Shown here: piece after piece, positions 1-64,000 of the stretch | Layout: each line of letters starts with the position of its first letter | How positions within the stretch are numbered: the first letter of the stretch is position 1 | DNA from: Haliclystus octoradiatus | Taxonomy: Eukaryota > Cnidaria > Staurozoa > Stauromedusae > Haliclystidae | Reading direction: 5' to 3' | Assembly: GCA_916610825.1 (NCBI GenBank) | Contig: OU744447.1 | Location: 38,477,171 to 38,541,170 of the forward strand | DNA length: 64,000 nt | Notes under the pieces: generated by a model | Told to the model about the DNA's origin: nothing | The model's input: only the letters and a program-made list of their open reading frames with translations | The model's database searches: none | Program-made: the position numbers and the translations under genes

Positions 1-1670
1 ATACCACAATGTGCTGAGGATTTGAAATCTGCAGTAAACAATACTCCTAAATATTTGATCCTTTCCACGGATTTCAACTCTTTTCCTTCCAAGTTAAACA
101 CTTTTCGAGGCACTTTATTATTTCCGAAAGAAAATACGCAACATTTGTGTAAGGCGAGTCGTAACTGCCATGTTAAAGCCCATGCTACCACCTTGTCTAG
201 TGTTTGCTGGAGATTGCAATTTTGGTCAGCTCGTGCAGTAAAGATCTTTGCAAAGTAAGTAAGCAGTCAGTCATATACAGATCCATCTCTGCAGCATACA
301 AATTAAATATGAAATACAGTAGTAAGAAGACTACTTGCAAGGGATGAATCTCAAAAAGGTTTTTTGTATTTTCCGAATTTTGCTACCTCTGTACAGCAAC
401 CACCTGTCTATTGCAGCCATGACAATGCTGTACCCATGTACCATGTGACTTAATGTACTCATTGAACTATCCTTTAAAAGTGTGTTGTCTAAACAGGAAC
501 TGTCAAGGACCCTTCATAAGATTTATTCTAATAACATACTTGTAATGGTATTTCCTGCTACCATGGAATCCATAAACAGCTAGTTAATCAATATATTGGG
601 CTAAAGGAACACTTTCATCATTCTTTTAAAAGTGGAAATAATGGAATGGCCTCTCTATTAACAGGACTTGGGGAATTTTTTATGAGAACAGCCCTTGAAA
701 AAATCCTGAAACTGGCAAACGGCCCCTGAAATAATTGGGAAACAAAACAACAACAAAATCTAAAAATTATGTCAATTTTCTGAAGGGCAACAAAGAATTG
801 TAACTTTGAAAACTATGACCTCCAAACATTTATAACTGTACCATAGAATTTCAATTCAAATATTATATCTAGCTATTATTTCAAATACAAGTGAATATGA
901 ACAAAAAATTTATATTAGTCGAATGATAATTTGTAGCAAGTGATGCATTTGAAACATGACACACTCCATTTAATAATGATCAAATATAAGCAGCAAATAT
1001 TATACAGTCGATAATCTTATAATCAATAGTTGTATATCATAAACTTAGAACAGACCCAACTAATGACACACATAATAATCTAGAATACACCATAGCGACA
1101 TCTGGAGGCTACGCAGTTGACTTCTCCTGAAATTCGAAAATTTGCAATATTAATCTATCCACACTAACCAAGAATAATTTACATAAAAAATTTTCACGAC
1201 AAGGATGTCGAGAGTGGATAAATAGAATAAGTAGAAACAACAGATAGCCTCCAGGGGTCATTTGAAAATGTACTGCTGCTTACAGGGAGGGCCAAATTTT
1301 GCTAGAAAGCTTGAATATAACACTATGTTAACAATGAAACAATCAATTGTAATTTGCAGATACAAAGATCTGAATCTGAAGCTTTCCAGCGAGGTGTAAA
1401 TTTGCTCAATTGCATTACAGGTGTCAGAAATCCATTCAACATGAATCGCATACATGTATTATCGATGCATGAAAGGAAGGTACTACATTATCAAGTTGAA
1501 TTTGTAACAATCTCTCACAGGATTAACCATTTGGTCTGTTATGTTTCTTGTGGCATGTGTGACGTGTGATGTGTAGAATGTACAGATCATTAACTTAGTT
1601 ATGTCTTTTTTGATAGCTAATTGAAATGGATGATGGTCGCCTCAATGACAACATTTTTAATGCATGCTAA
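1..1670 (+). CDS. 3' end of an unrecognised spliced gene (three exons)
   Basis: I see three pieces that join in phase: an exon open from the window edge to 254, followed by GTAAGTAAG; a 34-nt exon 1360-1393 between a TTTGCAG acceptor and a GTGTAA donor; and a last exon 1617-1670 after TTTTTTGATAG, ending in TAA. The joined C-terminus reads through KYKDLNLKLSSE and then an acidic, natural-looking tail (EMDDGRLNDN). Phases 2, 0 and the stop agree, which is the main support. The first exon contains several Cys and His residues (LCKASRNCHVKAH) but no domain I recognise. The gene begins outside the window, so function cannot be given. It could be a chance frame with good splice signals. Confidence 0.4.
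1260..1294. repeat. Short dispersed repeat, copy 1
   Basis: A stretch of about 33 bp (TTTGAAAATGTACTGCTG, then TACAGGGAGGG) recurs at 2581-2613 in the same orientation with a few substitutions. Its origin is unknown. It lies in an inferred intron of the partial gene. Confidence 0.45.
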
Positions 1671-3961
1671 AAGATGCTGCAAGATTGATACCAATCTGAT
1701 AATGGCTTCCAAGACATACTTTTGCAAAGAAAAATCCTTTAAACCAAAAAAAATTATTGGGCAACAGCAACAACTTGGCTTGGAAGGAAAGTCAATAATA
1801 AAACTTAACGATACATTTCATGAAAAAATCCAGCGCTCTCTCTATAAATTCCGTCAGAACTTTTGAAAGAACTTGAAGTATGATTACAACCAAAATATGA
1901 TGTTGTTCAATATCTAATGAAAAGTCTGATCTCATGTAGCGGGAAACAATAGGTTGCAGGAGTCAAATTTAATAAAACGTTTTGAGGGTGTATTTAAAAG
2001 CATAAATGATGAATTAGGCTTACTTCTTCTTGCATTTAGTTTTATGTGAAATATCATAGCCTTCCGGTAATTGCTCTTATAAATAAGAAATGTGAATATT
2101 CTGCTGGGGTTTGGCTTTTGAATCATAAAAAATATCAATTTTTATCCGCTTCTGGATGTAAATTCAATGTGAAATAATCAGCGGTCATAATAGGCCTAAA
2201 CCAGATTGCAGAGAAGGGTGATTGCACCCCTGAGAAGAAAGAGTGTTCCCTGGAAATGTTTTGGGGCAACATAATTACGTTTCTCTAATAATTTGCAGAC
2301 GATTGCTGGTGATATTTCGTTATTGGAGATTTTGGAAATTACATCACAAGCGTACAGTTGCAGGTACAAGGTGGAGGGGTACCAATCATCACAGTAGGCC
2401 TACAGATGTATCTTTAAATCGTCCCTGAAAAGGTTTGGCTCTATCTCAATCAATTTTAATCAGCAATTTTAAAGAATCTGTTGCCTTGCTTGCTCAAACC
2501 ACAACAACGAAAGCAGAGACTAGTGAGAAGAGGGGGAATATTTGCAAGTAGCCTGGCGTACATGAAAGGTAGGCGGGTTATTTGAAAGTGTACTGCTGAA
2601 TACAGGGAGGGTCCAGTCTGACTCTGACTCTCTGAGTACTTCATGGATGGCCCTTAAACGTGTGATACTGTGTTATATTAAATTGGTTTTACTATCATAT
2701 TTACGTAGTTTCCGAGAGTATTTCAGCAAAGTCCGAGGCAATTATGTGTTTGTTAATGACTTTTTAAGAAGCAAAATTGATCTTAAGCTCAAATGTCTCT
2801 GCTCTTTGGAAAAATAATTAATTCAAACTTGAAGGCTCTGGATAAATGATGATGTATCATGTTCTTACGATGATGTTTTCTTCACAAAGCTTGTGAATTT
2901 CGCCTAACCCTTAGAAAATTATAATAGGCCTATGCTTGTTGTGTGAAGTGATGTGTGCGACCATAAAATCGCTTTGCAATATTACCCACATACAAATTAA
3001 CTAACTAACTGACTCAAAGGTATTGCTTATTTTGCTATTGAGGCAAAATGGGGAATTAGAATATGAAGAAATCAACGCCAATAACGAAGAAAAGAATCTC
3101 AACTCGTGTCAGTTCGAATTCAGACAAACTCACTTGAATATTTTCACTTATCCATCTCATCTCAGTTAAATATATCTTCTTCATAAAAATAAATACTTTG
3201 TTGCATATGAAGCTGTACTGATTCCATCATTTCAAACAATTTTACATTGCGTTTCCAACAATTTCACTCTTACAAAATCTGGAAACTGCAAAGTTTAAAC
3301 CGCCATCGCCATCATTAAAAGCTCAATATGAAGTTATGAACGTCAACTAAAACGCCAAGTAGCTTTACGCAGAAAACGCAGCCGCGTCGATATAATTGAA
3401 AAAGTAGACTGGTTACTAAATAGAGCTGACGTGAGTTGAATTTTCCGAGTGACAATTACGATAGAGAGGCTCTTGATCAGTTTCCGATTCAATCCTCGTT
3501 TTCAATATAATTCCAAGAAGAACGAGGGAAGTTGTTTTACCTTCTCAGAAGACAAAACAATTTGCCATTTTTATTTTGCATTTCAACCGATCGTTTGGGT
3601 GTTATGAGGCTAAAATGATTTAATATGCAACCAGTTGGTTTTGATAATATTTCTATTTTATCGAAATGAACTTCATTCACTCTTGAAAGGTAAGTTTATA
3701 TTCAATAATGATACATATATTACAGCCAATTCTCAAATATATACCGACCAAACTGCAAGCAAATGGCTATTATCGCCGCTCACTCCCTCACATTGAAAGC
3801 CCTACGGTTGGCCCCTACGTAATGGATTTCGAAAGTTCATAGTTATTTGCTTGGATGGACACTTTTAATTGCTGGTCTGCAGCGTGTTTTGTATCTTTTT
3901 CACACATTTTTAGATATGATCTGCGCGTCCTCGTATTCTACTGTCGTATGACTGGTGTAGA
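1671..3961. other. Intergenic region, no gene recognised
   Basis: No convincing coding exon. It holds the second copy of the short TTTGAAA...GGGAGGG repeat (2581-2613). A strong donor-like sequence, TTGAAAG/GTAAGTTT, lies at about 3689 and follows a non-coding stretch rich in stops. It could be the end of an untranslated first exon of a gene later split by the adjacent retrotransposon, but no partner exon was found. Confidence 0.3.
1797..1802 (+). promoter_or_regulatory. Candidate polyadenylation signal AATAAA
   Basis: AATAAA lies 127 nt after the stop of the partial gene at the left edge, a normal place for a 3' processing signal of that gene. The hexamer alone is weak evidence in AT-rich DNA. 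Confidence 0.3.
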
Positions 3962-4425
3962 TGTCGGGAATTAGATATGTCCACGACAAATATTTCTCAG
4001 CAACGCGTTGTCTCCGATAGACAGACGTTTATACAAAATAAATACTCCAGCATTTAGTAGCGTAGCGTATATTTCTTGTATTCGTTGCCTGATTACACGG
4101 TTGTATTCTAGGCTTGATCTATAGATGATCCTCACACAGATACTAATGTTATAATAATTTACAAGATTTAGTCGAGTTACTTTTATATTAATTTATGTTG
4201 CTAAATATAGAATGTTATATAATAATTAAGAATGTTCTAGATTACATGACAGCGTCAAGGTCAGCATCGAATTTTCCAGTTTTGTATATAAATAGAATAG
4301 CGATGACGTCAATCTTGGAGAACAATAGGACCAATTTGATGACGTTAGCTTGAACTTATGACATTGCGTTCTATTCCGCACGTAGATAGTTGCTTCTAGA
4401 AAGTTCCGTCTTGCAATTCCCGTCA
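3962..4425 (-). repeat. BEL-1 3' LTR
   Basis: A 464-bp direct copy of 9858-10321, with TG...CA ends and a short terminal inverted repeat. On the coding strand it follows the purine tract. Confidence 0.93.
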
Positions 4426-4436
4426 CTCTCCCCCTA
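4426..4436 (-). other. BEL-1 polypurine tract
   Basis: Read on the minus strand this is TAGGGGGAGAG, abutting the first base of the 3' LTR. This is the expected position of the plus-strand DNA primer. Confidence 0.75.
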
Positions 4437-4498
4437 TTTAAGTATATCGTTTATAGTTAAATACACTTTTTCACATGTATAGTTGTATAGTATAATAT

Positions 4499-5094
4499 TT
4501 ATTCTATGGTTACTTCGTCTTCCTTGTTTGTTGTGTCTTCCGTATCTTTTATTTTCAACCTCGCAATAGCTGCTGCATTTCTTCTTGGTCGTTCTTCCGT
4601 TGTTTGATTTGTTGAATCATTTATATCATTTTCTGGATACCTATCACAGCTTATTTCCAACGGGTAAATATGTTCCAGTGCTCGTTGTAATTCTGATTTA
4701 TTGGTTTTGACTGTAACTCCTCTTAGCACTCTATCTTTGCCATAAATTAATTCTTTAATAATACCTAAAGTCCAATGACCTCTATTTTTCTGTTCACCTT
4801 TGATAATAACAACATCTCCAATTGAAAGAATACGTTTCTCTTTTTTATACTTGCAGTCATGGCGTTCTCTGAGACCTCTCAAATACTCCGTTGTCCAACG
4901 TTTCCATGCTGCATCTTTGCACTTATTTATATACCTTGCTCTCTTCCTTAAATCTCTGTCGTCGATGTTATCCCATTGTTCTTCTGGACAGCTGTTATTA
5001 ATCCCATGGATCATTATACTTGGAGTTAGTAAAGGTAATTGATGATCATCTTCTACATAGCTCAATGGTCTATTATTTAATGTGATTTCAACAT
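4499..5094 (-). pseudogene. BEL-1 integrase C-terminal part (DUF5641-like)
   Basis: The end of the pol frame. It contains a basic helical segment (KDAAWKRWTTEYLRGLRER) and then a small beta-rich segment with GDVVIIKGEQKNRGHW and LGIIKELI, the usual C-terminal domain after BEL/Pao integrases. Its reading frame differs from the integrase core just upstream, so a frameshift near 5095-5105 separates them. The acidic, Thr-rich tail ends at the stop at 4499. Confidence 0.8.
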
Positions 5095-5856
5095 CTAGAA
5101 GTAGGCTACTTCTTCCAGTTCAGACCAAGATAGCATTGATTTTCCCATTGCCTTGTACATCGCTGCTTTTACCAATCCGATTATCCGTTCAAATTGTCCG
5201 CCCCACCAAGGAGCCCTACTCATGTTAAATTGCCATCTGATGGTGTGCATTGCAATGTAATTATTTATTTTTTCGTTTTTAATCACCTTCTTGAGCCATT
5301 CTGAACTTGATTTGAACGTTTTTGCATTATCCGAATAAATCTTCTCGGGGCGTCCTCTTCTTGAAGTGAAACGTTTTAACGCTTTCAAAAATTCATCTAC
5401 GGTTTGATCCCGCATTAGTTCAACGTGAACTGCTCTGGTTAAACTGCATGAAAAAAATAAAATGTAGGATTTCTTTTCTTTTGTCTTTGAATGTTTATAT
5501 ATAATTGGTCCTGCGTAGTCTATGCCAATTACTTGGAATGCTCTATTTCCAGTTGTTCTATCAGTTGGTAGATTTCCAGGTTTAGGTCTTTTGAAGGGTG
5601 TGGCGTGGTAGCGTTTACATTTGAAACAGTCTCTAATGATGGTTTTTGACAAACGTCGTAAATTTGGTATCCAATATTTGCTTCTGACTTATGCCATGGT
5701 CAAGCCAACTCCCCCATGTAGCGTTTTTGTGTGTGCCTGTATCACTATCTGCTTTCCAAGGATTGTTTTTGGAGGGATAAATACAGGATAGTCTCCTTGT
5801 AGTCTTCCTTTGCATACATAGATATTTTCTTCATTTTGCTGAAGGTTTAATTTGTA
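5095..5856 (-). pseudogene. BEL-1 integrase core, broken
   Basis: The region carries a zinc-binding start (CFKCKRYH) and the retroviral-type integrase core, with the first Asp in GIDYAGP (about 5507-5526), the second in YSDNAKTF (about 5323-5340) and the Glu in GGQFERI (about 5184-5198). It continues in the same frame as the RT/RNase H segment upstream, but two in-frame stops interrupt it, one at the end of the RT/RNase H segment and one within the linker at about 5.69 kb. It then shifts frame near 5095. It would integrate element DNA in an intact copy. Confidence 0.85.
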
Positions 5857-7995
5857 TTATGATTCAAATGCGTCTTCTTTGATGAAATTTTCTTGAATCT
5901 TTTTTATTATTTTGTTTGTAGCTGATGTAATCTCTTGCGTTTGTAGGTATCCTCTGTAATTGTTTTCATTACCGTTGTGTTTGAGCCTCATGATCCATGC
6001 TATAATTCTGGAGGCTTTCCATATACCATGTTTGTCTAGTAGTTTTTGAATTTCGTCGTCTTGACTTGTAATTGTTGTTGACAAGATTTCTTTTATGGCT
6101 TTTGCTTCTGCTGCACTTTCAGTCGTATCTTGTGTTAATATGTCTTTAGGCCAATTGTCGGCATCTTCCAACCAAATTGGACCGTTCCACCAAAGATCTG
6201 TGAGCTGTTTTGCTTCTGCCCCTCGGCTTCCTATGTCAGCTGGGTTTTCTCTGCCAGGAACATGTCTCCATTGTATGAATAGCTTCTCTTTGATCTTTTT
6301 CACGCGATTGTTTACGTATTGTTTGTAATTTCCAGAACCTCGGATCCAATGTAGTGTAACAGTGCTATCCGTCCAGGCGTACACGTTCCGTATTGGCAAG
6401 TCTTTAATGGCTTCGTGAACATTCCAAAGTATATTTGCTGCCATTGTCGCTGCATTTAGTTCCAGACGTGGAATAGTTGCTGTTTTTTGTGATAATCTTG
6501 ATTTTGCAACCAGTAAACCTTTACTGATACCAGACTTTTGTGCTGTGACAGCGTAGACGACTGCGCAGATACCCTTTTCACTTGCATCGCTGAAGGCATG
6601 TAGATCTATCCATTCTATGTCTTCCTTGTACGAAGGTATCGATCTAGGTACTTCGAATGTCTCCGGTTGTCTGTCCAAGAATGTTTTCCAGCGTGATGTG
6701 ATGTCTTTGTCGAATTCTTCATCCCAATTGAATTTATTTTCACAGCATGTCCTGAATATATTTTTTCCAACCAATGTTGTAGGCGATGCAAACCCAAGTG
6801 GATCAAATATTGTTGCCAAGTACTGTAGAATCCCTGTCTTGGTCGTCCTTGAAGGTGGTTGTGGTACAATTACGCTGAGATGGTCATCTTGCTTATTCCA
6901 ATAAATGCCCAGTATCTTCGAGTCGTTTTCAAGAGATCCAAGCTGTTCTTTTGCAAATGTCCTTTCTTCTTCTAAAGGGGATATTTGTGTTTCTTGTTTT
7001 CCTGCAATGCAGTTGTTGGTTGAATGCCATTTATGTAGTTGAAAACCTCCATCTTTGAAGATGCTGCAAGCTTTGTCTTTAAATCTCTGTGTTTCCTCTA
7101 TTGTGTTGCAGCCAGTGATCAAATCATCTACGTATAAACACTTTCTTATCTCTTCTGCTTCTTCAGGATATTCTTTCTTCATTGTGTCCAGATGAGTATC
7201 TATTGTTGCTGCCAACATAAAGGGTGATTGTACTAAACCAAATAATGCTCTTGTGAAACGTAATGTTTCAATCTTTGTTGGATCTTTATCTTTAATCCAA
7301 TGAAATCTCAGCGAATCTCGATCCTCTTCTTTAATCCGAACTTGTAGAAATGCCTTTTTAATGTCTCCGGTGAGTGCTATTGGTCTAAAACGATTTCTGA
7401 TCAATACATCCCATAGCTTGTTTTGAAGTGGTGGACCAGTTTCAAGGCAATCGTTTAACGATGGTCGATTAGTGTTTTCTTTTGCAGATGCATCATACAC
7501 AATTCTTAATTTTGTAGTCTCCACGTTTTCTCTGATAACTGGTTTGTGAGGTATGTAAAACTCTTTGTTCTTTATGGCGTCAGGAACTCTTTCTACTATT
7601 CCCTCTTGTAGTTGTTCTTGAATAATGTCATCATATTTCTGTAACAATCCTGGTTGCCGATTTAATCTTCTCATTAAATTATTTAATCTCCCCATGCTTC
7701 CTGCTTTGTTGCTTGCTAACTCTGGGTGATTAGGCTTCCAAATAAGGCTTGTTTCATACCATCCTTCTTTACTTTTAGTTAGTTTATCCTTAAATGTTTC
7801 AAGAATTTCTTCATCATCTGTTTTGTTTGTATCGGCCACGCCCAGTACATCCAACGAGCACAGTCTCTCGAAGTCATATGTTGAATCTTTTGCAAGATAT
7901 GTACTTCCCAATGTTGCTTCTTTGCCAGGCGACAGGATGGTCCAACCTAGCTTTGTTCTTTCCGCCACTGGCTCTCCTGGTCGACCAATTCGTGG
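5857..7995 (-). CDS. pol: BEL-1 reverse transcriptase and RNase H
   Basis: About 700 codons are open. It starts with the LGWTILSPG segment typical of the BEL/Pao protease-RT linker, then an RT with GDIKKAFLQV (first catalytic Asp) and YVDD (7121-7138). RNase H follows with HAFSDASEKG (about 6585-6600) and TDSTVTLHWIRG (about 6340-6375). It is in frame with the gag/protease segment upstream and separated from it only by one TAA (7996-7998), so no independent start codon is needed in the ancestral element. It ends in another stop that also lies in frame with the integrase. Confidence 0.9.
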   Translation of the reverse strand, partial: PRIGRPGEPVAERTKLGWTILSPGKEATLGSTYLAKDSTYDFERLCSLDVLGVADTNKTDDEEILETFKDKLTKSKEGWYETSLIWKPNHPELASNKAGSMGRLNNLMRRLNRQPGLLQKYDDIIQEQLQEGIVERVPDAIKNKEFYIPHKPVIRENVETTKLRIVYDASAKENTNRPSLNDCLETGPPLQNKLWDVLIRNRFRPIALTGDIKKAFLQVRIKEEDRDSLRFHWIKDKDPTKIETLRFTRALFGLVQSPFMLAATIDTHLDTMKKEYPEEAEEIRKCLYVDDLITGCNTIEETQRFKDKACSIFKDGGFQLHKWHSTNNCIAGKQETQISPLEEERTFAKEQLGSLENDSKILGIYWNKQDDHLSVIVPQPPSRTTKTGILQYLATIFDPLGFASPTTLVGKNIFRTCCENKFNWDEEFDKDITSRWKTFLDRQPETFEVPRSIPSYKEDIEWIDLHAFSDASEKGICAVVYAVTAQKSGISKGLLVAKSRLSQKTATIPRLELNAATMAANILWNVHEAIKDLPIRNVYAWTDSTVTLHWIRGSGNYKQYVNNRVKKIKEKLFIQWRHVPGRENPADIGSRGAEAKQLTDLWWNGPIWLEDADNWPKDILTQDTTESAAEAKAIKEILSTTITSQDDEIQKLLDKHGIWKASRIIAWIMRLKHNGNENNYRGYLQTQEITSATNKIIKKIQENFIKEDAFES

Positions 7996-9762
7996 TTATG
8001 ATGTTGTCTTAACTCTGGCGTATTCACTTGCACCAAGAACTAGGTGAATAGGTAACATCTTATCGTTTTCTTGTTCGTTCATTGACACATCTTTTAGGTG
8101 AGTATATCTTGCAATCATTTTGTCATAGTTAGGATTCGGTAGTGATAATAACTCTCTTTTATCAACTTTATTTACCTCTGCTTGAATAACACATGTTTCA
8201 TCCAAATCTGTAATTGTAATGTTGTACATTGATATTTTCCTTGTCGTTTTTTCCATCATCATTTCTATTGTTTTCATTTCTTTACGTATAGGCTGCATTT
8301 TTAGTCTGCTAATGAGAGTCGAAGAAGCGTATGAGCTTCCAGCTCCGGTGTCCAATAATGCTCTACATTTGATACCGTTGGCTCTTACTATTACTACAGG
8401 GTATGTTACATCTTTTGATTCAGCAGTTGTCAGTGTTTGTTCCTTTTGTGGTTTTGTTGCAGTGTGGTTGCCTTCGCATATTGACGTGTGATGTCTTCTA
8501 GAGCAGTTAGAACATTTCCATTTCCATTTACTCTTGCAATCAGCTGCTCTGTGATCCATTTTTGTGCAGTTGAAACATCGTTTCTCTTTCATCAATAGTT
8601 GTTTTCTTTCACTAATATCTTTAACTTTTGTACATTCTGATGATTTATGGTCTTGCTCTTCGTCTTTACAGTATACACAGCTTCTCCATGATGATTGTCT
8701 TGTATTAAATATTTTGTCCTTTTTATGTTTATGTCTGTCTGTATTTTGACGATCTTCAGAAACAAGATTTCTCTCAGTCCATTGCCAAAGTGCTTCGGTT
8801 AGATGGTTGAACTTCCATTCTTGCCAATTGTTATCTGTTCGTACTAAATCTGATCGTATACCAGGTAATTTGTCCAATGTCATTCTTACGTAACCGTTGA
8901 TTTCTGTTAACTTTCCCATGGTTTCTAACGCTTGTACATTTGTAACTAGTTTTTGATAGAACTCATTAATTTTGTAAGTATTTGTTCCATATATTGTAGA
9001 TAATGATAATATGCTTTGAATATGTGCATTTGTTACTTCACTAGGTCTACCATATTTTGACTTTAATATAGCTTTAGCTCTCTCATAACCTTCATTTGTG
9101 AAAGGTAGCCCATCAATAACAGGGCGTATTTTTTCTTCAACCAGCTCTTTCAAATATGAAAACTTTGTAACTTGTGCTAAATTGCTGCTCTTTTCTATTT
9201 CAGACTCAAATTGGTTCCAGAATCTGTTCCAGTCGATATGTGTCCCATTGAACTTTGTTATAACCAGCTTTGGTAGTTTAGCACTTACTATGTTTTGAGA
9301 GTTTTGATCTCTCTTAATAGTTTGCTCACTTTCTGCTTCTCTTTGTTTAAGCATTTGTAATTGTAGTTTTCTCTCTTCAAGTTTAAGTTCTTCTTCGTGT
9401 TTTTTGCGTAATATTTCTAATTCTCTGATAGAATCTTCTTCTGATACTGTATTGTTGATATCTTTAATATGTTTCTCTAAGGTCTCCATAGTTGTGTTGC
9501 TTAGCTTCAATTGTAATTGTAAATCTTTCTTCCATTGTCTCACTGATAGAGGTTCTTCGCCATCTTCTATTTTCAGTTCTTGGATTGATGTCTCCGTTTT
9601 GTTGATTTCCTCTAATTGTTTGAGTAAATCTCTCTTGTAATTTTCTAGTTCTCGAACATTATTGCTCGCAATAATTCCATCTGCATCTTCCACTGTTAAG
9701 TTAAGTAATTGTATTCTGTTTTGTAACTTCTTGAGTTGGCTCTCCAGCATTTCTTCCCCCAT
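7996..9762 (-). CDS. gag: BEL-1 Gag and aspartic protease
   Basis: It opens with a long coiled-coil-prone Glu/Lys/Leu-rich segment, then a DUF1759-type Gag core (PKLVITKFNGTHIDWNRFW). Two CCHC-like knuckles follow (CFNCTKMDHRAADC and CSNCSRRHHTSIC), then a DUF1758-type aspartic protease with catalytic LLDTGAGSS (about 8335-8364). The frame stops at TAA just after the protease, and the RT segment resumes in the same frame. The start at 9762 lies about 95 bp inside the 5' LTR boundary on the coding strand. Confidence 0.9.
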   Translation of the reverse strand: MGEEMLESQLKKLQNRIQLLNLTVEDADGIIASNNVRELENYKRDLLKQLEEINKTETSIQELKIEDGEEPLSVRQWKKDLQLQLKLSNTTMETLEKHIKDINNTVSEEDSIRELEILRKKHEEELKLEERKLQLQMLKQREAESEQTIKRDQNSQNIVSAKLPKLVITKFNGTHIDWNRFWNQFESEIEKSSNLAQVTKFSYLKELVEEKIRPVIDGLPFTNEGYERAKAILKSKYGRPSEVTNAHIQSILSLSTIYGTNTYKINEFYQKLVTNVQALETMGKLTEINGYVRMTLDKLPGIRSDLVRTDNNWQEWKFNHLTEALWQWTERNLVSEDRQNTDRHKHKKDKIFNTRQSSWRSCVYCKDEEQDHKSSECTKVKDISERKQLLMKEKRCFNCTKMDHRAADCKSKWKWKCSNCSRRHHTSICEGNHTATKPQKEQTLTTAESKDVTYPVVIVRANGIKCRALLDTGAGSSYASSTLISRLKMQPIRKEMKTIEMMMEKTTRKISMYNITITDLDETCVIQAEVNKVDKRELLSLPNPNYDKMIARYTHLKDVSMNEQENDKMLPIHLVLGASEYARVKTTS

Positions 9763-9836
9763 TGTAACTATATATGAATAGTTTAATCTCCAATAATTGT
9801 GTGTTGTATAATTCTGAATGTAGTCTCAAAATTCTT

Positions 9837-9854
9837 CTCCCATCACGGATGCCA
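9837..9854 (-). other. BEL-1 primer-binding site
   Basis: On the minus strand the 5' LTR end (...CCCGACA) is followed by AAG and then TGGCATCCGTGATGGGAG. A TGG start three bases inside the LTR is where the CCA end of a tRNA primer pairs. The tRNA was not identified. Confidence 0.6.
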
Positions 9855-9857
9855 CTT

Positions 9858-10321
9858 TGTCGGGAATTAGATATGTCCACGACAAATATTTCTCAGCAAC
9901 GCGTTGTCTCCGATAGACAGACGTTTATACAAAATAAATACTCCAGCATTTAGTAGCGTAGCGTATATTTCTTATATTTGTTGCCTGATTACACGGTTGT
10001 ATTCTACGCTTGATCTATAGATGATCCTCACATAGATACTAATGTTATAATAATTTACAAGATTTGGTGGAGTTATTTTTATACTAATTTATGTTACTAA
10101 ATATAGAATGTGATATAATAATTAAGAATGTTCTAGATTACATGACAGCGTCAAGGTCAGCATCGAATTTTCCAGTTTTGTATATAAATAGAATAGCGAT
10201 GACGTCAAACTTGGAGAACAATAGGACCAATTTGATGACGTTAGCTTGAACTTATGACATTGCGTTCTATTCCGCACGTAGATAGTTGCTTCTAGAAAGT
10301 TCCGTCTTGCAATTCCCGTCA
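9858..10321 (-). repeat. BEL-1 5' LTR
   Basis: The partner of 3962-4425, 464 bp, differing at about 11 sites. The coding strand runs from 10321 to 9858. Confidence 0.93.
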
Positions 10322-11038
10322 GCAGAGTTAAATCGCTACCCTTTTCTGTCGAATTAGTCAAATATCACGAATGTTCAGCATTATATAAATGGCCTCCATC
10401 TATTAGATGTATCCAAAACAAAACTGGAAACCTTCAGATCGATATTTGTACTGAAATCGTCCACTCGGTGTGAATACTCTGAACATTGCAGCATCACAAC
10501 AACAGACCAACTACCACACAATATAAGGCAATGTAGTACAGTTCTCTCTGGTTCACTTGTTGGACGTACAGAAAGCAATTCATTCCGTAGCAGAAGTGAG
10601 GAAGAGCAAGGAAACACGAGTTTGAGTAACCATTTCCGAAAATGGATCAGTTGCGGTTTTTAGAAAGATTTGATGTTGATTGTGTGTGATTTGTTTGTTT
10701 AAATATATTGCGTGTTGTCCTTACTGTGATCGTAGCCGTGATAGCCGTGATGTAATACAAACTTGTAAACTCTGCCAGCTGACTGCGGTATGGCAGGTCA
10801 GCAGTGTTTGTATATAAAAACAGAGTTTGAAGTCGTGTTAACAGACTCGTGTTTAGAGTTCGTCGAGAGACCAGTGAAAAGATAATTACTTGAAACTTTT
10901 ACTGTGTCGTTTATGTCTCCCTCACATCGACCATAGTCATACAGATCAATAAAATTATAAATGTTAAATTATGATATAAATTATAAATTATAATTGAAAT
11001 CTGATCTGATCACCTGAAATTCCGTTTTTGCAAAACAA
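10322..11038. other. Spacer between two transposons
   Basis: No gene recognised. Near 10810-10950 a TATATAAAA box, a GC-richer stretch and an AATAAA occur in the order found in an LTR, but no second copy, clear edges or target duplication is visible, so no element is called. Confidence 0.3.
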
Positions 11039-11041
11039 TTA

Positions 11042-11392
11042 GGCCCTGTTTACAAGGAGGGCGAGTTACTCGGGTAGGCGAGTTACTCGGGTTGGCGAGT
11101 TACCCGGGTCTATTGTTTATGCGCGTTCTGTTTACAAGCAAAATGAGAAAGTTGTCTCGCCCACCCGAGTAACACTACCAACCGAAAAACCGTGAAAAAA
11201 GCCGTGAAAATATAACGTTTTTTTAACGTTTTTACAAACCGTGAAAAAGACGTTATTTGGGCCCTTTTTCACGGCGCAATAAACCGTGAAAATGCCGTGA
11301 ATAAAGGTGAAAAAACCGTGAAATCATCATGAAACTAATACCAAAATATCCGTGAAAGAACCGTGAAAACATCGTGATTGAGCCGTGAAACG
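11042..11392 (+). repeat. Left inverted end with subterminal CCGTGAAA array
   Basis: The first 130 bp repeat GAGTTACTCGGGT-type motifs. After an ACTACCAACCG junction, CCGTGAAA or close variants recur about ten times to 11392. The same order appears inverted at the right end, where an extra block of a few hundred bases separates the motifs. Confidence 0.8.
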
Positions 11393-11838
11393 TACTGACA
11401 AAGTGAAGGCAATATTTCTTCCCATTTTCATAACCCGCGCGACTTTTAATTTGTCGCAATAAATATGCCCTATAATATAACCGCTTGACGCAGTTCGTAT
11501 CACATCAGATCGAAACGATAAATCGAGAACAGGCATCGCGAATACAGGAAAATAATTATATTGTAAAATTAATAGAAAAATAATCAATATTAATTAACAA
11601 TTAGGCTACAATTAATATAAATAATTGTAATATATTTTTCAAATATTATAAATAATTTTCTTTTTTCTCTGCCTTTTTCCTTCGTTGGACATAACTTGAG
11701 GGACTTCATGTAAAGGAGTTGGAGATTTAGCTTGACTTGCAAATTTAATTGGTATTTTCAATTTAGCCAACTTCCATTTAAATTTGTCTTTAATCTGAAA
11801 AGATAGATTCAATAACGTTGTTATTCAAAATTATACAG

Positions 11839-12203
11839 TGATCGATTAATCTTATATCCGCCATTTTTTTAATATAAACGTCATGTTATTTGTGTTGATT
11901 TACGTCATTATGTTATTTTTATAGCTTGCGAAATATTTAAAATAATTTTGATTATGTAAGCAAAATATACCTTTAGAAAAGCCTAGACTAATTCAGAAAC
12001 TTCAGTATGAGAAGCTACATTCGAAACGAAATCATACAACATTTTAGAAATTATATATATTGAAACATGAGATGATTACGAAATAAATTGTTATGAACTT
12101 ATGAATCGTCCGTGTGTTTGTATTCGACCCCGTATTCGAACCCTCATACTCAAATAAGAAGTCAATTAATATGTGAATAAGGATTTTCAAAATTGGCAAA
12201 ACA
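11839..12203 (+). repeat. BEL-2 5' LTR
   Basis: 365 bp, TG...CA ends, identical by eye to 18110-18474. Confidence 0.96.
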
Positions 12204-12270
12204 GTTTCGAATCATAGTTCGAATTAAAGTCTCGATAAAGAAATTAGAAATAAAAAGAAATTAATCAAGA

Positions 12271-15200
12271 ATGGCCGACGACGCTGAAGCGATTCGGAGG
12301 AGATTTGAGAGGAGATCAAAGGCTTATAATAGAGAAATAGAAGAATTTACAACGATAAAAGAACAAGAATTTGTAGCAATAGGCACTTGGAAGTCAATAC
12401 TATTCAAGGTAACTGAAGCTAGAAAACAAGTAGAAGAAACAGCGTCGACTTACCTAGACGTGCTCGATGAAAATAACGCTTTAAATGGCCAATTAGAATT
12501 GGAAATAGATCACAGAGTTGATGAATGCAGAAAACTTCACTTTGAAATCAGAGCAGAAACTACGAAGATGATCCATGAACTTGAAGAAAATGAAGCAGAA
12601 AAAACTCACAAACGCGCGTTAGAGATCGCCGCCGCAACGCAAAATAATCAAGTAAACATTAATGAAGAAAACGCAGGAGGTGAAAGCAGCCATCATGAAT
12701 CAGCCTCTTTCGAACAAAATGATCAAAATGACGTCACCGATGTAAACAACGACGGAGACGACGCAGACTCTGTTGTAGAAAGAGAAAGACCAACAGAAAA
12801 TAACAAAGAAAAAGAAATCACAGCAGGAAATCAAAGACATCAGGATGAACTCACCCATGAAGAGGGGCAACAAAGCAAAGAAAACGAAAGTGGAAATGCA
12901 ACCAAAAGAGATGACAACATAATCACAATAGAATTACTCAAAGATTTATCAAAAACAGCAGCTGAAGCTGCTGCAGTTGCAGCCATCAGAGCAATTAACA
13001 TAGAGGGCAAGGCAACACACTCAAACAAAACATCTATTCGTTTAGCTGGATTCACCCCCAATTCATGGAATGGAGAATTTAAAGGATTTCCAACCTTCCA
13101 AAAGCGATTTACTTCAGCAATGAACAATGCCGGAGTTTTGGATGATGATGTCAAGCTACAATGGCTTGAAAAATCAATACCACAGTCTTACCATACAACT
13201 ATTGAAGGACGCTCAACATTAGTCGAAGCATGGAAAGCGTTAAAGTTAGTTGTAACTGATAAAAAAATATCTGATGAACTGATGTGGAATTTCCGAAAAT
13301 TAAAACCTATACAAGATAAAGACCAAAACGTAATCCAAACATTTGTCACAACAATACGTACGCATATGATGTACCTAAAAGATTTTGGGAAAGGAAACCG
13401 TACAGAAGATGAGGAATTCATCAAAGATTTGAAGAGAAAGACAGGAGCGGAATTCGAAGATCAAATTGAAGACCAGTTGGCACAAGAAAACAGAATCGCA
13501 AGAAAAATGAACATGAAAGAAGAAGAACTCTCAGCCGACTATATTTTAGAATTCTTGGAAAGAAGACTGTTATCATCAAATTCTTACAGAACAGAAAAGA
13601 AACAGCAAACATTATCAAAGAAAGAGTCAAGGAACTTCAAAGAAGCAAAAGTCAACGTCTTGCAAACAACCAATGACCTCAATTGTCAACTGTGTAACAA
13701 TGGAAAACATGGATTAGAAGATTGTAACAAGTTCAAAGAATTTGAAGTAGCAGAGAGATCTGAATACTGTAAAAGCAAAGGCCATTGCTTTGGATGTCTT
13801 GGAAAGGGTCACATTAGACCACAATGCAAATCAGAAGTAACATGTCAACATTGTAGAAAGAAACATCACAGTTTACTGCACAGAAGTACATATTCAAATC
13901 AAGAAGCCTCAACAGCCAATATCACACAGAGGACAGCATCAACTAACACAACAACGAAACGTCTCAACAGTTCACAAGAATCTACAGCAACAAGACTACC
14001 TGTACTAAAGATCTGGATAAAAACTGGTTATAAAAATGCTGATGGTACAACACAAATTAGAGCTGCAACATGTTTGATGGATGGAGGTGCTGATACAACT
14101 CTGGTTCGAAGAAACTTTGTAGAATCATTAGGCCTTCAAGGTGAAGACACTACTATTCATTATGAAGTCGTTGGAGGAAGCCATCATAAAGAAGTCACAC
14201 AGAAGTATGAACTCACTGTAGGACGTTTGGAGCCCATGGCAGAGAAAGGAAGAATTACAGCTTATGCAATGAAAAGACCATGTGGCGCAGCAGCATCACT
14301 TCACAAAGAATTCTTTGCAAAAAATGAACATTTGAATCAAATCAAGGAAGTTGTAGACACAGATGGTGGTGAGATTGATGTTATCATTGGGAGAGATGCT
14401 CAAGAGTTACACACAGAATTACAAAGAATGACGAAAGAGAGCAGCAAATCAGCCCCAATTGGAATCGAGTTTCCATTAGGATGGACAATCGTTGGTGGAA
14501 CAACTCATGTCAGTAAGAAGTCAGGAGCAACAAGAAAAGTCACATCAGTCACACTAGCAGAAGAAACAGACATATCATCTACTGAAAATATGAGCACACT
14601 AATGATGTCAGATTTGGTTGGTGTTAACACGACGCAACGCTGTGTTTGTACAGATAAGGAAATCGAAGAAGCTAGATTTATAAAGATAGCAAAAGAAAAC
14701 ACGACAATCAATGAAGATGGGAGAATAGAAGTCAGATTACCTTGGAAACCTGGCTATCCAGAAGGACTACCAAATAATTACAAAGAAGTTTCAACCAATC
14801 TTAAGAGGAAAGTAAAACGACTGCAAGAAACAAACAAATTGGAGGACTACCAAAGAGCAATTCAAGAAGTAATAGAATCTGGATTTGTGAAAAAGGTAGA
14901 ACTCAAAGAAGGAGAAATGGCCCATTACTTAGAACACCATCTAGTTGAAAGAGATGATAGTGCATCAACTCCCAAAAGAGTAGTTTGGAACTCTGCAAAG
15001 ATCTACCGTGGACAATCAGTAGCTAAAGCATTGGAAAAGGGGCCAGATTTACTAAACTCATTGTTCAAGGTCTTCATTGGTTTCAGAGAGCAACAGATTG
15101 GATTCACAGGAGACATAAGAAAAATGTTCAATATGATCAGCATTTCTGAAGAAGATCGAAAGTATCATCGATTCCTATGGATTGAAGAAGGAAATGAAAA

Positions 15201-18039
15201 CCCAACTGCTTATGAATGGCAAAGACTTGTTTTTGGTGACCCTCCAAGTCCTGATTTGTCACAGGAAAGTCTTCACTATTTGGCAACAAAATTTGGAAAG
15301 GACTATCCAATTGGATCAAGCATCGTAAAGAATCACATCTATATGGACGATGTTGCCAGCTCCAGAAATCAACCTAGAGAAGCAGAACAAGTCATCAAAG
15401 AAACAACTCAACTGTTATCAAAAGCAAAGTTTGAAATAAAGAAATGGCATTCCAATTCCATTGAATTAGAAGAAAAAATGAACAAGAAGATTGAAGACAG
15501 TAATAACCTATCAGAAAATCGTGATACAACCATTTTGGGTCACTACTGGGAGAAAGACATAGATACAATCTCACTGAAATTGAAAAAACTACCAAAGATT
15601 GAAATTGATGCATCTTCAAAGACCCAAGAACATAAACTGTCAAAAAGAATCATTTTAAGCATGATAGCCAAAGTTTGGGACCCTCTCGGAATTCTGTCAC
15701 CAGCATTGGTAAACTTGAGAATTCCTTTACAACAACTGTGGAGAAAAAAATATGATTGGGACACAGCCATAGTGGGAGAAGATGCTGATGACTGGGTGGA
15801 TAGATTCAAACAATTAGAAGGAAAGCTGTCAACCAAAATTGAGCGCTGCATCACTGAAGAAAACAACACCGAATTGCCTGAGCTGCATGCATTTTCCGAC
15901 GGCGGAGATAAAGCTTTTGGCACATGCGTTTACCTACGACAGAAAAGAGAAGATGGCACATTTAATGTACACTTTGTAGCAGCCAAATCTTTTGTAACAC
16001 CAGTCAAAGGTTGGACAATACCTCGAACGGAATTAGTTGCTACACTAGTAATGTCTCGACTAGTAAAGAACATTGTCTCAGCATTAATGATCAAACCAAG
16101 CACAATTTCATACTGGGTTGATTCTAAAGTGGTATTGCATTGGATTAGATCAAGAACTCCTCAGATGAAGGCATTTGTTGAAGCGAGAATTAACGAGATT
16201 CAAGAAACAACCAAGATTGAAGATTTCCATTATGTTCCTTCTAAAGAGAATGCTGCAGATGCACTGACAAAACCGAACAATGTAGACTTAGAGCAATGGC
16301 ACCAAGGACCGAAATTCTTACAAGAAAAGATTATTCCAGAATTTGAAACAGCAAATATCACTAAAGAAATTGAGCTAAGAAAAGATTTGACTGAAATAAA
16401 ACCTGAAAGAAAAAAGCGCAAAAAGAAGACCTGTATAGCAAAGAAGGTGAATGCTTACTTCTCGGTTGCAAACACAATTACAAAGATGAGTGATGAAGAA
16501 TGTAAACAAATACTACAAATTGCAGCAGATAGCAACTCAATGGAAGAAGCAATTAACAAAATTTCAGAAAAATCAAACAAGACTGATCACAAAGGAGGTA
16601 AAATGAAGATATATCAAGCTCTGCAAAGAAATACTAACTTTGACGATAAGAATTTCAAGAAACTCTGTCCTTTCATTGATGACGAAGACAAAATTTACAG
16701 ATTAGGTGGAAGATTAGAACACCTTAAAGATTTCAAGCCCGACTTAGCAGCACCAATAATCATTCCGAAATGTAAAAGGAACAAAGAAAATGACCATTAT
16801 ACTAATCACAAAAAAGTCATCAACATGGTTACGAAAGAATTTCATGAACAAACAGGACACTGCGGAGTCAACCGAACACGATCTGCGATTGAACAATCAG
16901 GACTCTGGATAATTGGAGTCAACAGAATATTGAAAACAATTGGAAAGAACTGTCTATACTGCAGAAGAAGGAAACGTCCTCTGTTGGAACAAAAGATGGG
17001 TCAACTCCCAAGTTTTCGACTGGACTGTGACAAACCTGCCTTCTGGTCATCTGCTGTCGACTTCTTTGGTCCACTTAAAACGAAGCTATACCGTGGAACT
17101 GTGAAAGATGCTCATGTAGCCTTATTTGTATGCACCGTCACAAGGGCAATACACCTTGAGTTCTGTTACGACCAGGAAGGTGGGGAAGGTCTTTCAACTG
17201 AAAAATTTCTAATGGCTCTTAGGAGATTCGTCAGCTTGAAAGGAATTCAGCCTGTACAACTGTACAGCGATAATGGACCAAATTTAATTGGAGCATCTCC
17301 AAAAGTAGAAAAGTTAGTAAAAGAATGGGATATAAAAGTGCTAGAAAACGGAATTAAAGGAAATGGTTTCCAATGGTTATGGAATTGTCCTACTGCGTCC
17401 CATCACAATGGAGTTGTTGAGACATTTGTCAACTTGGTCAGAAAAGCATTGGACGCCATGGCAGATTGCTATAACAACACTTTAAAGCCTGATGAATGGA
17501 TGACTGCTCTTGCTGAAGTAGCTTATCTTATAAATTCAAGACCACTTTGGCCAAACTCAAGTGCGGATCCTATTGATATGAACGAGATTATAACACCAAA
17601 TTCCTTGCTGTATGGACATCATCTGACTCTTCCACAGCCACAAGATGAAAATAAAATACATCCAAAAGATCGTATGGCATCAATTCAGAAGCGTATTCAA
17701 ATTTTCTGGAATTATTGGTCATCGAATATGCCAAATCGTCTATTATGTCGAAATAAGTGGTTTTCACAAAGAAGAAACCTGGAAGTTGGAGATATTGTTT
17801 TGGAAAAAAAGAACAACTTAAATGGAATTACCCCGAGAGCAATATGGCCAGTCGCTATGGTAACTGAAACGTTCCCTGGTACAGATGGACTTGTCAGGAA
17901 GGTGAAGATTCAAAACAAAGCTGGAAGTTATGATAGACCTATTGCAAAGCTTATTCTATTGGCAACAAAAGAAGAAATAGATGCAAAAGCCATCAACGGT
18001 ACAGAAGAAATCCTGGCTGGTATAAAAAGAATAAGATAA
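12271..18039 (+). CDS. gag-pol: BEL-2 Gag-Pol polyprotein
   Basis: A single 1922-residue frame starting 67 bp inside the 5' LTR. Order of parts: a charged coiled-coil-prone N-terminus; a Gag core near residues 265-400 (NSWNGEFKGFPTFQKRF); zinc knuckles from about 472 (HCFGCLGKGHIRPQC); an aspartic protease at about 601-612; RT with YMDD at 1024-1027; RNase H with HAFSDGGDKAFG (Asp 1210) and WVDSKVVLHWIRS; an integrase HHCC module from His 1525; an integrase core with Asp 1597 (VDFFGP), Asp 1667 (YSDNGP) and Glu 1717 (GVVETF); and a DUF5641-like C-terminus. The protease reads LMDGGADTT rather than the usual DTG or DSG, which is odd in an otherwise intact copy. Confidence 0.96.
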   Translation: MADDAEAIRRRFERRSKAYNREIEEFTTIKEQEFVAIGTWKSILFKVTEARKQVEETASTYLDVLDENNALNGQLELEIDHRVDECRKLHFEIRAETTKMIHELEENEAEKTHKRALEIAAATQNNQVNINEENAGGESSHHESASFEQNDQNDVTDVNNDGDDADSVVERERPTENNKEKEITAGNQRHQDELTHEEGQQSKENESGNATKRDDNIITIELLKDLSKTAAEAAAVAAIRAINIEGKATHSNKTSIRLAGFTPNSWNGEFKGFPTFQKRFTSAMNNAGVLDDDVKLQWLEKSIPQSYHTTIEGRSTLVEAWKALKLVVTDKKISDELMWNFRKLKPIQDKDQNVIQTFVTTIRTHMMYLKDFGKGNRTEDEEFIKDLKRKTGAEFEDQIEDQLAQENRIARKMNMKEEELSADYILEFLERRLLSSNSYRTEKKQQTLSKKESRNFKEAKVNVLQTTNDLNCQLCNNGKHGLEDCNKFKEFEVAERSEYCKSKGHCFGCLGKGHIRPQCKSEVTCQHCRKKHHSLLHRSTYSNQEASTANITQRTASTNTTTKRLNSSQESTATRLPVLKIWIKTGYKNADGTTQIRAATCLMDGGADTTLVRRNFVESLGLQGEDTTIHYEVVGGSHHKEVTQKYELTVGRLEPMAEKGRITAYAMKRPCGAAASLHKEFFAKNEHLNQIKEVVDTDGGEIDVIIGRDAQELHTELQRMTKESSKSAPIGIEFPLGWTIVGGTTHVSKKSGATRKVTSVTLAEETDISSTENMSTLMMSDLVGVNTTQRCVCTDKEIEEARFIKIAKENTTINEDGRIEVRLPWKPGYPEGLPNNYKEVSTNLKRKVKRLQETNKLEDYQRAIQEVIESGFVKKVELKEGEMAHYLEHHLVERDDSASTPKRVVWNSAKIYRGQSVAKALEKGPDLLNSLFKVFIGFREQQIGFTGDIRKMFNMISISEEDRKYHRFLWIEEGNENPTAYEWQRLVFGDPPSPDLSQESLHYLATKFGKDYPIGSSIVKNHIYMDDVASSRNQPREAEQVIKETTQLLSKAKFEIKKWHSNSIELEEKMNKKIEDSNNLSENRDTTILGHYWEKDIDTISLKLKKLPKIEIDASSKTQEHKLSKRIILSMIAKVWDPLGILSPALVNLRIPLQQLWRKKYDWDTAIVGEDADDWVDRFKQLEGKLSTKIERCITEENNTELPELHAFSDGGDKAFGTCVYLRQKREDGTFNVHFVAAKSFVTPVKGWTIPRTELVATLVMSRLVKNIVSALMIKPSTISYWVDSKVVLHWIRSRTPQMKAFVEARINEIQETTKIEDFHYVPSKENAADALTKPNNVDLEQWHQGPKFLQEKIIPEFETANITKEIELRKDLTEIKPERKKRKKKTCIAKKVNAYFSVANTITKMSDEECKQILQIAADSNSMEEAINKISEKSNKTDHKGGKMKIYQALQRNTNFDDKNFKKLCPFIDDEDKIYRLGGRLEHLKDFKPDLAAPIIIPKCKRNKENDHYTNHKKVINMVTKEFHEQTGHCGVNRTRSAIEQSGLWIIGVNRILKTIGKNCLYCRRRKRPLLEQKMGQLPSFRLDCDKPAFWSSAVDFFGPLKTKLYRGTVKDAHVALFVCTVTRAIHLEFCYDQEGGEGLSTEKFLMALRRFVSLKGIQPVQLYSDNGPNLIGASPKVEKLVKEWDIKVLENGIKGNGFQWLWNCPTASHHNGVVETFVNLVRKALDAMADCYNNTLKPDEWMTALAEVAYLINSRPLWPNSSADPIDMNEIITPNSLLYGHHLTLPQPQDENKIHPKDRMASIQKRIQIFWNYWSSNMPNRLLCRNKWFSQRRNLEVGDIVLEKKNNLNGITPRAIWPVAMVTETFPGTDGLVRKVKIQNKAGSYDRPIAKLILLATKEEIDAKAINGTEEILAGIKRIR

Positions 18040-18100
18040 TTATATGAATAAAGATTGATCTCATCTATCGTTCAAAATTTGTTAAATTAAACTTCTCACT

Positions 18101-18109
18101 AAGGGGGAG
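18101..18109 (+). other. BEL-2 polypurine tract
   Basis: AAGGGGGAG directly precedes the TG of the 3' LTR, the standard plus-strand primer position. Confidence 0.8.
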
Positions 18110-18474
18110 TGATCGATTAATCTTATATCCGCCATTTTTTTAATATAAACGTCATGTTATTTGTGTTGATTTACGTCATTATGTTATTTTTATAGCTTGC
18201 GAAATATTTAAAATAATTTTGATTATGTAAGCAAAATATACCTTTAGAAAAGCCTAGACTAATTCAGAAACTTCAGTATGAGAAGCTACATTCGAAACGA
18301 AATCATACAACATTTTAGAAATTATATATATTGAAACATGAGATGATTACGAAATAAATTGTTATGAACTTATGAATCGTCCGTGTGTTTGTATTCGACC
18401 CCGTATTCGAACCCTCATACTCAAATAAGAAGTCAATTAATATGTGAATAAGGATTTTCAAAATTGGCAAAACA
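18110..18474 (+). repeat. BEL-2 3' LTR
   Basis: 365 bp, identical by eye to the 5' LTR, followed by TACAG, the right copy of the target duplication. Confidence 0.96.
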
Positions 18475-18754
18475 TACAGAATACATGGAACTATTTGAAA
18501 AAAGGTCGATCTCCATCCCCTAAGCGCTTGATATTTTATAAATATGATGTCCAATTCACGTAGACTTTATAACTGCCGAACTTCGCAACGTGAGCGCTTC
18601 TCTTATTTTGAGTTTTATGGTAACCAGTGCGTATTCATCACCGCTATTGTAACTTCTGTAAATAACTCGGACGCCTACCACATAACTCATCTCATGCAAT
18701 AATCTACAATCGCCCACACTTTAGCTGGTAAACAACACAAAATGATATACTTAC

Positions 18755-20931
18755 GGGTGCATCCTTGAAAAATAAATTTCCCTTTTCCGATTTCCCGTGA
18801 AGCTCAATTGTTTTAGTACTTGATGGATTCTTTGCTTTCAATACAACCATGGCGTACATGTCTGAATAGGAGAATAGACCGAGTAAGCATCGTACGTATA
18901 AGCATAGCTAACATTAATAAATATGATAACTGCTGTGATATTGATCTTATGATTTATACCATTTTTGTGTTTATTTGTATTATTATGAAGATGCATAACA
19001 ACGATAATTAATTTTGTTATGCTGAATATTATACAGACATACAGTATCATACTTCAGCTTTTGATACTAAATTTTGACTACGAAAGCGATCATATTATTA
19101 AGCAATTATTTGATTGGACTGAGTGTAATATCCAAAATATATAATAAAATTTCATATCCATTGCTTGAAAATCAGTTAGAATTGGTGTAAAACTAAAAAA
19201 AGCAGCCTTTTTTCTATTACAATATAAAATATTGACACAGCTTAAAATGGCATTTAATTTACCTCTAAGAAATGCAATTGAAAAAATTTGAAATAGAAGT
19301 AATTACATAAATATTTATAATTATGCCGTGACTCTTAACCATAACAAATTCTGATGAATTTTGAAGTAATTTGTAATAAGTTTTAGTTGACCTTCAAAAG
19401 TCTCGTTTTGATCAGAGTCTGTATGCACTTGGACTCACCATCACAGATTTCCGAAAGGACTGCCCTCCCAATCTCTTCTTCATTGTGGGTTAATATGAGT
19501 GTGAACCTGAAAGTAAATGTAGTCTATACAGTACACTAATCATATCAGAATGTAAAAGTACACAAGAACGTACAACGAGACTACCGCCAAACTTAACTAT
19601 ATACTATTATATAAAGCCCGCATTCAAATGAGACACTACTAGCTGCATGTGAAATGTTCATAGTCTATAAACTAATTTTTATTGGCTATGATATCTGCAG
19701 TTAAAATTTCCATCTTTGACAATGTTTTCTATTAGCCTATACATTGTTAGTAATTGAATAAACAATTATATATTTTAAACATCGACGTCTCACCCTAGTA
19801 AGCGATTTGTAATCGCATTATCTTTTGATACGATTTCTGATCTGCAACGAATTAATACATGTAAATTAAACATTGGTATGTATAATATATAATATTTAGA
19901 TATATGTAATAGAAGAATCGCACAATTACCTTGATGTTGGACAAGGTTCAATATCTTCTAATGCTCTTTCAGATGTGGATTTTTGCTGCATATTAACAAC
20001 GTTTTGAAAGTTACAAACTTGGAATAGCGGATGCAAATCTATGATCGGTATATGGATCGTAATTCCAGCCTTACCTACCTGTTTAAATATTGGCGTCTGT
20101 TTGACAGTGCTTCTGCCAAATGCTTGTCAATGGTATCGGCGTGTTCCTTAAATTCGGGGTTACGATTAAACATCTAAATAAACGAAACGAAGTAATTTTG
20201 TTTGATATATCCCAGGGCATGTTTGAATATGATTGGTACATTGTAAAATGAATGAAGTATCTCCGCGTGAAATCTAGTCTTTAAGCCTCTTTTATCCACT
20301 TCTTTAAAGCATAACGCTTTGTTCCAGAAAGCGGAACGTTTTGCTGCTTCCCTCACCAGGTACTGTAATTAGATGACAGATAAAAGTGGAACTTGTTTTA
20401 GATAATCTGATCTAATGAATTTTTTGGAATTAGATATTGCATTGCTTACCTTGAACTTTTTCTGCTCACTTGTATCTTTATCTTTTCGCCTTCTTGCTTT
20501 GACGCCTAATCCTGCATATCAAGTTAATGACCAAGTTAATACAGCCTGTTATAGTGTTAATCAATTATTTACGTTAAAAATATCACCTGTTGTTTGGATG
20601 GAAGAGACTAAAGCCCCTTCCGAAACTTTTTCTAAGGCAACTATTAAATCAAGCTCTTCGGCCGGTGACAATGATAATTTCTCTATAAATACTTTATGAC
20701 TGGCTAAATTAATGAACCTCTCCCACGTATTGAACTGAAATGTAATACAGAAAATCTATTTCAAATTGAATATTGAAGATATTGAAGACTTCTTCATTCT
20801 ATCGGTATTATTGTCTAGACTGAAAAGACAAAGGATAATACATAATGTTTCCATACCTGATTAGCAATTAAAATTTCTTTCAAGTGTGAAGCGCTTACTT
20901 GATTTAAAAATTCGTCAAGTTTAGAATCCAT
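18755..20931 (-). pseudogene. Unrecognised spliced gene carried by the DNA transposon
   Basis: Minus-strand exons join in phase: 20857-20931 (ATG; MDSKLDEFLNQ), 20587-20734, 20450-20511 (basic, VKARRRKDKDTSEQKKFK), 20362 downward (YLVREAAKRSAFWNKALCF), a segment from about 20173 to 19930, 19439-19506 (FTLILTHNEEEIGRAVL) and 18755-18861 (DDMYAMVVLKAKNPSSTKT). Introns are short (about 65-120 bp) in the first half. The junction near 20240-20173 is uncertain, and a one-base frame change near 20100 breaks the fifth exon. A terminal exon may lie at 18575-18690. I recognise no family. It starts 240 bp from, and diverges from, the transposase, so it may be the second protein of the element, in the position of a TNPA-like accessory protein. 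That role is inference. Confidence 0.5.
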
Positions 20932-21171
20932 TGTTTAAACTAATGTTGCGTCTTGAATTTTGAATAATACTTACAATAATAATTAAAAAAACCATACATT
21001 CAAAACCTTTGACCTGAAATCTTCAAGCTGAAAAAAAATCATTACAGAGACATAACCTTGACAACCGCATGTCATATAACGTGGTTCGATTTTCGCGCTT
21101 TTTCACTGGATGAAAAAAATGCTTAGTGACATTAGTTAAAACCGTTAGATTAGACTCAATCATTTGAAGAT

Positions 21172-22139
21172 ATGTCATCGCTATGTCCGTGTAATCTTTG
21201 TCGTTATGAAGTCGAAATTACTTCTGCAAAGAGGAGAAGGAAACATATTGCCCATTTTGGATTATCATATGAAGCGAATGATTATTCAGAGATAGAGCCT
21301 CCAATTAATAATGAAATATCAGTAGAAAACGGTAATGACGATCTTAGTGTAATAAATATAATTGAAATTGAAAATGCTGATTCGCCGTGCCAGCCAGTTG
21401 TTAATAATGATGGAGCTAGTAATGCAAGCAGTATTCAAGGAGAAGACATTGATGTTGATGAATATTTGAATGTGCATAATCAATGCGACAGTAACTCTAT
21501 TGTAAGTGATGAAGACATAGACATCTCCTTCAATTGGAAATTACAAGAAAAAAATTGCGACTCTAGCAGACACACTGTACTTGAGGAAATGGCATTTTAT
21601 ATGCTGTGGTTCTCGTCACATCCAAGCATAAGCAAAGACGCATTTTCAGAACTGATGAAACATCTCAAGGCTTCATATCCACAACCGAATCATATGCCAG
21701 ATACATTTCGAAGAGCTTTAAGCCTCGTTGATGACTTTATTGTAAAATTGGTAACGTATGACATTTGTATTAATGATTGTATAGTATTTGAACCAAGTAC
21801 GGATCTGAAGTGCTCAGAGTGTCACCAACCGAGATACATCGATGGTATTACGCCAACTATAAATTACCGAAACTGTTACAAAGTCACAACGAGGTAGTCG
21901 ATACTGATGAGCATATAAGTGATGTTCATCATACTTCCAGGTGGAAAGACTTATATTCTGAAAATGGTTACTTTAATGGAGATCCAAGGGGCCTGTCTAT
22001 ATTATTTTCCACGGATGATATTGACCCCTTCCAAAAACCATCTCAGTGCAAATCGATGTGGCCCATTTCAATATCAATTTTGAATTACCCTAGACAAATT
22101 AGGTATGACATTGGGAACATGTTTCACTGTTATATATAA
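21172..22139 (+). pseudogene. EnSpm/CACTA TNP2-like transposase, N-terminal remnant
   Basis: The frame opens with a Cys-rich segment (SLCPCNLCRYEV), passes an acidic linker, and reaches ICINDCIVFE with KCSECHQPRY, the zinc-type motif seen before the catalytic domain of TNP2-like transposases. A one-base frameshift near 21865 moves the sequence to a second frame, which continues with SDVHHTSRWKDLY, LSILFSTDDIDPFQ and MWPISISILNYP. These resemble the TNP2 block holding the first acidic residue. The frame ends at 22139, and the remaining catalytic region is absent. It would have been the transposase of the enclosing 12.9 kb element and is now non-functional. Confidence 0.65.
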
Positions 22140-22374
22140 TGTATCTAACCTCAGCTTTAGGCTATGTCTTGTTTCATTTGTTTGATTATACCTATTCTTT
22201 GAGTTTCCATAAGCTTTTCGTATCAATATCAAGATATTAATATAGGGGACGTACTTTTAACTGCACGATATCGCACAATAGTTTGTATTATCATATGCAG
22301 GTTATCATCATTTATAATGTCTAGTATACGATATATTTAATATTATCTCGTAGTTATCATGTATAATTGATCTG

Positions 22375-22475
22375 TCTCTGCTTTGCATTACCCAATTCTT
22401 CTTTGACTGAAGGATATTTGTAGCTGGTCGAATTGAACTCTCTACTCCGTTGTCCGCCCATGTACATATATAAAT
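22375..22475 (+). repeat. Direct repeat pair inside the DNA transposon, copy 1
   Basis: About 100 bp (containing CTTCTTTGACTGAAGGATAT and TTGTCCGCCCATGTACATA) is repeated at 22770-22880 with several substitutions. It lies in the non-coding right half of the element. The function is not known. Confidence 0.7.
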
Positions 22476-22769
22476 ATATAAATCCTTAATGACGTCACTG
22501 AAGCACAATTTGTGTCGTCACATGATGTGGAAATACAAGAGAACAGTATGTGTATCAAATTAAATAAAGTCGATGAAGTCAACAACATCTATTGACAGAC
22601 ATTCAACGTTGGTTGACTTTAACAAACGTACACTACGTAAAACGTGGTTTAAATTAATTAATATCGCTAACCCTACTTTTTGATTTATTTTACATTATTA
22701 TTCAAGAGTTTACCCTTTTATTTTCCTTGTTAATTTTAAATATATTGTAGTTATTGTGTTGTTGATTTT

Positions 22770-22880
22770 GTCTCTGTTCTCTGGTTCGCAATACGCAGTT
22801 CTTCTTTGACTGAAGGATATTTGTTACTGGTCGAATCGAAATCTCTATTCCGTTGTCCGCCCATGTACATATATAAATAA
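22770..22880 (+). repeat. Direct repeat pair inside the DNA transposon, copy 2
   Basis: The second copy of 22375-22475, about 395 bp further on in the same orientation. Confidence 0.7.
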
Positions 22881-23340
22881 ATGAAAATGAAATCGGGTAA
22901 GTTTTGAAGTACGATATACTTGTACTGTTTTTAGAGTAACTTCAGTCTGGCGAGTACACAAACGATAAATCCTGACGTCCTACTAATCTATATTTCGATT
23001 TGAGAATTAATGCTCTGTAAACATTTTCACATTGTGGAACAACTATATTGAGAAAAAAGATCTCTTCCGTCAGCATTATCTTCTCAGCATTTCCACTGTG
23101 TTGGAAAATCTACATCTGTATTCATTAAAATTACTGTAAGGATAGAATGCAAGATTGTGATGTGCTTTATATAAATTATATTGCGCAAATAATGATCAAG
23201 TCATTGATGTTATATCTTAAAAGTAATCTATCAGTACTTTTATTTGATATTATTAAAACGGTAAATTTGTAATGATTTCAATTTTCACTACACGATTTTA
23301 ACTTCAACATTTACCGCGATCTTTTTCTCCAATGTTCTAC

Positions 23341-23943
23341 TCAAGCTGTCCGTGAAATATTTCTAAAGATTTTTAACGCTATTTTCACGGTGAGGATTTT
23401 GAGAATAGTTATGATATCACGGTATTATAACGGTCTTGAACGAAACATTAACATTTTCACGGAATTTTCACGGCCAAGTAAACATACAGACAAAAATGAT
23501 GAAGCCCAATTCACGTATTTTTCACAGTTTTTGACATTTTCACGGTTTTTTCATAGTAATTTAACGGCTTTTTCACGGTTTCTCTGTTGGTAGTGTAACT
23601 CGCCTACCCGAGTTACTCGCCTTGGCAGACCGGGTAACTCGCCTACCCGAGACAACTTTCTGTCACTTTTTGACTTGTAAACGGAAATAGGCGAGTAACT
23701 CGGGTAGGCGGGTTAAATTAAAAATGGTAGCTTTAATTTTCTATTGTTTCGAACGTTTCCGCTGTAGACATCTTTTGTTCTCTAATCGTTTCATTTCAGC
23801 GCGCATGCTTAGATTGGCTTCAAATTATTTAACTCGGGTAGGCGGGTTACTCAGGTGACCCTTGTAAACACATAACACATTTTAACTCGGTAAGGCGAGT
23901 AACTCGCCTACCCGGGTAACTCGCCCTCCTTGTAAACAGGGCC
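23341..23943 (-). repeat. Right inverted end with subterminal arrays
   Basis: Inverted counterpart of 11042-11392: TTTTCACGG motifs (23341-23582), a GTTGGTAGTGTAAC junction, then alternating GGCGAGTAACTCGGG motifs out to CCTTGTAAACAGGGCC. It is longer than the left end, with a unique insert around 23710-23830. Confidence 0.8.
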
Positions 23944-23946
23944 TTA

Positions 23947-24346
23947 GACACGCGGTCGTCACAGGAAAAACGGTGATACCTATTGGCTCATTGCAGACCC
24001 TTTGTTATTCCTGTTGCTGTGATTGGTTGGTCGAATTCTTCTGCGTTCTTCTGACGCTTTTCAGGACAAAATGAACTTATCAGTTTGGATAGTGCTGCAG
24101 TGTGGTCGGATATTTTGTAAAAAAATACTAATAATTTATAATATTTATTACATAGAATCGATTTATAAAAGGGTTACCAACCTTCAAGGGTTAGGATTAT
24201 TCTATTGATGAAATCTGTCAATCAAATTCTAAATCTAAGTAACGAGGACTTGCAGTCTTGAAAATGAATAGATCAACCCAGCAACGCGGGTCACTCATTG
24301 CTAGTTACCAATAAAACACAACCTCACATCAATATAAAATAACAGG
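23947..24346. other. Spacer, nothing recognised
   Basis: About 400 bp between the DNA transposon and the ATT microsatellite. No coding or repeat signal that I can support. Confidence 0.4.
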
Positions 24347-25159
<813 letters not shown>

Positions 25160-25324
25160 AAATATATAGAGTTTGAGTTTACAAAAGAAATTATCAAATA
25201 CAATTAGACGGAAAAAAACAAACAACCGGGATTTTATAGAATCCGAATGCGTGTTATCCGATCCGATTATTATTATTATTATGTTTGATTTTGTTAATTT
25301 AGACATCATAATCTGTTATTTGGA

Positions 25325-28300
25325 ATGGAATGTTTGCAATGCAATCATTCTCTCGGTCCATTATCGGATTATATGACATTTATTCAAGACGAAAGGTCAA
25401 ATCATTTAACGTTGAAACCTGAAGATGTATCTGAAAATGAATCAACACATTATGTTTTTGATAAGACAAATGCAAAGAAACAGACAATTCATTGTAAATA
25501 TTGCAAACAAAAACACGGCAAAATCCTGTCTTTGGTCGGAGTTACATTCCACGCTATATCGCTAGAGAGGATCTCAATCAACGACCATGCATATACAAAG
25601 AAAAGCAAATGGAACACTGAAAAAGCAACATTTGAGGGCCAAATTGAGGAACGTAAACCAGACAATTTTCATATCGATTATCCTATCCCTGTTAAGCAGA
25701 AACGCATTGTAAAGGCTGCGTCCCTTATTCCCGATGGGGATAAAGCAAGAGAAGTAGACATTACACCTTGGTGGGCTATTTTAAAATCAATCATCCCCAA
25801 AGCTTATCAGTTAGAAGGTTATTTGGAAGCAGTTCAAAATGATATTGTATTCGTTCTACCAACTGGCTATGGAAAGACATTGGTTGCTGCCATGGTGCTG
25901 GCTCATCGATCAAAACGCTACCCTCAACACACTGGACTGATGGTTGTGGAGAAAATACCGCTGGTGGATCAGCATTGCCAGAATTTAAGAAGAGAGACAG
26001 GTATGCTAGTTATGTTAATTATGTGTCCATTATCCATTTTCTTCATCTGTAAACCCTATTTTATTTACCGTTTGTACCCTGTGAAAACCGTTTGTGAACA
26101 TTAACTGGCCCAATCTTCATGAACTGTTTTTGAAAACACAGGCCATTCAACATTTCTGAACAATCTGTTTTCTGAACAGTGCCTGATCTGCTTATAAGAT
26201 GTTCATGAACAGAATTCATGTGAAATGTCTGTAAACTAGCTGTTTATGAACCCAGTGTACTTTTTCGTAAGTGTTGTTGTGATAACAATATTCAACTGTT
26301 TATAACTATTTTCTATTTTCCCTTAAAAAGGTATGAAAGTTATGGGCTTATGTGGAGAGAATGTCACCCGTCACAAAGTGGATAAAGTTAGTCAACTGCA
26401 GTATGACGTCTTGGTAATGACAGTCGAGTCTGTTTTGGTGCGTCGTGACACCTTGCCGTTGAATTTATTCCATACGATTGTCATGGACGAGTGTCATCAT
26501 GCTAGAGGTGACCATTCCTATGCAAGACTTTTGAAAGTATTGAAAACAATGTCAGCAAATGCACGGCCACGGTTACTAGGTTTGACAGCAACACCAATTG
26601 AAGTTCGAAAGGCAAGCATCAATGCCAATCTTGATAAACTAGATACATTCATGGATCATTTCCCAAACAACTGTCGTCTAGTGTGTCCTGACCTTGGTTT
26701 CATCCAAGACAAACAGCAGGACTGGAAATTAGTCGAAGCATCCACCAATCAACAATTACTTGAAAGTGCGATATTCGAATATGTCAAAGAAAAAGCGAAA
26801 TATTTTCCAGAGGTAGACCGTAGATGGCTTACGGATCAACAACAATTATTTCTATGCCAAGGGAACATACAAGGAAGGCTAAGAATGGCAAGAGTCAGTC
26901 AAACCAACCGTCACATTATTAATGAACTTTTAGCTGCCGTTGCTTGTGTGGATTTAAATTATCTGCTTGGGGTTAAAATTGCGCTGCCCATCTTAAAGGA
27001 AAATAATATACCTTATCCAACACAATTAAATGACTGTGACGAAAATTCAAAGAGACTTGATCTCCTGATGATAGAGATACTTAAACAGATTGAAGAAAAT
27101 GCGCATACCAAGATTTTGGTTTTTGTTAAGAAGAGGGACATTGCAAAAGCATTGCACGAGTATCTACTCAAGGAAATTCCCCATTGTCAACCGTTAAAGA
27201 TGGTTGGTCATGGCGGTGAAGATGGCATGTTATGGAACGGCCCTGCTGGTCAAAATGACGCAATTTATGGTTTTAACTACGGAGAAAGTAAATTAATGGT
27301 TGCTACATCTATTGTTGAAGAAGGCTTGGACATTCCGTCTTGTGATTTGGTCATTCGTTTTTCAAGCAATAAAAACTTAATCCGCCATTTACAAACACGC
27401 GGCAGAGCAAGGAAAAGCAGTGGAAGGTTCATTATTCTTGGCAGCCACAATGAAAGATTTGATGAGCTAGACATGTTAAAACGTGAGCAAGCGCTGAAGG
27501 GGATCATTAAAATGCGTTCCATAATTTCCTCTCAAACAAAAGAGCAGGCAAAAGATTTATTGCAAGAAGAAAGGGTTGAAAGGGTCATCATGCAACACAA
27601 AGAAATGGCGTTAATGAATTACAAAATTGATAATTTTAGTTTTAAATTATATGCCGTTGACATTAGTGAGAGTAAGGATTTGGTGAAATTGAAGTCTGAA
27701 ATTGAAAAAATATTCCAGAATTGTCATGTTGATATCATCAATAATAGTAATGGTAAAATATTCTCTGGATGCGAACATCTATTTCCAAGCAGCTCGGTTG
27801 TATTCTTGTTGGGTTTTACACAGCAAAGTAGCGAAGATGTTTTCAATGACGAAACTGTATCTGAAAAGTATCTTGACATATGTTTGAATTGGAGTTTCCG
27901 ATTATCAATTCTTTGCAGTAAAATACTTTTTTTCACATCGATAGATAGTACTGATGATATTAACACTAAACAATATCCCGTAGAAATGATTTGTTTTGGC
28001 AGAATGGAACAATTGCAACCAAATATTAAAATTTCTTATGTCTGTAAATATGACGGATTTTCAAGTTTTTCAGCAACATATAATTCAATAGAATACGTTG
28101 ACATTACTAGTAAGAGAACATTACAACTTAAACTTGCATCTACCTATGGCTACGCTCTCGCTACGGTTGTCGATAGAACAACAGTGAAGTTATCAATACC
28201 ATACCAAACACCACCTCATTCAACATCAGAGAATGTACCCAAGCAATGTAATATAATGACAACTGTAATTATAATGGATGATGCCTTCAATGGATTATGT

Positions 28301-31300
28301 AAAACATTTCCATTGAAGATATTTACAAGTTGGATTGAGTATGAAGCTATGGAACGTAACCACTATGAGTCACTGTTTGCGTTACCAAATGAAGACTTCG
28401 ATCTTTTATGGCTATTAAAATCCCTAGATGATTCTATGCCTTTGTCTGGGTTTAATGATTTCAAGAATTATGTCCTGGAAGATTGGAACAAGAATATATA
28501 TCAACGCTCAAATATATTGCTTGCCCTTGAAGTAATAAGGGCAGATGGATGTTTGATATTTGATATGAAGAATGAATTTTTGAAATATCGAAACAGTGGA
28601 TTGGAGACTACCAATAGAGACGCCCCATTTGATAACACACAGCAAATACATAACGCTATTGTTACTCCGTCTGAGCGGGTTATTGCTGGCTCAAATATCA
28701 TTACACCTGAGAGCCGTTTAATTCGAATGTTTCCTGGAAAGCGGTTTATCACAGTGACATTGAGAGGGGATAATGGTGGAAAAGTGGCAAATGAAAAAAA
28801 TATAGACAAAATGAAAGAAATATTGGCAAATGGAATTGAAATAATTGGACACAAGTTTCAATATTTGTGTGCAAGTGGAAGTCAACTGAGAGATCATAAA
28901 GCTAACTTTGTTGAAGCAGAATCCTTTGTTGATGTGCAGAAAATGCGCGACTTAATGATCCATAAACCCAAATTTTCACACATTTCAAAGTATTCGAGTC
29001 GTTTGGGATTATTTGCTACGACAGGCACTGTTCTTGGTGATGTTGATTTAAAAAATGTAATCTCTAAATGTCCTGACATTGAAGCTGTAAATGGAACCTT
29101 GCTGACTGACGGGTGTGGAAAGATTTCAAAGAAATTTCTAATGGATTTACTAAAATCAAAACACGATATAGACTATTGTGCAATTCAAATCCGTTTGGCT
29201 GGCGCAAAAGGTGTGCTGGTTATTGTAGACAATCTAACCACTGATATTGAATTTCAAAACGTCACTGCGTCAACACGTATCATATTGCGCCCATCTATGG
29301 TAAAATTTGATTCTTTAAATCCTGAGTTTTTATTAGTGACCAAATCCCAATGGCTCCCCTTGACTTTGAACAGAGAGATAATTACGTTACTTGATGCCTT
29401 GAAGTCTCGTTCTGATACTGACTTTGATGCTTTTATTATGGCATTGCAAAATGAAAGGATTCAGCACATGGCCGACCGACTGCATACAAATGCTTTAGCG
29501 CAGCAATGTCTGAAACAATACCTACCGCAAGCACTTATGGATTGTGTGGCTGATCAATTCAATCTCACACTCGAGCCATTTTGGTTTTCGCTATTGCAAC
29601 ATACATATCTTTTGGATTCAAAATATTTACGAGAAAAAACAAATATTCCTATTAAGAATGGCTGTCGACTAATGGGTGTGGCTGACCCAACGTTTACATT
29701 GGAGCCTGAATGTGTGTTCTGTTTTATTGAACATGATTCAAGCGATTTCAATGGTGTTTTAACTGGAAATGTTATTATATACAGAAATCCTTGTCTACAT
29801 CCTGGAGATGTGAGGCTTGTCAAGGCGGTTGAAAACCCTCGCTTGAAGGAAATGAACTTGAAGAATGTTCTAGTGTTTTCAGTTTCAACGCAGAGTGAAT
29901 CGTCTTTACCGGACAAATGTTCTGGAGGCGATCTTGATGGGGATCAGTTTTCAATAATCTGGGATCAAAATATTATTTTAAATCGTCATCAAGTTCATCC
30001 CCCGCTTGACTATCAAAACATCGGCAAGACACAACATACATCACTTTCATCAGTTGATTTCAACAATCAAGAGATGCTTGCAAAATTCTTTACAGACAAC
30101 ATGAAGAACGATGCATTAGGTCGCGTTGCGAACATGCATTTAGCATTAAGTGATCATTTGTCAGCTACTCATAAGCTTGCAACAGCTTTATCAAAATCAC
30201 AAAGCGTTGCGGTTGATTTCCCAAAGACAGGAATTGTCCCATTGGTTCCTAAAGAGGCTTTGGACGTAGTAAAACAAAAAGGATTTCCAGATTTCATGGA
30301 GAAAGAACCATGTTACAAGTCTGAAAAAGTACTTGGTAGACTTTATCGCTATTGCCAAGGGCTTATGTTTAACAAAGATCTTGTAAAGTCACAAAGAACG
30401 TCTAAATTGGACCATCCATTGGTTTTAGATGGCAGAGAACTATTTGATGATGAAGTGAAGAAGATATATAAACACTTTTGTATAGACATGAAACGATTGA
30501 TGAGCCGATTCGAAATAAAAAATGAAGCAGAAATAGTTTTATGTGAGATGTTGTTGTGGCCAACAGTATTTAGTTCAAATAGAGGCAAAGCCTCTGCATC
30601 ATTAAAAAACGCCAAGGATGCCCTATGGAGAAAGTATTTGGCTATATTTTACAGTGGAGTGAATACAAAAGAACAGTTTCGATTGAAAGCATCTTCTTGG
30701 TACACATCGTGTTATGAGGATGAAGAGTATAACTTTAAATCATTTGCATGGATAATACATGAACAGCTCACATCTCTTAAAACCACAAACAGCGAATGTC
30801 ATACTCATTTAGCTGAACAACCACATGTATTGATTGGAGTTAATTGCAAACATTTGTTTCAAAATTTTGCACCAAAATTAGTTTTGAAATTTGAAAGAGC
30901 CCGGACTGTAGAAAATCAAATCCAAGATGCACTTCCAAATGAAAAAATTAAGATGTATGGCTCTGCGTCAGTGTTCGTTAGTGGCGATGGTTCGGATATA
31001 GACCTATTGGTTTATGGTAAGGATTTTTAGTAATGAATTATTTTTGTTTTACAATTGATGCTAAGTTATTTATAATGCTTCGTTATCCTCTTGAAAACAT
31101 TTTCAGATAAGAGAGTGAAAATTGAAATTAACAGAATTTTTATATATATGGCATTAAAATTCACAGACATCAGTATTGAGTTAACCTTTGTGGAAGAAGT
31201 CCATGAGTTCATGAACATGAAATTGCTCAAAAGTTGATGAACTGTTCATGACTGTTCATAAACCCACAAAATATATAACGAACCCACTAAATAATGTTCG

Positions 31301-34300
31301 TGGACTGGTTCATGAACACTTCATTAACAGTTCATGAACTTTTGAGCAACTTCACGTTCATGAACTCATGGACTTCTTCCACAAGGGTTAACTCAATACC
31401 CAATCAGACTCTGTAAAATCCCCACACTTTGTCTAATAGCTGACACTCTCGGTTATTGATGTCTGTGAATTTTAATGCCATATATAAACAAATTTAGGTA
31501 ATTTCAATTTTCACTCACTTATCTGAAGATGTTTTCAAGAGGATAACAAATCGTTGTAAATCATGTAAAGGTGGAACGACTTAATCGATTAACCATTTCC
31601 TATGACAACTACCGGTTTACTTTAATACTAATTAGTTAACCATCCTGTTTTGTTTTGAATGTATTCAAAATAATAGATCTAATTCAAAGTGTATGTCTGC
31701 TTCAGTTGATAGAATTTTATTGTTTTGAAATTTTATTAATACAAGAAATTAATTTTTCAATAAAAGGAATCAATTTACGTTTCGAATGAATCATTAACAA
31801 TGTAAACCAACTGTTTGTTTGAGCTTAATGCTGTGAAATTGACACCTTTGTCGCAACACAACAGTCGTTCATTCGCTTCAAATGCAGTTCAAAGAATGAA
31901 GCAAAATTTTATTGCCTTCTAAAGTTTGGCATGAACATAAGAATCAGTTTATGAACTAAAGGTTTACCTTTGTTTTCATATTAAACCAAGATTTACAGAA
32001 CTGGAGTAGTTTCAAATTTATCCCTGCACTTCTTTTGTAGAAAAATATAATTGCTTCTTTCTTTTAAGTATATTATGAATGTAAAAGCAGCTTTTTTTAG
32101 ATATCTAAATACTTCATAACTAATGCCGACAATAGGATTATAGGATTTCCATACTTTTGATTGGCTATTTTTTTTTCTCCAAAATAATGGTGTTTTTGCC
32201 TAGTTGACATTCGAAATCAAGTCAAAAATAAATGAGATGATATTTTTCATTATTTTTCATTATTTTTCTATTGGGTGATGAGTAGTAAAACAATAAAGCT
32301 ATTCACCACCGGTTTTCTCATTTCGATTAACCAGTTGTGAAAATTCCTGCACCGCCTGATCCTAAAATCATGTCTCTTAATTTATCTCTGTCTTTTATTC
32401 GAAAGGTAATAATTTCGCTGTGAGTAATCCAAAGGCGTATCTCGAAGGTCACGTTGTACAAGGTCTACAGGATAATATAGATAACATGATACTTCAGCCT
32501 GGAAATATACCAATTGTACGTTGCAAGGTCGACACAGATGATGACATGGTCGACGTTGATATTTCATGCAACAGAACTGGATATTTAAAGACAATTTGCA
32601 TCCGCTCTGTTTACAAGAGAAATCCTAATTTCTTTGTTGTCTTTTGGACTCTTGTTCACTGGGCTAGGCTGAGTGGTATCCTCAAGAATTTCAAAGAGGA
32701 CATAAGTTTATTACCAACAGCTGAATTCTATGCAATCATTTTAAAGCTAGTGGGTATAGATCTTCCGACGGAAATTAATGATATCAACAGCGATGATGAT
32801 TTATCAACAGCATTGAAGGAAATTGATAACGTCAATGGAAGTGATATAATTGGTCATATGATTTTAAAGTTTTTCAGAAGTGGTACAGAATGGCCCGAGG
32901 AGAAATGTTTCAGGTATAGTTAGACCCTTATTTCAAGCCCTCGGTAAAATTATGGAAGAAATTGTCATTAGAAATACAGATTACTAATTTCTAATAGTCA
33001 ATATCTTCCAATATGTTATTGCTGCAGCCCTGAAGAAAATAAACATTACACCATTAATGTAATACACGATTTTAAAAGCACAATAGAAGTAAACACAATC
33101 GGAGAGTGAAAATTTCACAATGATAGACCATACAAATTCTTCTCCAGAAAAAAATATTAATTAAATATTGTTGTTCTTGTAATATATTCTGTAATAGTAG
33201 CTCAAATTTAATTGCAATATAAGCATTCTGTTTTGGATCAACTTGATCAATTGATAATTGATGAATAAATTTTGTGTCGGAATGACCAAGGTAAAATAAC
33301 ATTGCTGTAAAGTACAGGTAAATCCTCATTTTTAAAACTTGCCAAAAACAGATACATTTTTCATTCAGTATTTTCCTTTCAGAATATCATCAAATTATTG
33401 GCTGTAATTAATTGTTAAATATGGTAATAAATTCACAGACATAGATAACTAAGAGTGCCAGTCAGTACTATACAAAGAGCCAGTATTTTGCAGAGTCTAA
33501 TTGGGTATCTAGTGCTACCAAAACTAAATCCATGAAGGTGTTGTGAAAACACCATTGGAAATGAAAAAAGTGAAAACAATAAAATTTCAAGCCATGTGAA
33601 TATCCATATCCACGATACTAGCATGTGAAAATGCCATAAAAACATCATGAAGTTTCACGCTTTTTTAATGGTTTTGGTGTAAGTAGTGGAGGGTAGGCCT
33701 GATCTGCTGAATTGCAGGCATTTCATGAATATAGCTATCAAAGCAATTTTGCACTTTTGATTACTAAAAAATTACCATGGCAACATCATTTGAATGACTG
33801 TGGTTATAAATTGTGAATTATGTCTTTTATTAGTTAATCACTGTCTGTTATATTAACCTTGTATACTATGTGAAACCTGTATATTATATATCAACCAGCT
33901 ATGAGAGGCAGATAAATTGACCACTATAGACAGGTGGCCTTTATATACAGTGTTGATTCAATGGAAAATACTATTTCCTACATAGTAAGAATGACCACTA
34001 TAGACGGGTGGCCTTTATATACAGTGTTGATTCAATGGAAAATAATATTTCCTACATAGTAAGAATGACCACTATAGACAGGTGGCCTTTATATACAGTG
34101 TTGATTCAATGGAAAATACTATTTCCTACAAAGTAAGAATGACCACTATAGGCAGGTGGCCTTTATATACAGTGTTGATTCAATGGAAAATACTATTTCC
34201 TACATAGTAAGAATGACCACTATAGACAGGTGGCCTTTATATACAGTGTTGATTCAATGGAAAATACTATTTCCTACATAGTAAGAATGACCACTATAGG

Positions 34301-35245
34301 CAGGTGACTACTGTAGCAGATTGACTGTACTATGATACAAATATTAAACACTTTCTGTGTAGTCTGGGTTATACAAACACAGATGTTGTTTTATAACGTG
34401 CATCGTTCAATATATTGTCATAATTATCACGCGTATCGTTCAATATGGTTGTAATTATTATCACACATATCATTCTATATGAGAAAAGCAGTTTACCTCG
34501 GTTACATAGCCTTCATCATGTCATTCAAATGTGACGCTTTATAAAGCTTCATTCACTCGTTCTATTTGTTAATATTGATTTTAACAGGTATGAATGGCCC
34601 AATGGTATCCATACAATCGAAGTGTCATGTAGTCTGATGAAGGTCATCAGTGCCATGTGTTTAAAAGCATTACACATTATATTATACAGTAAAGATATGA
34701 CTGAAGTCAATAAAAATTCATCACAGGATACAGAAAAAGTTCAAATCATTACCAAGCGTTTGTCAAAAGGTCTATCGCTATCTATTAGCACAAACTTTGA
34801 TTTCTTCAAGACTAAATTATTAGCTGCCAGTGGAGTGATAAAGATTGAATTCTCCCTCAATAAAAACAGTGTTGATAGCACAGGTGATTATGTTCTGATG
34901 GTTGCCCACGGTAGCCGATTTTCATTGAATAAACTACTCGATCAGTTGGTCGATGTGTCCAACACCCAATCAATATTGAGAAAGAGCACGAATTCTGGAA
35001 AGTATTTTATGGACGGTTCACAGTGGATCAACTTATTTCGAGGTAAGGATTAATCCCTTTGTTGTGATGGATCAGAATTTCAATATATCTGGACCAATAA
35101 TGTTCACTATTAAGCAATTAGCACACGCTTTCATATGAGCCATTGATATTTGGTGCACCAGTACGCATGTAAGGAGAAAACAAGAAGGCAAGTTCAAAAA
35201 GTTGAAAAAATTCATGGACCAGTTTCATTTTTCCTACATATAATG

Positions 35246-35317
<72 letters not shown>

Positions 35318-37229
35318 TTATATAGCGCCACTTCTATAATATATTAATCCAGTGGCAATTTACATAGTTTTGTTCTTATCAATAATTTATAGCTGCATTT
35401 TATTGGATATTGGTAATTCATGGCTACCGTATTGGTGAGCGACCCGTGAAAACTGATTTAAAAACTGACATCGACCACAACCAGAAAATATTTCAATTTT
35501 CCAAATATATTTCACATACCAGTTTATGTCTATTTTGAATGCGAAGCCCTCAACAGTCAGCACTAATTAATGTTGATTTGTTCAAAACTCAACAAGAGCG
35601 GCAGCCAATCATTCCATTGCTTGCTTGTTTCTTAGCCATGAAATTATAACTTTCATAATGAGAGTTTCATAATAATGAGCCGATCATAACTAAGAACACA
35701 TTTAAACCACAACACATCAATGTCATTCTACATATGGTTATAAATTTAGGTGATAAAGAAGACCGTGTTATCTTCAAACCGTTCACGGGTAAAGGCCATA
35801 AGACACACCGCAACAAAGAAATATGCGGTGTTGAGTGGAAACAGAACTTGAATATAAGAATGACATCAGAAGAATATTGGAAGAAATTGAAATATTCACT
35901 TGCGTAAGTTATTGCCTAATATAAAAATGTTTACAAGAAGAATAATTAGTCTAACAAGGTGACAGAGGGAATAATTTGGGAGGAAATTCAAATCAAACTT
36001 CAAAACAAATTATCAACACAAATTTGGAAGCAAAATTTAGAATCCCAAAAGGTTAAATATTTATCAAACCCCATTGTGAGATATATAAAGATATATATTG
36101 TAGTTTTTTTTCAATAATTCAACATTTGATTTCTCAAACTATTTAATATAAATCTCTTAGGATCAAATTAAAGACACAACTGGCTATGTTCCCAAAAGAT
36201 AAACCTGAACTATTAGAATCACTTCAGTTTGTGGCACGTTTTGGTCTTGTTTATGTCATAGAACCCAGTCTTTATTTAAGTGATTTGAAAACATCAGTGT
36301 CGATGGATGAGCTAGATACTGCACTGCTAAAGGGAAGGACTCAAAGACACCTATATAAGAGGGACGAGTTTAATTTTGAAAAACGTATCAATCTAATGAA
36401 AGCCAACGTGAAAAGCGATGACGATCAAGATTGCGAAATGGTACCACTTCCCAAAATAAATCAAAGTTACACACGAGAGAAGCAGCGACCTCTTATGAAG
36501 AAGAAAAACACATTGCTTGCATCGTCCTTTGTCTCTTTGTGGCCGGAAGGAAAAAAAGTTGATTTTATTGGAGTTCTAAAAGAGTTGGGATTTGTTATTG
36601 ACCCTGCTGCAAGCCAAATGGATCATGAGACAGATCTCATATGGAATATCAGTCTACATTTATCTCTTTCATTTGAAGCAACAATGCTTCTTGATGAAGA
36701 CTTTTGTTTCAAGAAAATGCATGAAAGACGCGTCACGTGGGTCCATGGATCTATCCTTGATTGTGATGGGTCATACGATGTAAGAACGTCGTTATATTCA
36801 AAGGAACAGATTGATGATGAACACAGTGCTTCCGAAAAGATATTTCCCAATGGTATACCTTATGACCAGCCTCTATTTCACAGACAAGAACGCACAGAAA
36901 AACTATTGTTTAGCAAAGCATTCCCAATAGCAAGCCGCAGCAAAGTCATGCATCTTCGACAGAGCACAGAACAGTGGATATTTGTTCAGCCAAAAAGTAC
37001 GACGGAAGCAATTGTAAACTATTGCAAACATTACTACATGCACATGAATGATATTGTATTAGATGATGAAGGTATGGAAATGAGTCTACGTTTTCATACA
37101 AAAGAGTTACAACAAATGGTTAAAGCGAATAGTACCATGCCAAAATTAGCTGATAAGACAGCTGAGGAAGTTTTATCACAGATTAGAAGAGCAACAGAAT
37201 TAGTTACTATTAAACTAAAAGAAAAATAG
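25325..37229 (+). CDS. Fused helicase / RNA-dependent RNA polymerase / nucleotidyltransferase
   Basis: Six exons: 25325-26000, 26331-31016, 32406-32913, 34588-35042, 35750-35903, 36161-37229. All have GT-AG borders and matching phases, totalling 7548 nt (2515 codons plus stop). Residues 1-100 hold a C3/C6...C57/C60 cluster. The SF2 helicase of Dicer/RIG-I type has LPTGYGKT (178-185), DECH (278-281), TATP (311-314) and QTRGRAR (580-586). The cellular RdRP (about 1000-1690) has TDGCGKIS (near 1152), LAGAKGVL, RPSMVKF (1212) and catalytic DLDGD (1426-1430). The nucleotidyltransferase has GS (1769-1770), D1781/D1783 and VDVDIS (1836-1841). About 550 C-terminal residues are unassigned. Expected role: unwinding RNA, copying it into dsRNA and tailing RNA ends in small-RNA amplification. 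The ATG has a good context (G at -3, G at +4), but an upstream exon is possible, since an AG acceptor lies at 25302. Confidence 0.93.
31082..31547. repeat. Palindromic (foldback-type) repeat in intron 2 of the RdRP gene
   Basis: The outer arms are inverted copies: GTTATCCTCTTGAAAACATT at the left, with its complement ending at 31547. Inner segments, including GTTCATGAAC motifs and a CATGAGTTCATGAAC block, are also inverted around a centre near 31280. No clear target duplication is seen. It could fold into a hairpin of roughly 170-bp arms in the pre-mRNA. Confidence 0.8.
33869..34327 (-). mobile_element. Pogo/Tigger-like MITE with an internal 74-bp minisatellite (intron 3)
   Basis: The ends resemble those of the copy at 62661-62836: TGTGAAACCTGTATA at the left and the complement of CAGTCAA at 34327, each next to TA. 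Between them a 74-bp unit (starts GACCACTATAGACAGGTGG) repeats from 33919 to about 34310, with five full units and a partial one, starting at 33919, 33993, 34067, 34141, 34215 and 34289. The CAGT...AACCTGTTATAACGG terminus and the TA flank suggest a Tc1/mariner-pogo origin. Confidence 0.65.
35247..35315. repeat. (AAT)n microsatellite in intron 4 of the RdRP gene
   Basis: A pure run of about 23 AAT triplets. Confidence 0.95.
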
Positions 37230-37733
37230 GTATATTTTAGATGGCTACATATTGCATAGGCCTATGGTCTGATGCTGAAAGGAAGGAAACTATAAAATAG
37301 TTTCAAACTTTTGCAAATTAATTAATGGTTTGTTCTCCTAGAGGTTCAGTTGAGACCAAATACCAATCTCTAGAATTCTCACATAATTAGCATAATTATT
37401 ATAAGCTGCATCAATACGATACCAGTATCATGTTTTCTCAAATTAATCAGTATATATAAATATACCATTACCCAGAATAGGCCTAATCAAACAAGAAGTA
37501 TAGTTGTATATAAATATATACAATTTGTTAATGGATCTGATTTTAGCTTGGCAACAAATATATTATTATTGTAAATTTGAATACTGGTGTACGCTGTTTT
37601 ATAGTTTTTAATGATAGATGTCTTCAGATGATTAATTTTGTAAATTTTAAATAATATATGCCTATAGTTTTTGAAGATTAATGTTTAATAATTTACAAGT
37701 TTTGATAGATGTAAAGTAGAAGTAGAATCATCA
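37230..37733. other. 3' flank of the RdRP gene
   Basis: AT-rich and probably partly 3' untranslated sequence. No AATAAA is visible before the SINE, so the polyadenylation signal must be a variant or lie further on (AATAAA occurs at about 38043). Confidence 0.3.
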
Positions 37734-37948
37734 GGCGGCCTATAGTGTAGTTGCTAAGGCTTTGGACCACGGCCGAAGGGTCTCCGGTTCAATTCCTGGC
37801 AGGAGCACTATAGGTTGGCGTCAGGAAGGGCATCCGGCTATTAAAACGCACACAAGCTTCAAAACACTAACAAATTAACCAACCACCCCGGTGAAAAAAG
37901 CTGCAAGCTTACCCGGCTTGCGGATAAATGAAAAATCAAAAAAAAAAT
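37734..37948 (+). mobile_element. tRNA-derived SINE
   Basis: The head looks like a tRNA: TAGTGTAGTTGCTAAGG in the A-box position and GGTTCAATTCC (37786-37796) as the B box. The tRNA-like part is followed by GTCAGGAAGGGCATCCGGC, a tail shared by SINEs and RTE-type LINEs in many animals, and an A-rich end. It is not a functional tRNA gene, because the body continues well past the acceptor position. Confidence 0.75.
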
Positions 37949-38161
37949 CAATATATTATGTTGAATGACAGGCATAGGAGAAATCCTTGTTTCCTGTTGC
38001 CGCCTCCAAAATAAAGAAAATCTAGCAAAAGAACTGGTTAAAATAAAATACCACCTGAAAATGTAAATTTATTCATATAACAATCGAGTTGCCTGCATTA
38101 ATTACTGGGCTCATTCACATAACAGACAGAAAGAAACATCAGATCTTATAGTAAAATAATT

Positions 38162-38280
38162 GAGATGGCAACACGCTACCGTACCATTGCTCTATTTCTA
38201 GAAGAGTGGCTTTTTTCGCTGAGAGCAATGATGTTAAATGCTCCTTTAATCTCAGCCGCGACACTGCAGATCAATTTCAA
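38162..38280 (+). repeat. Hairpin-rich dispersed repeat, copy 1
   Basis: Contains CTATTTCTAGAAGAGTGGC, TCGCTGAGAGCAATGA and CGCGACACTGCAGATCAATT. The same blocks recur at 60586-60730 (same strand) and 45376-45523 (opposite strand), with a fragment at 56850-56895. The blocks contain self-complementary segments (GAGTGG with CCACTC; GCTCTT with AAGAGC). Confidence 0.7.
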
Positions 38281-38337
38281 CAGATTACATCTACTCACAA
38301 TACAATTCCCTCTGGACTATTCCATCCGCCATCCTTA

Positions 38338-38840
38338 GGGGGTGTTTATATGAGTCGGGCTAGTCCGGTTGACAGTGAGACAGGCTGTTTATGGCGCCTG
38401 CTTATATGGCAGTTTCATCCCACTCTCAGAACAGCATAAGTCACAAGGCTAGCCTCGATTTTAAAGCCTCTTATCAATTTTATTTTTTTAAGTTTTTTTT
38501 AAAGTTTTATAAGGAAAATAGCAAATAGTTAATTAAATCTTAATTAATCTTGATGTTTTTATTTGAAATGTTAGATTTATTGCAAATAATGATTTAAATT
38601 TTAACATTGTCTAATTGAAGCGCTTGGCCGGGCTGGCCCACCAAACTGTGTTTATATGGAGATTCTCCGTTTCACCTAGGTTTCATCAGGTCAGATCCCA
38701 CCTGGTTGGGCTAGATAGGCAACCATATAAATGAACAACTGTAAAACAATAGACAACAATAGTGGATGTTGATCTCACTCAAAGGTGTCGCCCCACCTTG
38801 CCGGGCTGCCGGGGCTGGCCCACCTCATATAAACACCCCC
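38338..38840. mobile_element. 503-bp TTA-flanked non-autonomous DNA transposon
   Basis: The left end is GGGGGTGTTTATATGAG and the right end its complement. Both are flanked by TTA (38335-38337 and 38841-38843). GGGCTAGTCCGG / CCGGGCTGGCCCAC motifs repeat just inside the ends. It has no coding capacity. The 3-bp TTA duplication, G-rich start and GTTTA(T/C)A motif recall the large element at 11042-23943, so the two may share a transposase family (EnSpm or Harbinger type). Confidence 0.75.
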
Positions 38841-38904
38841 TTAGATCGTACTCATTTGATGTTTCAGATAAAGTCAAGGCTGAGTTTTAATCACAGTTCA
38901 TCTG

Positions 38905-38950
38905 ATCTTAATTAAGTTCGGTTGCTCTGCCATCTGAGCTAATCCCAGAC
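38905..38950 (-). repeat. tRNA-like fragment (SINE head or tRNA pseudogene)
   Basis: Read on the minus strand, GGGATTAGCTCAGATGGCAG matches the 5' half of a tRNA with a good D-arm/A-box (TTAGCTCAGATGG). No B box or T-arm follows, so it is only a fragment. Confidence 0.5.
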
Positions 38951-38989
38951 ATTCCAAGTCTCACGGCTTTGCCGTGAGTCTCACACTTC

Positions 38990-40065
38990 TACACTGATTC
39001 TCACGGTCTCATGGTTTCTCTCACTTTCTCACGGCAAAATCCAATCTTAAGAAAAATGTCCCTACTTTCTGAGTATACACTCTTTGGTAATCTAATTAAT
39101 GTTCAACATCTTAATTTATACTCTGTTGGATTATTCTAGCTGTTTTTTCTGAACTGCTTTTATGTTTTCAAGTGTCAACATTATCCAAAATGTTGTCGTA
39201 AGTTTTTCGTTTCAAGCCATTTTGAATCAATGATGAATTGCATGCCCCCAAACACCTTAGAATTGGGCCATCCCTTCGAGGCGGCCCCTATATTTTATCC
39301 CCAAAATGCGGAATTTCAAAAATCTCACTATTTTTTCAAATCTCAAGCTGGAAGGTCTGCTAATCCTCCGACCAGATCTGGTAGTTGGCTGCTAGACATA
39401 TGCTTCACTGTCTGCATCAATTAGAGATTTATAATATTTAATAAAACATACAGGAAATTAAATCCGTTTTGTAATAATGTACTACACAATTCAATTAAAG
39501 TATCATCAAATTTTAAAATTTACAAAATCTTCGTTTCCAAGTTCAGAGTAACCAAATTAATTAAATGACATTACGAACAATGTATTGATACCATGGGTGT
39601 TTTCATTCAATCAGCTTGGAGTGAGGCATCGAATGCGTAGCATGCCATTTGTTTACTGCCGCTCATAAATGTGGCACTGATTTTGTATTCCCCCTGTACA
39701 ACAAATATAGGAAATGACTGATCAGACTGTGTCTATGTCTTGTGATGTTCAAATTGTGCTCAATCAATGGAAATACAAGTCACACAATATAAATGTCGAT
39801 TGATTCAGATGTCTATGCCTAATGTCTATCCACAGTTGAATGCACTGTAGATATTATCAGAAGTATGATAAGGCCAATGAGGAACTGGTAAGGGGTTTAT
39901 CCTTAAGGAAGTACTTCGTTGAGGGGGAGGGGGGCTCATACCATGAGCATACAGCTGTGTGTCAATCATCAAAGTATATAGGTATGCATCTTGATTGTCT
40001 TTGTTGCATTTTCAAAAATATTACAATGTTATTAATTATCAGTTCGTTGATGATTTTTATTGCAG
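38990..40065. other. Region between TTA element and GM2-activator locus
   Basis: Nothing firm. Short open frames occur, but none shows a domain or matched splice phases. The first part repeats a TCTCACGG motif several times (38960-39045), an imperfect short tandem. Confidence 0.3.
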
Positions 40066-40198
40066 AACCTATCAATTTGTTATTACCCGTGAAAATGTAG
40101 GTTTGTTGAAAACAGTCTGCTTGCAGAAGAGTACAGTTGCTTACAGGGGGTGGGGTGTCAAATATCGGAACATTTATTATCCCTATAATTATAAGTAG
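40066..40198 (+). pseudogene. Possible stray last exon of a GM2-activator gene, on the opposite strand
   Basis: After a TTTTATTGCAG acceptor an open segment begins TYQFVITRENVG and includes a Cys in KTVCLQKS, 16 residues after the Tyr. This resembles the last exon of GM2-activator proteins, which supplies their eighth Cys. The other GM2-activator exons lie on the minus strand next to it, so this may be a micro-inverted exon, the end of a neighbouring paralogue, or chance. Its phase (2) does not match the donor phase (0) of the minus-strand exon 3. Confidence 0.3.
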
Positions 40199-40416
40199 CT
40201 CTTTGAATGGTTATTCCAGACAGCCTCAGATAGATATCAAACGCATCATAATTTCAACAGTTTAATAATCCCTCTATGATGAGACCACCTGTCAATAATG
40301 GTCATTGTATTTTAGAAATTTGATCATTCTATAATAAGTCATTGAATGTTGTTTAACATGCCGTTGTAGTCTCATATTGTAGTCTGTAGGGGATTGACTG
40401 CTGGTAGTTTACTTAC

Positions 40417-43400
40417 GCTTTCAATGAATGACGGCAAAGATATCTTTGGTATTTTGATGAGTGATGCCGGCAATTTAAATTCTCCTTTTTTCACTGGACA
40501 TGTGCACGAGATTCCATGTTCTTTGAAAGCGGGTGGACATTGGATTTTCTTGAGCATATCGCAAGGGCTTTTGTAGGTACTAAACAAAATTAACAGCACA
40601 ATCTATGTATATAACCGCAATAGGAAATACAAATTTTTAATTCTTCTAGTTCAATGCAAAGTAATATATTAATGATCCTGTTTTCAAAACAAAATCAAAA
40701 AAAGTTTGTCAAGTTATAAATGTCCAATAAATTTCATGTAAGAATATGCAGTACTGTACATTCAAATTTTTATTTTAATATTAACAGAGAAGACACACTA
40801 TGCTTACTATAATATGCAACAAATTGCTATTCAGTGAACAAAGGCAGAAAAAATAACAACTCAAACAGGCGGGTGTGAAAAACCGAATACCAACTAGACA
40901 TAATTTCTTTGTGATAACATTTTTTGAATTTTATAATTTGCCTTTTTATCTTTCCAATACCTAGCATAGACTGTAGTTATAAATTGTGTAAAAAGGAAAC
41001 AACATGATCACAGTTACAATAATCAAAGTTTGTTAATTATCTGTCGCGGCAAGATGAATCATTTTCTTGTGATCGCAGAAGTCTGGCTAATGGTTATAGT
41101 TGGTCTTGGTTTATGACATTGACATCCACCCTTAACTATCTATTATTAATTATAATAATTATTATAATAATTATACTAATTATTAATTTCTTCTAAATGC
41201 CTGACACTACTGACATCAAACCAAATGATATTTTCACATTCTAATATTGTGACCTAAAAAAAATTTGTGGTTTTCACTTTTTACATTTTCATGATATTTT
41301 CACATTCTAATATTGTGACCTAAAAAAAATTTGTGGTTTTCACTTTTTACATTTTCATGATATTTTCACATTCTAATATTGTGACCTAAAAAAAATTTGT
41401 GGTTTTCACTTTTTACATTTTCATGGTGTTTTCACAACACTTAAATGAAATTTTCATGTTTTTGGTGTCGGTAATGTGACGTACCATGAGCCCAGGTTAT
41501 CCACACATGGAACCTCAATGAAGAAGCCTAAGATTTTCTTTTTAATGACCAAACTTAAAGAAGTGAAACTTTGAATGGTTTCTGAAATGATGGCATCAAA
41601 TGCCACTGTTTCTTCTCCAGGGATTTTGATTGGATCAGGAGACAGACTCAATGATTTTATTTGAACAGGATCAGCCGCTGTACCTGTTAATTCAAAAAAA
41701 AGAAAATACATCTGAACCTTAATCTTCATCACAGGGACCGTTCCATAGTTGAGGATAGCATGATAAGATGCTATTATTCTCATTTTGATCATCTTCTTCT
41801 TCACAGCTTGGCTTGAAAATGTTCCGTAGTAAAAAACTGTTTTTTTCATAGACATAGTATTGTCACCACCACGCTTATAGATTGGTATATAGATCAGTAT
41901 AGTTTTCACAAGGAGAATAAACTAAAACAAAGGTTACATCACATATTCTTACAATTATACTCATAACACTCATATCTATCAGTCAGGTTACATATACAGT
42001 TGAGCTGTACGTACGTCACAGTACAAACAGATTCGTAACTAATGGTACATTTTGTACAGTGTTAATATCACGACCCACTTTACATCATTAATTTTTCAGA
42101 ACCAATTTCTATGAAACTCAAACTACTTCACTCTGGTTGACAACCCGCTCCATATCACAATCTTTGGTTGCAACAAGGCAGTGACATTTTGCTAATACTA
42201 CACTCACTGCTGTTTCATATTTCTATGACTTTTCCAATGCGGTAAATGGGTCAATCCTGTGTTCTCTCTTGACTAGATTGACAATTAAGAATTTCGGATT
42301 TATTCTAGAAAATAAGCTCAAACACATGTTACAAGCGGAAACGGTTGTATGATGTAAAACAAATTTGTTGTTTGATTAATTAATTTACACCAAGTAACCT
42401 ATGCTGAGATTGTCAAAAAGTTTGTTTATCAATCAGTTTTTTTAAAATACATTCTAGCCTGTTATAGCGGTGGTCACTTGGGATGTCTAAAATAGTATTT
42501 TCTATTGAATCAACTCTGTATATAAAGGCCACCTGCATATAGTGGTCACTCTAACAATATCTGAACTAGTATTGTCTGTAGAATAAACCCTGTACATAAA
42601 GGTCACCTGCCTATAGTGGTCACTCTAACAATATCTGAACTAGTATTGCATACTGAATCAACCCTGTATATAAAGGCCACCTGCATACAGTGGTCACAAT
42701 ATAAATATTTGATTTTCAAGTTAAAACAAAAATTTATTGGGCCATTTCTTTCTGAATTTTCATTACATTTGCTTGTAAGTAATATTATTGAATCCTTTTT
42801 GTTCTAAACCAAGTTACTACATCATTGGTCATTCTTATTTTTCAATTTACGGCACTAGACCGCAACGTAATGTTTTGAACACCTTATACATTGTCTATTG
42901 CAATTGTTTACGAATAACACTTTTTAATCAAATCTTTTTGCTATTCACCTTAATTTACATGTTGTGTATGCTGCATCATAAAGCTTGATTGAAACTATTA
43001 TTTTGATATTATTTTTATTATTATTATTTTGGTATAAAGGGCACTTGCATTTCATGTTTTCCCCTGGGCTGCGGGGCAGGGAGTCAACTGCCTCTGCGTC
43101 TACTTGATTCATATCAATGTCCTCTGCAACTGAACAAGAAGTTCAATAATTGTAATTCCCATCCAAAAGACTATAAGTTTATTGTTTTACAGTTCAAGTC
43201 AAGTTTATCATCCAATTCATTAGCCTGCTAGAAGACTCACTTTCAAAGTCTACTGTTTACTAAGTTTACATTTTGACAGTGAGTGTGCGAGCAGGCTACC
43301 AGTTCATATGTAAATTCAAATAAGTTTATGTGATGTGGCCGGACGGTCTGGTCTAACTAAACGGACGTACATACTTAAGTGTAGCTCAACTGTCAATCTG

Positions 43401-43939
43401 TCATTAAGTCCAGTGTTGTATCTATTTTCAAATAGCTAATCAATCATATGATTATGAAATATTTCGGCAGGTCAAAATAAAATGACAAACACTTAAGTGA
43501 GTGTCAAACGGAGACAATGGTGAATCCTATGTGTAGAGAAATTTAATTATCCATTGTTAAGAAGTTGTATTTTTTGAAAATTTTTGGAACGACAACAAGT
43601 CGCAGTCAAGCCTATTTTCGAGCGACCAATAAAAATGCTTGGTGGACTCCTTGAAGATTTGTATTTTATTACAAAAATAGGATATTTTTATATAAACTAA
43701 GTCTATATTTTGAGCTTACCGCAGTTGCTCCATGAAAAACCAAGAACTGTAGCATTGTCACCGCGTTTTCCTTCACGTTCAGGAATTGAGATATCGTTGT
43801 TCAAAATATGTTTCCAAAGAATCTTGACATCTTCATCTAATCCTTTATGATCTTCAATGACCAAATTAGATGACTTTGATGGCCAACAAGAAACACTGAC
43901 TGAAATGCCAAGCAAAATAAATACAAGTCGAGAATCCAT
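40417..43939 (-). CDS. GM2A: GM2 ganglioside activator-like lipid-binding protein (3' end missing)
   Basis: Minus-strand exons 43720-43939, 41485-41683 and 40417-40579 join in phase (1, 2, 0) into about 194 codons. The start at 43939 gives a secretion signal (MDSRLVFILLGISVSVSC). A longer frame begins at 43990. Family features: FSWSNCG, PVQIKSLSLSPDPIKIPG, VPCVDNLGSC (its last Cys codon is made by the exon 2/3 join), CDMLKKIQCP and ISCTCPVKKGEFKLP. Seven of the eight conserved Cys are present. The protein should lift sphingolipids from lysosomal membranes for hydrolases. The usual last exon (about 30 residues with the eighth Cys) was not found on this strand. It is divergent from the prosaposin gene 504 bp away. 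Confidence 0.82.
41228..41425. repeat. 66-bp tandem repeat, three copies
   Basis: Units start at 41228, 41294 and 41360 (ATATTTTCACATTCTAATAT...) and are nearly identical. They lie in GM2A intron 2, about 60 bp from the exon 2 donor. Confidence 0.95.
42455..42700 (+). repeat. Truncated copy of the CAGTCAAACCTG minisatellite MITE
   Basis: About three units of the same roughly 74-bp family seen at 33.9 and 62.7 kb (TATAGTGGTCACTCTAACAA, GTATATAAAGGCCACCTGC). It starts with a worn CCTGTTATAGCGG end and has no clear second end. It lies in GM2A intron 1. Confidence 0.7.
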
Positions 43940-44443
43940 CTTGCGATCAAGCAACACCAAAACAAATATCAAAATCAAATCATATTTCAAAAGATATGGT
44001 AGAAGCGGGACGACGTGTGCATCACGAGTTTTTGTTTAGCACATACAAATCATATCCGGTTAGGTATAAAGTTAGGTATTTACTTTCCCAAGTTTGATGT
44101 TTACAGAAATAATCTGTTAGCTTTTTTGAAGTTCTATATCAGATACATCATATATATATATGGGCCTATAGCAAACTACCTATTTCAAAGTATGATGTTT
44201 GATTTTAATTTTATATCAAGCCTATAAAATAATGTGTCGCACATGGCAAACACAGGTTACATGTTATTTGTATATTGTTCGAAATCACGTGATTTAACAT
44301 ACAAGATATGATTGGTTAACAATTTGAGTGTGTGTCATCGAGTGTATGACCATCACATGACTAAAGTTTTCAATTCGTCAAATGTTCTGTCACTTTGTTT
44401 TTAATTTTCACTCAGAAAGCAGCAGAACTGCGACAGAAACAAA
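43940..44443. promoter_or_regulatory. Shared intergenic promoter between GM2A-like and prosaposin genes
   Basis: Only 504 bp separate the two divergent start codons, so one region must carry both 5' UTRs and core promoters. It contains the palindromic E-box TCACGTGA (44285-44292) and a relaxed version TCACATGA near 44354. No clear TATA box is placed for either gene. Co-regulation is inferred from the arrangement and from both products serving lysosomal sphingolipid breakdown. Confidence 0.65.
44285..44292. promoter_or_regulatory. E-box TCACGTGA in the shared promoter
   Basis: An eight-base palindrome matching the core of the CLEAR element bound by TFEB/MITF-type factors at lysosomal genes. 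It lies about 150 bp before the prosaposin ATG and 345 bp before the GM2A-like ATG. Confidence 0.5.
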
Positions 44444-47400
44444 ATGTTGAAACTAGTTGTATTGGCTGCGTTTATCGCATTTGGTAAGTAATATTTAATT
44501 CATCCTACTCTGTTCCTCATAAGTTTTTGATATGAATTGAGAAATGAAATAATAATTGGTTTTGAGCAATGTTATTTGATACGGCTTCAGCAGCAAATGT
44601 TTGTTGAATTGTTCGGGAAATCTCAAAACTGTAATACCAAACCGCTATGATGTAATTTTAATTTTTAACCCGTGAATTAATTGTGATATATCTTAAAATT
44701 GAACGTCGTTTTAATTTGTTCCGTAATTGATTTAGTTGCCAACTTGTTGTGTCGCAATGTGAAATTGTGCTGCTTGCGTGCTCAGCTGGAGTTTTTACCT
44801 GAACTATTCCCTTCTCCTATTTTTATAAATTAATTGTAAGTTCTAATTTTACTTTCAGGAGGAGCTGCGGTAACAAAGCTAGGTGAGAAGAGGTGTACAT
44901 GGGGTCCTTCATTTTGGTGTGATAAATATAGCAATGCCTTGAAATGTAATGCTATCGAACATTGTAAAACACACGTATGGAAAAGTGGTCTCAAAGTAAG
45001 TTAAACATTTAATTAATCGATCTCTGTGTTTATCTATCTATATATATATTTGACATCACGGATATTAAGCAACGCGTTGTTTCATAATTATGTTGCATTT
45101 TAAAGACGGACAATTAGTTTTTGGTCACGTGACTACTGCCAGCAAGTAAAATTTAATCCATTTGCGTTGTCTCCAAATAATAATTACCAAACTCCTTATA
45201 CCTTTCGAGCTTTACAGATTCCAATTCGATTCAATACATTTTCAATCTCGGTAGAATAATGATACATTCCTTACTAAGACGGTATATCTAGCCTGTTCTG
45301 TCAATTTAAATATTAACATCCACCAAAGATGTCGAGACGACAACAAACTGTTGTAATACATATAATCAAACAGTTATCTGCCATGAAATCTGTTGAAATT
45401 GATCTGCAGTGTCGCGGCTGAGATCTAAGGAGCGTTTAACATCATTGCTCTTAGCGAAAAGAGCCACTCCTCTAGAAATAGAGGAGTGGTACGGGTGCCT
45501 TCGGTAGGGCGACACCGTCCACATTTTAAATAGTTCATGTGTTGATAATAATCTTTATTTCAATCATTTTTAAATGTTATTGGCAATCCTGACTTCTACG
45601 GTATCAAAATCGTGTTTACGTTTTAGGAATTTTAATTGGTGTTAACAACCCACCTTTCCGAAAACATTGACGCGCTTGTAGACATCACATGTCTGTCAGC
45701 TACAACCCATTTGCTGCTGAAAAGTACCTCGTTTTCAAGCTTTGTATGTTATTAATTATCCGTCCTCCGGTAATAGCTTGAAAAAAGCCGGTTTTTATGT
45801 TTTTCAACTTTAAATGTCTCTCATACAAAAACGGGCGATACAATTCATTTCATTTCTTAGTATGTCATAGTCAAACGTGTATCGAAGTGATTTAAAAAAA
45901 CTAGATAAAAAAATATCAAGTCTATATTTAGAAACAGCCATTTAAGTTGACCTCGATGTGATTTCACCTCTTTTCAGATTTTGAAAAAAGCCGGTTTTCT
46001 ACTTTTTTTCACTTTAAATGTCTCTCATACAAAAACGGGCGATACAATTCATTTCATTTCTTAGTATGTCATAGTCAAACGTGTATCGAAGTGATTTAAA
46101 AAAACTAGATGGAAAAATATCAAGTCTATATTTAGAAACAGCCATTTAAGTTGACCTAAGTGTGATTTCACGTCTTTTCAGATTTTGAAAAAAGCCGGTT
46201 TTTATGTTTTTCAACTTTAAATGTCTCTCATACTAAAACGGGAGATACAATTCACTTCATTTCTTAGTATGTCATAGTCAAACGTGTATCGAAGTGATTT
46301 AAAAAAACTAGATGGAAAAATATCAAGTCTATATTTAGAAACAGCCATTTAAGTTGACCTAAGTGTGATTTCACGTCTTTTCAGATTTTGAAAAAGGCCG
46401 GTTTTCTACTTTCTCAAGTTTAAATATTTCTCATACTAAAACGGGCGATACAATTCACTTCATTTCTTAGTATGTCATAGTCAAACGTGTATCGAAGTGA
46501 TTTAAAAAAACTAGATGGAAAAATATCAAGTCTATATTTAGAAACAGCCATTTAAGTTGACCTAGGTGTGATTTCACGTCTTTTCAGATTTTGAAAAAAG
46601 CCGGTTATTATGTTTTTCAACTTTAAATGTCTCTCATACTAAAACGGGAGATACAATTCACTTCATTTCTTAGTATGTCATAGTCAAACGTGTATCGAAG
46701 TGATTTAAAAAAACTAGATGGAAAAATATCAAGTCTATATTTAGAAACAGCTATTTAAGTTGACCTAAGTGTGATTTCACGTCTTTTCAGATTTTGAAAA
46801 AGGCCGGTTTTCTACTTTCTCAAGTTTAATTATTTCTCATACTAAAACGGGCGATACAATTCACTTCATTTCTTAGTATGTCATAGTCAAACGTGTATCG
46901 AAGTGATTTAAAAAAACTAGATGGAAAAATATCAAGTCTATATTTAGAAACAGCCATTTAAGTTGACCTAAGTGTGATTTCACGTCTTTTCAGATTTTGA
47001 AAAAGGCCGGTTTTCTACTTTCTCAAGTTTAATTATTTCTCATACTAAAACGGGCGATACAATTCACTTCATTTCTTAGTATGTCATAGTCAAACGTGTA
47101 TCGAAGTGATTTAAAAAAACTAGATGGAAAAATATCAAGTCTATATTTAGAAACAGCCATTTAAGTTGACCTAGGTGTGATTTCACGTCTTTTCAGATTT
47201 TGAAAAAGGCCGGTTTTCTACTTTCTCAAGTTTAATTATTTCTCATACTAAAACGGGCGATACAATTCACTTCATTTCTTAGTATGTCATAGTCAAACGT
47301 GTATCGAAGTGATTTAAAAAAACTAGATGGAAAAATATCAAGTCTATATTTAGAAACAGCCATTTAAGTTGACCTAGGTGTGATTTCACGTCTTTTCAGA

Positions 47401-50400
47401 TTTTGAAAAAAGCCGGTTATTATGTTTTTCAACTTTAAATGTCTCTCATACTAAAACGGGAGATACAATTCACTTCATTTCTTAGTATGTCATAGTCAAA
47501 CGTGTATCGAAGTGATTTAAAAAAACTAGATGGAAAAATATCAAGTCTATATTTAGAAACAGCCATTTAAGTTGACCTAAGTGTGATTTCACGTCTTTTC
47601 AGATTTTGAAAAAGGCCGGTTTTCTACTTTCTCAAGTTTAATTATTTCTCATACTAAAACGGGCGATACAATTCACTTCATTTCTTAGTATGTCATAGTC
47701 AAACGTGTATCGAAGTGATTTAAAAAAACTAGATGGAAAAATATCAAGTCTATATTTAGAAACAGCCATTTAAGTTGACCTAAGTGTGATTTCACGTCTT
47801 TTCAGATTTTGAAAAAAGCCGGTTTTTATGTTTTTCAACTTTAAATGTCTCTCATACTAAAACGGGAGATACAATTCACTTCATTTCTTAGTATGTCATA
47901 GTCAAACGTGTATCGAAGTGATTTAAAAAAACTAGATGGAAAAATATCAAGTCTATATTTAGAAACAGCCATTTAAGTTGACCTAAGTGTGATTTCACGT
48001 CTTTTCAGATTTTGAAAAAAGCCGGTTTTTATGTTTTTCAACTTTAAATGTCTCTCATACTAAAACGGGAGATACAATTCACTTCATTTCTTAGTATGTC
48101 ATAGTCAAACGTGTATCGAAGTGATTTAAAAAAACTTAAATGGCTGTTTCTAAATATAGACTTGATATTTTTCCATCTAGTTTTTTTAAATCACTTCGAT
48201 ACACGTTTGACTATGACATACTAAGAAATGAAATGAATTGTATTGCCTGTTTTAGTATGAGAGACATTTAAAGTGAAAAAAAGTAGAAAACCGGCTTTTT
48301 TCAAAATCTGAAAAGAGGTGAAATCACACCGAGGTCAACTTAAATGGCTGTTTCTAAATATAGACTTGATATTTTTTCATCTAGTTTTTTTAAATCACTT
48401 CGATACACGTTTGACTATGACATACTAAGAAATGAAGTGAATTGTATCGCCCGTTTTAGTATAAGAAATATTTAAACTTGAGAAAGTAGAAAACCGGCTT
48501 TTTTCAAAATCTGAAAAGAGGTGAAATCACACCGAGGTCAACTTAAATGGCTGTTTCTAAATATAGACTTGATATTTTTTTATTTAGTTTTTTTAAATCA
48601 CTTCGATACACGTTTGAATATGACATACTAAGAAATGAAGTGAATTGTATCGCCCGTTTTAGTATGAGAAATAATTAAACTTGAGAAAGTAGAAAACCGG
48701 CCTTTTTCAAAATCTGAAAAGACGTGAAATCACACTTAGGTCAACTTAAATGGCTGTTTCTAGATATAGACTTGATATTTTTCCATCTAGTTTTTTTAAA
48801 TCACTTCGATACACGTTTGACTATGACATACTAAGAAATGAAATGAATTGTATTGCCTGTTTTAGTATGAGAGACATTTAAAGTGAAAAAAAGTAGAAAA
48901 CCGGCTTTTTTCAAAATCTGAAAAGAGGTGAAATCACACCTAGGTCAACTTAAATGGCTGTTTCTAAATATAGACTTGATATTTTTTCATCTAGTTTTTT
49001 TAAATCACTTCGATACACGTTTGACTATGACATACTAAGAAATGAAGTGAATTGTATCGCCCGTTTTAGTATAAGAAATATTTAAACTTGAGAAAGTAGA
49101 AAACCGGCTTTTTTCAAAATCTGAAAAGAGGTGAAATCACACCGAGGTCAACTTAAATGGCTGTTTCTAAATATAGACTTGATATTTTTCCATCTAGTTT
49201 TTTTAAATCACTTCGATACACGTTTGACTATGACATACTAAGAAATGAAGTGAATTGTATCTCCCGTTTTAGTATGAGAGACATTTAAAGTTGAAAAACA
49301 TAAAAACCGGCTTTTTTCAAAATCTGAAAAGACGTGAAATCACACTTAGGTCAACTTAAATGGCTGTTTCTAAATATAGACTTGATATTTTTCCATCTAG
49401 TTTTTTTAAATCACTTCGATACACGTTTGACTATGACATACTAAGAAATGAAGTGAATTGTATCGCCCGTTTTAGTATGAGAAATAATTAAACTTGAGAA
49501 AGTAGAAAACCGGCCTTTTTCAAAATCTGAAAAGACGTGAAATCACACTTAGGTCAACTTAAATGGCTGTTTCTAAATATAGACTTGATATTTTTCCATC
49601 TAGTTTTTTTAAATCACTTCGATACACGTTTGACTATGACATACTAAGAAATGAAGTGAATTGTATCTCCCGTTTTAGTATGAGAGACATTTAAAGTTGA
49701 AAAACATAATAACCGGCTTTTTTCAAAATCTGAAAAGACGTGAAATCACACCTAGGTCAACTTAAATGGCTGTTTCTAAATATAGACTTGATATTTTTCC
49801 ATCTAGTTTTTTTAAATCACTTCGATACACGTTTGACTATGACATACTAAGAAATGAAGTGAATTGTATCGCCCGTTTTAGTATGAGAAATATTTAAACT
49901 TGAGAAAGTAGAAAACCGGCCTTTTTCAAAATCTGAAAAGACGTGAAATCACACTTAGGTCAACTTAAATGGCTGTTTCTAAATATAGACTTGATATTTT
50001 TCCATCTAGTTTTTTTAAATCACTTCGATACACGTTTGACTATGACATACTAAGAAATGAAGTGAATTGTATCTCCCGTTTTAGTATGAGAGACATTTAA
50101 AGTTGAAAAACATAAAAACCGGCTTTTTTCAAAATCTGAAAAGACGTGAAATCACACTTAGGTCAACTTAAATGGCTGTTTCTAAATATAGACTTGATAT
50201 TTTTCCATCTAGTTTTTTTAAATCACTTCGATACACGTTTGACTATGACATACTAAGAAATGAAATGAATTGTATCGCCCGTTTTTGTATGAGAGACATT
50301 TAAAGTGAAAAAAAGTAGAAAACCGGCTTTTTTCAAAATCTGAAAAGAGGTGAAATCACATCGAGGTCAACTTAAATGGCTGTTTCTAAATATAGACTTG

Positions 50401-53400
50401 ATATTTTTTTATCTAGTTTTTTTAAATCACTTCGATACACGTTTGACTATGACATACTAAGAAATGAAATGAATTGTATCGCCCGTTTTTGTATGAGAGA
50501 CATTTAAAGTTGAAAAACATAAAAACCGGCTTTTTTCAAGCTATTACCGGAGGACGGATAATTAATAACATACAAAGCTTGAAAACGAGGTACTTTTCAG
50601 CAGCAAATGGGTTGTAGCTGACAGACATGTGATGTCTACAAGCGCGTCAATGTTTTCGGAAAGGTGGGTTGTTAACACCAATTAAAATTCCTAAAACGTA
50701 AACACGATTTTGATACCGTAGAAGTCAGGATTGCCATGTTATTATTACATACACACATGACTGGCATACACCTCTTGTGTGCGCACTGGTATGACATGGA
50801 AATCCAACCACCACCCGGTGATGTATTTATACGCACCAGTGATGTGTGATGAAAATAATAATTGATTCAATCAACATTAAATTTTGTTTCATTTTACAGT
50901 CGAGCCAATGCGACACCTGCAAAGAAGTCCTCCAATACATGCACACTATCTTAGCAAATAACCTTACTCAGGTAAGGTTTTGTAACTTGGTTCAGGGTCT
51001 GACAAAAGTGGGGATCCTGGGATCCTAGATCCCGAAAGGCTAGACAAAATTCAGAAGAAAATTGATGTTTTTAATGATTTATTGGTCAAACATCAACAAA
51101 AAAATTCAGAAGAAAATGTTGAAATGCCTCTAGGATTCCAGAACCTTTTGTCGGACCCTGTTTGTTATATCCCTCTCATCCCGCTTGATACAATGGTCCT
51201 ATAGTCTATATAATGACCAAGACGTCTCAAACATGTATACAATTAAACTTACTTAAAAGCACCCTCTAGTAGCCACTAAGGAATATTAAGCAAGGTGGGA
51301 CATTAAAAGAGGGGATATTATTCTCAAACATGTATACAATTAAACTTACTTAAAAGCACCCTCTAGTAGCCACTAAGGAATATTAAGCAAGGTGGGACAT
51401 TAAAAGAGGGGATATTATACAATTAAACTGACTTAAAAGCACCCTCTAGTAGCCACTAAGGAATATTAAGCAAGGTGGGACATTAAAAGAGGGGATATTA
51501 TTCTCAAACATGTATACAATTAAACTGACTTAAAAGCACCCTCTAGTAGCCACTAAGGAATATTAAGCAAGGTGGGACATTAAAAGAGGGGATATTATTC
51601 TCAAACATGTATACAATTAAACTGACTTAAAAGCACCCTCTAGTAGCCACTAAGGAATATTAAGCAAGGTGGGACATTAAAAGAGGGGATATTATTCTCA
51701 AACATGTATACAATTAAACTTACTTAAAAGCACCCTCTAGTAGCCACTAAGGAATATTAAGCAAGGTGGGACATTAAAAGAGGGGATATTATACAATTAA
51801 ACTTACTTAAAAGCACCCTCTAGTAGCCACTAAGGAATATTAAGCAAGGTGGGACATTAAAAGAGGGGATATTATCCCAGTTCAGCTGTACTAATTTTGT
51901 AGTTTTGTTTTCTATCAAACATCCTTTGTGCCACCCTGATGAACAGTCATCCTTTAAGGTTCTGTCGTCCCTTTTTTATCATCATATTAAATCTACCATT
52001 ACATACATTGTAGTAGAAATAGCGCTATACTGTATACTGTATCTAATTATTATTATTTTTGTTGAGCCTCAACTTTGGTTTATACTCTTATTTTTGACAC
52101 CTCAAAAATAATTTTGCAGTGTCCACGTAAACGCATGATCGTAAACTGGTGATCGCATGAAGCGAGAAACTTGAGACTTAATAGAAATGAATGCATAGTC
52201 CTTGACACCATTATATTGTTAACATTTAGATATGTCTAGATTTTTTGTGCTCCCTTACTTAATGCTTGTTGTCAACGGCTTCAAATGTTTTGTTGTATAT
52301 TCTAGGGTCTTCTTATTGATGGTCTTGAAGAAATTTGCAACATCCTACCCAGTTCATACAAAGCAGAGGTAAATCATAGTGTTCCCCTTGGGCATACATT
52401 CTCAGGAACACTCAATGGGACCCCCAGTGACAATTTTGTGACGTGACATCGTAATGTCTAATTTCTGATCACAATGCGTGAGTGTGATCACAACACTCAA
52501 CAGCTATTAAGGATTCGTCCATAACAACAACAAATTAGAAAATAACTCAACTCTCATCTGATAACATGAATATGAAATACATGATGAGTTACAAATGCTG
52601 TAATTGTACCCCTAAAACATTTGTACACATAATTAGATTACTGCTCCTCGTCATGATATTTAGGCAGAAGAGTTCTTGTAGCAGTTGGAACTTGTGAAGT
52701 ACAATACATTAAACTTTGATGAGAAGTTGTTTTGCAATTGGGTCCATTGTTGCAATTGTTTGTTTAATATAATTATGTCAACACTCTCAAACCAGATTAG
52801 ATAATTAATTGCTGATGTTGTTGCTTGTAGTGTACTGGTCTTATCACAACATACGGTACTGAGATCATCCAGGTCATCGCCGCATACACGGTATGTATGA
52901 CACATTGTAATAAATGTACAGTGTGTATCTATTTATGCTTGGTATGTTCTCATTTTTATTTGATTTTATAAATAAATAACTGAACAATTATACACTATAC
53001 CTTCAATATGCTATTATTGTTGTTAATAAAATCGGAGTGCTTTTGTTGTTTACTTATTATGATTGACTTGTTATTAAATAGATTGCTTGATGATCACCTT
53101 GGCGTGAAAACAAACATGATTGTCTGATTATTGTCTTTATATTTTATATATTATCTGTATAGCATTAAGCCCTATGTTCAATCAGTAAGACAACTTACAC
53201 AACATTATGTGAATGACTAAAGATGATGAACTTATTTTAGTTATTATTCATGTATCGGTCATTCAGAAATTAGTAGCTACATTTCTTTTGCTAACGCTAC
53301 TCTTTGAAACAGAATACATGATTAATCATCTTTCAATTGTTGTGTTTTAGTCCAATCCAGATGAGTTATGTTCTTTAATGGGATTATGCTCTGCCTCAGC

Positions 53401-56400
53401 CCCATTGGTCAATATAAAAGAGGCCTTGAACATTCCTACGTTAGCACGGGCTCCTTTCTTTGGACCAGGGCCTGTTGTGCTCCCTAAACCTCAGGCGGTA
53501 TCAAGTTCTGCTGAATGTATTCTCTGTGAATTTGCAATGACTCAATTGGAGAAAGTGGTCACATCTGAAAGCACATTGGTAAGTAGATTCAATGAAACAT
53601 CAATACACTTATTTGTGATCTTGTTTGGTTCAATACAATCAAGATCAGATTAGATCCTTAGTGGGGTTTTTCTGTGGTATTGTTTTATCTTGTCCCAAGA
53701 AAAAACAGATTAAATCTGCATATGTTTAAAAGTATAATAAATGTTCTTAGTCAGTCGATCATATCAACAGGTCAATATGGAAATAGAACCAAATTGAGCA
53801 ATTCGATTGGTTGAATTATGGTCAATTCTAGAGCTATATTGACTGCTCCATGTTTTCTAACCGTTATGGCGAGAATACTCAACGAATATTCTTTGATAGC
53901 TGTTAATTATCTAGCTGGAGCAAGATAGAGATAAGAAACTCGGAGGAATGTGGACAAAGTGTGAGCCAGCGAGCCATGAAATCTTGCGAGTCATATAGAA
54001 ATACTTTGAACATGACATGTTATACAGAATTTCATAAAATTTGCAGATGACATTTTGGATTTGCTGCTTTTCAATATTGCTTTGCTTATTACAGATCTAT
54101 TATTGACTTTTGATACTTCTGTAATTAAGGAAAATATTGATTTATAGAAGTTGTTATCTATCTCATTATACTACAAGTGAACTTCAAGATTCTGTAGCTG
54201 CCAATTCACCAAGTCCACTCAAAGCTGGATTTCACTGCGGAGGTTATTTCTATCAAGCTAATACTTCAACTAGAATAATTAATCGTTTTATATCTCCTTT
54301 CATTACCAGGCTGAAATTGAGCAAGCTGTTGACAATTTATGCAAAGTGCTCCCATCAAGCATTGAGAACGAGGTATGCAAAAGTCAGTTGTTTTTATTTC
54401 TTTCACGTCAGACTGCTAGCAAACAAGTAACATGACTAGAATCACCATCAAGCCAATTCTGTGATAAACAAATATAAGGATGGACCGCTATCTGTTGAAT
54501 TGTTTGAATTGTAGATAGTACCAGTGCCAGTGACACTATTTTTGATCTGTTTCTAGTGTTTGGCCTTTGTTAATACATACGCATCACAAATCATCAAAAT
54601 TCTTGTGAATGAGGCATCGCCAAAAGAAGTTTGCTCTTTGATTCATGTTTGCGCTTCATCTGCCATCAAAGGTAATAAATTAATTTTGTTATTCAATCAA
54701 GACCAGGCTCCAGCAAATTCATCTTCTTTTAAATGTGCCGAAAATGTTAATGTTTTTTTTTTAAAATAATGACCGAAATATAGTTATAAAGACTATGCGG
54801 ACGGGCAGCTCTTATGGATTTGTTTTGGGTTCAGACTTCGTAATAAGTCTGAATGTCTATTAGTTATCAGCAGATATACTAAATGGCCATTTTTCCTATT
54901 ATTTTCCACCCAAAAAATCAAAAGAAGAAATGTAGAGATTCATGAGTTATAATGATAAAACAATTTGAAGGTCTTATCGCTCCGATAAGATTTATCCCCG
55001 GATTCACTCCAACAGATAAAAGCATTGTAATTTATTTCAAAGGACCCAAATGCTATTCTTATTTCTTAATTCTTATATGGTTATATATCTCCCAATGATG
55101 TCATTTTTAAATCGTCCGTTTCAATGATAATATAAGGATTTAAATAAAAGAAAAAAATCCATCTTCCTGGATATTGTTATTTTAATCGAATTCCAACGGG
55201 AAAATAAGAGGATTGGATTCTGATAAGATAAACATTGACAACTTTAGACAGTTTCATACATTTTTGCAGTCCCTTGAATGCACTTACCGCGGCTATCATA
55301 ATGTCCGGCTATCTCCCTGTGTCAGCGGGCAGTTCCTTTGTTGTTCAAAATGTTCCAGTTCACTGATTTTGAGAGCTGCCTCAGAAAAAGCGGTGAACTA
55401 TTTCCAAATATTGTCGTTTGAAAAATGTTTTTTCAATGGTAATATAAAAATTTGAATAAAATAAAAAGCGTGAGAAATTAATATAAAACTCAATCCTACT
55501 GGATGTGATTGTTTGCATCAAAAATATTATAAATGGATTGAAAGTTAAGCTCGTTGCCTTCAGACTTTATCATATTTTTATTTGCGGTCGCTCAACACAA
55601 AAGAAAGGGAACAAAGGCAAAGCAGTTTGTTTTTCACTTCGAAATTACGTGATTTTGGTTTTTTCAATTGCAATTTATTAGCAGTTTATCGCATTTTAAA
55701 CTGTAAAAACACAAAACGTCAGGTAGTCAAAGGCCTATAGATACCGCAGAAGTGAATTAGAAGCTTGGAAAATGTGCTGGGGAAAAGGAATGAAGCAATA
55801 ATGAAACAATGGTGATTTGTTCACCGACACGGTTTGCGTATTATTATTATTAATACTGTTATCTACAAATTTAAACCTGAGAAGCATTTTTTTTCTTCAA
55901 ATGAAATTTGTCATCAATTGTACTCTCATGTTTTACTCATCAACGCTAATGAGTTGACCTTCTCAGCTAATAACTAAATAGAAGGTGTCAAGCAGCATGA
56001 CGAATGATTACGAAACAATGTAAAACAAATCACGCGACTAGTCGGCTACATTGTAAACTTTGATTTTCAAAATTCTGACAATTCTGAAAAACGTGTTATT
56101 TTCAGAACAACTGTCTAACCCTTAGTTTAACTTAACTGCTCCTGAAATTATTGCTTCAAAACATGAAATGCCCATGTCAGGATTTATTGTGTAAATGTTG
56201 CCGTTGACTCCCCCAGTCTCCTTTGTCTGATGTCTATTATTGGTGTTTATGTCTTTCAGTCGAGAAGAAGAGTCCTATTCGCACTAGTGTGACCTGTGAA
56301 TTATGTGAATATGCCATGGGTCAGTTGGACAAAATGATTGATACCAACTCAACAGAGGTAATATTGTTATATAGTCATGAACATAGAAATGTATGCTAAC

Positions 56401-59400
56401 CAAATAGAAATGTTGAAATTAATGTTTAATGGTAAGAGTCTGAGAACTCTTCAATTATTTTATTGGCTTGGGAACTTTCCAGAAGAACATTGGAATACCA
56501 ATATCTTTATTCCAAATGACTGAATTTTGATGTTTTGTTGTATTATTATTTCAGCAAGAGGTTGTTGCTGCTTTGGAGAGTCTATGCAACTATCTTCCAT
56601 CTTCATTTAAAGGAGAATGTGACGCATTAGTTGAACAATACGGAAAAATGATTGTTAAATTAATTATTGAAGAGTTGGCTTCTCCAGCGACGGTATGCAA
56701 GGTAAGGATGTCGTTGTTGTGTATGGAGGATATTTTCATCTTTTTTAAATACACATTTGCTAAAGGTAATGTTCCAATATAAAAATGCTTCTTGCATTCC
56801 TGAGTTCTTACATTTTTGGATACGCATTGACAATCGAGACCTACTGCCATGAAATCTGTTAAAAATGAGCTGCAGGGTTATGGCTGAGATTGAGTACATT
56901 TACATTCTATCAACTTTTATCTGGTCATGCAAAAGACATCAAATAAACTTTTGTGTATAAATACCACCTGTACATAATGGGTGATTTCTCTCCTTCTTTG
57001 TGCCGGCTTTTCTGTAATATGTTTTTTCTATTTCTTTAGGAACTTGGTCTTTGTTCAGCAACTAAATTAGGTAATAATCATACTTATCTCATTAATTACT
57101 TACAAAATGTCAACATTGATTACAGTTTGAAGAAATGTTCATAAACATTTGATTCAAACTCAGTCATGCTTACATTTTTCAGTTGAAAAGAAGACTCCTA
57201 TTCGTGCCAGCGTGACTTGTGAATTATGTGAATATGCTATGGCTCAGTTGGACAAAATGATTGATACCAACTCAACAGAGGTAACATTTTATACAGTCAT
57301 AATAGAAACATCGGAATTGATATTTGAGTGTCGTGAGTCTAAGAAGAGTAACCTAGTAATTCAAATTCCGTTAATACTTATGATCAGTCTCTCAAGATTA
57401 TAAAGTAGAAGTGAAAGTAGGGGATCAATCCACAGTTTCATGACAATAAATGTTTTGTGGCAGTGTTTGAATCAAGGTGTGAACCAATTTTATTTCGTTC
57501 TTATCTTTGCTGGGCAGAAAGTCGCACATTGTTGTACAGACCCTTTGGGCTGGTATTTGGGCTAGGTCTTTCTAAGCGCGAGCCATTGTCAAATGCAGTA
57601 GTCCAGGGTGTCACAAAAGTTTTGATCTTCCGGGAATTTTGTTGTTCGATTGTAAACCTTCTGGGATTAAATTTATAATGCTTCATAGTTTTGAAGAATT
57701 GATCTTAAAGTTTTAGAAGTTTGACTTACTTTGAAACAAGATGCATGGATATCCAAACACAAAAAATATGAAATCCAAATTTAATAAATTTCGAACAAGA
57801 AAATAATCTTGATAAGGTTGGAAACCTTCTGATTTAGTGCTGGCCTTCCGGGAACCAGGTTTCCCAGGATCCCGCACTTTGTGATAGCCTGCATTAGTCA
57901 ACACAATCATTTTTTATAAAAACTCTTCAAAATAGTTTATTTGCATGATTTTTAATAATAATATGAGAAAATCTTTCTTTAATATCTACTTACCACATGC
58001 CTGAAACCTCCAAATATGTTGTTATCTACATAGCAAGAAATTTCAAATTTTATTCTTTGATTTTCTTATTATTTCAGCAAGAAGTTGTTGCTGCTTTGGA
58101 GAGTCTATGCAACTATCTTCCATCTTCTATCAAAGGAGAATGCGACGCATTAGTTGAACAATACGGAAAAATGATTGTTAAATTAATTATCCAAGAGTTA
58201 GCGTCACCAGCGACAGTATGCAAGGTGTGTAAGTTTACGATGCCACAAGGCATACAATTACTTATCACTAATGATAGTTCAATGTATGACTACATTGGGA
58301 ATTTAACACACCATGATCATCATCCATCATCATGATCATCATCATAGTGACTCATTTGCATCGTATTCGTTTTGGAGTTGACTACTAGTTAAAGTGTCAA
58401 GCAAGACAGGCAGCCTTTGTATGGAAGTTTTTTAAATCTGATCTCGTAGCTTTTTATTTACGTCATGTTATTTCAGAGAGTTAATGATATTTGAGCAGTG
58501 AATTCTGAAACGAATCTTCCAATATTGTTACTTTTTTATTTGAAATACACAAGCAAAGCAATCGAGTTGAATATAAAGATGATGACAATCAGGGTTTCAA
58601 ATAGGAAATATATATGTCCTCAAAATCATCATTCCAAGCGAACAAGTCTGTATTAATTATCAGAACACTTCTTACCAAAAACATCGTAGTTCGAAACACA
58701 GACAAACTAATGACTGGGCAACCGTCAGTAATTAAATTATTTTGGAATCAATTTTGTAGCAAACCATAATATCCAAACACCCAAAAATCACATATGATGT
58801 TTATTTTGTTTCGATCGAGGTTCAGTAATGTCAGTGTAATTGAAATACAGAAATATAAGCCGTTGATTCGATGTTGTCATAATGAAGCTAGATTCGAAAT
58901 GTTTCTTCTTTGCAAGAAATATCACATTCATAGATTTGTAAACAAAAAAACAGTATCAAATGCGCACAATTATCTACATTATGCTTCCTTTCAACAAAAT
59001 GCTTTATTCCATATTACATCTTTGGTAAATGGTATTAGCAAATCACAAAACACTTCTTTGTAGTTTTTCTGCCATCGAAACATTCCTCGTGATATATTCC
59101 AATTACCGGATTTCATCGCTATGAAAACTCAAAACAGAGTTGGTGATGTCACAACTGGTGTTTGAAAATGAGGTTTTGAAAAAATGTATTTTTTTTTAAA
59201 TAGTTATCGCCGATCAATAATGCCCCTTTAACTGCTGTAGAACATGTCAACATTTCATTTGCATTTGTGTCCCCTTATTTGCTCTTATTCGCTCTTCTGG
59301 AATACCACCTTTGTTGAACCCTTCTACAAATGACAAATTGTGTACATTCAGAATATCAATTTATATCTACTTCATTGTATTTGTCAACCCTGAATAACTT

Positions 59401-62400
59401 TCTATGCTTGTTATCCGTTTTGAAAGCACGTGCTATTTGTTTGCATGTCTAGCAATGTATAAATGTACGGGTATAGTTTTTAACAGGAGATTGAGATTAT
59501 AGGCAAACATTCATTTTAAATGTCAAATCAGTTAGACAACGTTGATTGTAATTTGTTTTATTGTTTTCAGGAACTTGGTCTCTGCACAGCAGCCAAATTA
59601 ACTACAAAACCAGGTATATTCCTATAGTTTCAAAGGGACACTCTGTATAATACATTATAATGAAACTTAAACGGCTTTCTTCAATGTCAGTATTCAACAA
59701 AAGGTTTAACCGTCTGGAATCTAGAACATTATTTTAGTTCTTCTGAATTTTTTGTTTTGGCTATAAAAGTGACCAACTGGAATACGTTAGCTCTGATTTG
59801 ACAAAATGGGGATATCTGAATGGAGATATCCACTCATTTCAAAATGTATGCTGAAGCGCAACGTGTACATAGTTAGATAGAATACGTTAGCTCTGATTTG
59901 ACAAAATGGGGATATCTGAATGGAGATATCCACTCATTTCAAAATGTATGCTGAAGCGCAACGTGTACATAGTTAGATAGAATACGTTAGCTCTGATTTG
60001 ACAAAATGGGGATATCTGAATGGAGATATCCACTCATTTCAAAATGTATGCTGAAGCGCAACGTGTACATAGTTAGATAGAATACGTTAGCTCTGATTTG
60101 ACAAAATGGGGATATCTGAATGGAGATATCCACTCATTTCAAAATGTATGCTGAAGCGCAACGTGTAGATAGTTAGATAGAATACGTTAGCTCTGATTTG
60201 ACAAAATGGGGATATCTGAATGGAGATATCCACTCATTTCAAAATGTATGCTGAAGCGCAATGTGTACATAGTTAGATATTTTTATATGATCTTGATCCA
60301 ATCCATGTCTGACTTGTTGTAATCTTTTAATATCAAACTTAACTGGTTAATTAATATGTTACTGTACTTTCATTCTGGAACTCAATTACAATTCAGTTCA
60401 TTTACCGTTAATTTGCTATTGCCTTTCAATTGATTTTAGTATTGAAAAAGCAAGCCGTTGGAGCTGGTGAATTCTGTGAAGTTTGTGAATTGGCCATGGG
60501 ACTTTTGAAAACTCAAATTTCAAGTAACGCTACTGAGGTAGATATGCGATATAATTATTCAGAATAAAATAATAAGTAATAATTGAGATGGTATCGCCCT
60601 ACTGAAGGCGCCCGTACCACTCTTCTATTTCTGGATGAGTGGCTCTTTTCGCTGAGAGCAATGAGTTCAAACACTCTATTGATCTCAGTCGCGACACTGC
60701 AGATCAATTTCAACATATTTCATGGTAGATGGGCCTTGATTATCAATGCGCAGTGATATGCTGCTACAAGTACACACAATGCAATTCCCTCAGGACCATT
60801 TCATTCACCATCAGCAGATGGTACATTCAATGTCTGTCATATTAGCTGCTAATCCCCAATTCAGAATACAGTACCATTATATAATTCATCAAGCTGCTTC
60901 TTGTTGTAAACATTTTTTAAATTTCAATCTCTATACTGACTAAAAATGTAACAAGGGCTATCGTAAGGACATTTTGGTTGTAGGCTCTTGATGCAACTAG
61001 TTTAAATCTGGTTCATTAAGCAAATTTTAAAAGATCAATCACTAGGTCATCCAAAACAAATGGACAGCCCGGGGTAAAAGCTAAACATATTATTTATTAC
61101 ACAGAAAGAAGAGTTTTGAATTAGTTTTTGCTTTATAATTGATCTATTAATAAGAGCTTTTTGTAATTTTTTTTAGCAAGAAATCATTCTTGCTTTGGAG
61201 ACTGTCTGCAATTATGTACCAGCCTCCTTCAAAGGACAATGTAATTCATTGGTCAAACAATTTGGAAGGGAAATCATTGCGTTATTGGTGTCTGAACTTA
61301 ACCCAGAGGTTGTCTGCAAGGTAATATCAATATTTTTTAATATTTGAATCCTCAGCAACCAAGGTCTGCCTTCTGGAATCTTCTAGAACATTTCAACATA
61401 TACTAAATCATAGAAACACCAATTTATTCTTAATTTTTGTAACGTACTAGAATCACTTATGATTCGAATTATCGTTTCCTTCCAGCAACATTATAGCCCA
61501 GGTCAATTCCTCTTCATTTGTTCTAATAAGTCACACTGTTAGTCATTCTGTTATAAATGGAAATTAAATTTGGAATCAGAGATATTCGCCCAAAGTCAAA
61601 TATGAGAAATTATGGACAACTTAACAAATTTGCATCTAATCCATTATCTTGGCTCTGGCGTTCAAATTCTGAACAATTCATAGCTTTTATGTTTTGAATA
61701 AATTATTATAATGTCATAATCATAATTAACCTTTCATGTGTCAATAGGAACTTGGTCTTTGCACTTCTTTGATGTCCTCAAGGAAAATGTTGGTTAAATT
61801 ATCTGCAGGTATATCTAGAGAATGAGCTTGCAGTTAACACTTTTATCTCAATTTTTATTCAATGTCGGTTGTTCAAATTTGTTATCTGTTATGTGGAATG
61901 TTGAAATTTGAAAGTGAATTTCAAAGTCACTGCTCTGTGATCGAATTTGGTACATAACACAGGATAGGATTTTCATTGAAATCCATTACAAAATAATCTA
62001 CTTGTCCTTGATTATAGACTATTTTGAAATTCGAAATTCTTATGTCTGACTCTACCTATTTGACATTGTATCTAAATCCTGTTTTCATTCATTTTATCAT
62101 TTTCTTTTATCTGTTAGCGCCCTCCAAAGTTGGTGGTGGTCAATTCTGTGAAGTCTGTGAAGTAGCTATGACCTACATCAAATCACAATTATCATCAAAA
62201 TCAACAGAGGTTAGAGGAGCGGTTGTTTATATTACAATGTGATCAATGACACTACATTATTCCTCAAGAGAAGCAGCAAAATAAAACTTCATTTCTCAAC
62301 TTGTTTGATGTTAAGTTTTGAAGCCATTTCATTACAACAATACGTTAGTACTTGATAATATGAATTAGTATAGTAATGCCTAGCTGTGAATGGTCCTTTT

Positions 62401-64000
62401 ACAAGTTTCTTTGCCAGCTATGTCTGATGAAAGAGGGACGGCACATTCCTATTCAGGGTCTGACAAAAGGTTCTGCCTTCTGGAATCCTAAGTGCATTTC
62501 AACTTTTTCTTCTGAATTTTCTTGTTGAGGTTTGCCCAGATAATCATTGGAAACATCAATTTTTTTCTGAATTTTGTCTAGCCTTCCGGAATCTGGAATT
62601 CCAGGATCCCCACTTTTGTCGGACCCTGTTCCTATTATAACATGGCTGTCTAAACTACTATAGTCAAACCTGTTATAACGGTCACCTCTATACAGCGGCC
62701 GCCTGTCTATAGTGGTCACTCTTGCAATGTCTAAATAGTATTTTCTATTGAATCGAACCTGTATATAAAGGCCACCTATCTATAGCGGTCAATTTATCTA
62801 CCTCTCGTAGGTGGCCGTTATATACAGGTTTCACTGTACTATTGTTCGGTGTATCAATAAATATCAAATTTGTTTTTGTTTGCAGGACGAAATTGTCAGT
62901 GTTGTGAAATCAATTTGCAATTATTTGCCTTCTGCCTTTGCCAACGAATGTAACGCCCTCCTCACCGAATACGGAGATCAAATCATCAAAACTCTGTTAA
63001 CGGAATTCAACCCTGATACAGTTTGCAAGGTCAGTAGTAAGATAATGACGGTTTTAGCACAAAAATTATTTTATTTTGCCTACCACATGGCATCCTCATT
63101 TATGTAGAAGTGCATTGGTGAGAAAAAGCCTATCATAAAGTAATTTATAAATGGGGTGATAATGATCAGAGAAACTTTGCTAGACAAAACAGTGTCTCAT
63201 TCCATGCTGTTGATTCCCTTGGTGAGCTTTGCTTTTTTATTCCCACAACTTTTTCAATTAATTGGGTAGTTGCTTTTATTTTCATATTAAAACCTTTGAA
63301 TGTGCGTGTGTTGCATTCGCACCTACAAGCTTATGTTCTCACCCGATATAGGTGATTATAAGGGCTGATGCATATAATTTTTTAATTATTCAACCTTGTT
63401 TAGAACAGTGAAAAGTTATTATAAACAGTACGAAAACGGCAAAACGAAATAATTGAAATACTTATGAATGAAGTAGAATGAAGAAAAAAATACTGTCTTT
63501 TAATCTTTTAAAATCATTGTTTTCATAAACAATAGGATGAAAATCTCAAAATCAGAATATTCGAACAGCAACAACCCCTAATGCCCTACTGTTTCAATTT
63601 TTCACTTTGTAATATTCAATCTTGCACTTTTTGGTAATAGGAACTTGGTTTGTGTACCTCAGCAAAGAACAGCAAACTCTACAGCAAATGTAAGATTTTG
63701 CCACTGTTAGGCTACATGTAATTGTTGTATTTATTTACAACATTTATGCACCTGCTAATTGCAGTGTGTTGTCAGATCTCCTCGCTTTTAATTTTGAAGG
63801 TTGTTTTTCTAGGAAAGAGTTTCTTGGGTTTAATTATTATTGTTATTAGTGCATGCATCATGCCTATTCTCAATTACGAAATGATGTCATTTATTTGTGT
63901 CATACCAAGCTATATCACATGTTTGTCTTTTATCTCACAGTGACCGCCAAATCAACGAATAAAATTACGAAATTCATCGGAAGTGGTGTCACTTGTGAAA
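44444..64000 (+). CDS. PSAP: Prosaposin, at least six saposin B domains (runs off the window)
   Basis: Signal exon 44444-44483, then a saposin A-type exon 44859-44995 (CTWGPSFWC...HCKTHVW). Saposin B domains: D1 50900-50971, 52306-52368, 52831-52890, 53351-; D2 -53578, 54310-54372, 54557-54671; D3 56260-56357, 56555-56701, 57040-57070; D4 57183-57280, 58078-58224, 59571-59613; D5 60440-60537, 61177-61320, 61748-61808; D6 62118-62209, 62886-63029, 63641-63689; D7 begins 63941. All borders are GT-AG and in phase (663 codons in view). Each domain shows the C-x2-C...C...C...C...C pattern (CELCEYAM; SLCNYLP; ECDALVEQYG; TVCKELGLC). The product is a lysosomal precursor cut into sphingolipid activators. 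Vertebrate prosaposin has four B domains. D3 and D4 are nearly identical, a recent tandem duplication. Confidence 0.95.
45124..45133. promoter_or_regulatory. Exact GTCACGTGAC (CLEAR-type) site in prosaposin intron 2
   Basis: The ten-base palindrome equals the published CLEAR consensus for TFEB. It is 129 bp after exon 2 and outside the foldback element. Function is inferred only. Confidence 0.45.
45376..45523 (-). repeat. Hairpin-rich dispersed repeat, copy 2
   Basis: The inverse of the copies at 38162 and 60586. It shows GCTCTTAGCGAAAAGAGC, CCACTCCTCTAGAAATAGAG and GGTGCCTTCGGTAGGGC, that is, stem-loops following one another. It sits in prosaposin intron 2, just left of the foldback element. 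Confidence 0.7.
45582..50735. mobile_element. 5154-bp foldback (TU/FB-like) transposon in prosaposin intron 2
   Basis: A near-perfect palindrome. Each arm begins GGCAATCCTGACTTCTACGG, has about 190 bp of single-copy arm sequence, and then about 12 head-to-tail copies of a 203-204-bp unit (marker CTTAGTATGTCATAGTCAAA). The arms meet near 48136. The target duplication is perfect: ATGTTATT at 45574-45581 and 50736-50743. Long inverted ends built of tandem repeats and an 8-bp duplication match foldback elements such as the sea-urchin TU family. There is no coding sequence. The transcript of this intron could form a hairpin of about 2.5 kb. Confidence 0.95.
50993..51160. mobile_element. hAT-like MITE (CAGGGTCTGACAAAAG family), copy 1
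   Basis: 168 bp with inverted ends CAGGGTCTGACAAAAG and CTTTTGTCGGACCCTG, and an inner GGGATCCTGGGATCC / CTAGGATTCC inverted section. It lies 21 bp after the exon 3 donor. No clear target duplication at this copy. Confidence 0.75.
51225..51874 (+). repeat. Tandem repeat of about 98 bp, seven copies
   Basis: The unit contains AAAAGCACCCTCTAGTAGCC and GGTGGGACATTAAAAGAGGG. Two units are shortened by about a dozen bases at the TTCTCAAACATGTATAC segment. Copies are almost identical, so the array is young. It lies in prosaposin intron 3. Confidence 0.95.
54672..56259. other. Prosaposin intron 8
   Basis: About 1.6 kb between the exons of domains 2 and 3. I see no exon, repeat or mobile element here. 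Confidence 0.4.
56850..56895 (-). repeat. Hairpin-rich dispersed repeat, end fragment
   Basis: GCCATGAAATCTGTTAAAAA followed by GAGCTGCAGGGTTATGGCTG matches only the first 45 bp of the copy at 45376. It lies in prosaposin intron 10. Confidence 0.55.
57604..57891. mobile_element. hAT-like MITE, copy 2 (diverged)
   Basis: Ends CAGGGTGTCACAAAAG and CTTTGTGATAGCCTG. The flanking octamers are CAGTAGTC (57596-57603) and CATTAGTC (57892-57899), seven of eight matching. An internal CTTCCGGGAA / TTCCCAGGATCCC section is shared with the other copies. It lies in prosaposin intron 12. Confidence 0.75.
59781..60280 (+). repeat. 100-bp tandem repeat, five copies
   Basis: Units start at 59781, 59881, 59981, 60081 and 60181 (AATACGTTAGCTCTGATTTG). 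Only one or two substitutions are seen among the copies. It lies in prosaposin intron 14. The unit contains an inverted pair, GGGGATATCTGAATGGAGATATCC. Confidence 0.97.
60586..60730 (+). repeat. Hairpin-rich dispersed repeat, copy 3
   Basis: The most complete plus-strand copy: GAGATGGTATCGCCCTACTG, GTACCACTCTTCTATTTCTG, GCTCTTTTCGCTGAGAGCAA, then CGCGACACTGCAGATCAATT and CATATTTCATGG. It lies in prosaposin intron 15. Confidence 0.7.
62454..62628. mobile_element. hAT-like MITE, copy 3, with perfect 8-bp target duplication
   Basis: Ends CAGGGTCTGACAAAAG and CTTTTGTCGGACCCTG. The flanking octamer TTCCTATT is present at 62446-62453 and again at 62629-62636. 175 bp, non-coding. It is internally inverted relative to copy 1. 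An 8-bp duplication and CAGGG ends point to hAT. It lies in prosaposin intron 18. Confidence 0.85.
62661..62836 (+). mobile_element. Pogo/Tigger-like MITE, short copy
   Basis: Starts TAGTCAAACCTGTTATAACG and ends with the complement of CAGTGAAACCTGTATATAAC, with TA on both sides (62659-62660, 62837-62838). It contains about one and a half units of the minisatellite seen expanded at 33.9 kb. It lies in prosaposin intron 18, just after the hAT-like copy. Confidence 0.75.

Follow-up and report, generated by a model that had tools for sequence, protein, structure and literature searches.

A single gene of Haliclystus octoradiatus, at 25325..37229 on the forward strand of the window (the whole 64,000-nucleotide stretch of DNA that was analysed), is read here as encoding a helicase-bearing RdRP able to copy and tail RNA on its own, which probably serves to amplify silencing (probability about 0.72, from sequence and structural models). 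All exon joins are GT/AG with matching phases and no internal stop occurs across the 2515 codons, which bears out the six exons in one frame of the first-pass annotation; we infer that the six exons form one mRNA. The features, all on the forward strand, are as follows.

25325..37229, +, whole gene, six coding exons, 2515 codons plus stop (from splice sites, phases and open frame)
25325-26000, 26331-31016, 32406-32913, 34588-35042, 35750-35903 and 36161-37229, +, the six coding exons
25325..25639, +, predicted N-terminal zinc domain of the RIG-I-like-receptor CTD type, CxxC pairs at residues 3/6 and 57/60 (PF11648, model, Foldseek, VIA-align)
25772..26000, +, helicase, first part, Walker A GYGKT at 25865-25879 (ResIII/DEAD)
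26331..27574, +, helicase, rest, with DECH, TAT, QTRGRAR and Helicase_C (PF00271 E 2.1e-13, ResIII, DEAD)
28664..30352, +, cellular RdRP, catalytic DLDGD (residues 1426-1430) at 29930-29944 (PF05183 E 2.3e-120)
30857..31016, +, nucleotidyltransferase, first part, with GS (1769-1770) and DID (D1781, D1783) (alignment A2, PDB matches)
32406..32913, +, nucleotidyltransferase, rest, with the third catalytic Asp D1839 in VDVDIS and the WTLVHWAR segment (alignment, PDB and Pfam matches)
34739..34984, +, predicted KH type I-like fold, within exon 4 (model and VIA-align)
36450..37226, +, conserved C-terminal tail domain (common to relatives)

Pfam matches and motif positions placed the three enzymes in one gene in the sequence helicase, cellular RdRP, nucleotidyltransferase, in agreement with the first-pass annotation, whose list of three enzymes was right but lacked both the zinc domain at the N terminus and the KH-like fold. 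The RdRP is complete: PF05183 was matched by the exon pieces at 403.5 bits over profile positions 2-581 of 582, with the catalytic DxDGD present, and the best match among solved structures was plant RDR2. N-terminal to it on the same chain lies a helicase classed by sequence as SF2, Dicer/RIG-I type; a profile of relatives matched Dicer and RIG-I-like helicases, and no CARD was seen among the Pfam matches of the exon pieces. The third enzyme is identified as a non-canonical RNA nucleotidyltransferase of the Cid1/TUTase/GLD-2 type with a complete active site, and is predicted to tail RNA 3' ends. Its GS motif and catalytic residues, including the three aspartates, were invariant in 10/10 sequences (alignment A2), and its profile matched TbTUT4 in the PDB (E 2.9e-11), as well as Tailor, Cid1 and GLD-2. 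In Pfam profile searches, which had been proposed as a check on all three enzymes, the helicase and RdRP matched, while the nucleotidyltransferase gave a weak MTPAP-like match from the exon 2 piece alone (E 0.052) and, when joined, scored E 1.3e-05 and 25.8 bits, slightly below the Pfam cut-off of 27. A search with A2 for further proteins returned 0 of 8000 scored candidates at E <= 0.001; this says little on separate nucleotidyltransferases, because the full-length relatives fell outside its length limits.

The N-terminal domain is predicted to be of RNA-end sensor type, with the fold of the RNA-end-binding C-terminal domain (CTD) of RIG-I-like receptors and its zinc cysteines. PF11648 scored 28.7 bits on the domain alone (cut-off 25.6), and the model (pLDDT 92.2) had as its best structural matches in Foldseek and VIA-align the CTDs of LGP2, MDA5, RIG-I and DRH, including in Foldseek the DRH-3 CTD with 5'-ppp RNA (6m6r, 6m6s), with nothing at E <= 0.001 in Foldseek. 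By sequence the domain is ambiguous: Yippee-Mis18 was matched in 9/14 members versus RIG-I_C-RD in 4/14, and a PDB search with its profile gave no RIG-I-like chain at E <= 1. A PF11648 search of the H. octoradiatus genome gave 0 matches, missing this gene's own domain too, and no control was recovered, so this is no evidence that RIG-I-like receptors are absent. The region after the nucleotidyltransferase is predicted to be KH-like, an RNA-binding type of fold. Its model showed the beta-alpha-alpha-beta-beta-alpha arrangement of type I KH in VIA-align; Foldseek returned nothing for it at E <= 0.001. The GXXG loop of a KH domain contacts nucleic acid, and a GXXG is absent from all of exon 4. 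The tail domain is identical to that of Effrenium at 57 of 240 aligned residues and to that of Diplonema at 49 of 226.

In the proposed cycle, antisense RNA would be made on targeted transcripts, amplifying silencing of transposons, viruses or genes. The end sensor, perhaps together with the KH-like domain, would grip the template or the product, the helicase would travel along or remodel double-stranded RNA, the RdRP would copy the template, and the nucleotidyltransferase would extend the 3' end either of the product or of the template, the latter recruiting copying; in an extract of PMC9276528, poly(UG) tails added by RDE-3 recruit RdRPs in C. elegans. The sequence gives no indication of the order of these steps or of the nucleotide added. 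A different role was also weighed for a real polypeptide of this kind, namely a sensor-polymerase outside RNAi, in which the RIG-I-type domain would recognise the ends of foreign RNA, which would then be copied into double-stranded RNA and tailed for decay or signalling. The folds nearest the N-terminal domain belong mostly to innate RNA sensors, and the Branchiostoma RdRPs apparently have no part in RNAi (PMC6396948, in extract), so that an animal RdRP need not act there. This role is nevertheless unlikely, as a domain of the same fold occurs in the RNAi protein DRH-3 (PMC6351104), secondary siRNAs from the region 5' of the trigger depend on the Dictyostelium helicase-RdRP RrpC (PMC3661229, in extract), and three places in the H. 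octoradiatus genome match the Piwi domain, with a single further match to Dicer_dimer.

One protein search for relatives gave the best 120 of its 254 matches, and domain models were built from 67 of the proteins found plus the H. octoradiatus protein; a match of these seed proteins to the models is therefore built in. Among proteins not used as seeds, P0042, P0057 and P0064, for example, had the same domain order. Helicase, RdRP, nucleotidyltransferase and KH region were found together in 72 of the 161 proteins examined, in identical order in 72/72, with the zinc domain upstream in 67 of them. Active-site motifs were retained in most of the 72 (Walker A 68, DExH 72, motif VI 72, RdRP DxDGD 71, nucleotidyltransferase 71). 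Among the matches listed, the architecture was present in Hydra, a sponge, a flatworm, Artemia, dinoflagellates, Diplonema, Pelomyxa, a chytrid and an oomycete, the oomycete member having no zinc-domain match. The same order thus recurs in other animals, where the first-pass annotation had suggested looking for it. That annotation had also placed a single-polypeptide complex "in an animal"; a single-chain RdRP complex is plausible, but its confinement to animals is wrong, and a fusion peculiar to animals is ruled out by the dinoflagellates, oomycete, diplonemid, amoebozoan and chytrid with the same domain order.

The fusion is judged from sequence to be old, since trees of its parts agree far beyond chance. 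Among helicase, RdRP and nucleotidyltransferase-KH trees of 29 proteins (of 30 chosen; P0127 was dropped because its helicase match is short), 12, 12 and 17 of 26 splits were shared, against a mean of about 0.2 and a maximum of 3 in shuffled controls. An unrooted RdRP tree was built from 35 fused and 19 other rows, hand-picked from 127 proteins with an RdRP match; the other rows had no nucleotidyltransferase match, while P0147 and P0151 had helicase matches and P0151 also a weak KH-region match. A branch with support of 84 divided the 35 fused from the 19 others, and a support-100 branch grouped fused Physocladia and Pelomyxa with the other rows. The H. octoradiatus RdRP lay on the fused side, as did Hydra, Hydractinia and Aphanomyces; of the deep branches, the nearest two had support of 84 and 100, these rows rather than the RDR gamma sequences of PMC4791657 making up the tree. 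In a helicase tree of 22 fused and 16 Dicer-like rows, including one very long row (P0041, helicase domains only), two label changes were needed between fused and Dicer-like rows; a single clade of fused helicases is likely, though not clean in this tree. The transcriptome protein P0140 adjoined the H. octoradiatus protein in both the RdRP and helicase trees, a placement that could be due to contamination, transfer or long-branch error.

Several independent fusions of recurrent partners would account for the two helicase label changes, the support of only 84 and the grouping of Physocladia and Pelomyxa with the other rows. They are very unlikely in view of the splits common to the part trees, and Physocladia and Pelomyxa carry the full set in the same order, so that their placement also fits part loss in the other rows. 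The same arrangement in far-apart branches of eukaryotes means that the apparatus for amplifying small silencing RNAs may originally have consisted of one molecule. We tentatively extend this to a possible, if less than even, case in which the amplification arm of RNAi (end sensor, helicase, RdRP, tailing enzyme and KH) was already one protein in the last eukaryote ancestor or soon after; it would have tailed the 3' end of the target RNA and copied from the tail within one molecule, and the nematode, fission yeast and ciliate complexes would be later divisions or reassemblies.

The gene model itself is well supported. P0001 aligned to the H. octoradiatus protein at 26% identity over 95% of the length (E 7.7e-184), and in pairwise comparison 12 more relatives aligned along the protein, except that P0042 has no N-terminal part and almost none of the tail; an artefact is rejected on these alignments, the frame and splice evidence and the constant domain order. 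That two adjacent genes, a helicase-RdRP and a separate nucleotidyltransferase, were wrongly joined is suggested by the 1389-base intron that splits the nucleotidyltransferase, but is scarcely credible: the exon map confirms the first-pass statement that the RdRP and the GS-DID half share the uninterrupted 4.7 kb exon 2, the RdRP-nucleotidyltransferase order was identical in 99/99 proteins with both domains, and all domains occur in P0140, by its name a single assembled transcript (length 7047). One RdRP locus was found in the H. octoradiatus genome and the C-terminal part of the gene matched only itself there, which rules out a repeat family. A bacterial or viral origin is not suggested, because the gene has introns, lies on a 39 Mb chromosome-scale contig and has relatives in many eukaryotes.

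In far-apart model organisms, RdRP complexes bring together a polymerase, a helicase and a tailing enzyme, and a conserved one-chain version would explain why copying, helicase and tailing activities recur together. The protein has a bearing on how old RNAi amplification is and what form it first took, would give one expressible protein for the study of tailing-copying coupling, and provides a concrete RdRP to test in animals other than nematodes.

The RDRC of S. pombe consists of Rdp1, Hrr1 and Cid12, Hrr1 belonging to helicase superfamily 1. Like the H. octoradiatus protein it combines an RdRP, a helicase and a poly(A) polymerase-like enzyme (Cid12; predicted), but as three proteins. Hrr1 had been offered as a parallel for the helicase; it is the wrong one, because an extract of PMC9276528 gives Hrr1 as the orthologue of ZNFX-1, whereas the helicase here matches the Dicer/RIG-I type rather than the ZNFX-1/Hrr1 type, and DRH-3 of C. 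elegans is the better parallel. RIG-I-like receptors have a helicase of the same type and a CTD of similar predicted fold; their CTD lies C-terminal to the helicase, whereas that of H. octoradiatus is N-terminal, and its chain, unlike theirs, runs on from the helicase into a polymerase and a tailing enzyme.

Helicase-RdRP fusions are known from Dictyostelium (RrpA-C), oomycetes, Hydra and Nematostella (PMC4791657, in extract), with an N-terminal Dicer/RIG-I-type helicase and a cellular RdRP as in H. octoradiatus; Hydra P0046 and P0050 are its full-length relatives, and the Dictyostelium and Nematostella members were compared by description. The extract describes its proteins as helicase plus RdRP, "nucleotidyl" having 0 occurrences in the main text. 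The triple fusion, which the first-pass annotation did not recall as described, is therefore known in its helicase-RdRP half; no account of the nucleotidyltransferase fusion or the other added modules was found in the literature searched, whose coverage left out most subscription papers and preprints.

Like kinds of activity are found in the C. elegans complex of EGO-1/RRF-1, DRH-3 and EKL-1 together with CDE-1 and RDE-3, which comprises an RdRP, tailing enzymes and a Dicer-related helicase whose CTD has the same fold. No Tudor domain, as counterpart of EKL-1, was seen among the Pfam matches of the exon pieces, and the CTD follows the helicase in DRH-3 but precedes it in H. octoradiatus. The nematode activities reside in separate proteins and those of H. 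octoradiatus in one chain, which by analogy is best read as the single-polypeptide equivalent of the DRH-3/RdRP/tailing machinery of nematodes.

The gene (window 25325..37229, + strand) was found to comprise 2515 codons plus a stop in six exons with GT-AG junctions and matching phases, in agreement with the six-exon single frame proposed in the first-pass annotation. In Pfam searches of its product, the helicase was matched, split, by ResIII/DEAD plus Helicase_C and a full RdRP by PF05183 (403.5 bits). The exon 2 piece of the nucleotidyltransferase alone gave a weak match (E 0.052); with the exons joined, an MTPAP-like central palm was matched at E 1.3e-05, which we regard as clear though it lies slightly below the Pfam cut-off (25.8 bits against 27). 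The MTPAP-like family was matched at E <= 0.01 by all members of an alignment of ten nucleotidyltransferase regions (window's protein included), in which the glycine, serine and three catalytic aspartates were invariant (10/10). A profile of these ten sequences matched Trypanosoma TUT4 (E 2.9e-11) and also Drosophila Tailor, Cid1 and GLD-2.

Intron 2 contains nested inverted repeats (31068-31561; one pair of arms 108 nt long and 89% complementary, the other 79 nt and 94%) resembling a foldback or MITE insertion, and intron 3 a 74-base tandem unit (33918-34306; 5.3 copies, 97% matches). An ATT microsatellite of 812 bases (24347-25158) ends 166 bases upstream of the start codon. Other features of the window were:

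4502-9825, - strand: Pao-type retrotransposon, second of two in the window
12265-18036, + strand: Pao-type retrotransposon, single open frame of 1924 residues
57967-58332, + strand: saposin-domain exon, right of the gene

No second RdRP was found in the assembly (261.9 Mb, 33 contigs), leaving the gene as the only one found, and the sole genome match to its C-terminal part was its own locus. Piwi-domain matches numbered 11, at three places in the genome, and Dicer_dimer gave one match. COX1 with in-frame TGA was located on an 18316-base contig, on which the mitochondrial genes stand in a medusozoan order. The assembly is described as 262 Mb in 33 scaffolds with an 18.3 kb mitochondrial genome (PMC9975415).

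A whole-protein search gave a relative (P0001) with 26% identity over 95% of length. The RdRP-core search among long proteins returned 254 matches, of which the best 120 of 254 were listed; domain counts cover all 160 proteins listed from the searches plus the window's own, with an RdRP match in 127. Among the matches listed, RdRP and nucleotidyltransferase occurred together in 99 proteins (window's protein included), RdRP first in 99/99, and 72 proteins carried helicase (match >380 residues required), RdRP, nucleotidyltransferase and KH region, in identical order in 72/72, with the zinc domain upstream in 67. Active-site motifs were intact in 68 to 72 of these 72, and motif distances from the protein start were alike among full-length members. 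Seven listed proteins had helicase and RdRP without a nucleotidyltransferase match; four were <1810 residues and one (P0100) was marked partial. Sources named for the full set, among the matches listed, are Hydra, Hydractinia, Rhopilema, Macrostomum, Artemia, Oopsacas, Effrenium, Prorocentrum, Diplonema, Physocladia and Pelomyxa. The fusion reported earlier for an animal is present, but it is wider, extending to dinoflagellates, an oomycete, a diplonemid, an amoebozoan and a fungus; the original observation was correct and reaches further than its author supposed. One EukProt relative (P0110, 3298 residues) also has a double-stranded RNA-binding domain (PF00035). Aphanomyces, represented by a sequence marked partial, lacks only the zinc-domain match. 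Aphanomyces and Saprolegnia belong to the same order. The A. astaci protein (P0128) has helicase, RdRP, nucleotidyltransferase and KH region, in contrast to the reported absence of a helicase-bearing RDR from Saprolegnia (PMC4791657).

That paper records proteins joining a helicase to an RdRP in Dictyostelium, oomycetes, Hydra and Nematostella, with helicases separate from those of Dicer; 'nucleotidyl' has 0 occurrences in its main text. In the literature covered, which is incomplete, no paper was found that ascribes to such proteins a nucleotidyltransferase, an end sensor or a KH module. On sequence grounds the window's protein adds a member to a family that is old and has been little described, with an architecture richer than in the published descriptions found; its activity, expression and role are predicted.

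In the unrooted RdRP tree (35 fused and 19 other rows) a single branch separates the two groups (SH-aLRT 84), and at a nearby branch (support 100) fused Physocladia and Pelomyxa fall with the other rows, a pattern that fits either one fused clade or a fused ancestor with part loss in the others. Trees of helicase, RdRP and nucleotidyltransferase-KH (29 proteins) had 12, 12 and 17 of 26 splits in common, far above label-shuffled controls (~0.2 shared, maximum 3), and the parts have therefore long travelled together. Occurrence in animals, a fungus, an amoebozoan, dinoflagellates, an oomycete and a diplonemid would be in keeping with the fusion having arisen in, or close to, the ancestor shared by all eukaryotes, but the tree is unrooted, and transfers and contaminants are possible. 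A transcriptome protein (P0140) adjoins the window's protein in both RdRP and helicase trees.

Module presence and order are observed, and function we infer: in the most economical model the protein would bind RNA ends, remodel duplex RNA, copy the template and tail an RNA 3' end. Secondary siRNAs that lie 5' of the trigger depend on RrpC, a helicase-RdRP, in Dictyostelium (PMC3661229); Branchiostoma RdRPs have no apparent part in RNAi (PMC6396948), which weakens any firm RNAi claim here. The parallel drawn earlier with Hrr1 was rejected for the helicase because Hrr1 is the orthologue of ZNFX-1 (PMC9276528). RdRPs in C. elegans are recruited by the poly(UG) tails that RDE-3 adds (PMC9276528). 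The RdRP machinery of this nematode (PMC11236994) has like kinds of activity, but in the window's protein these lie in one chain; the end-sensor domain of DRH-3 follows the helicase, whereas here it precedes it.
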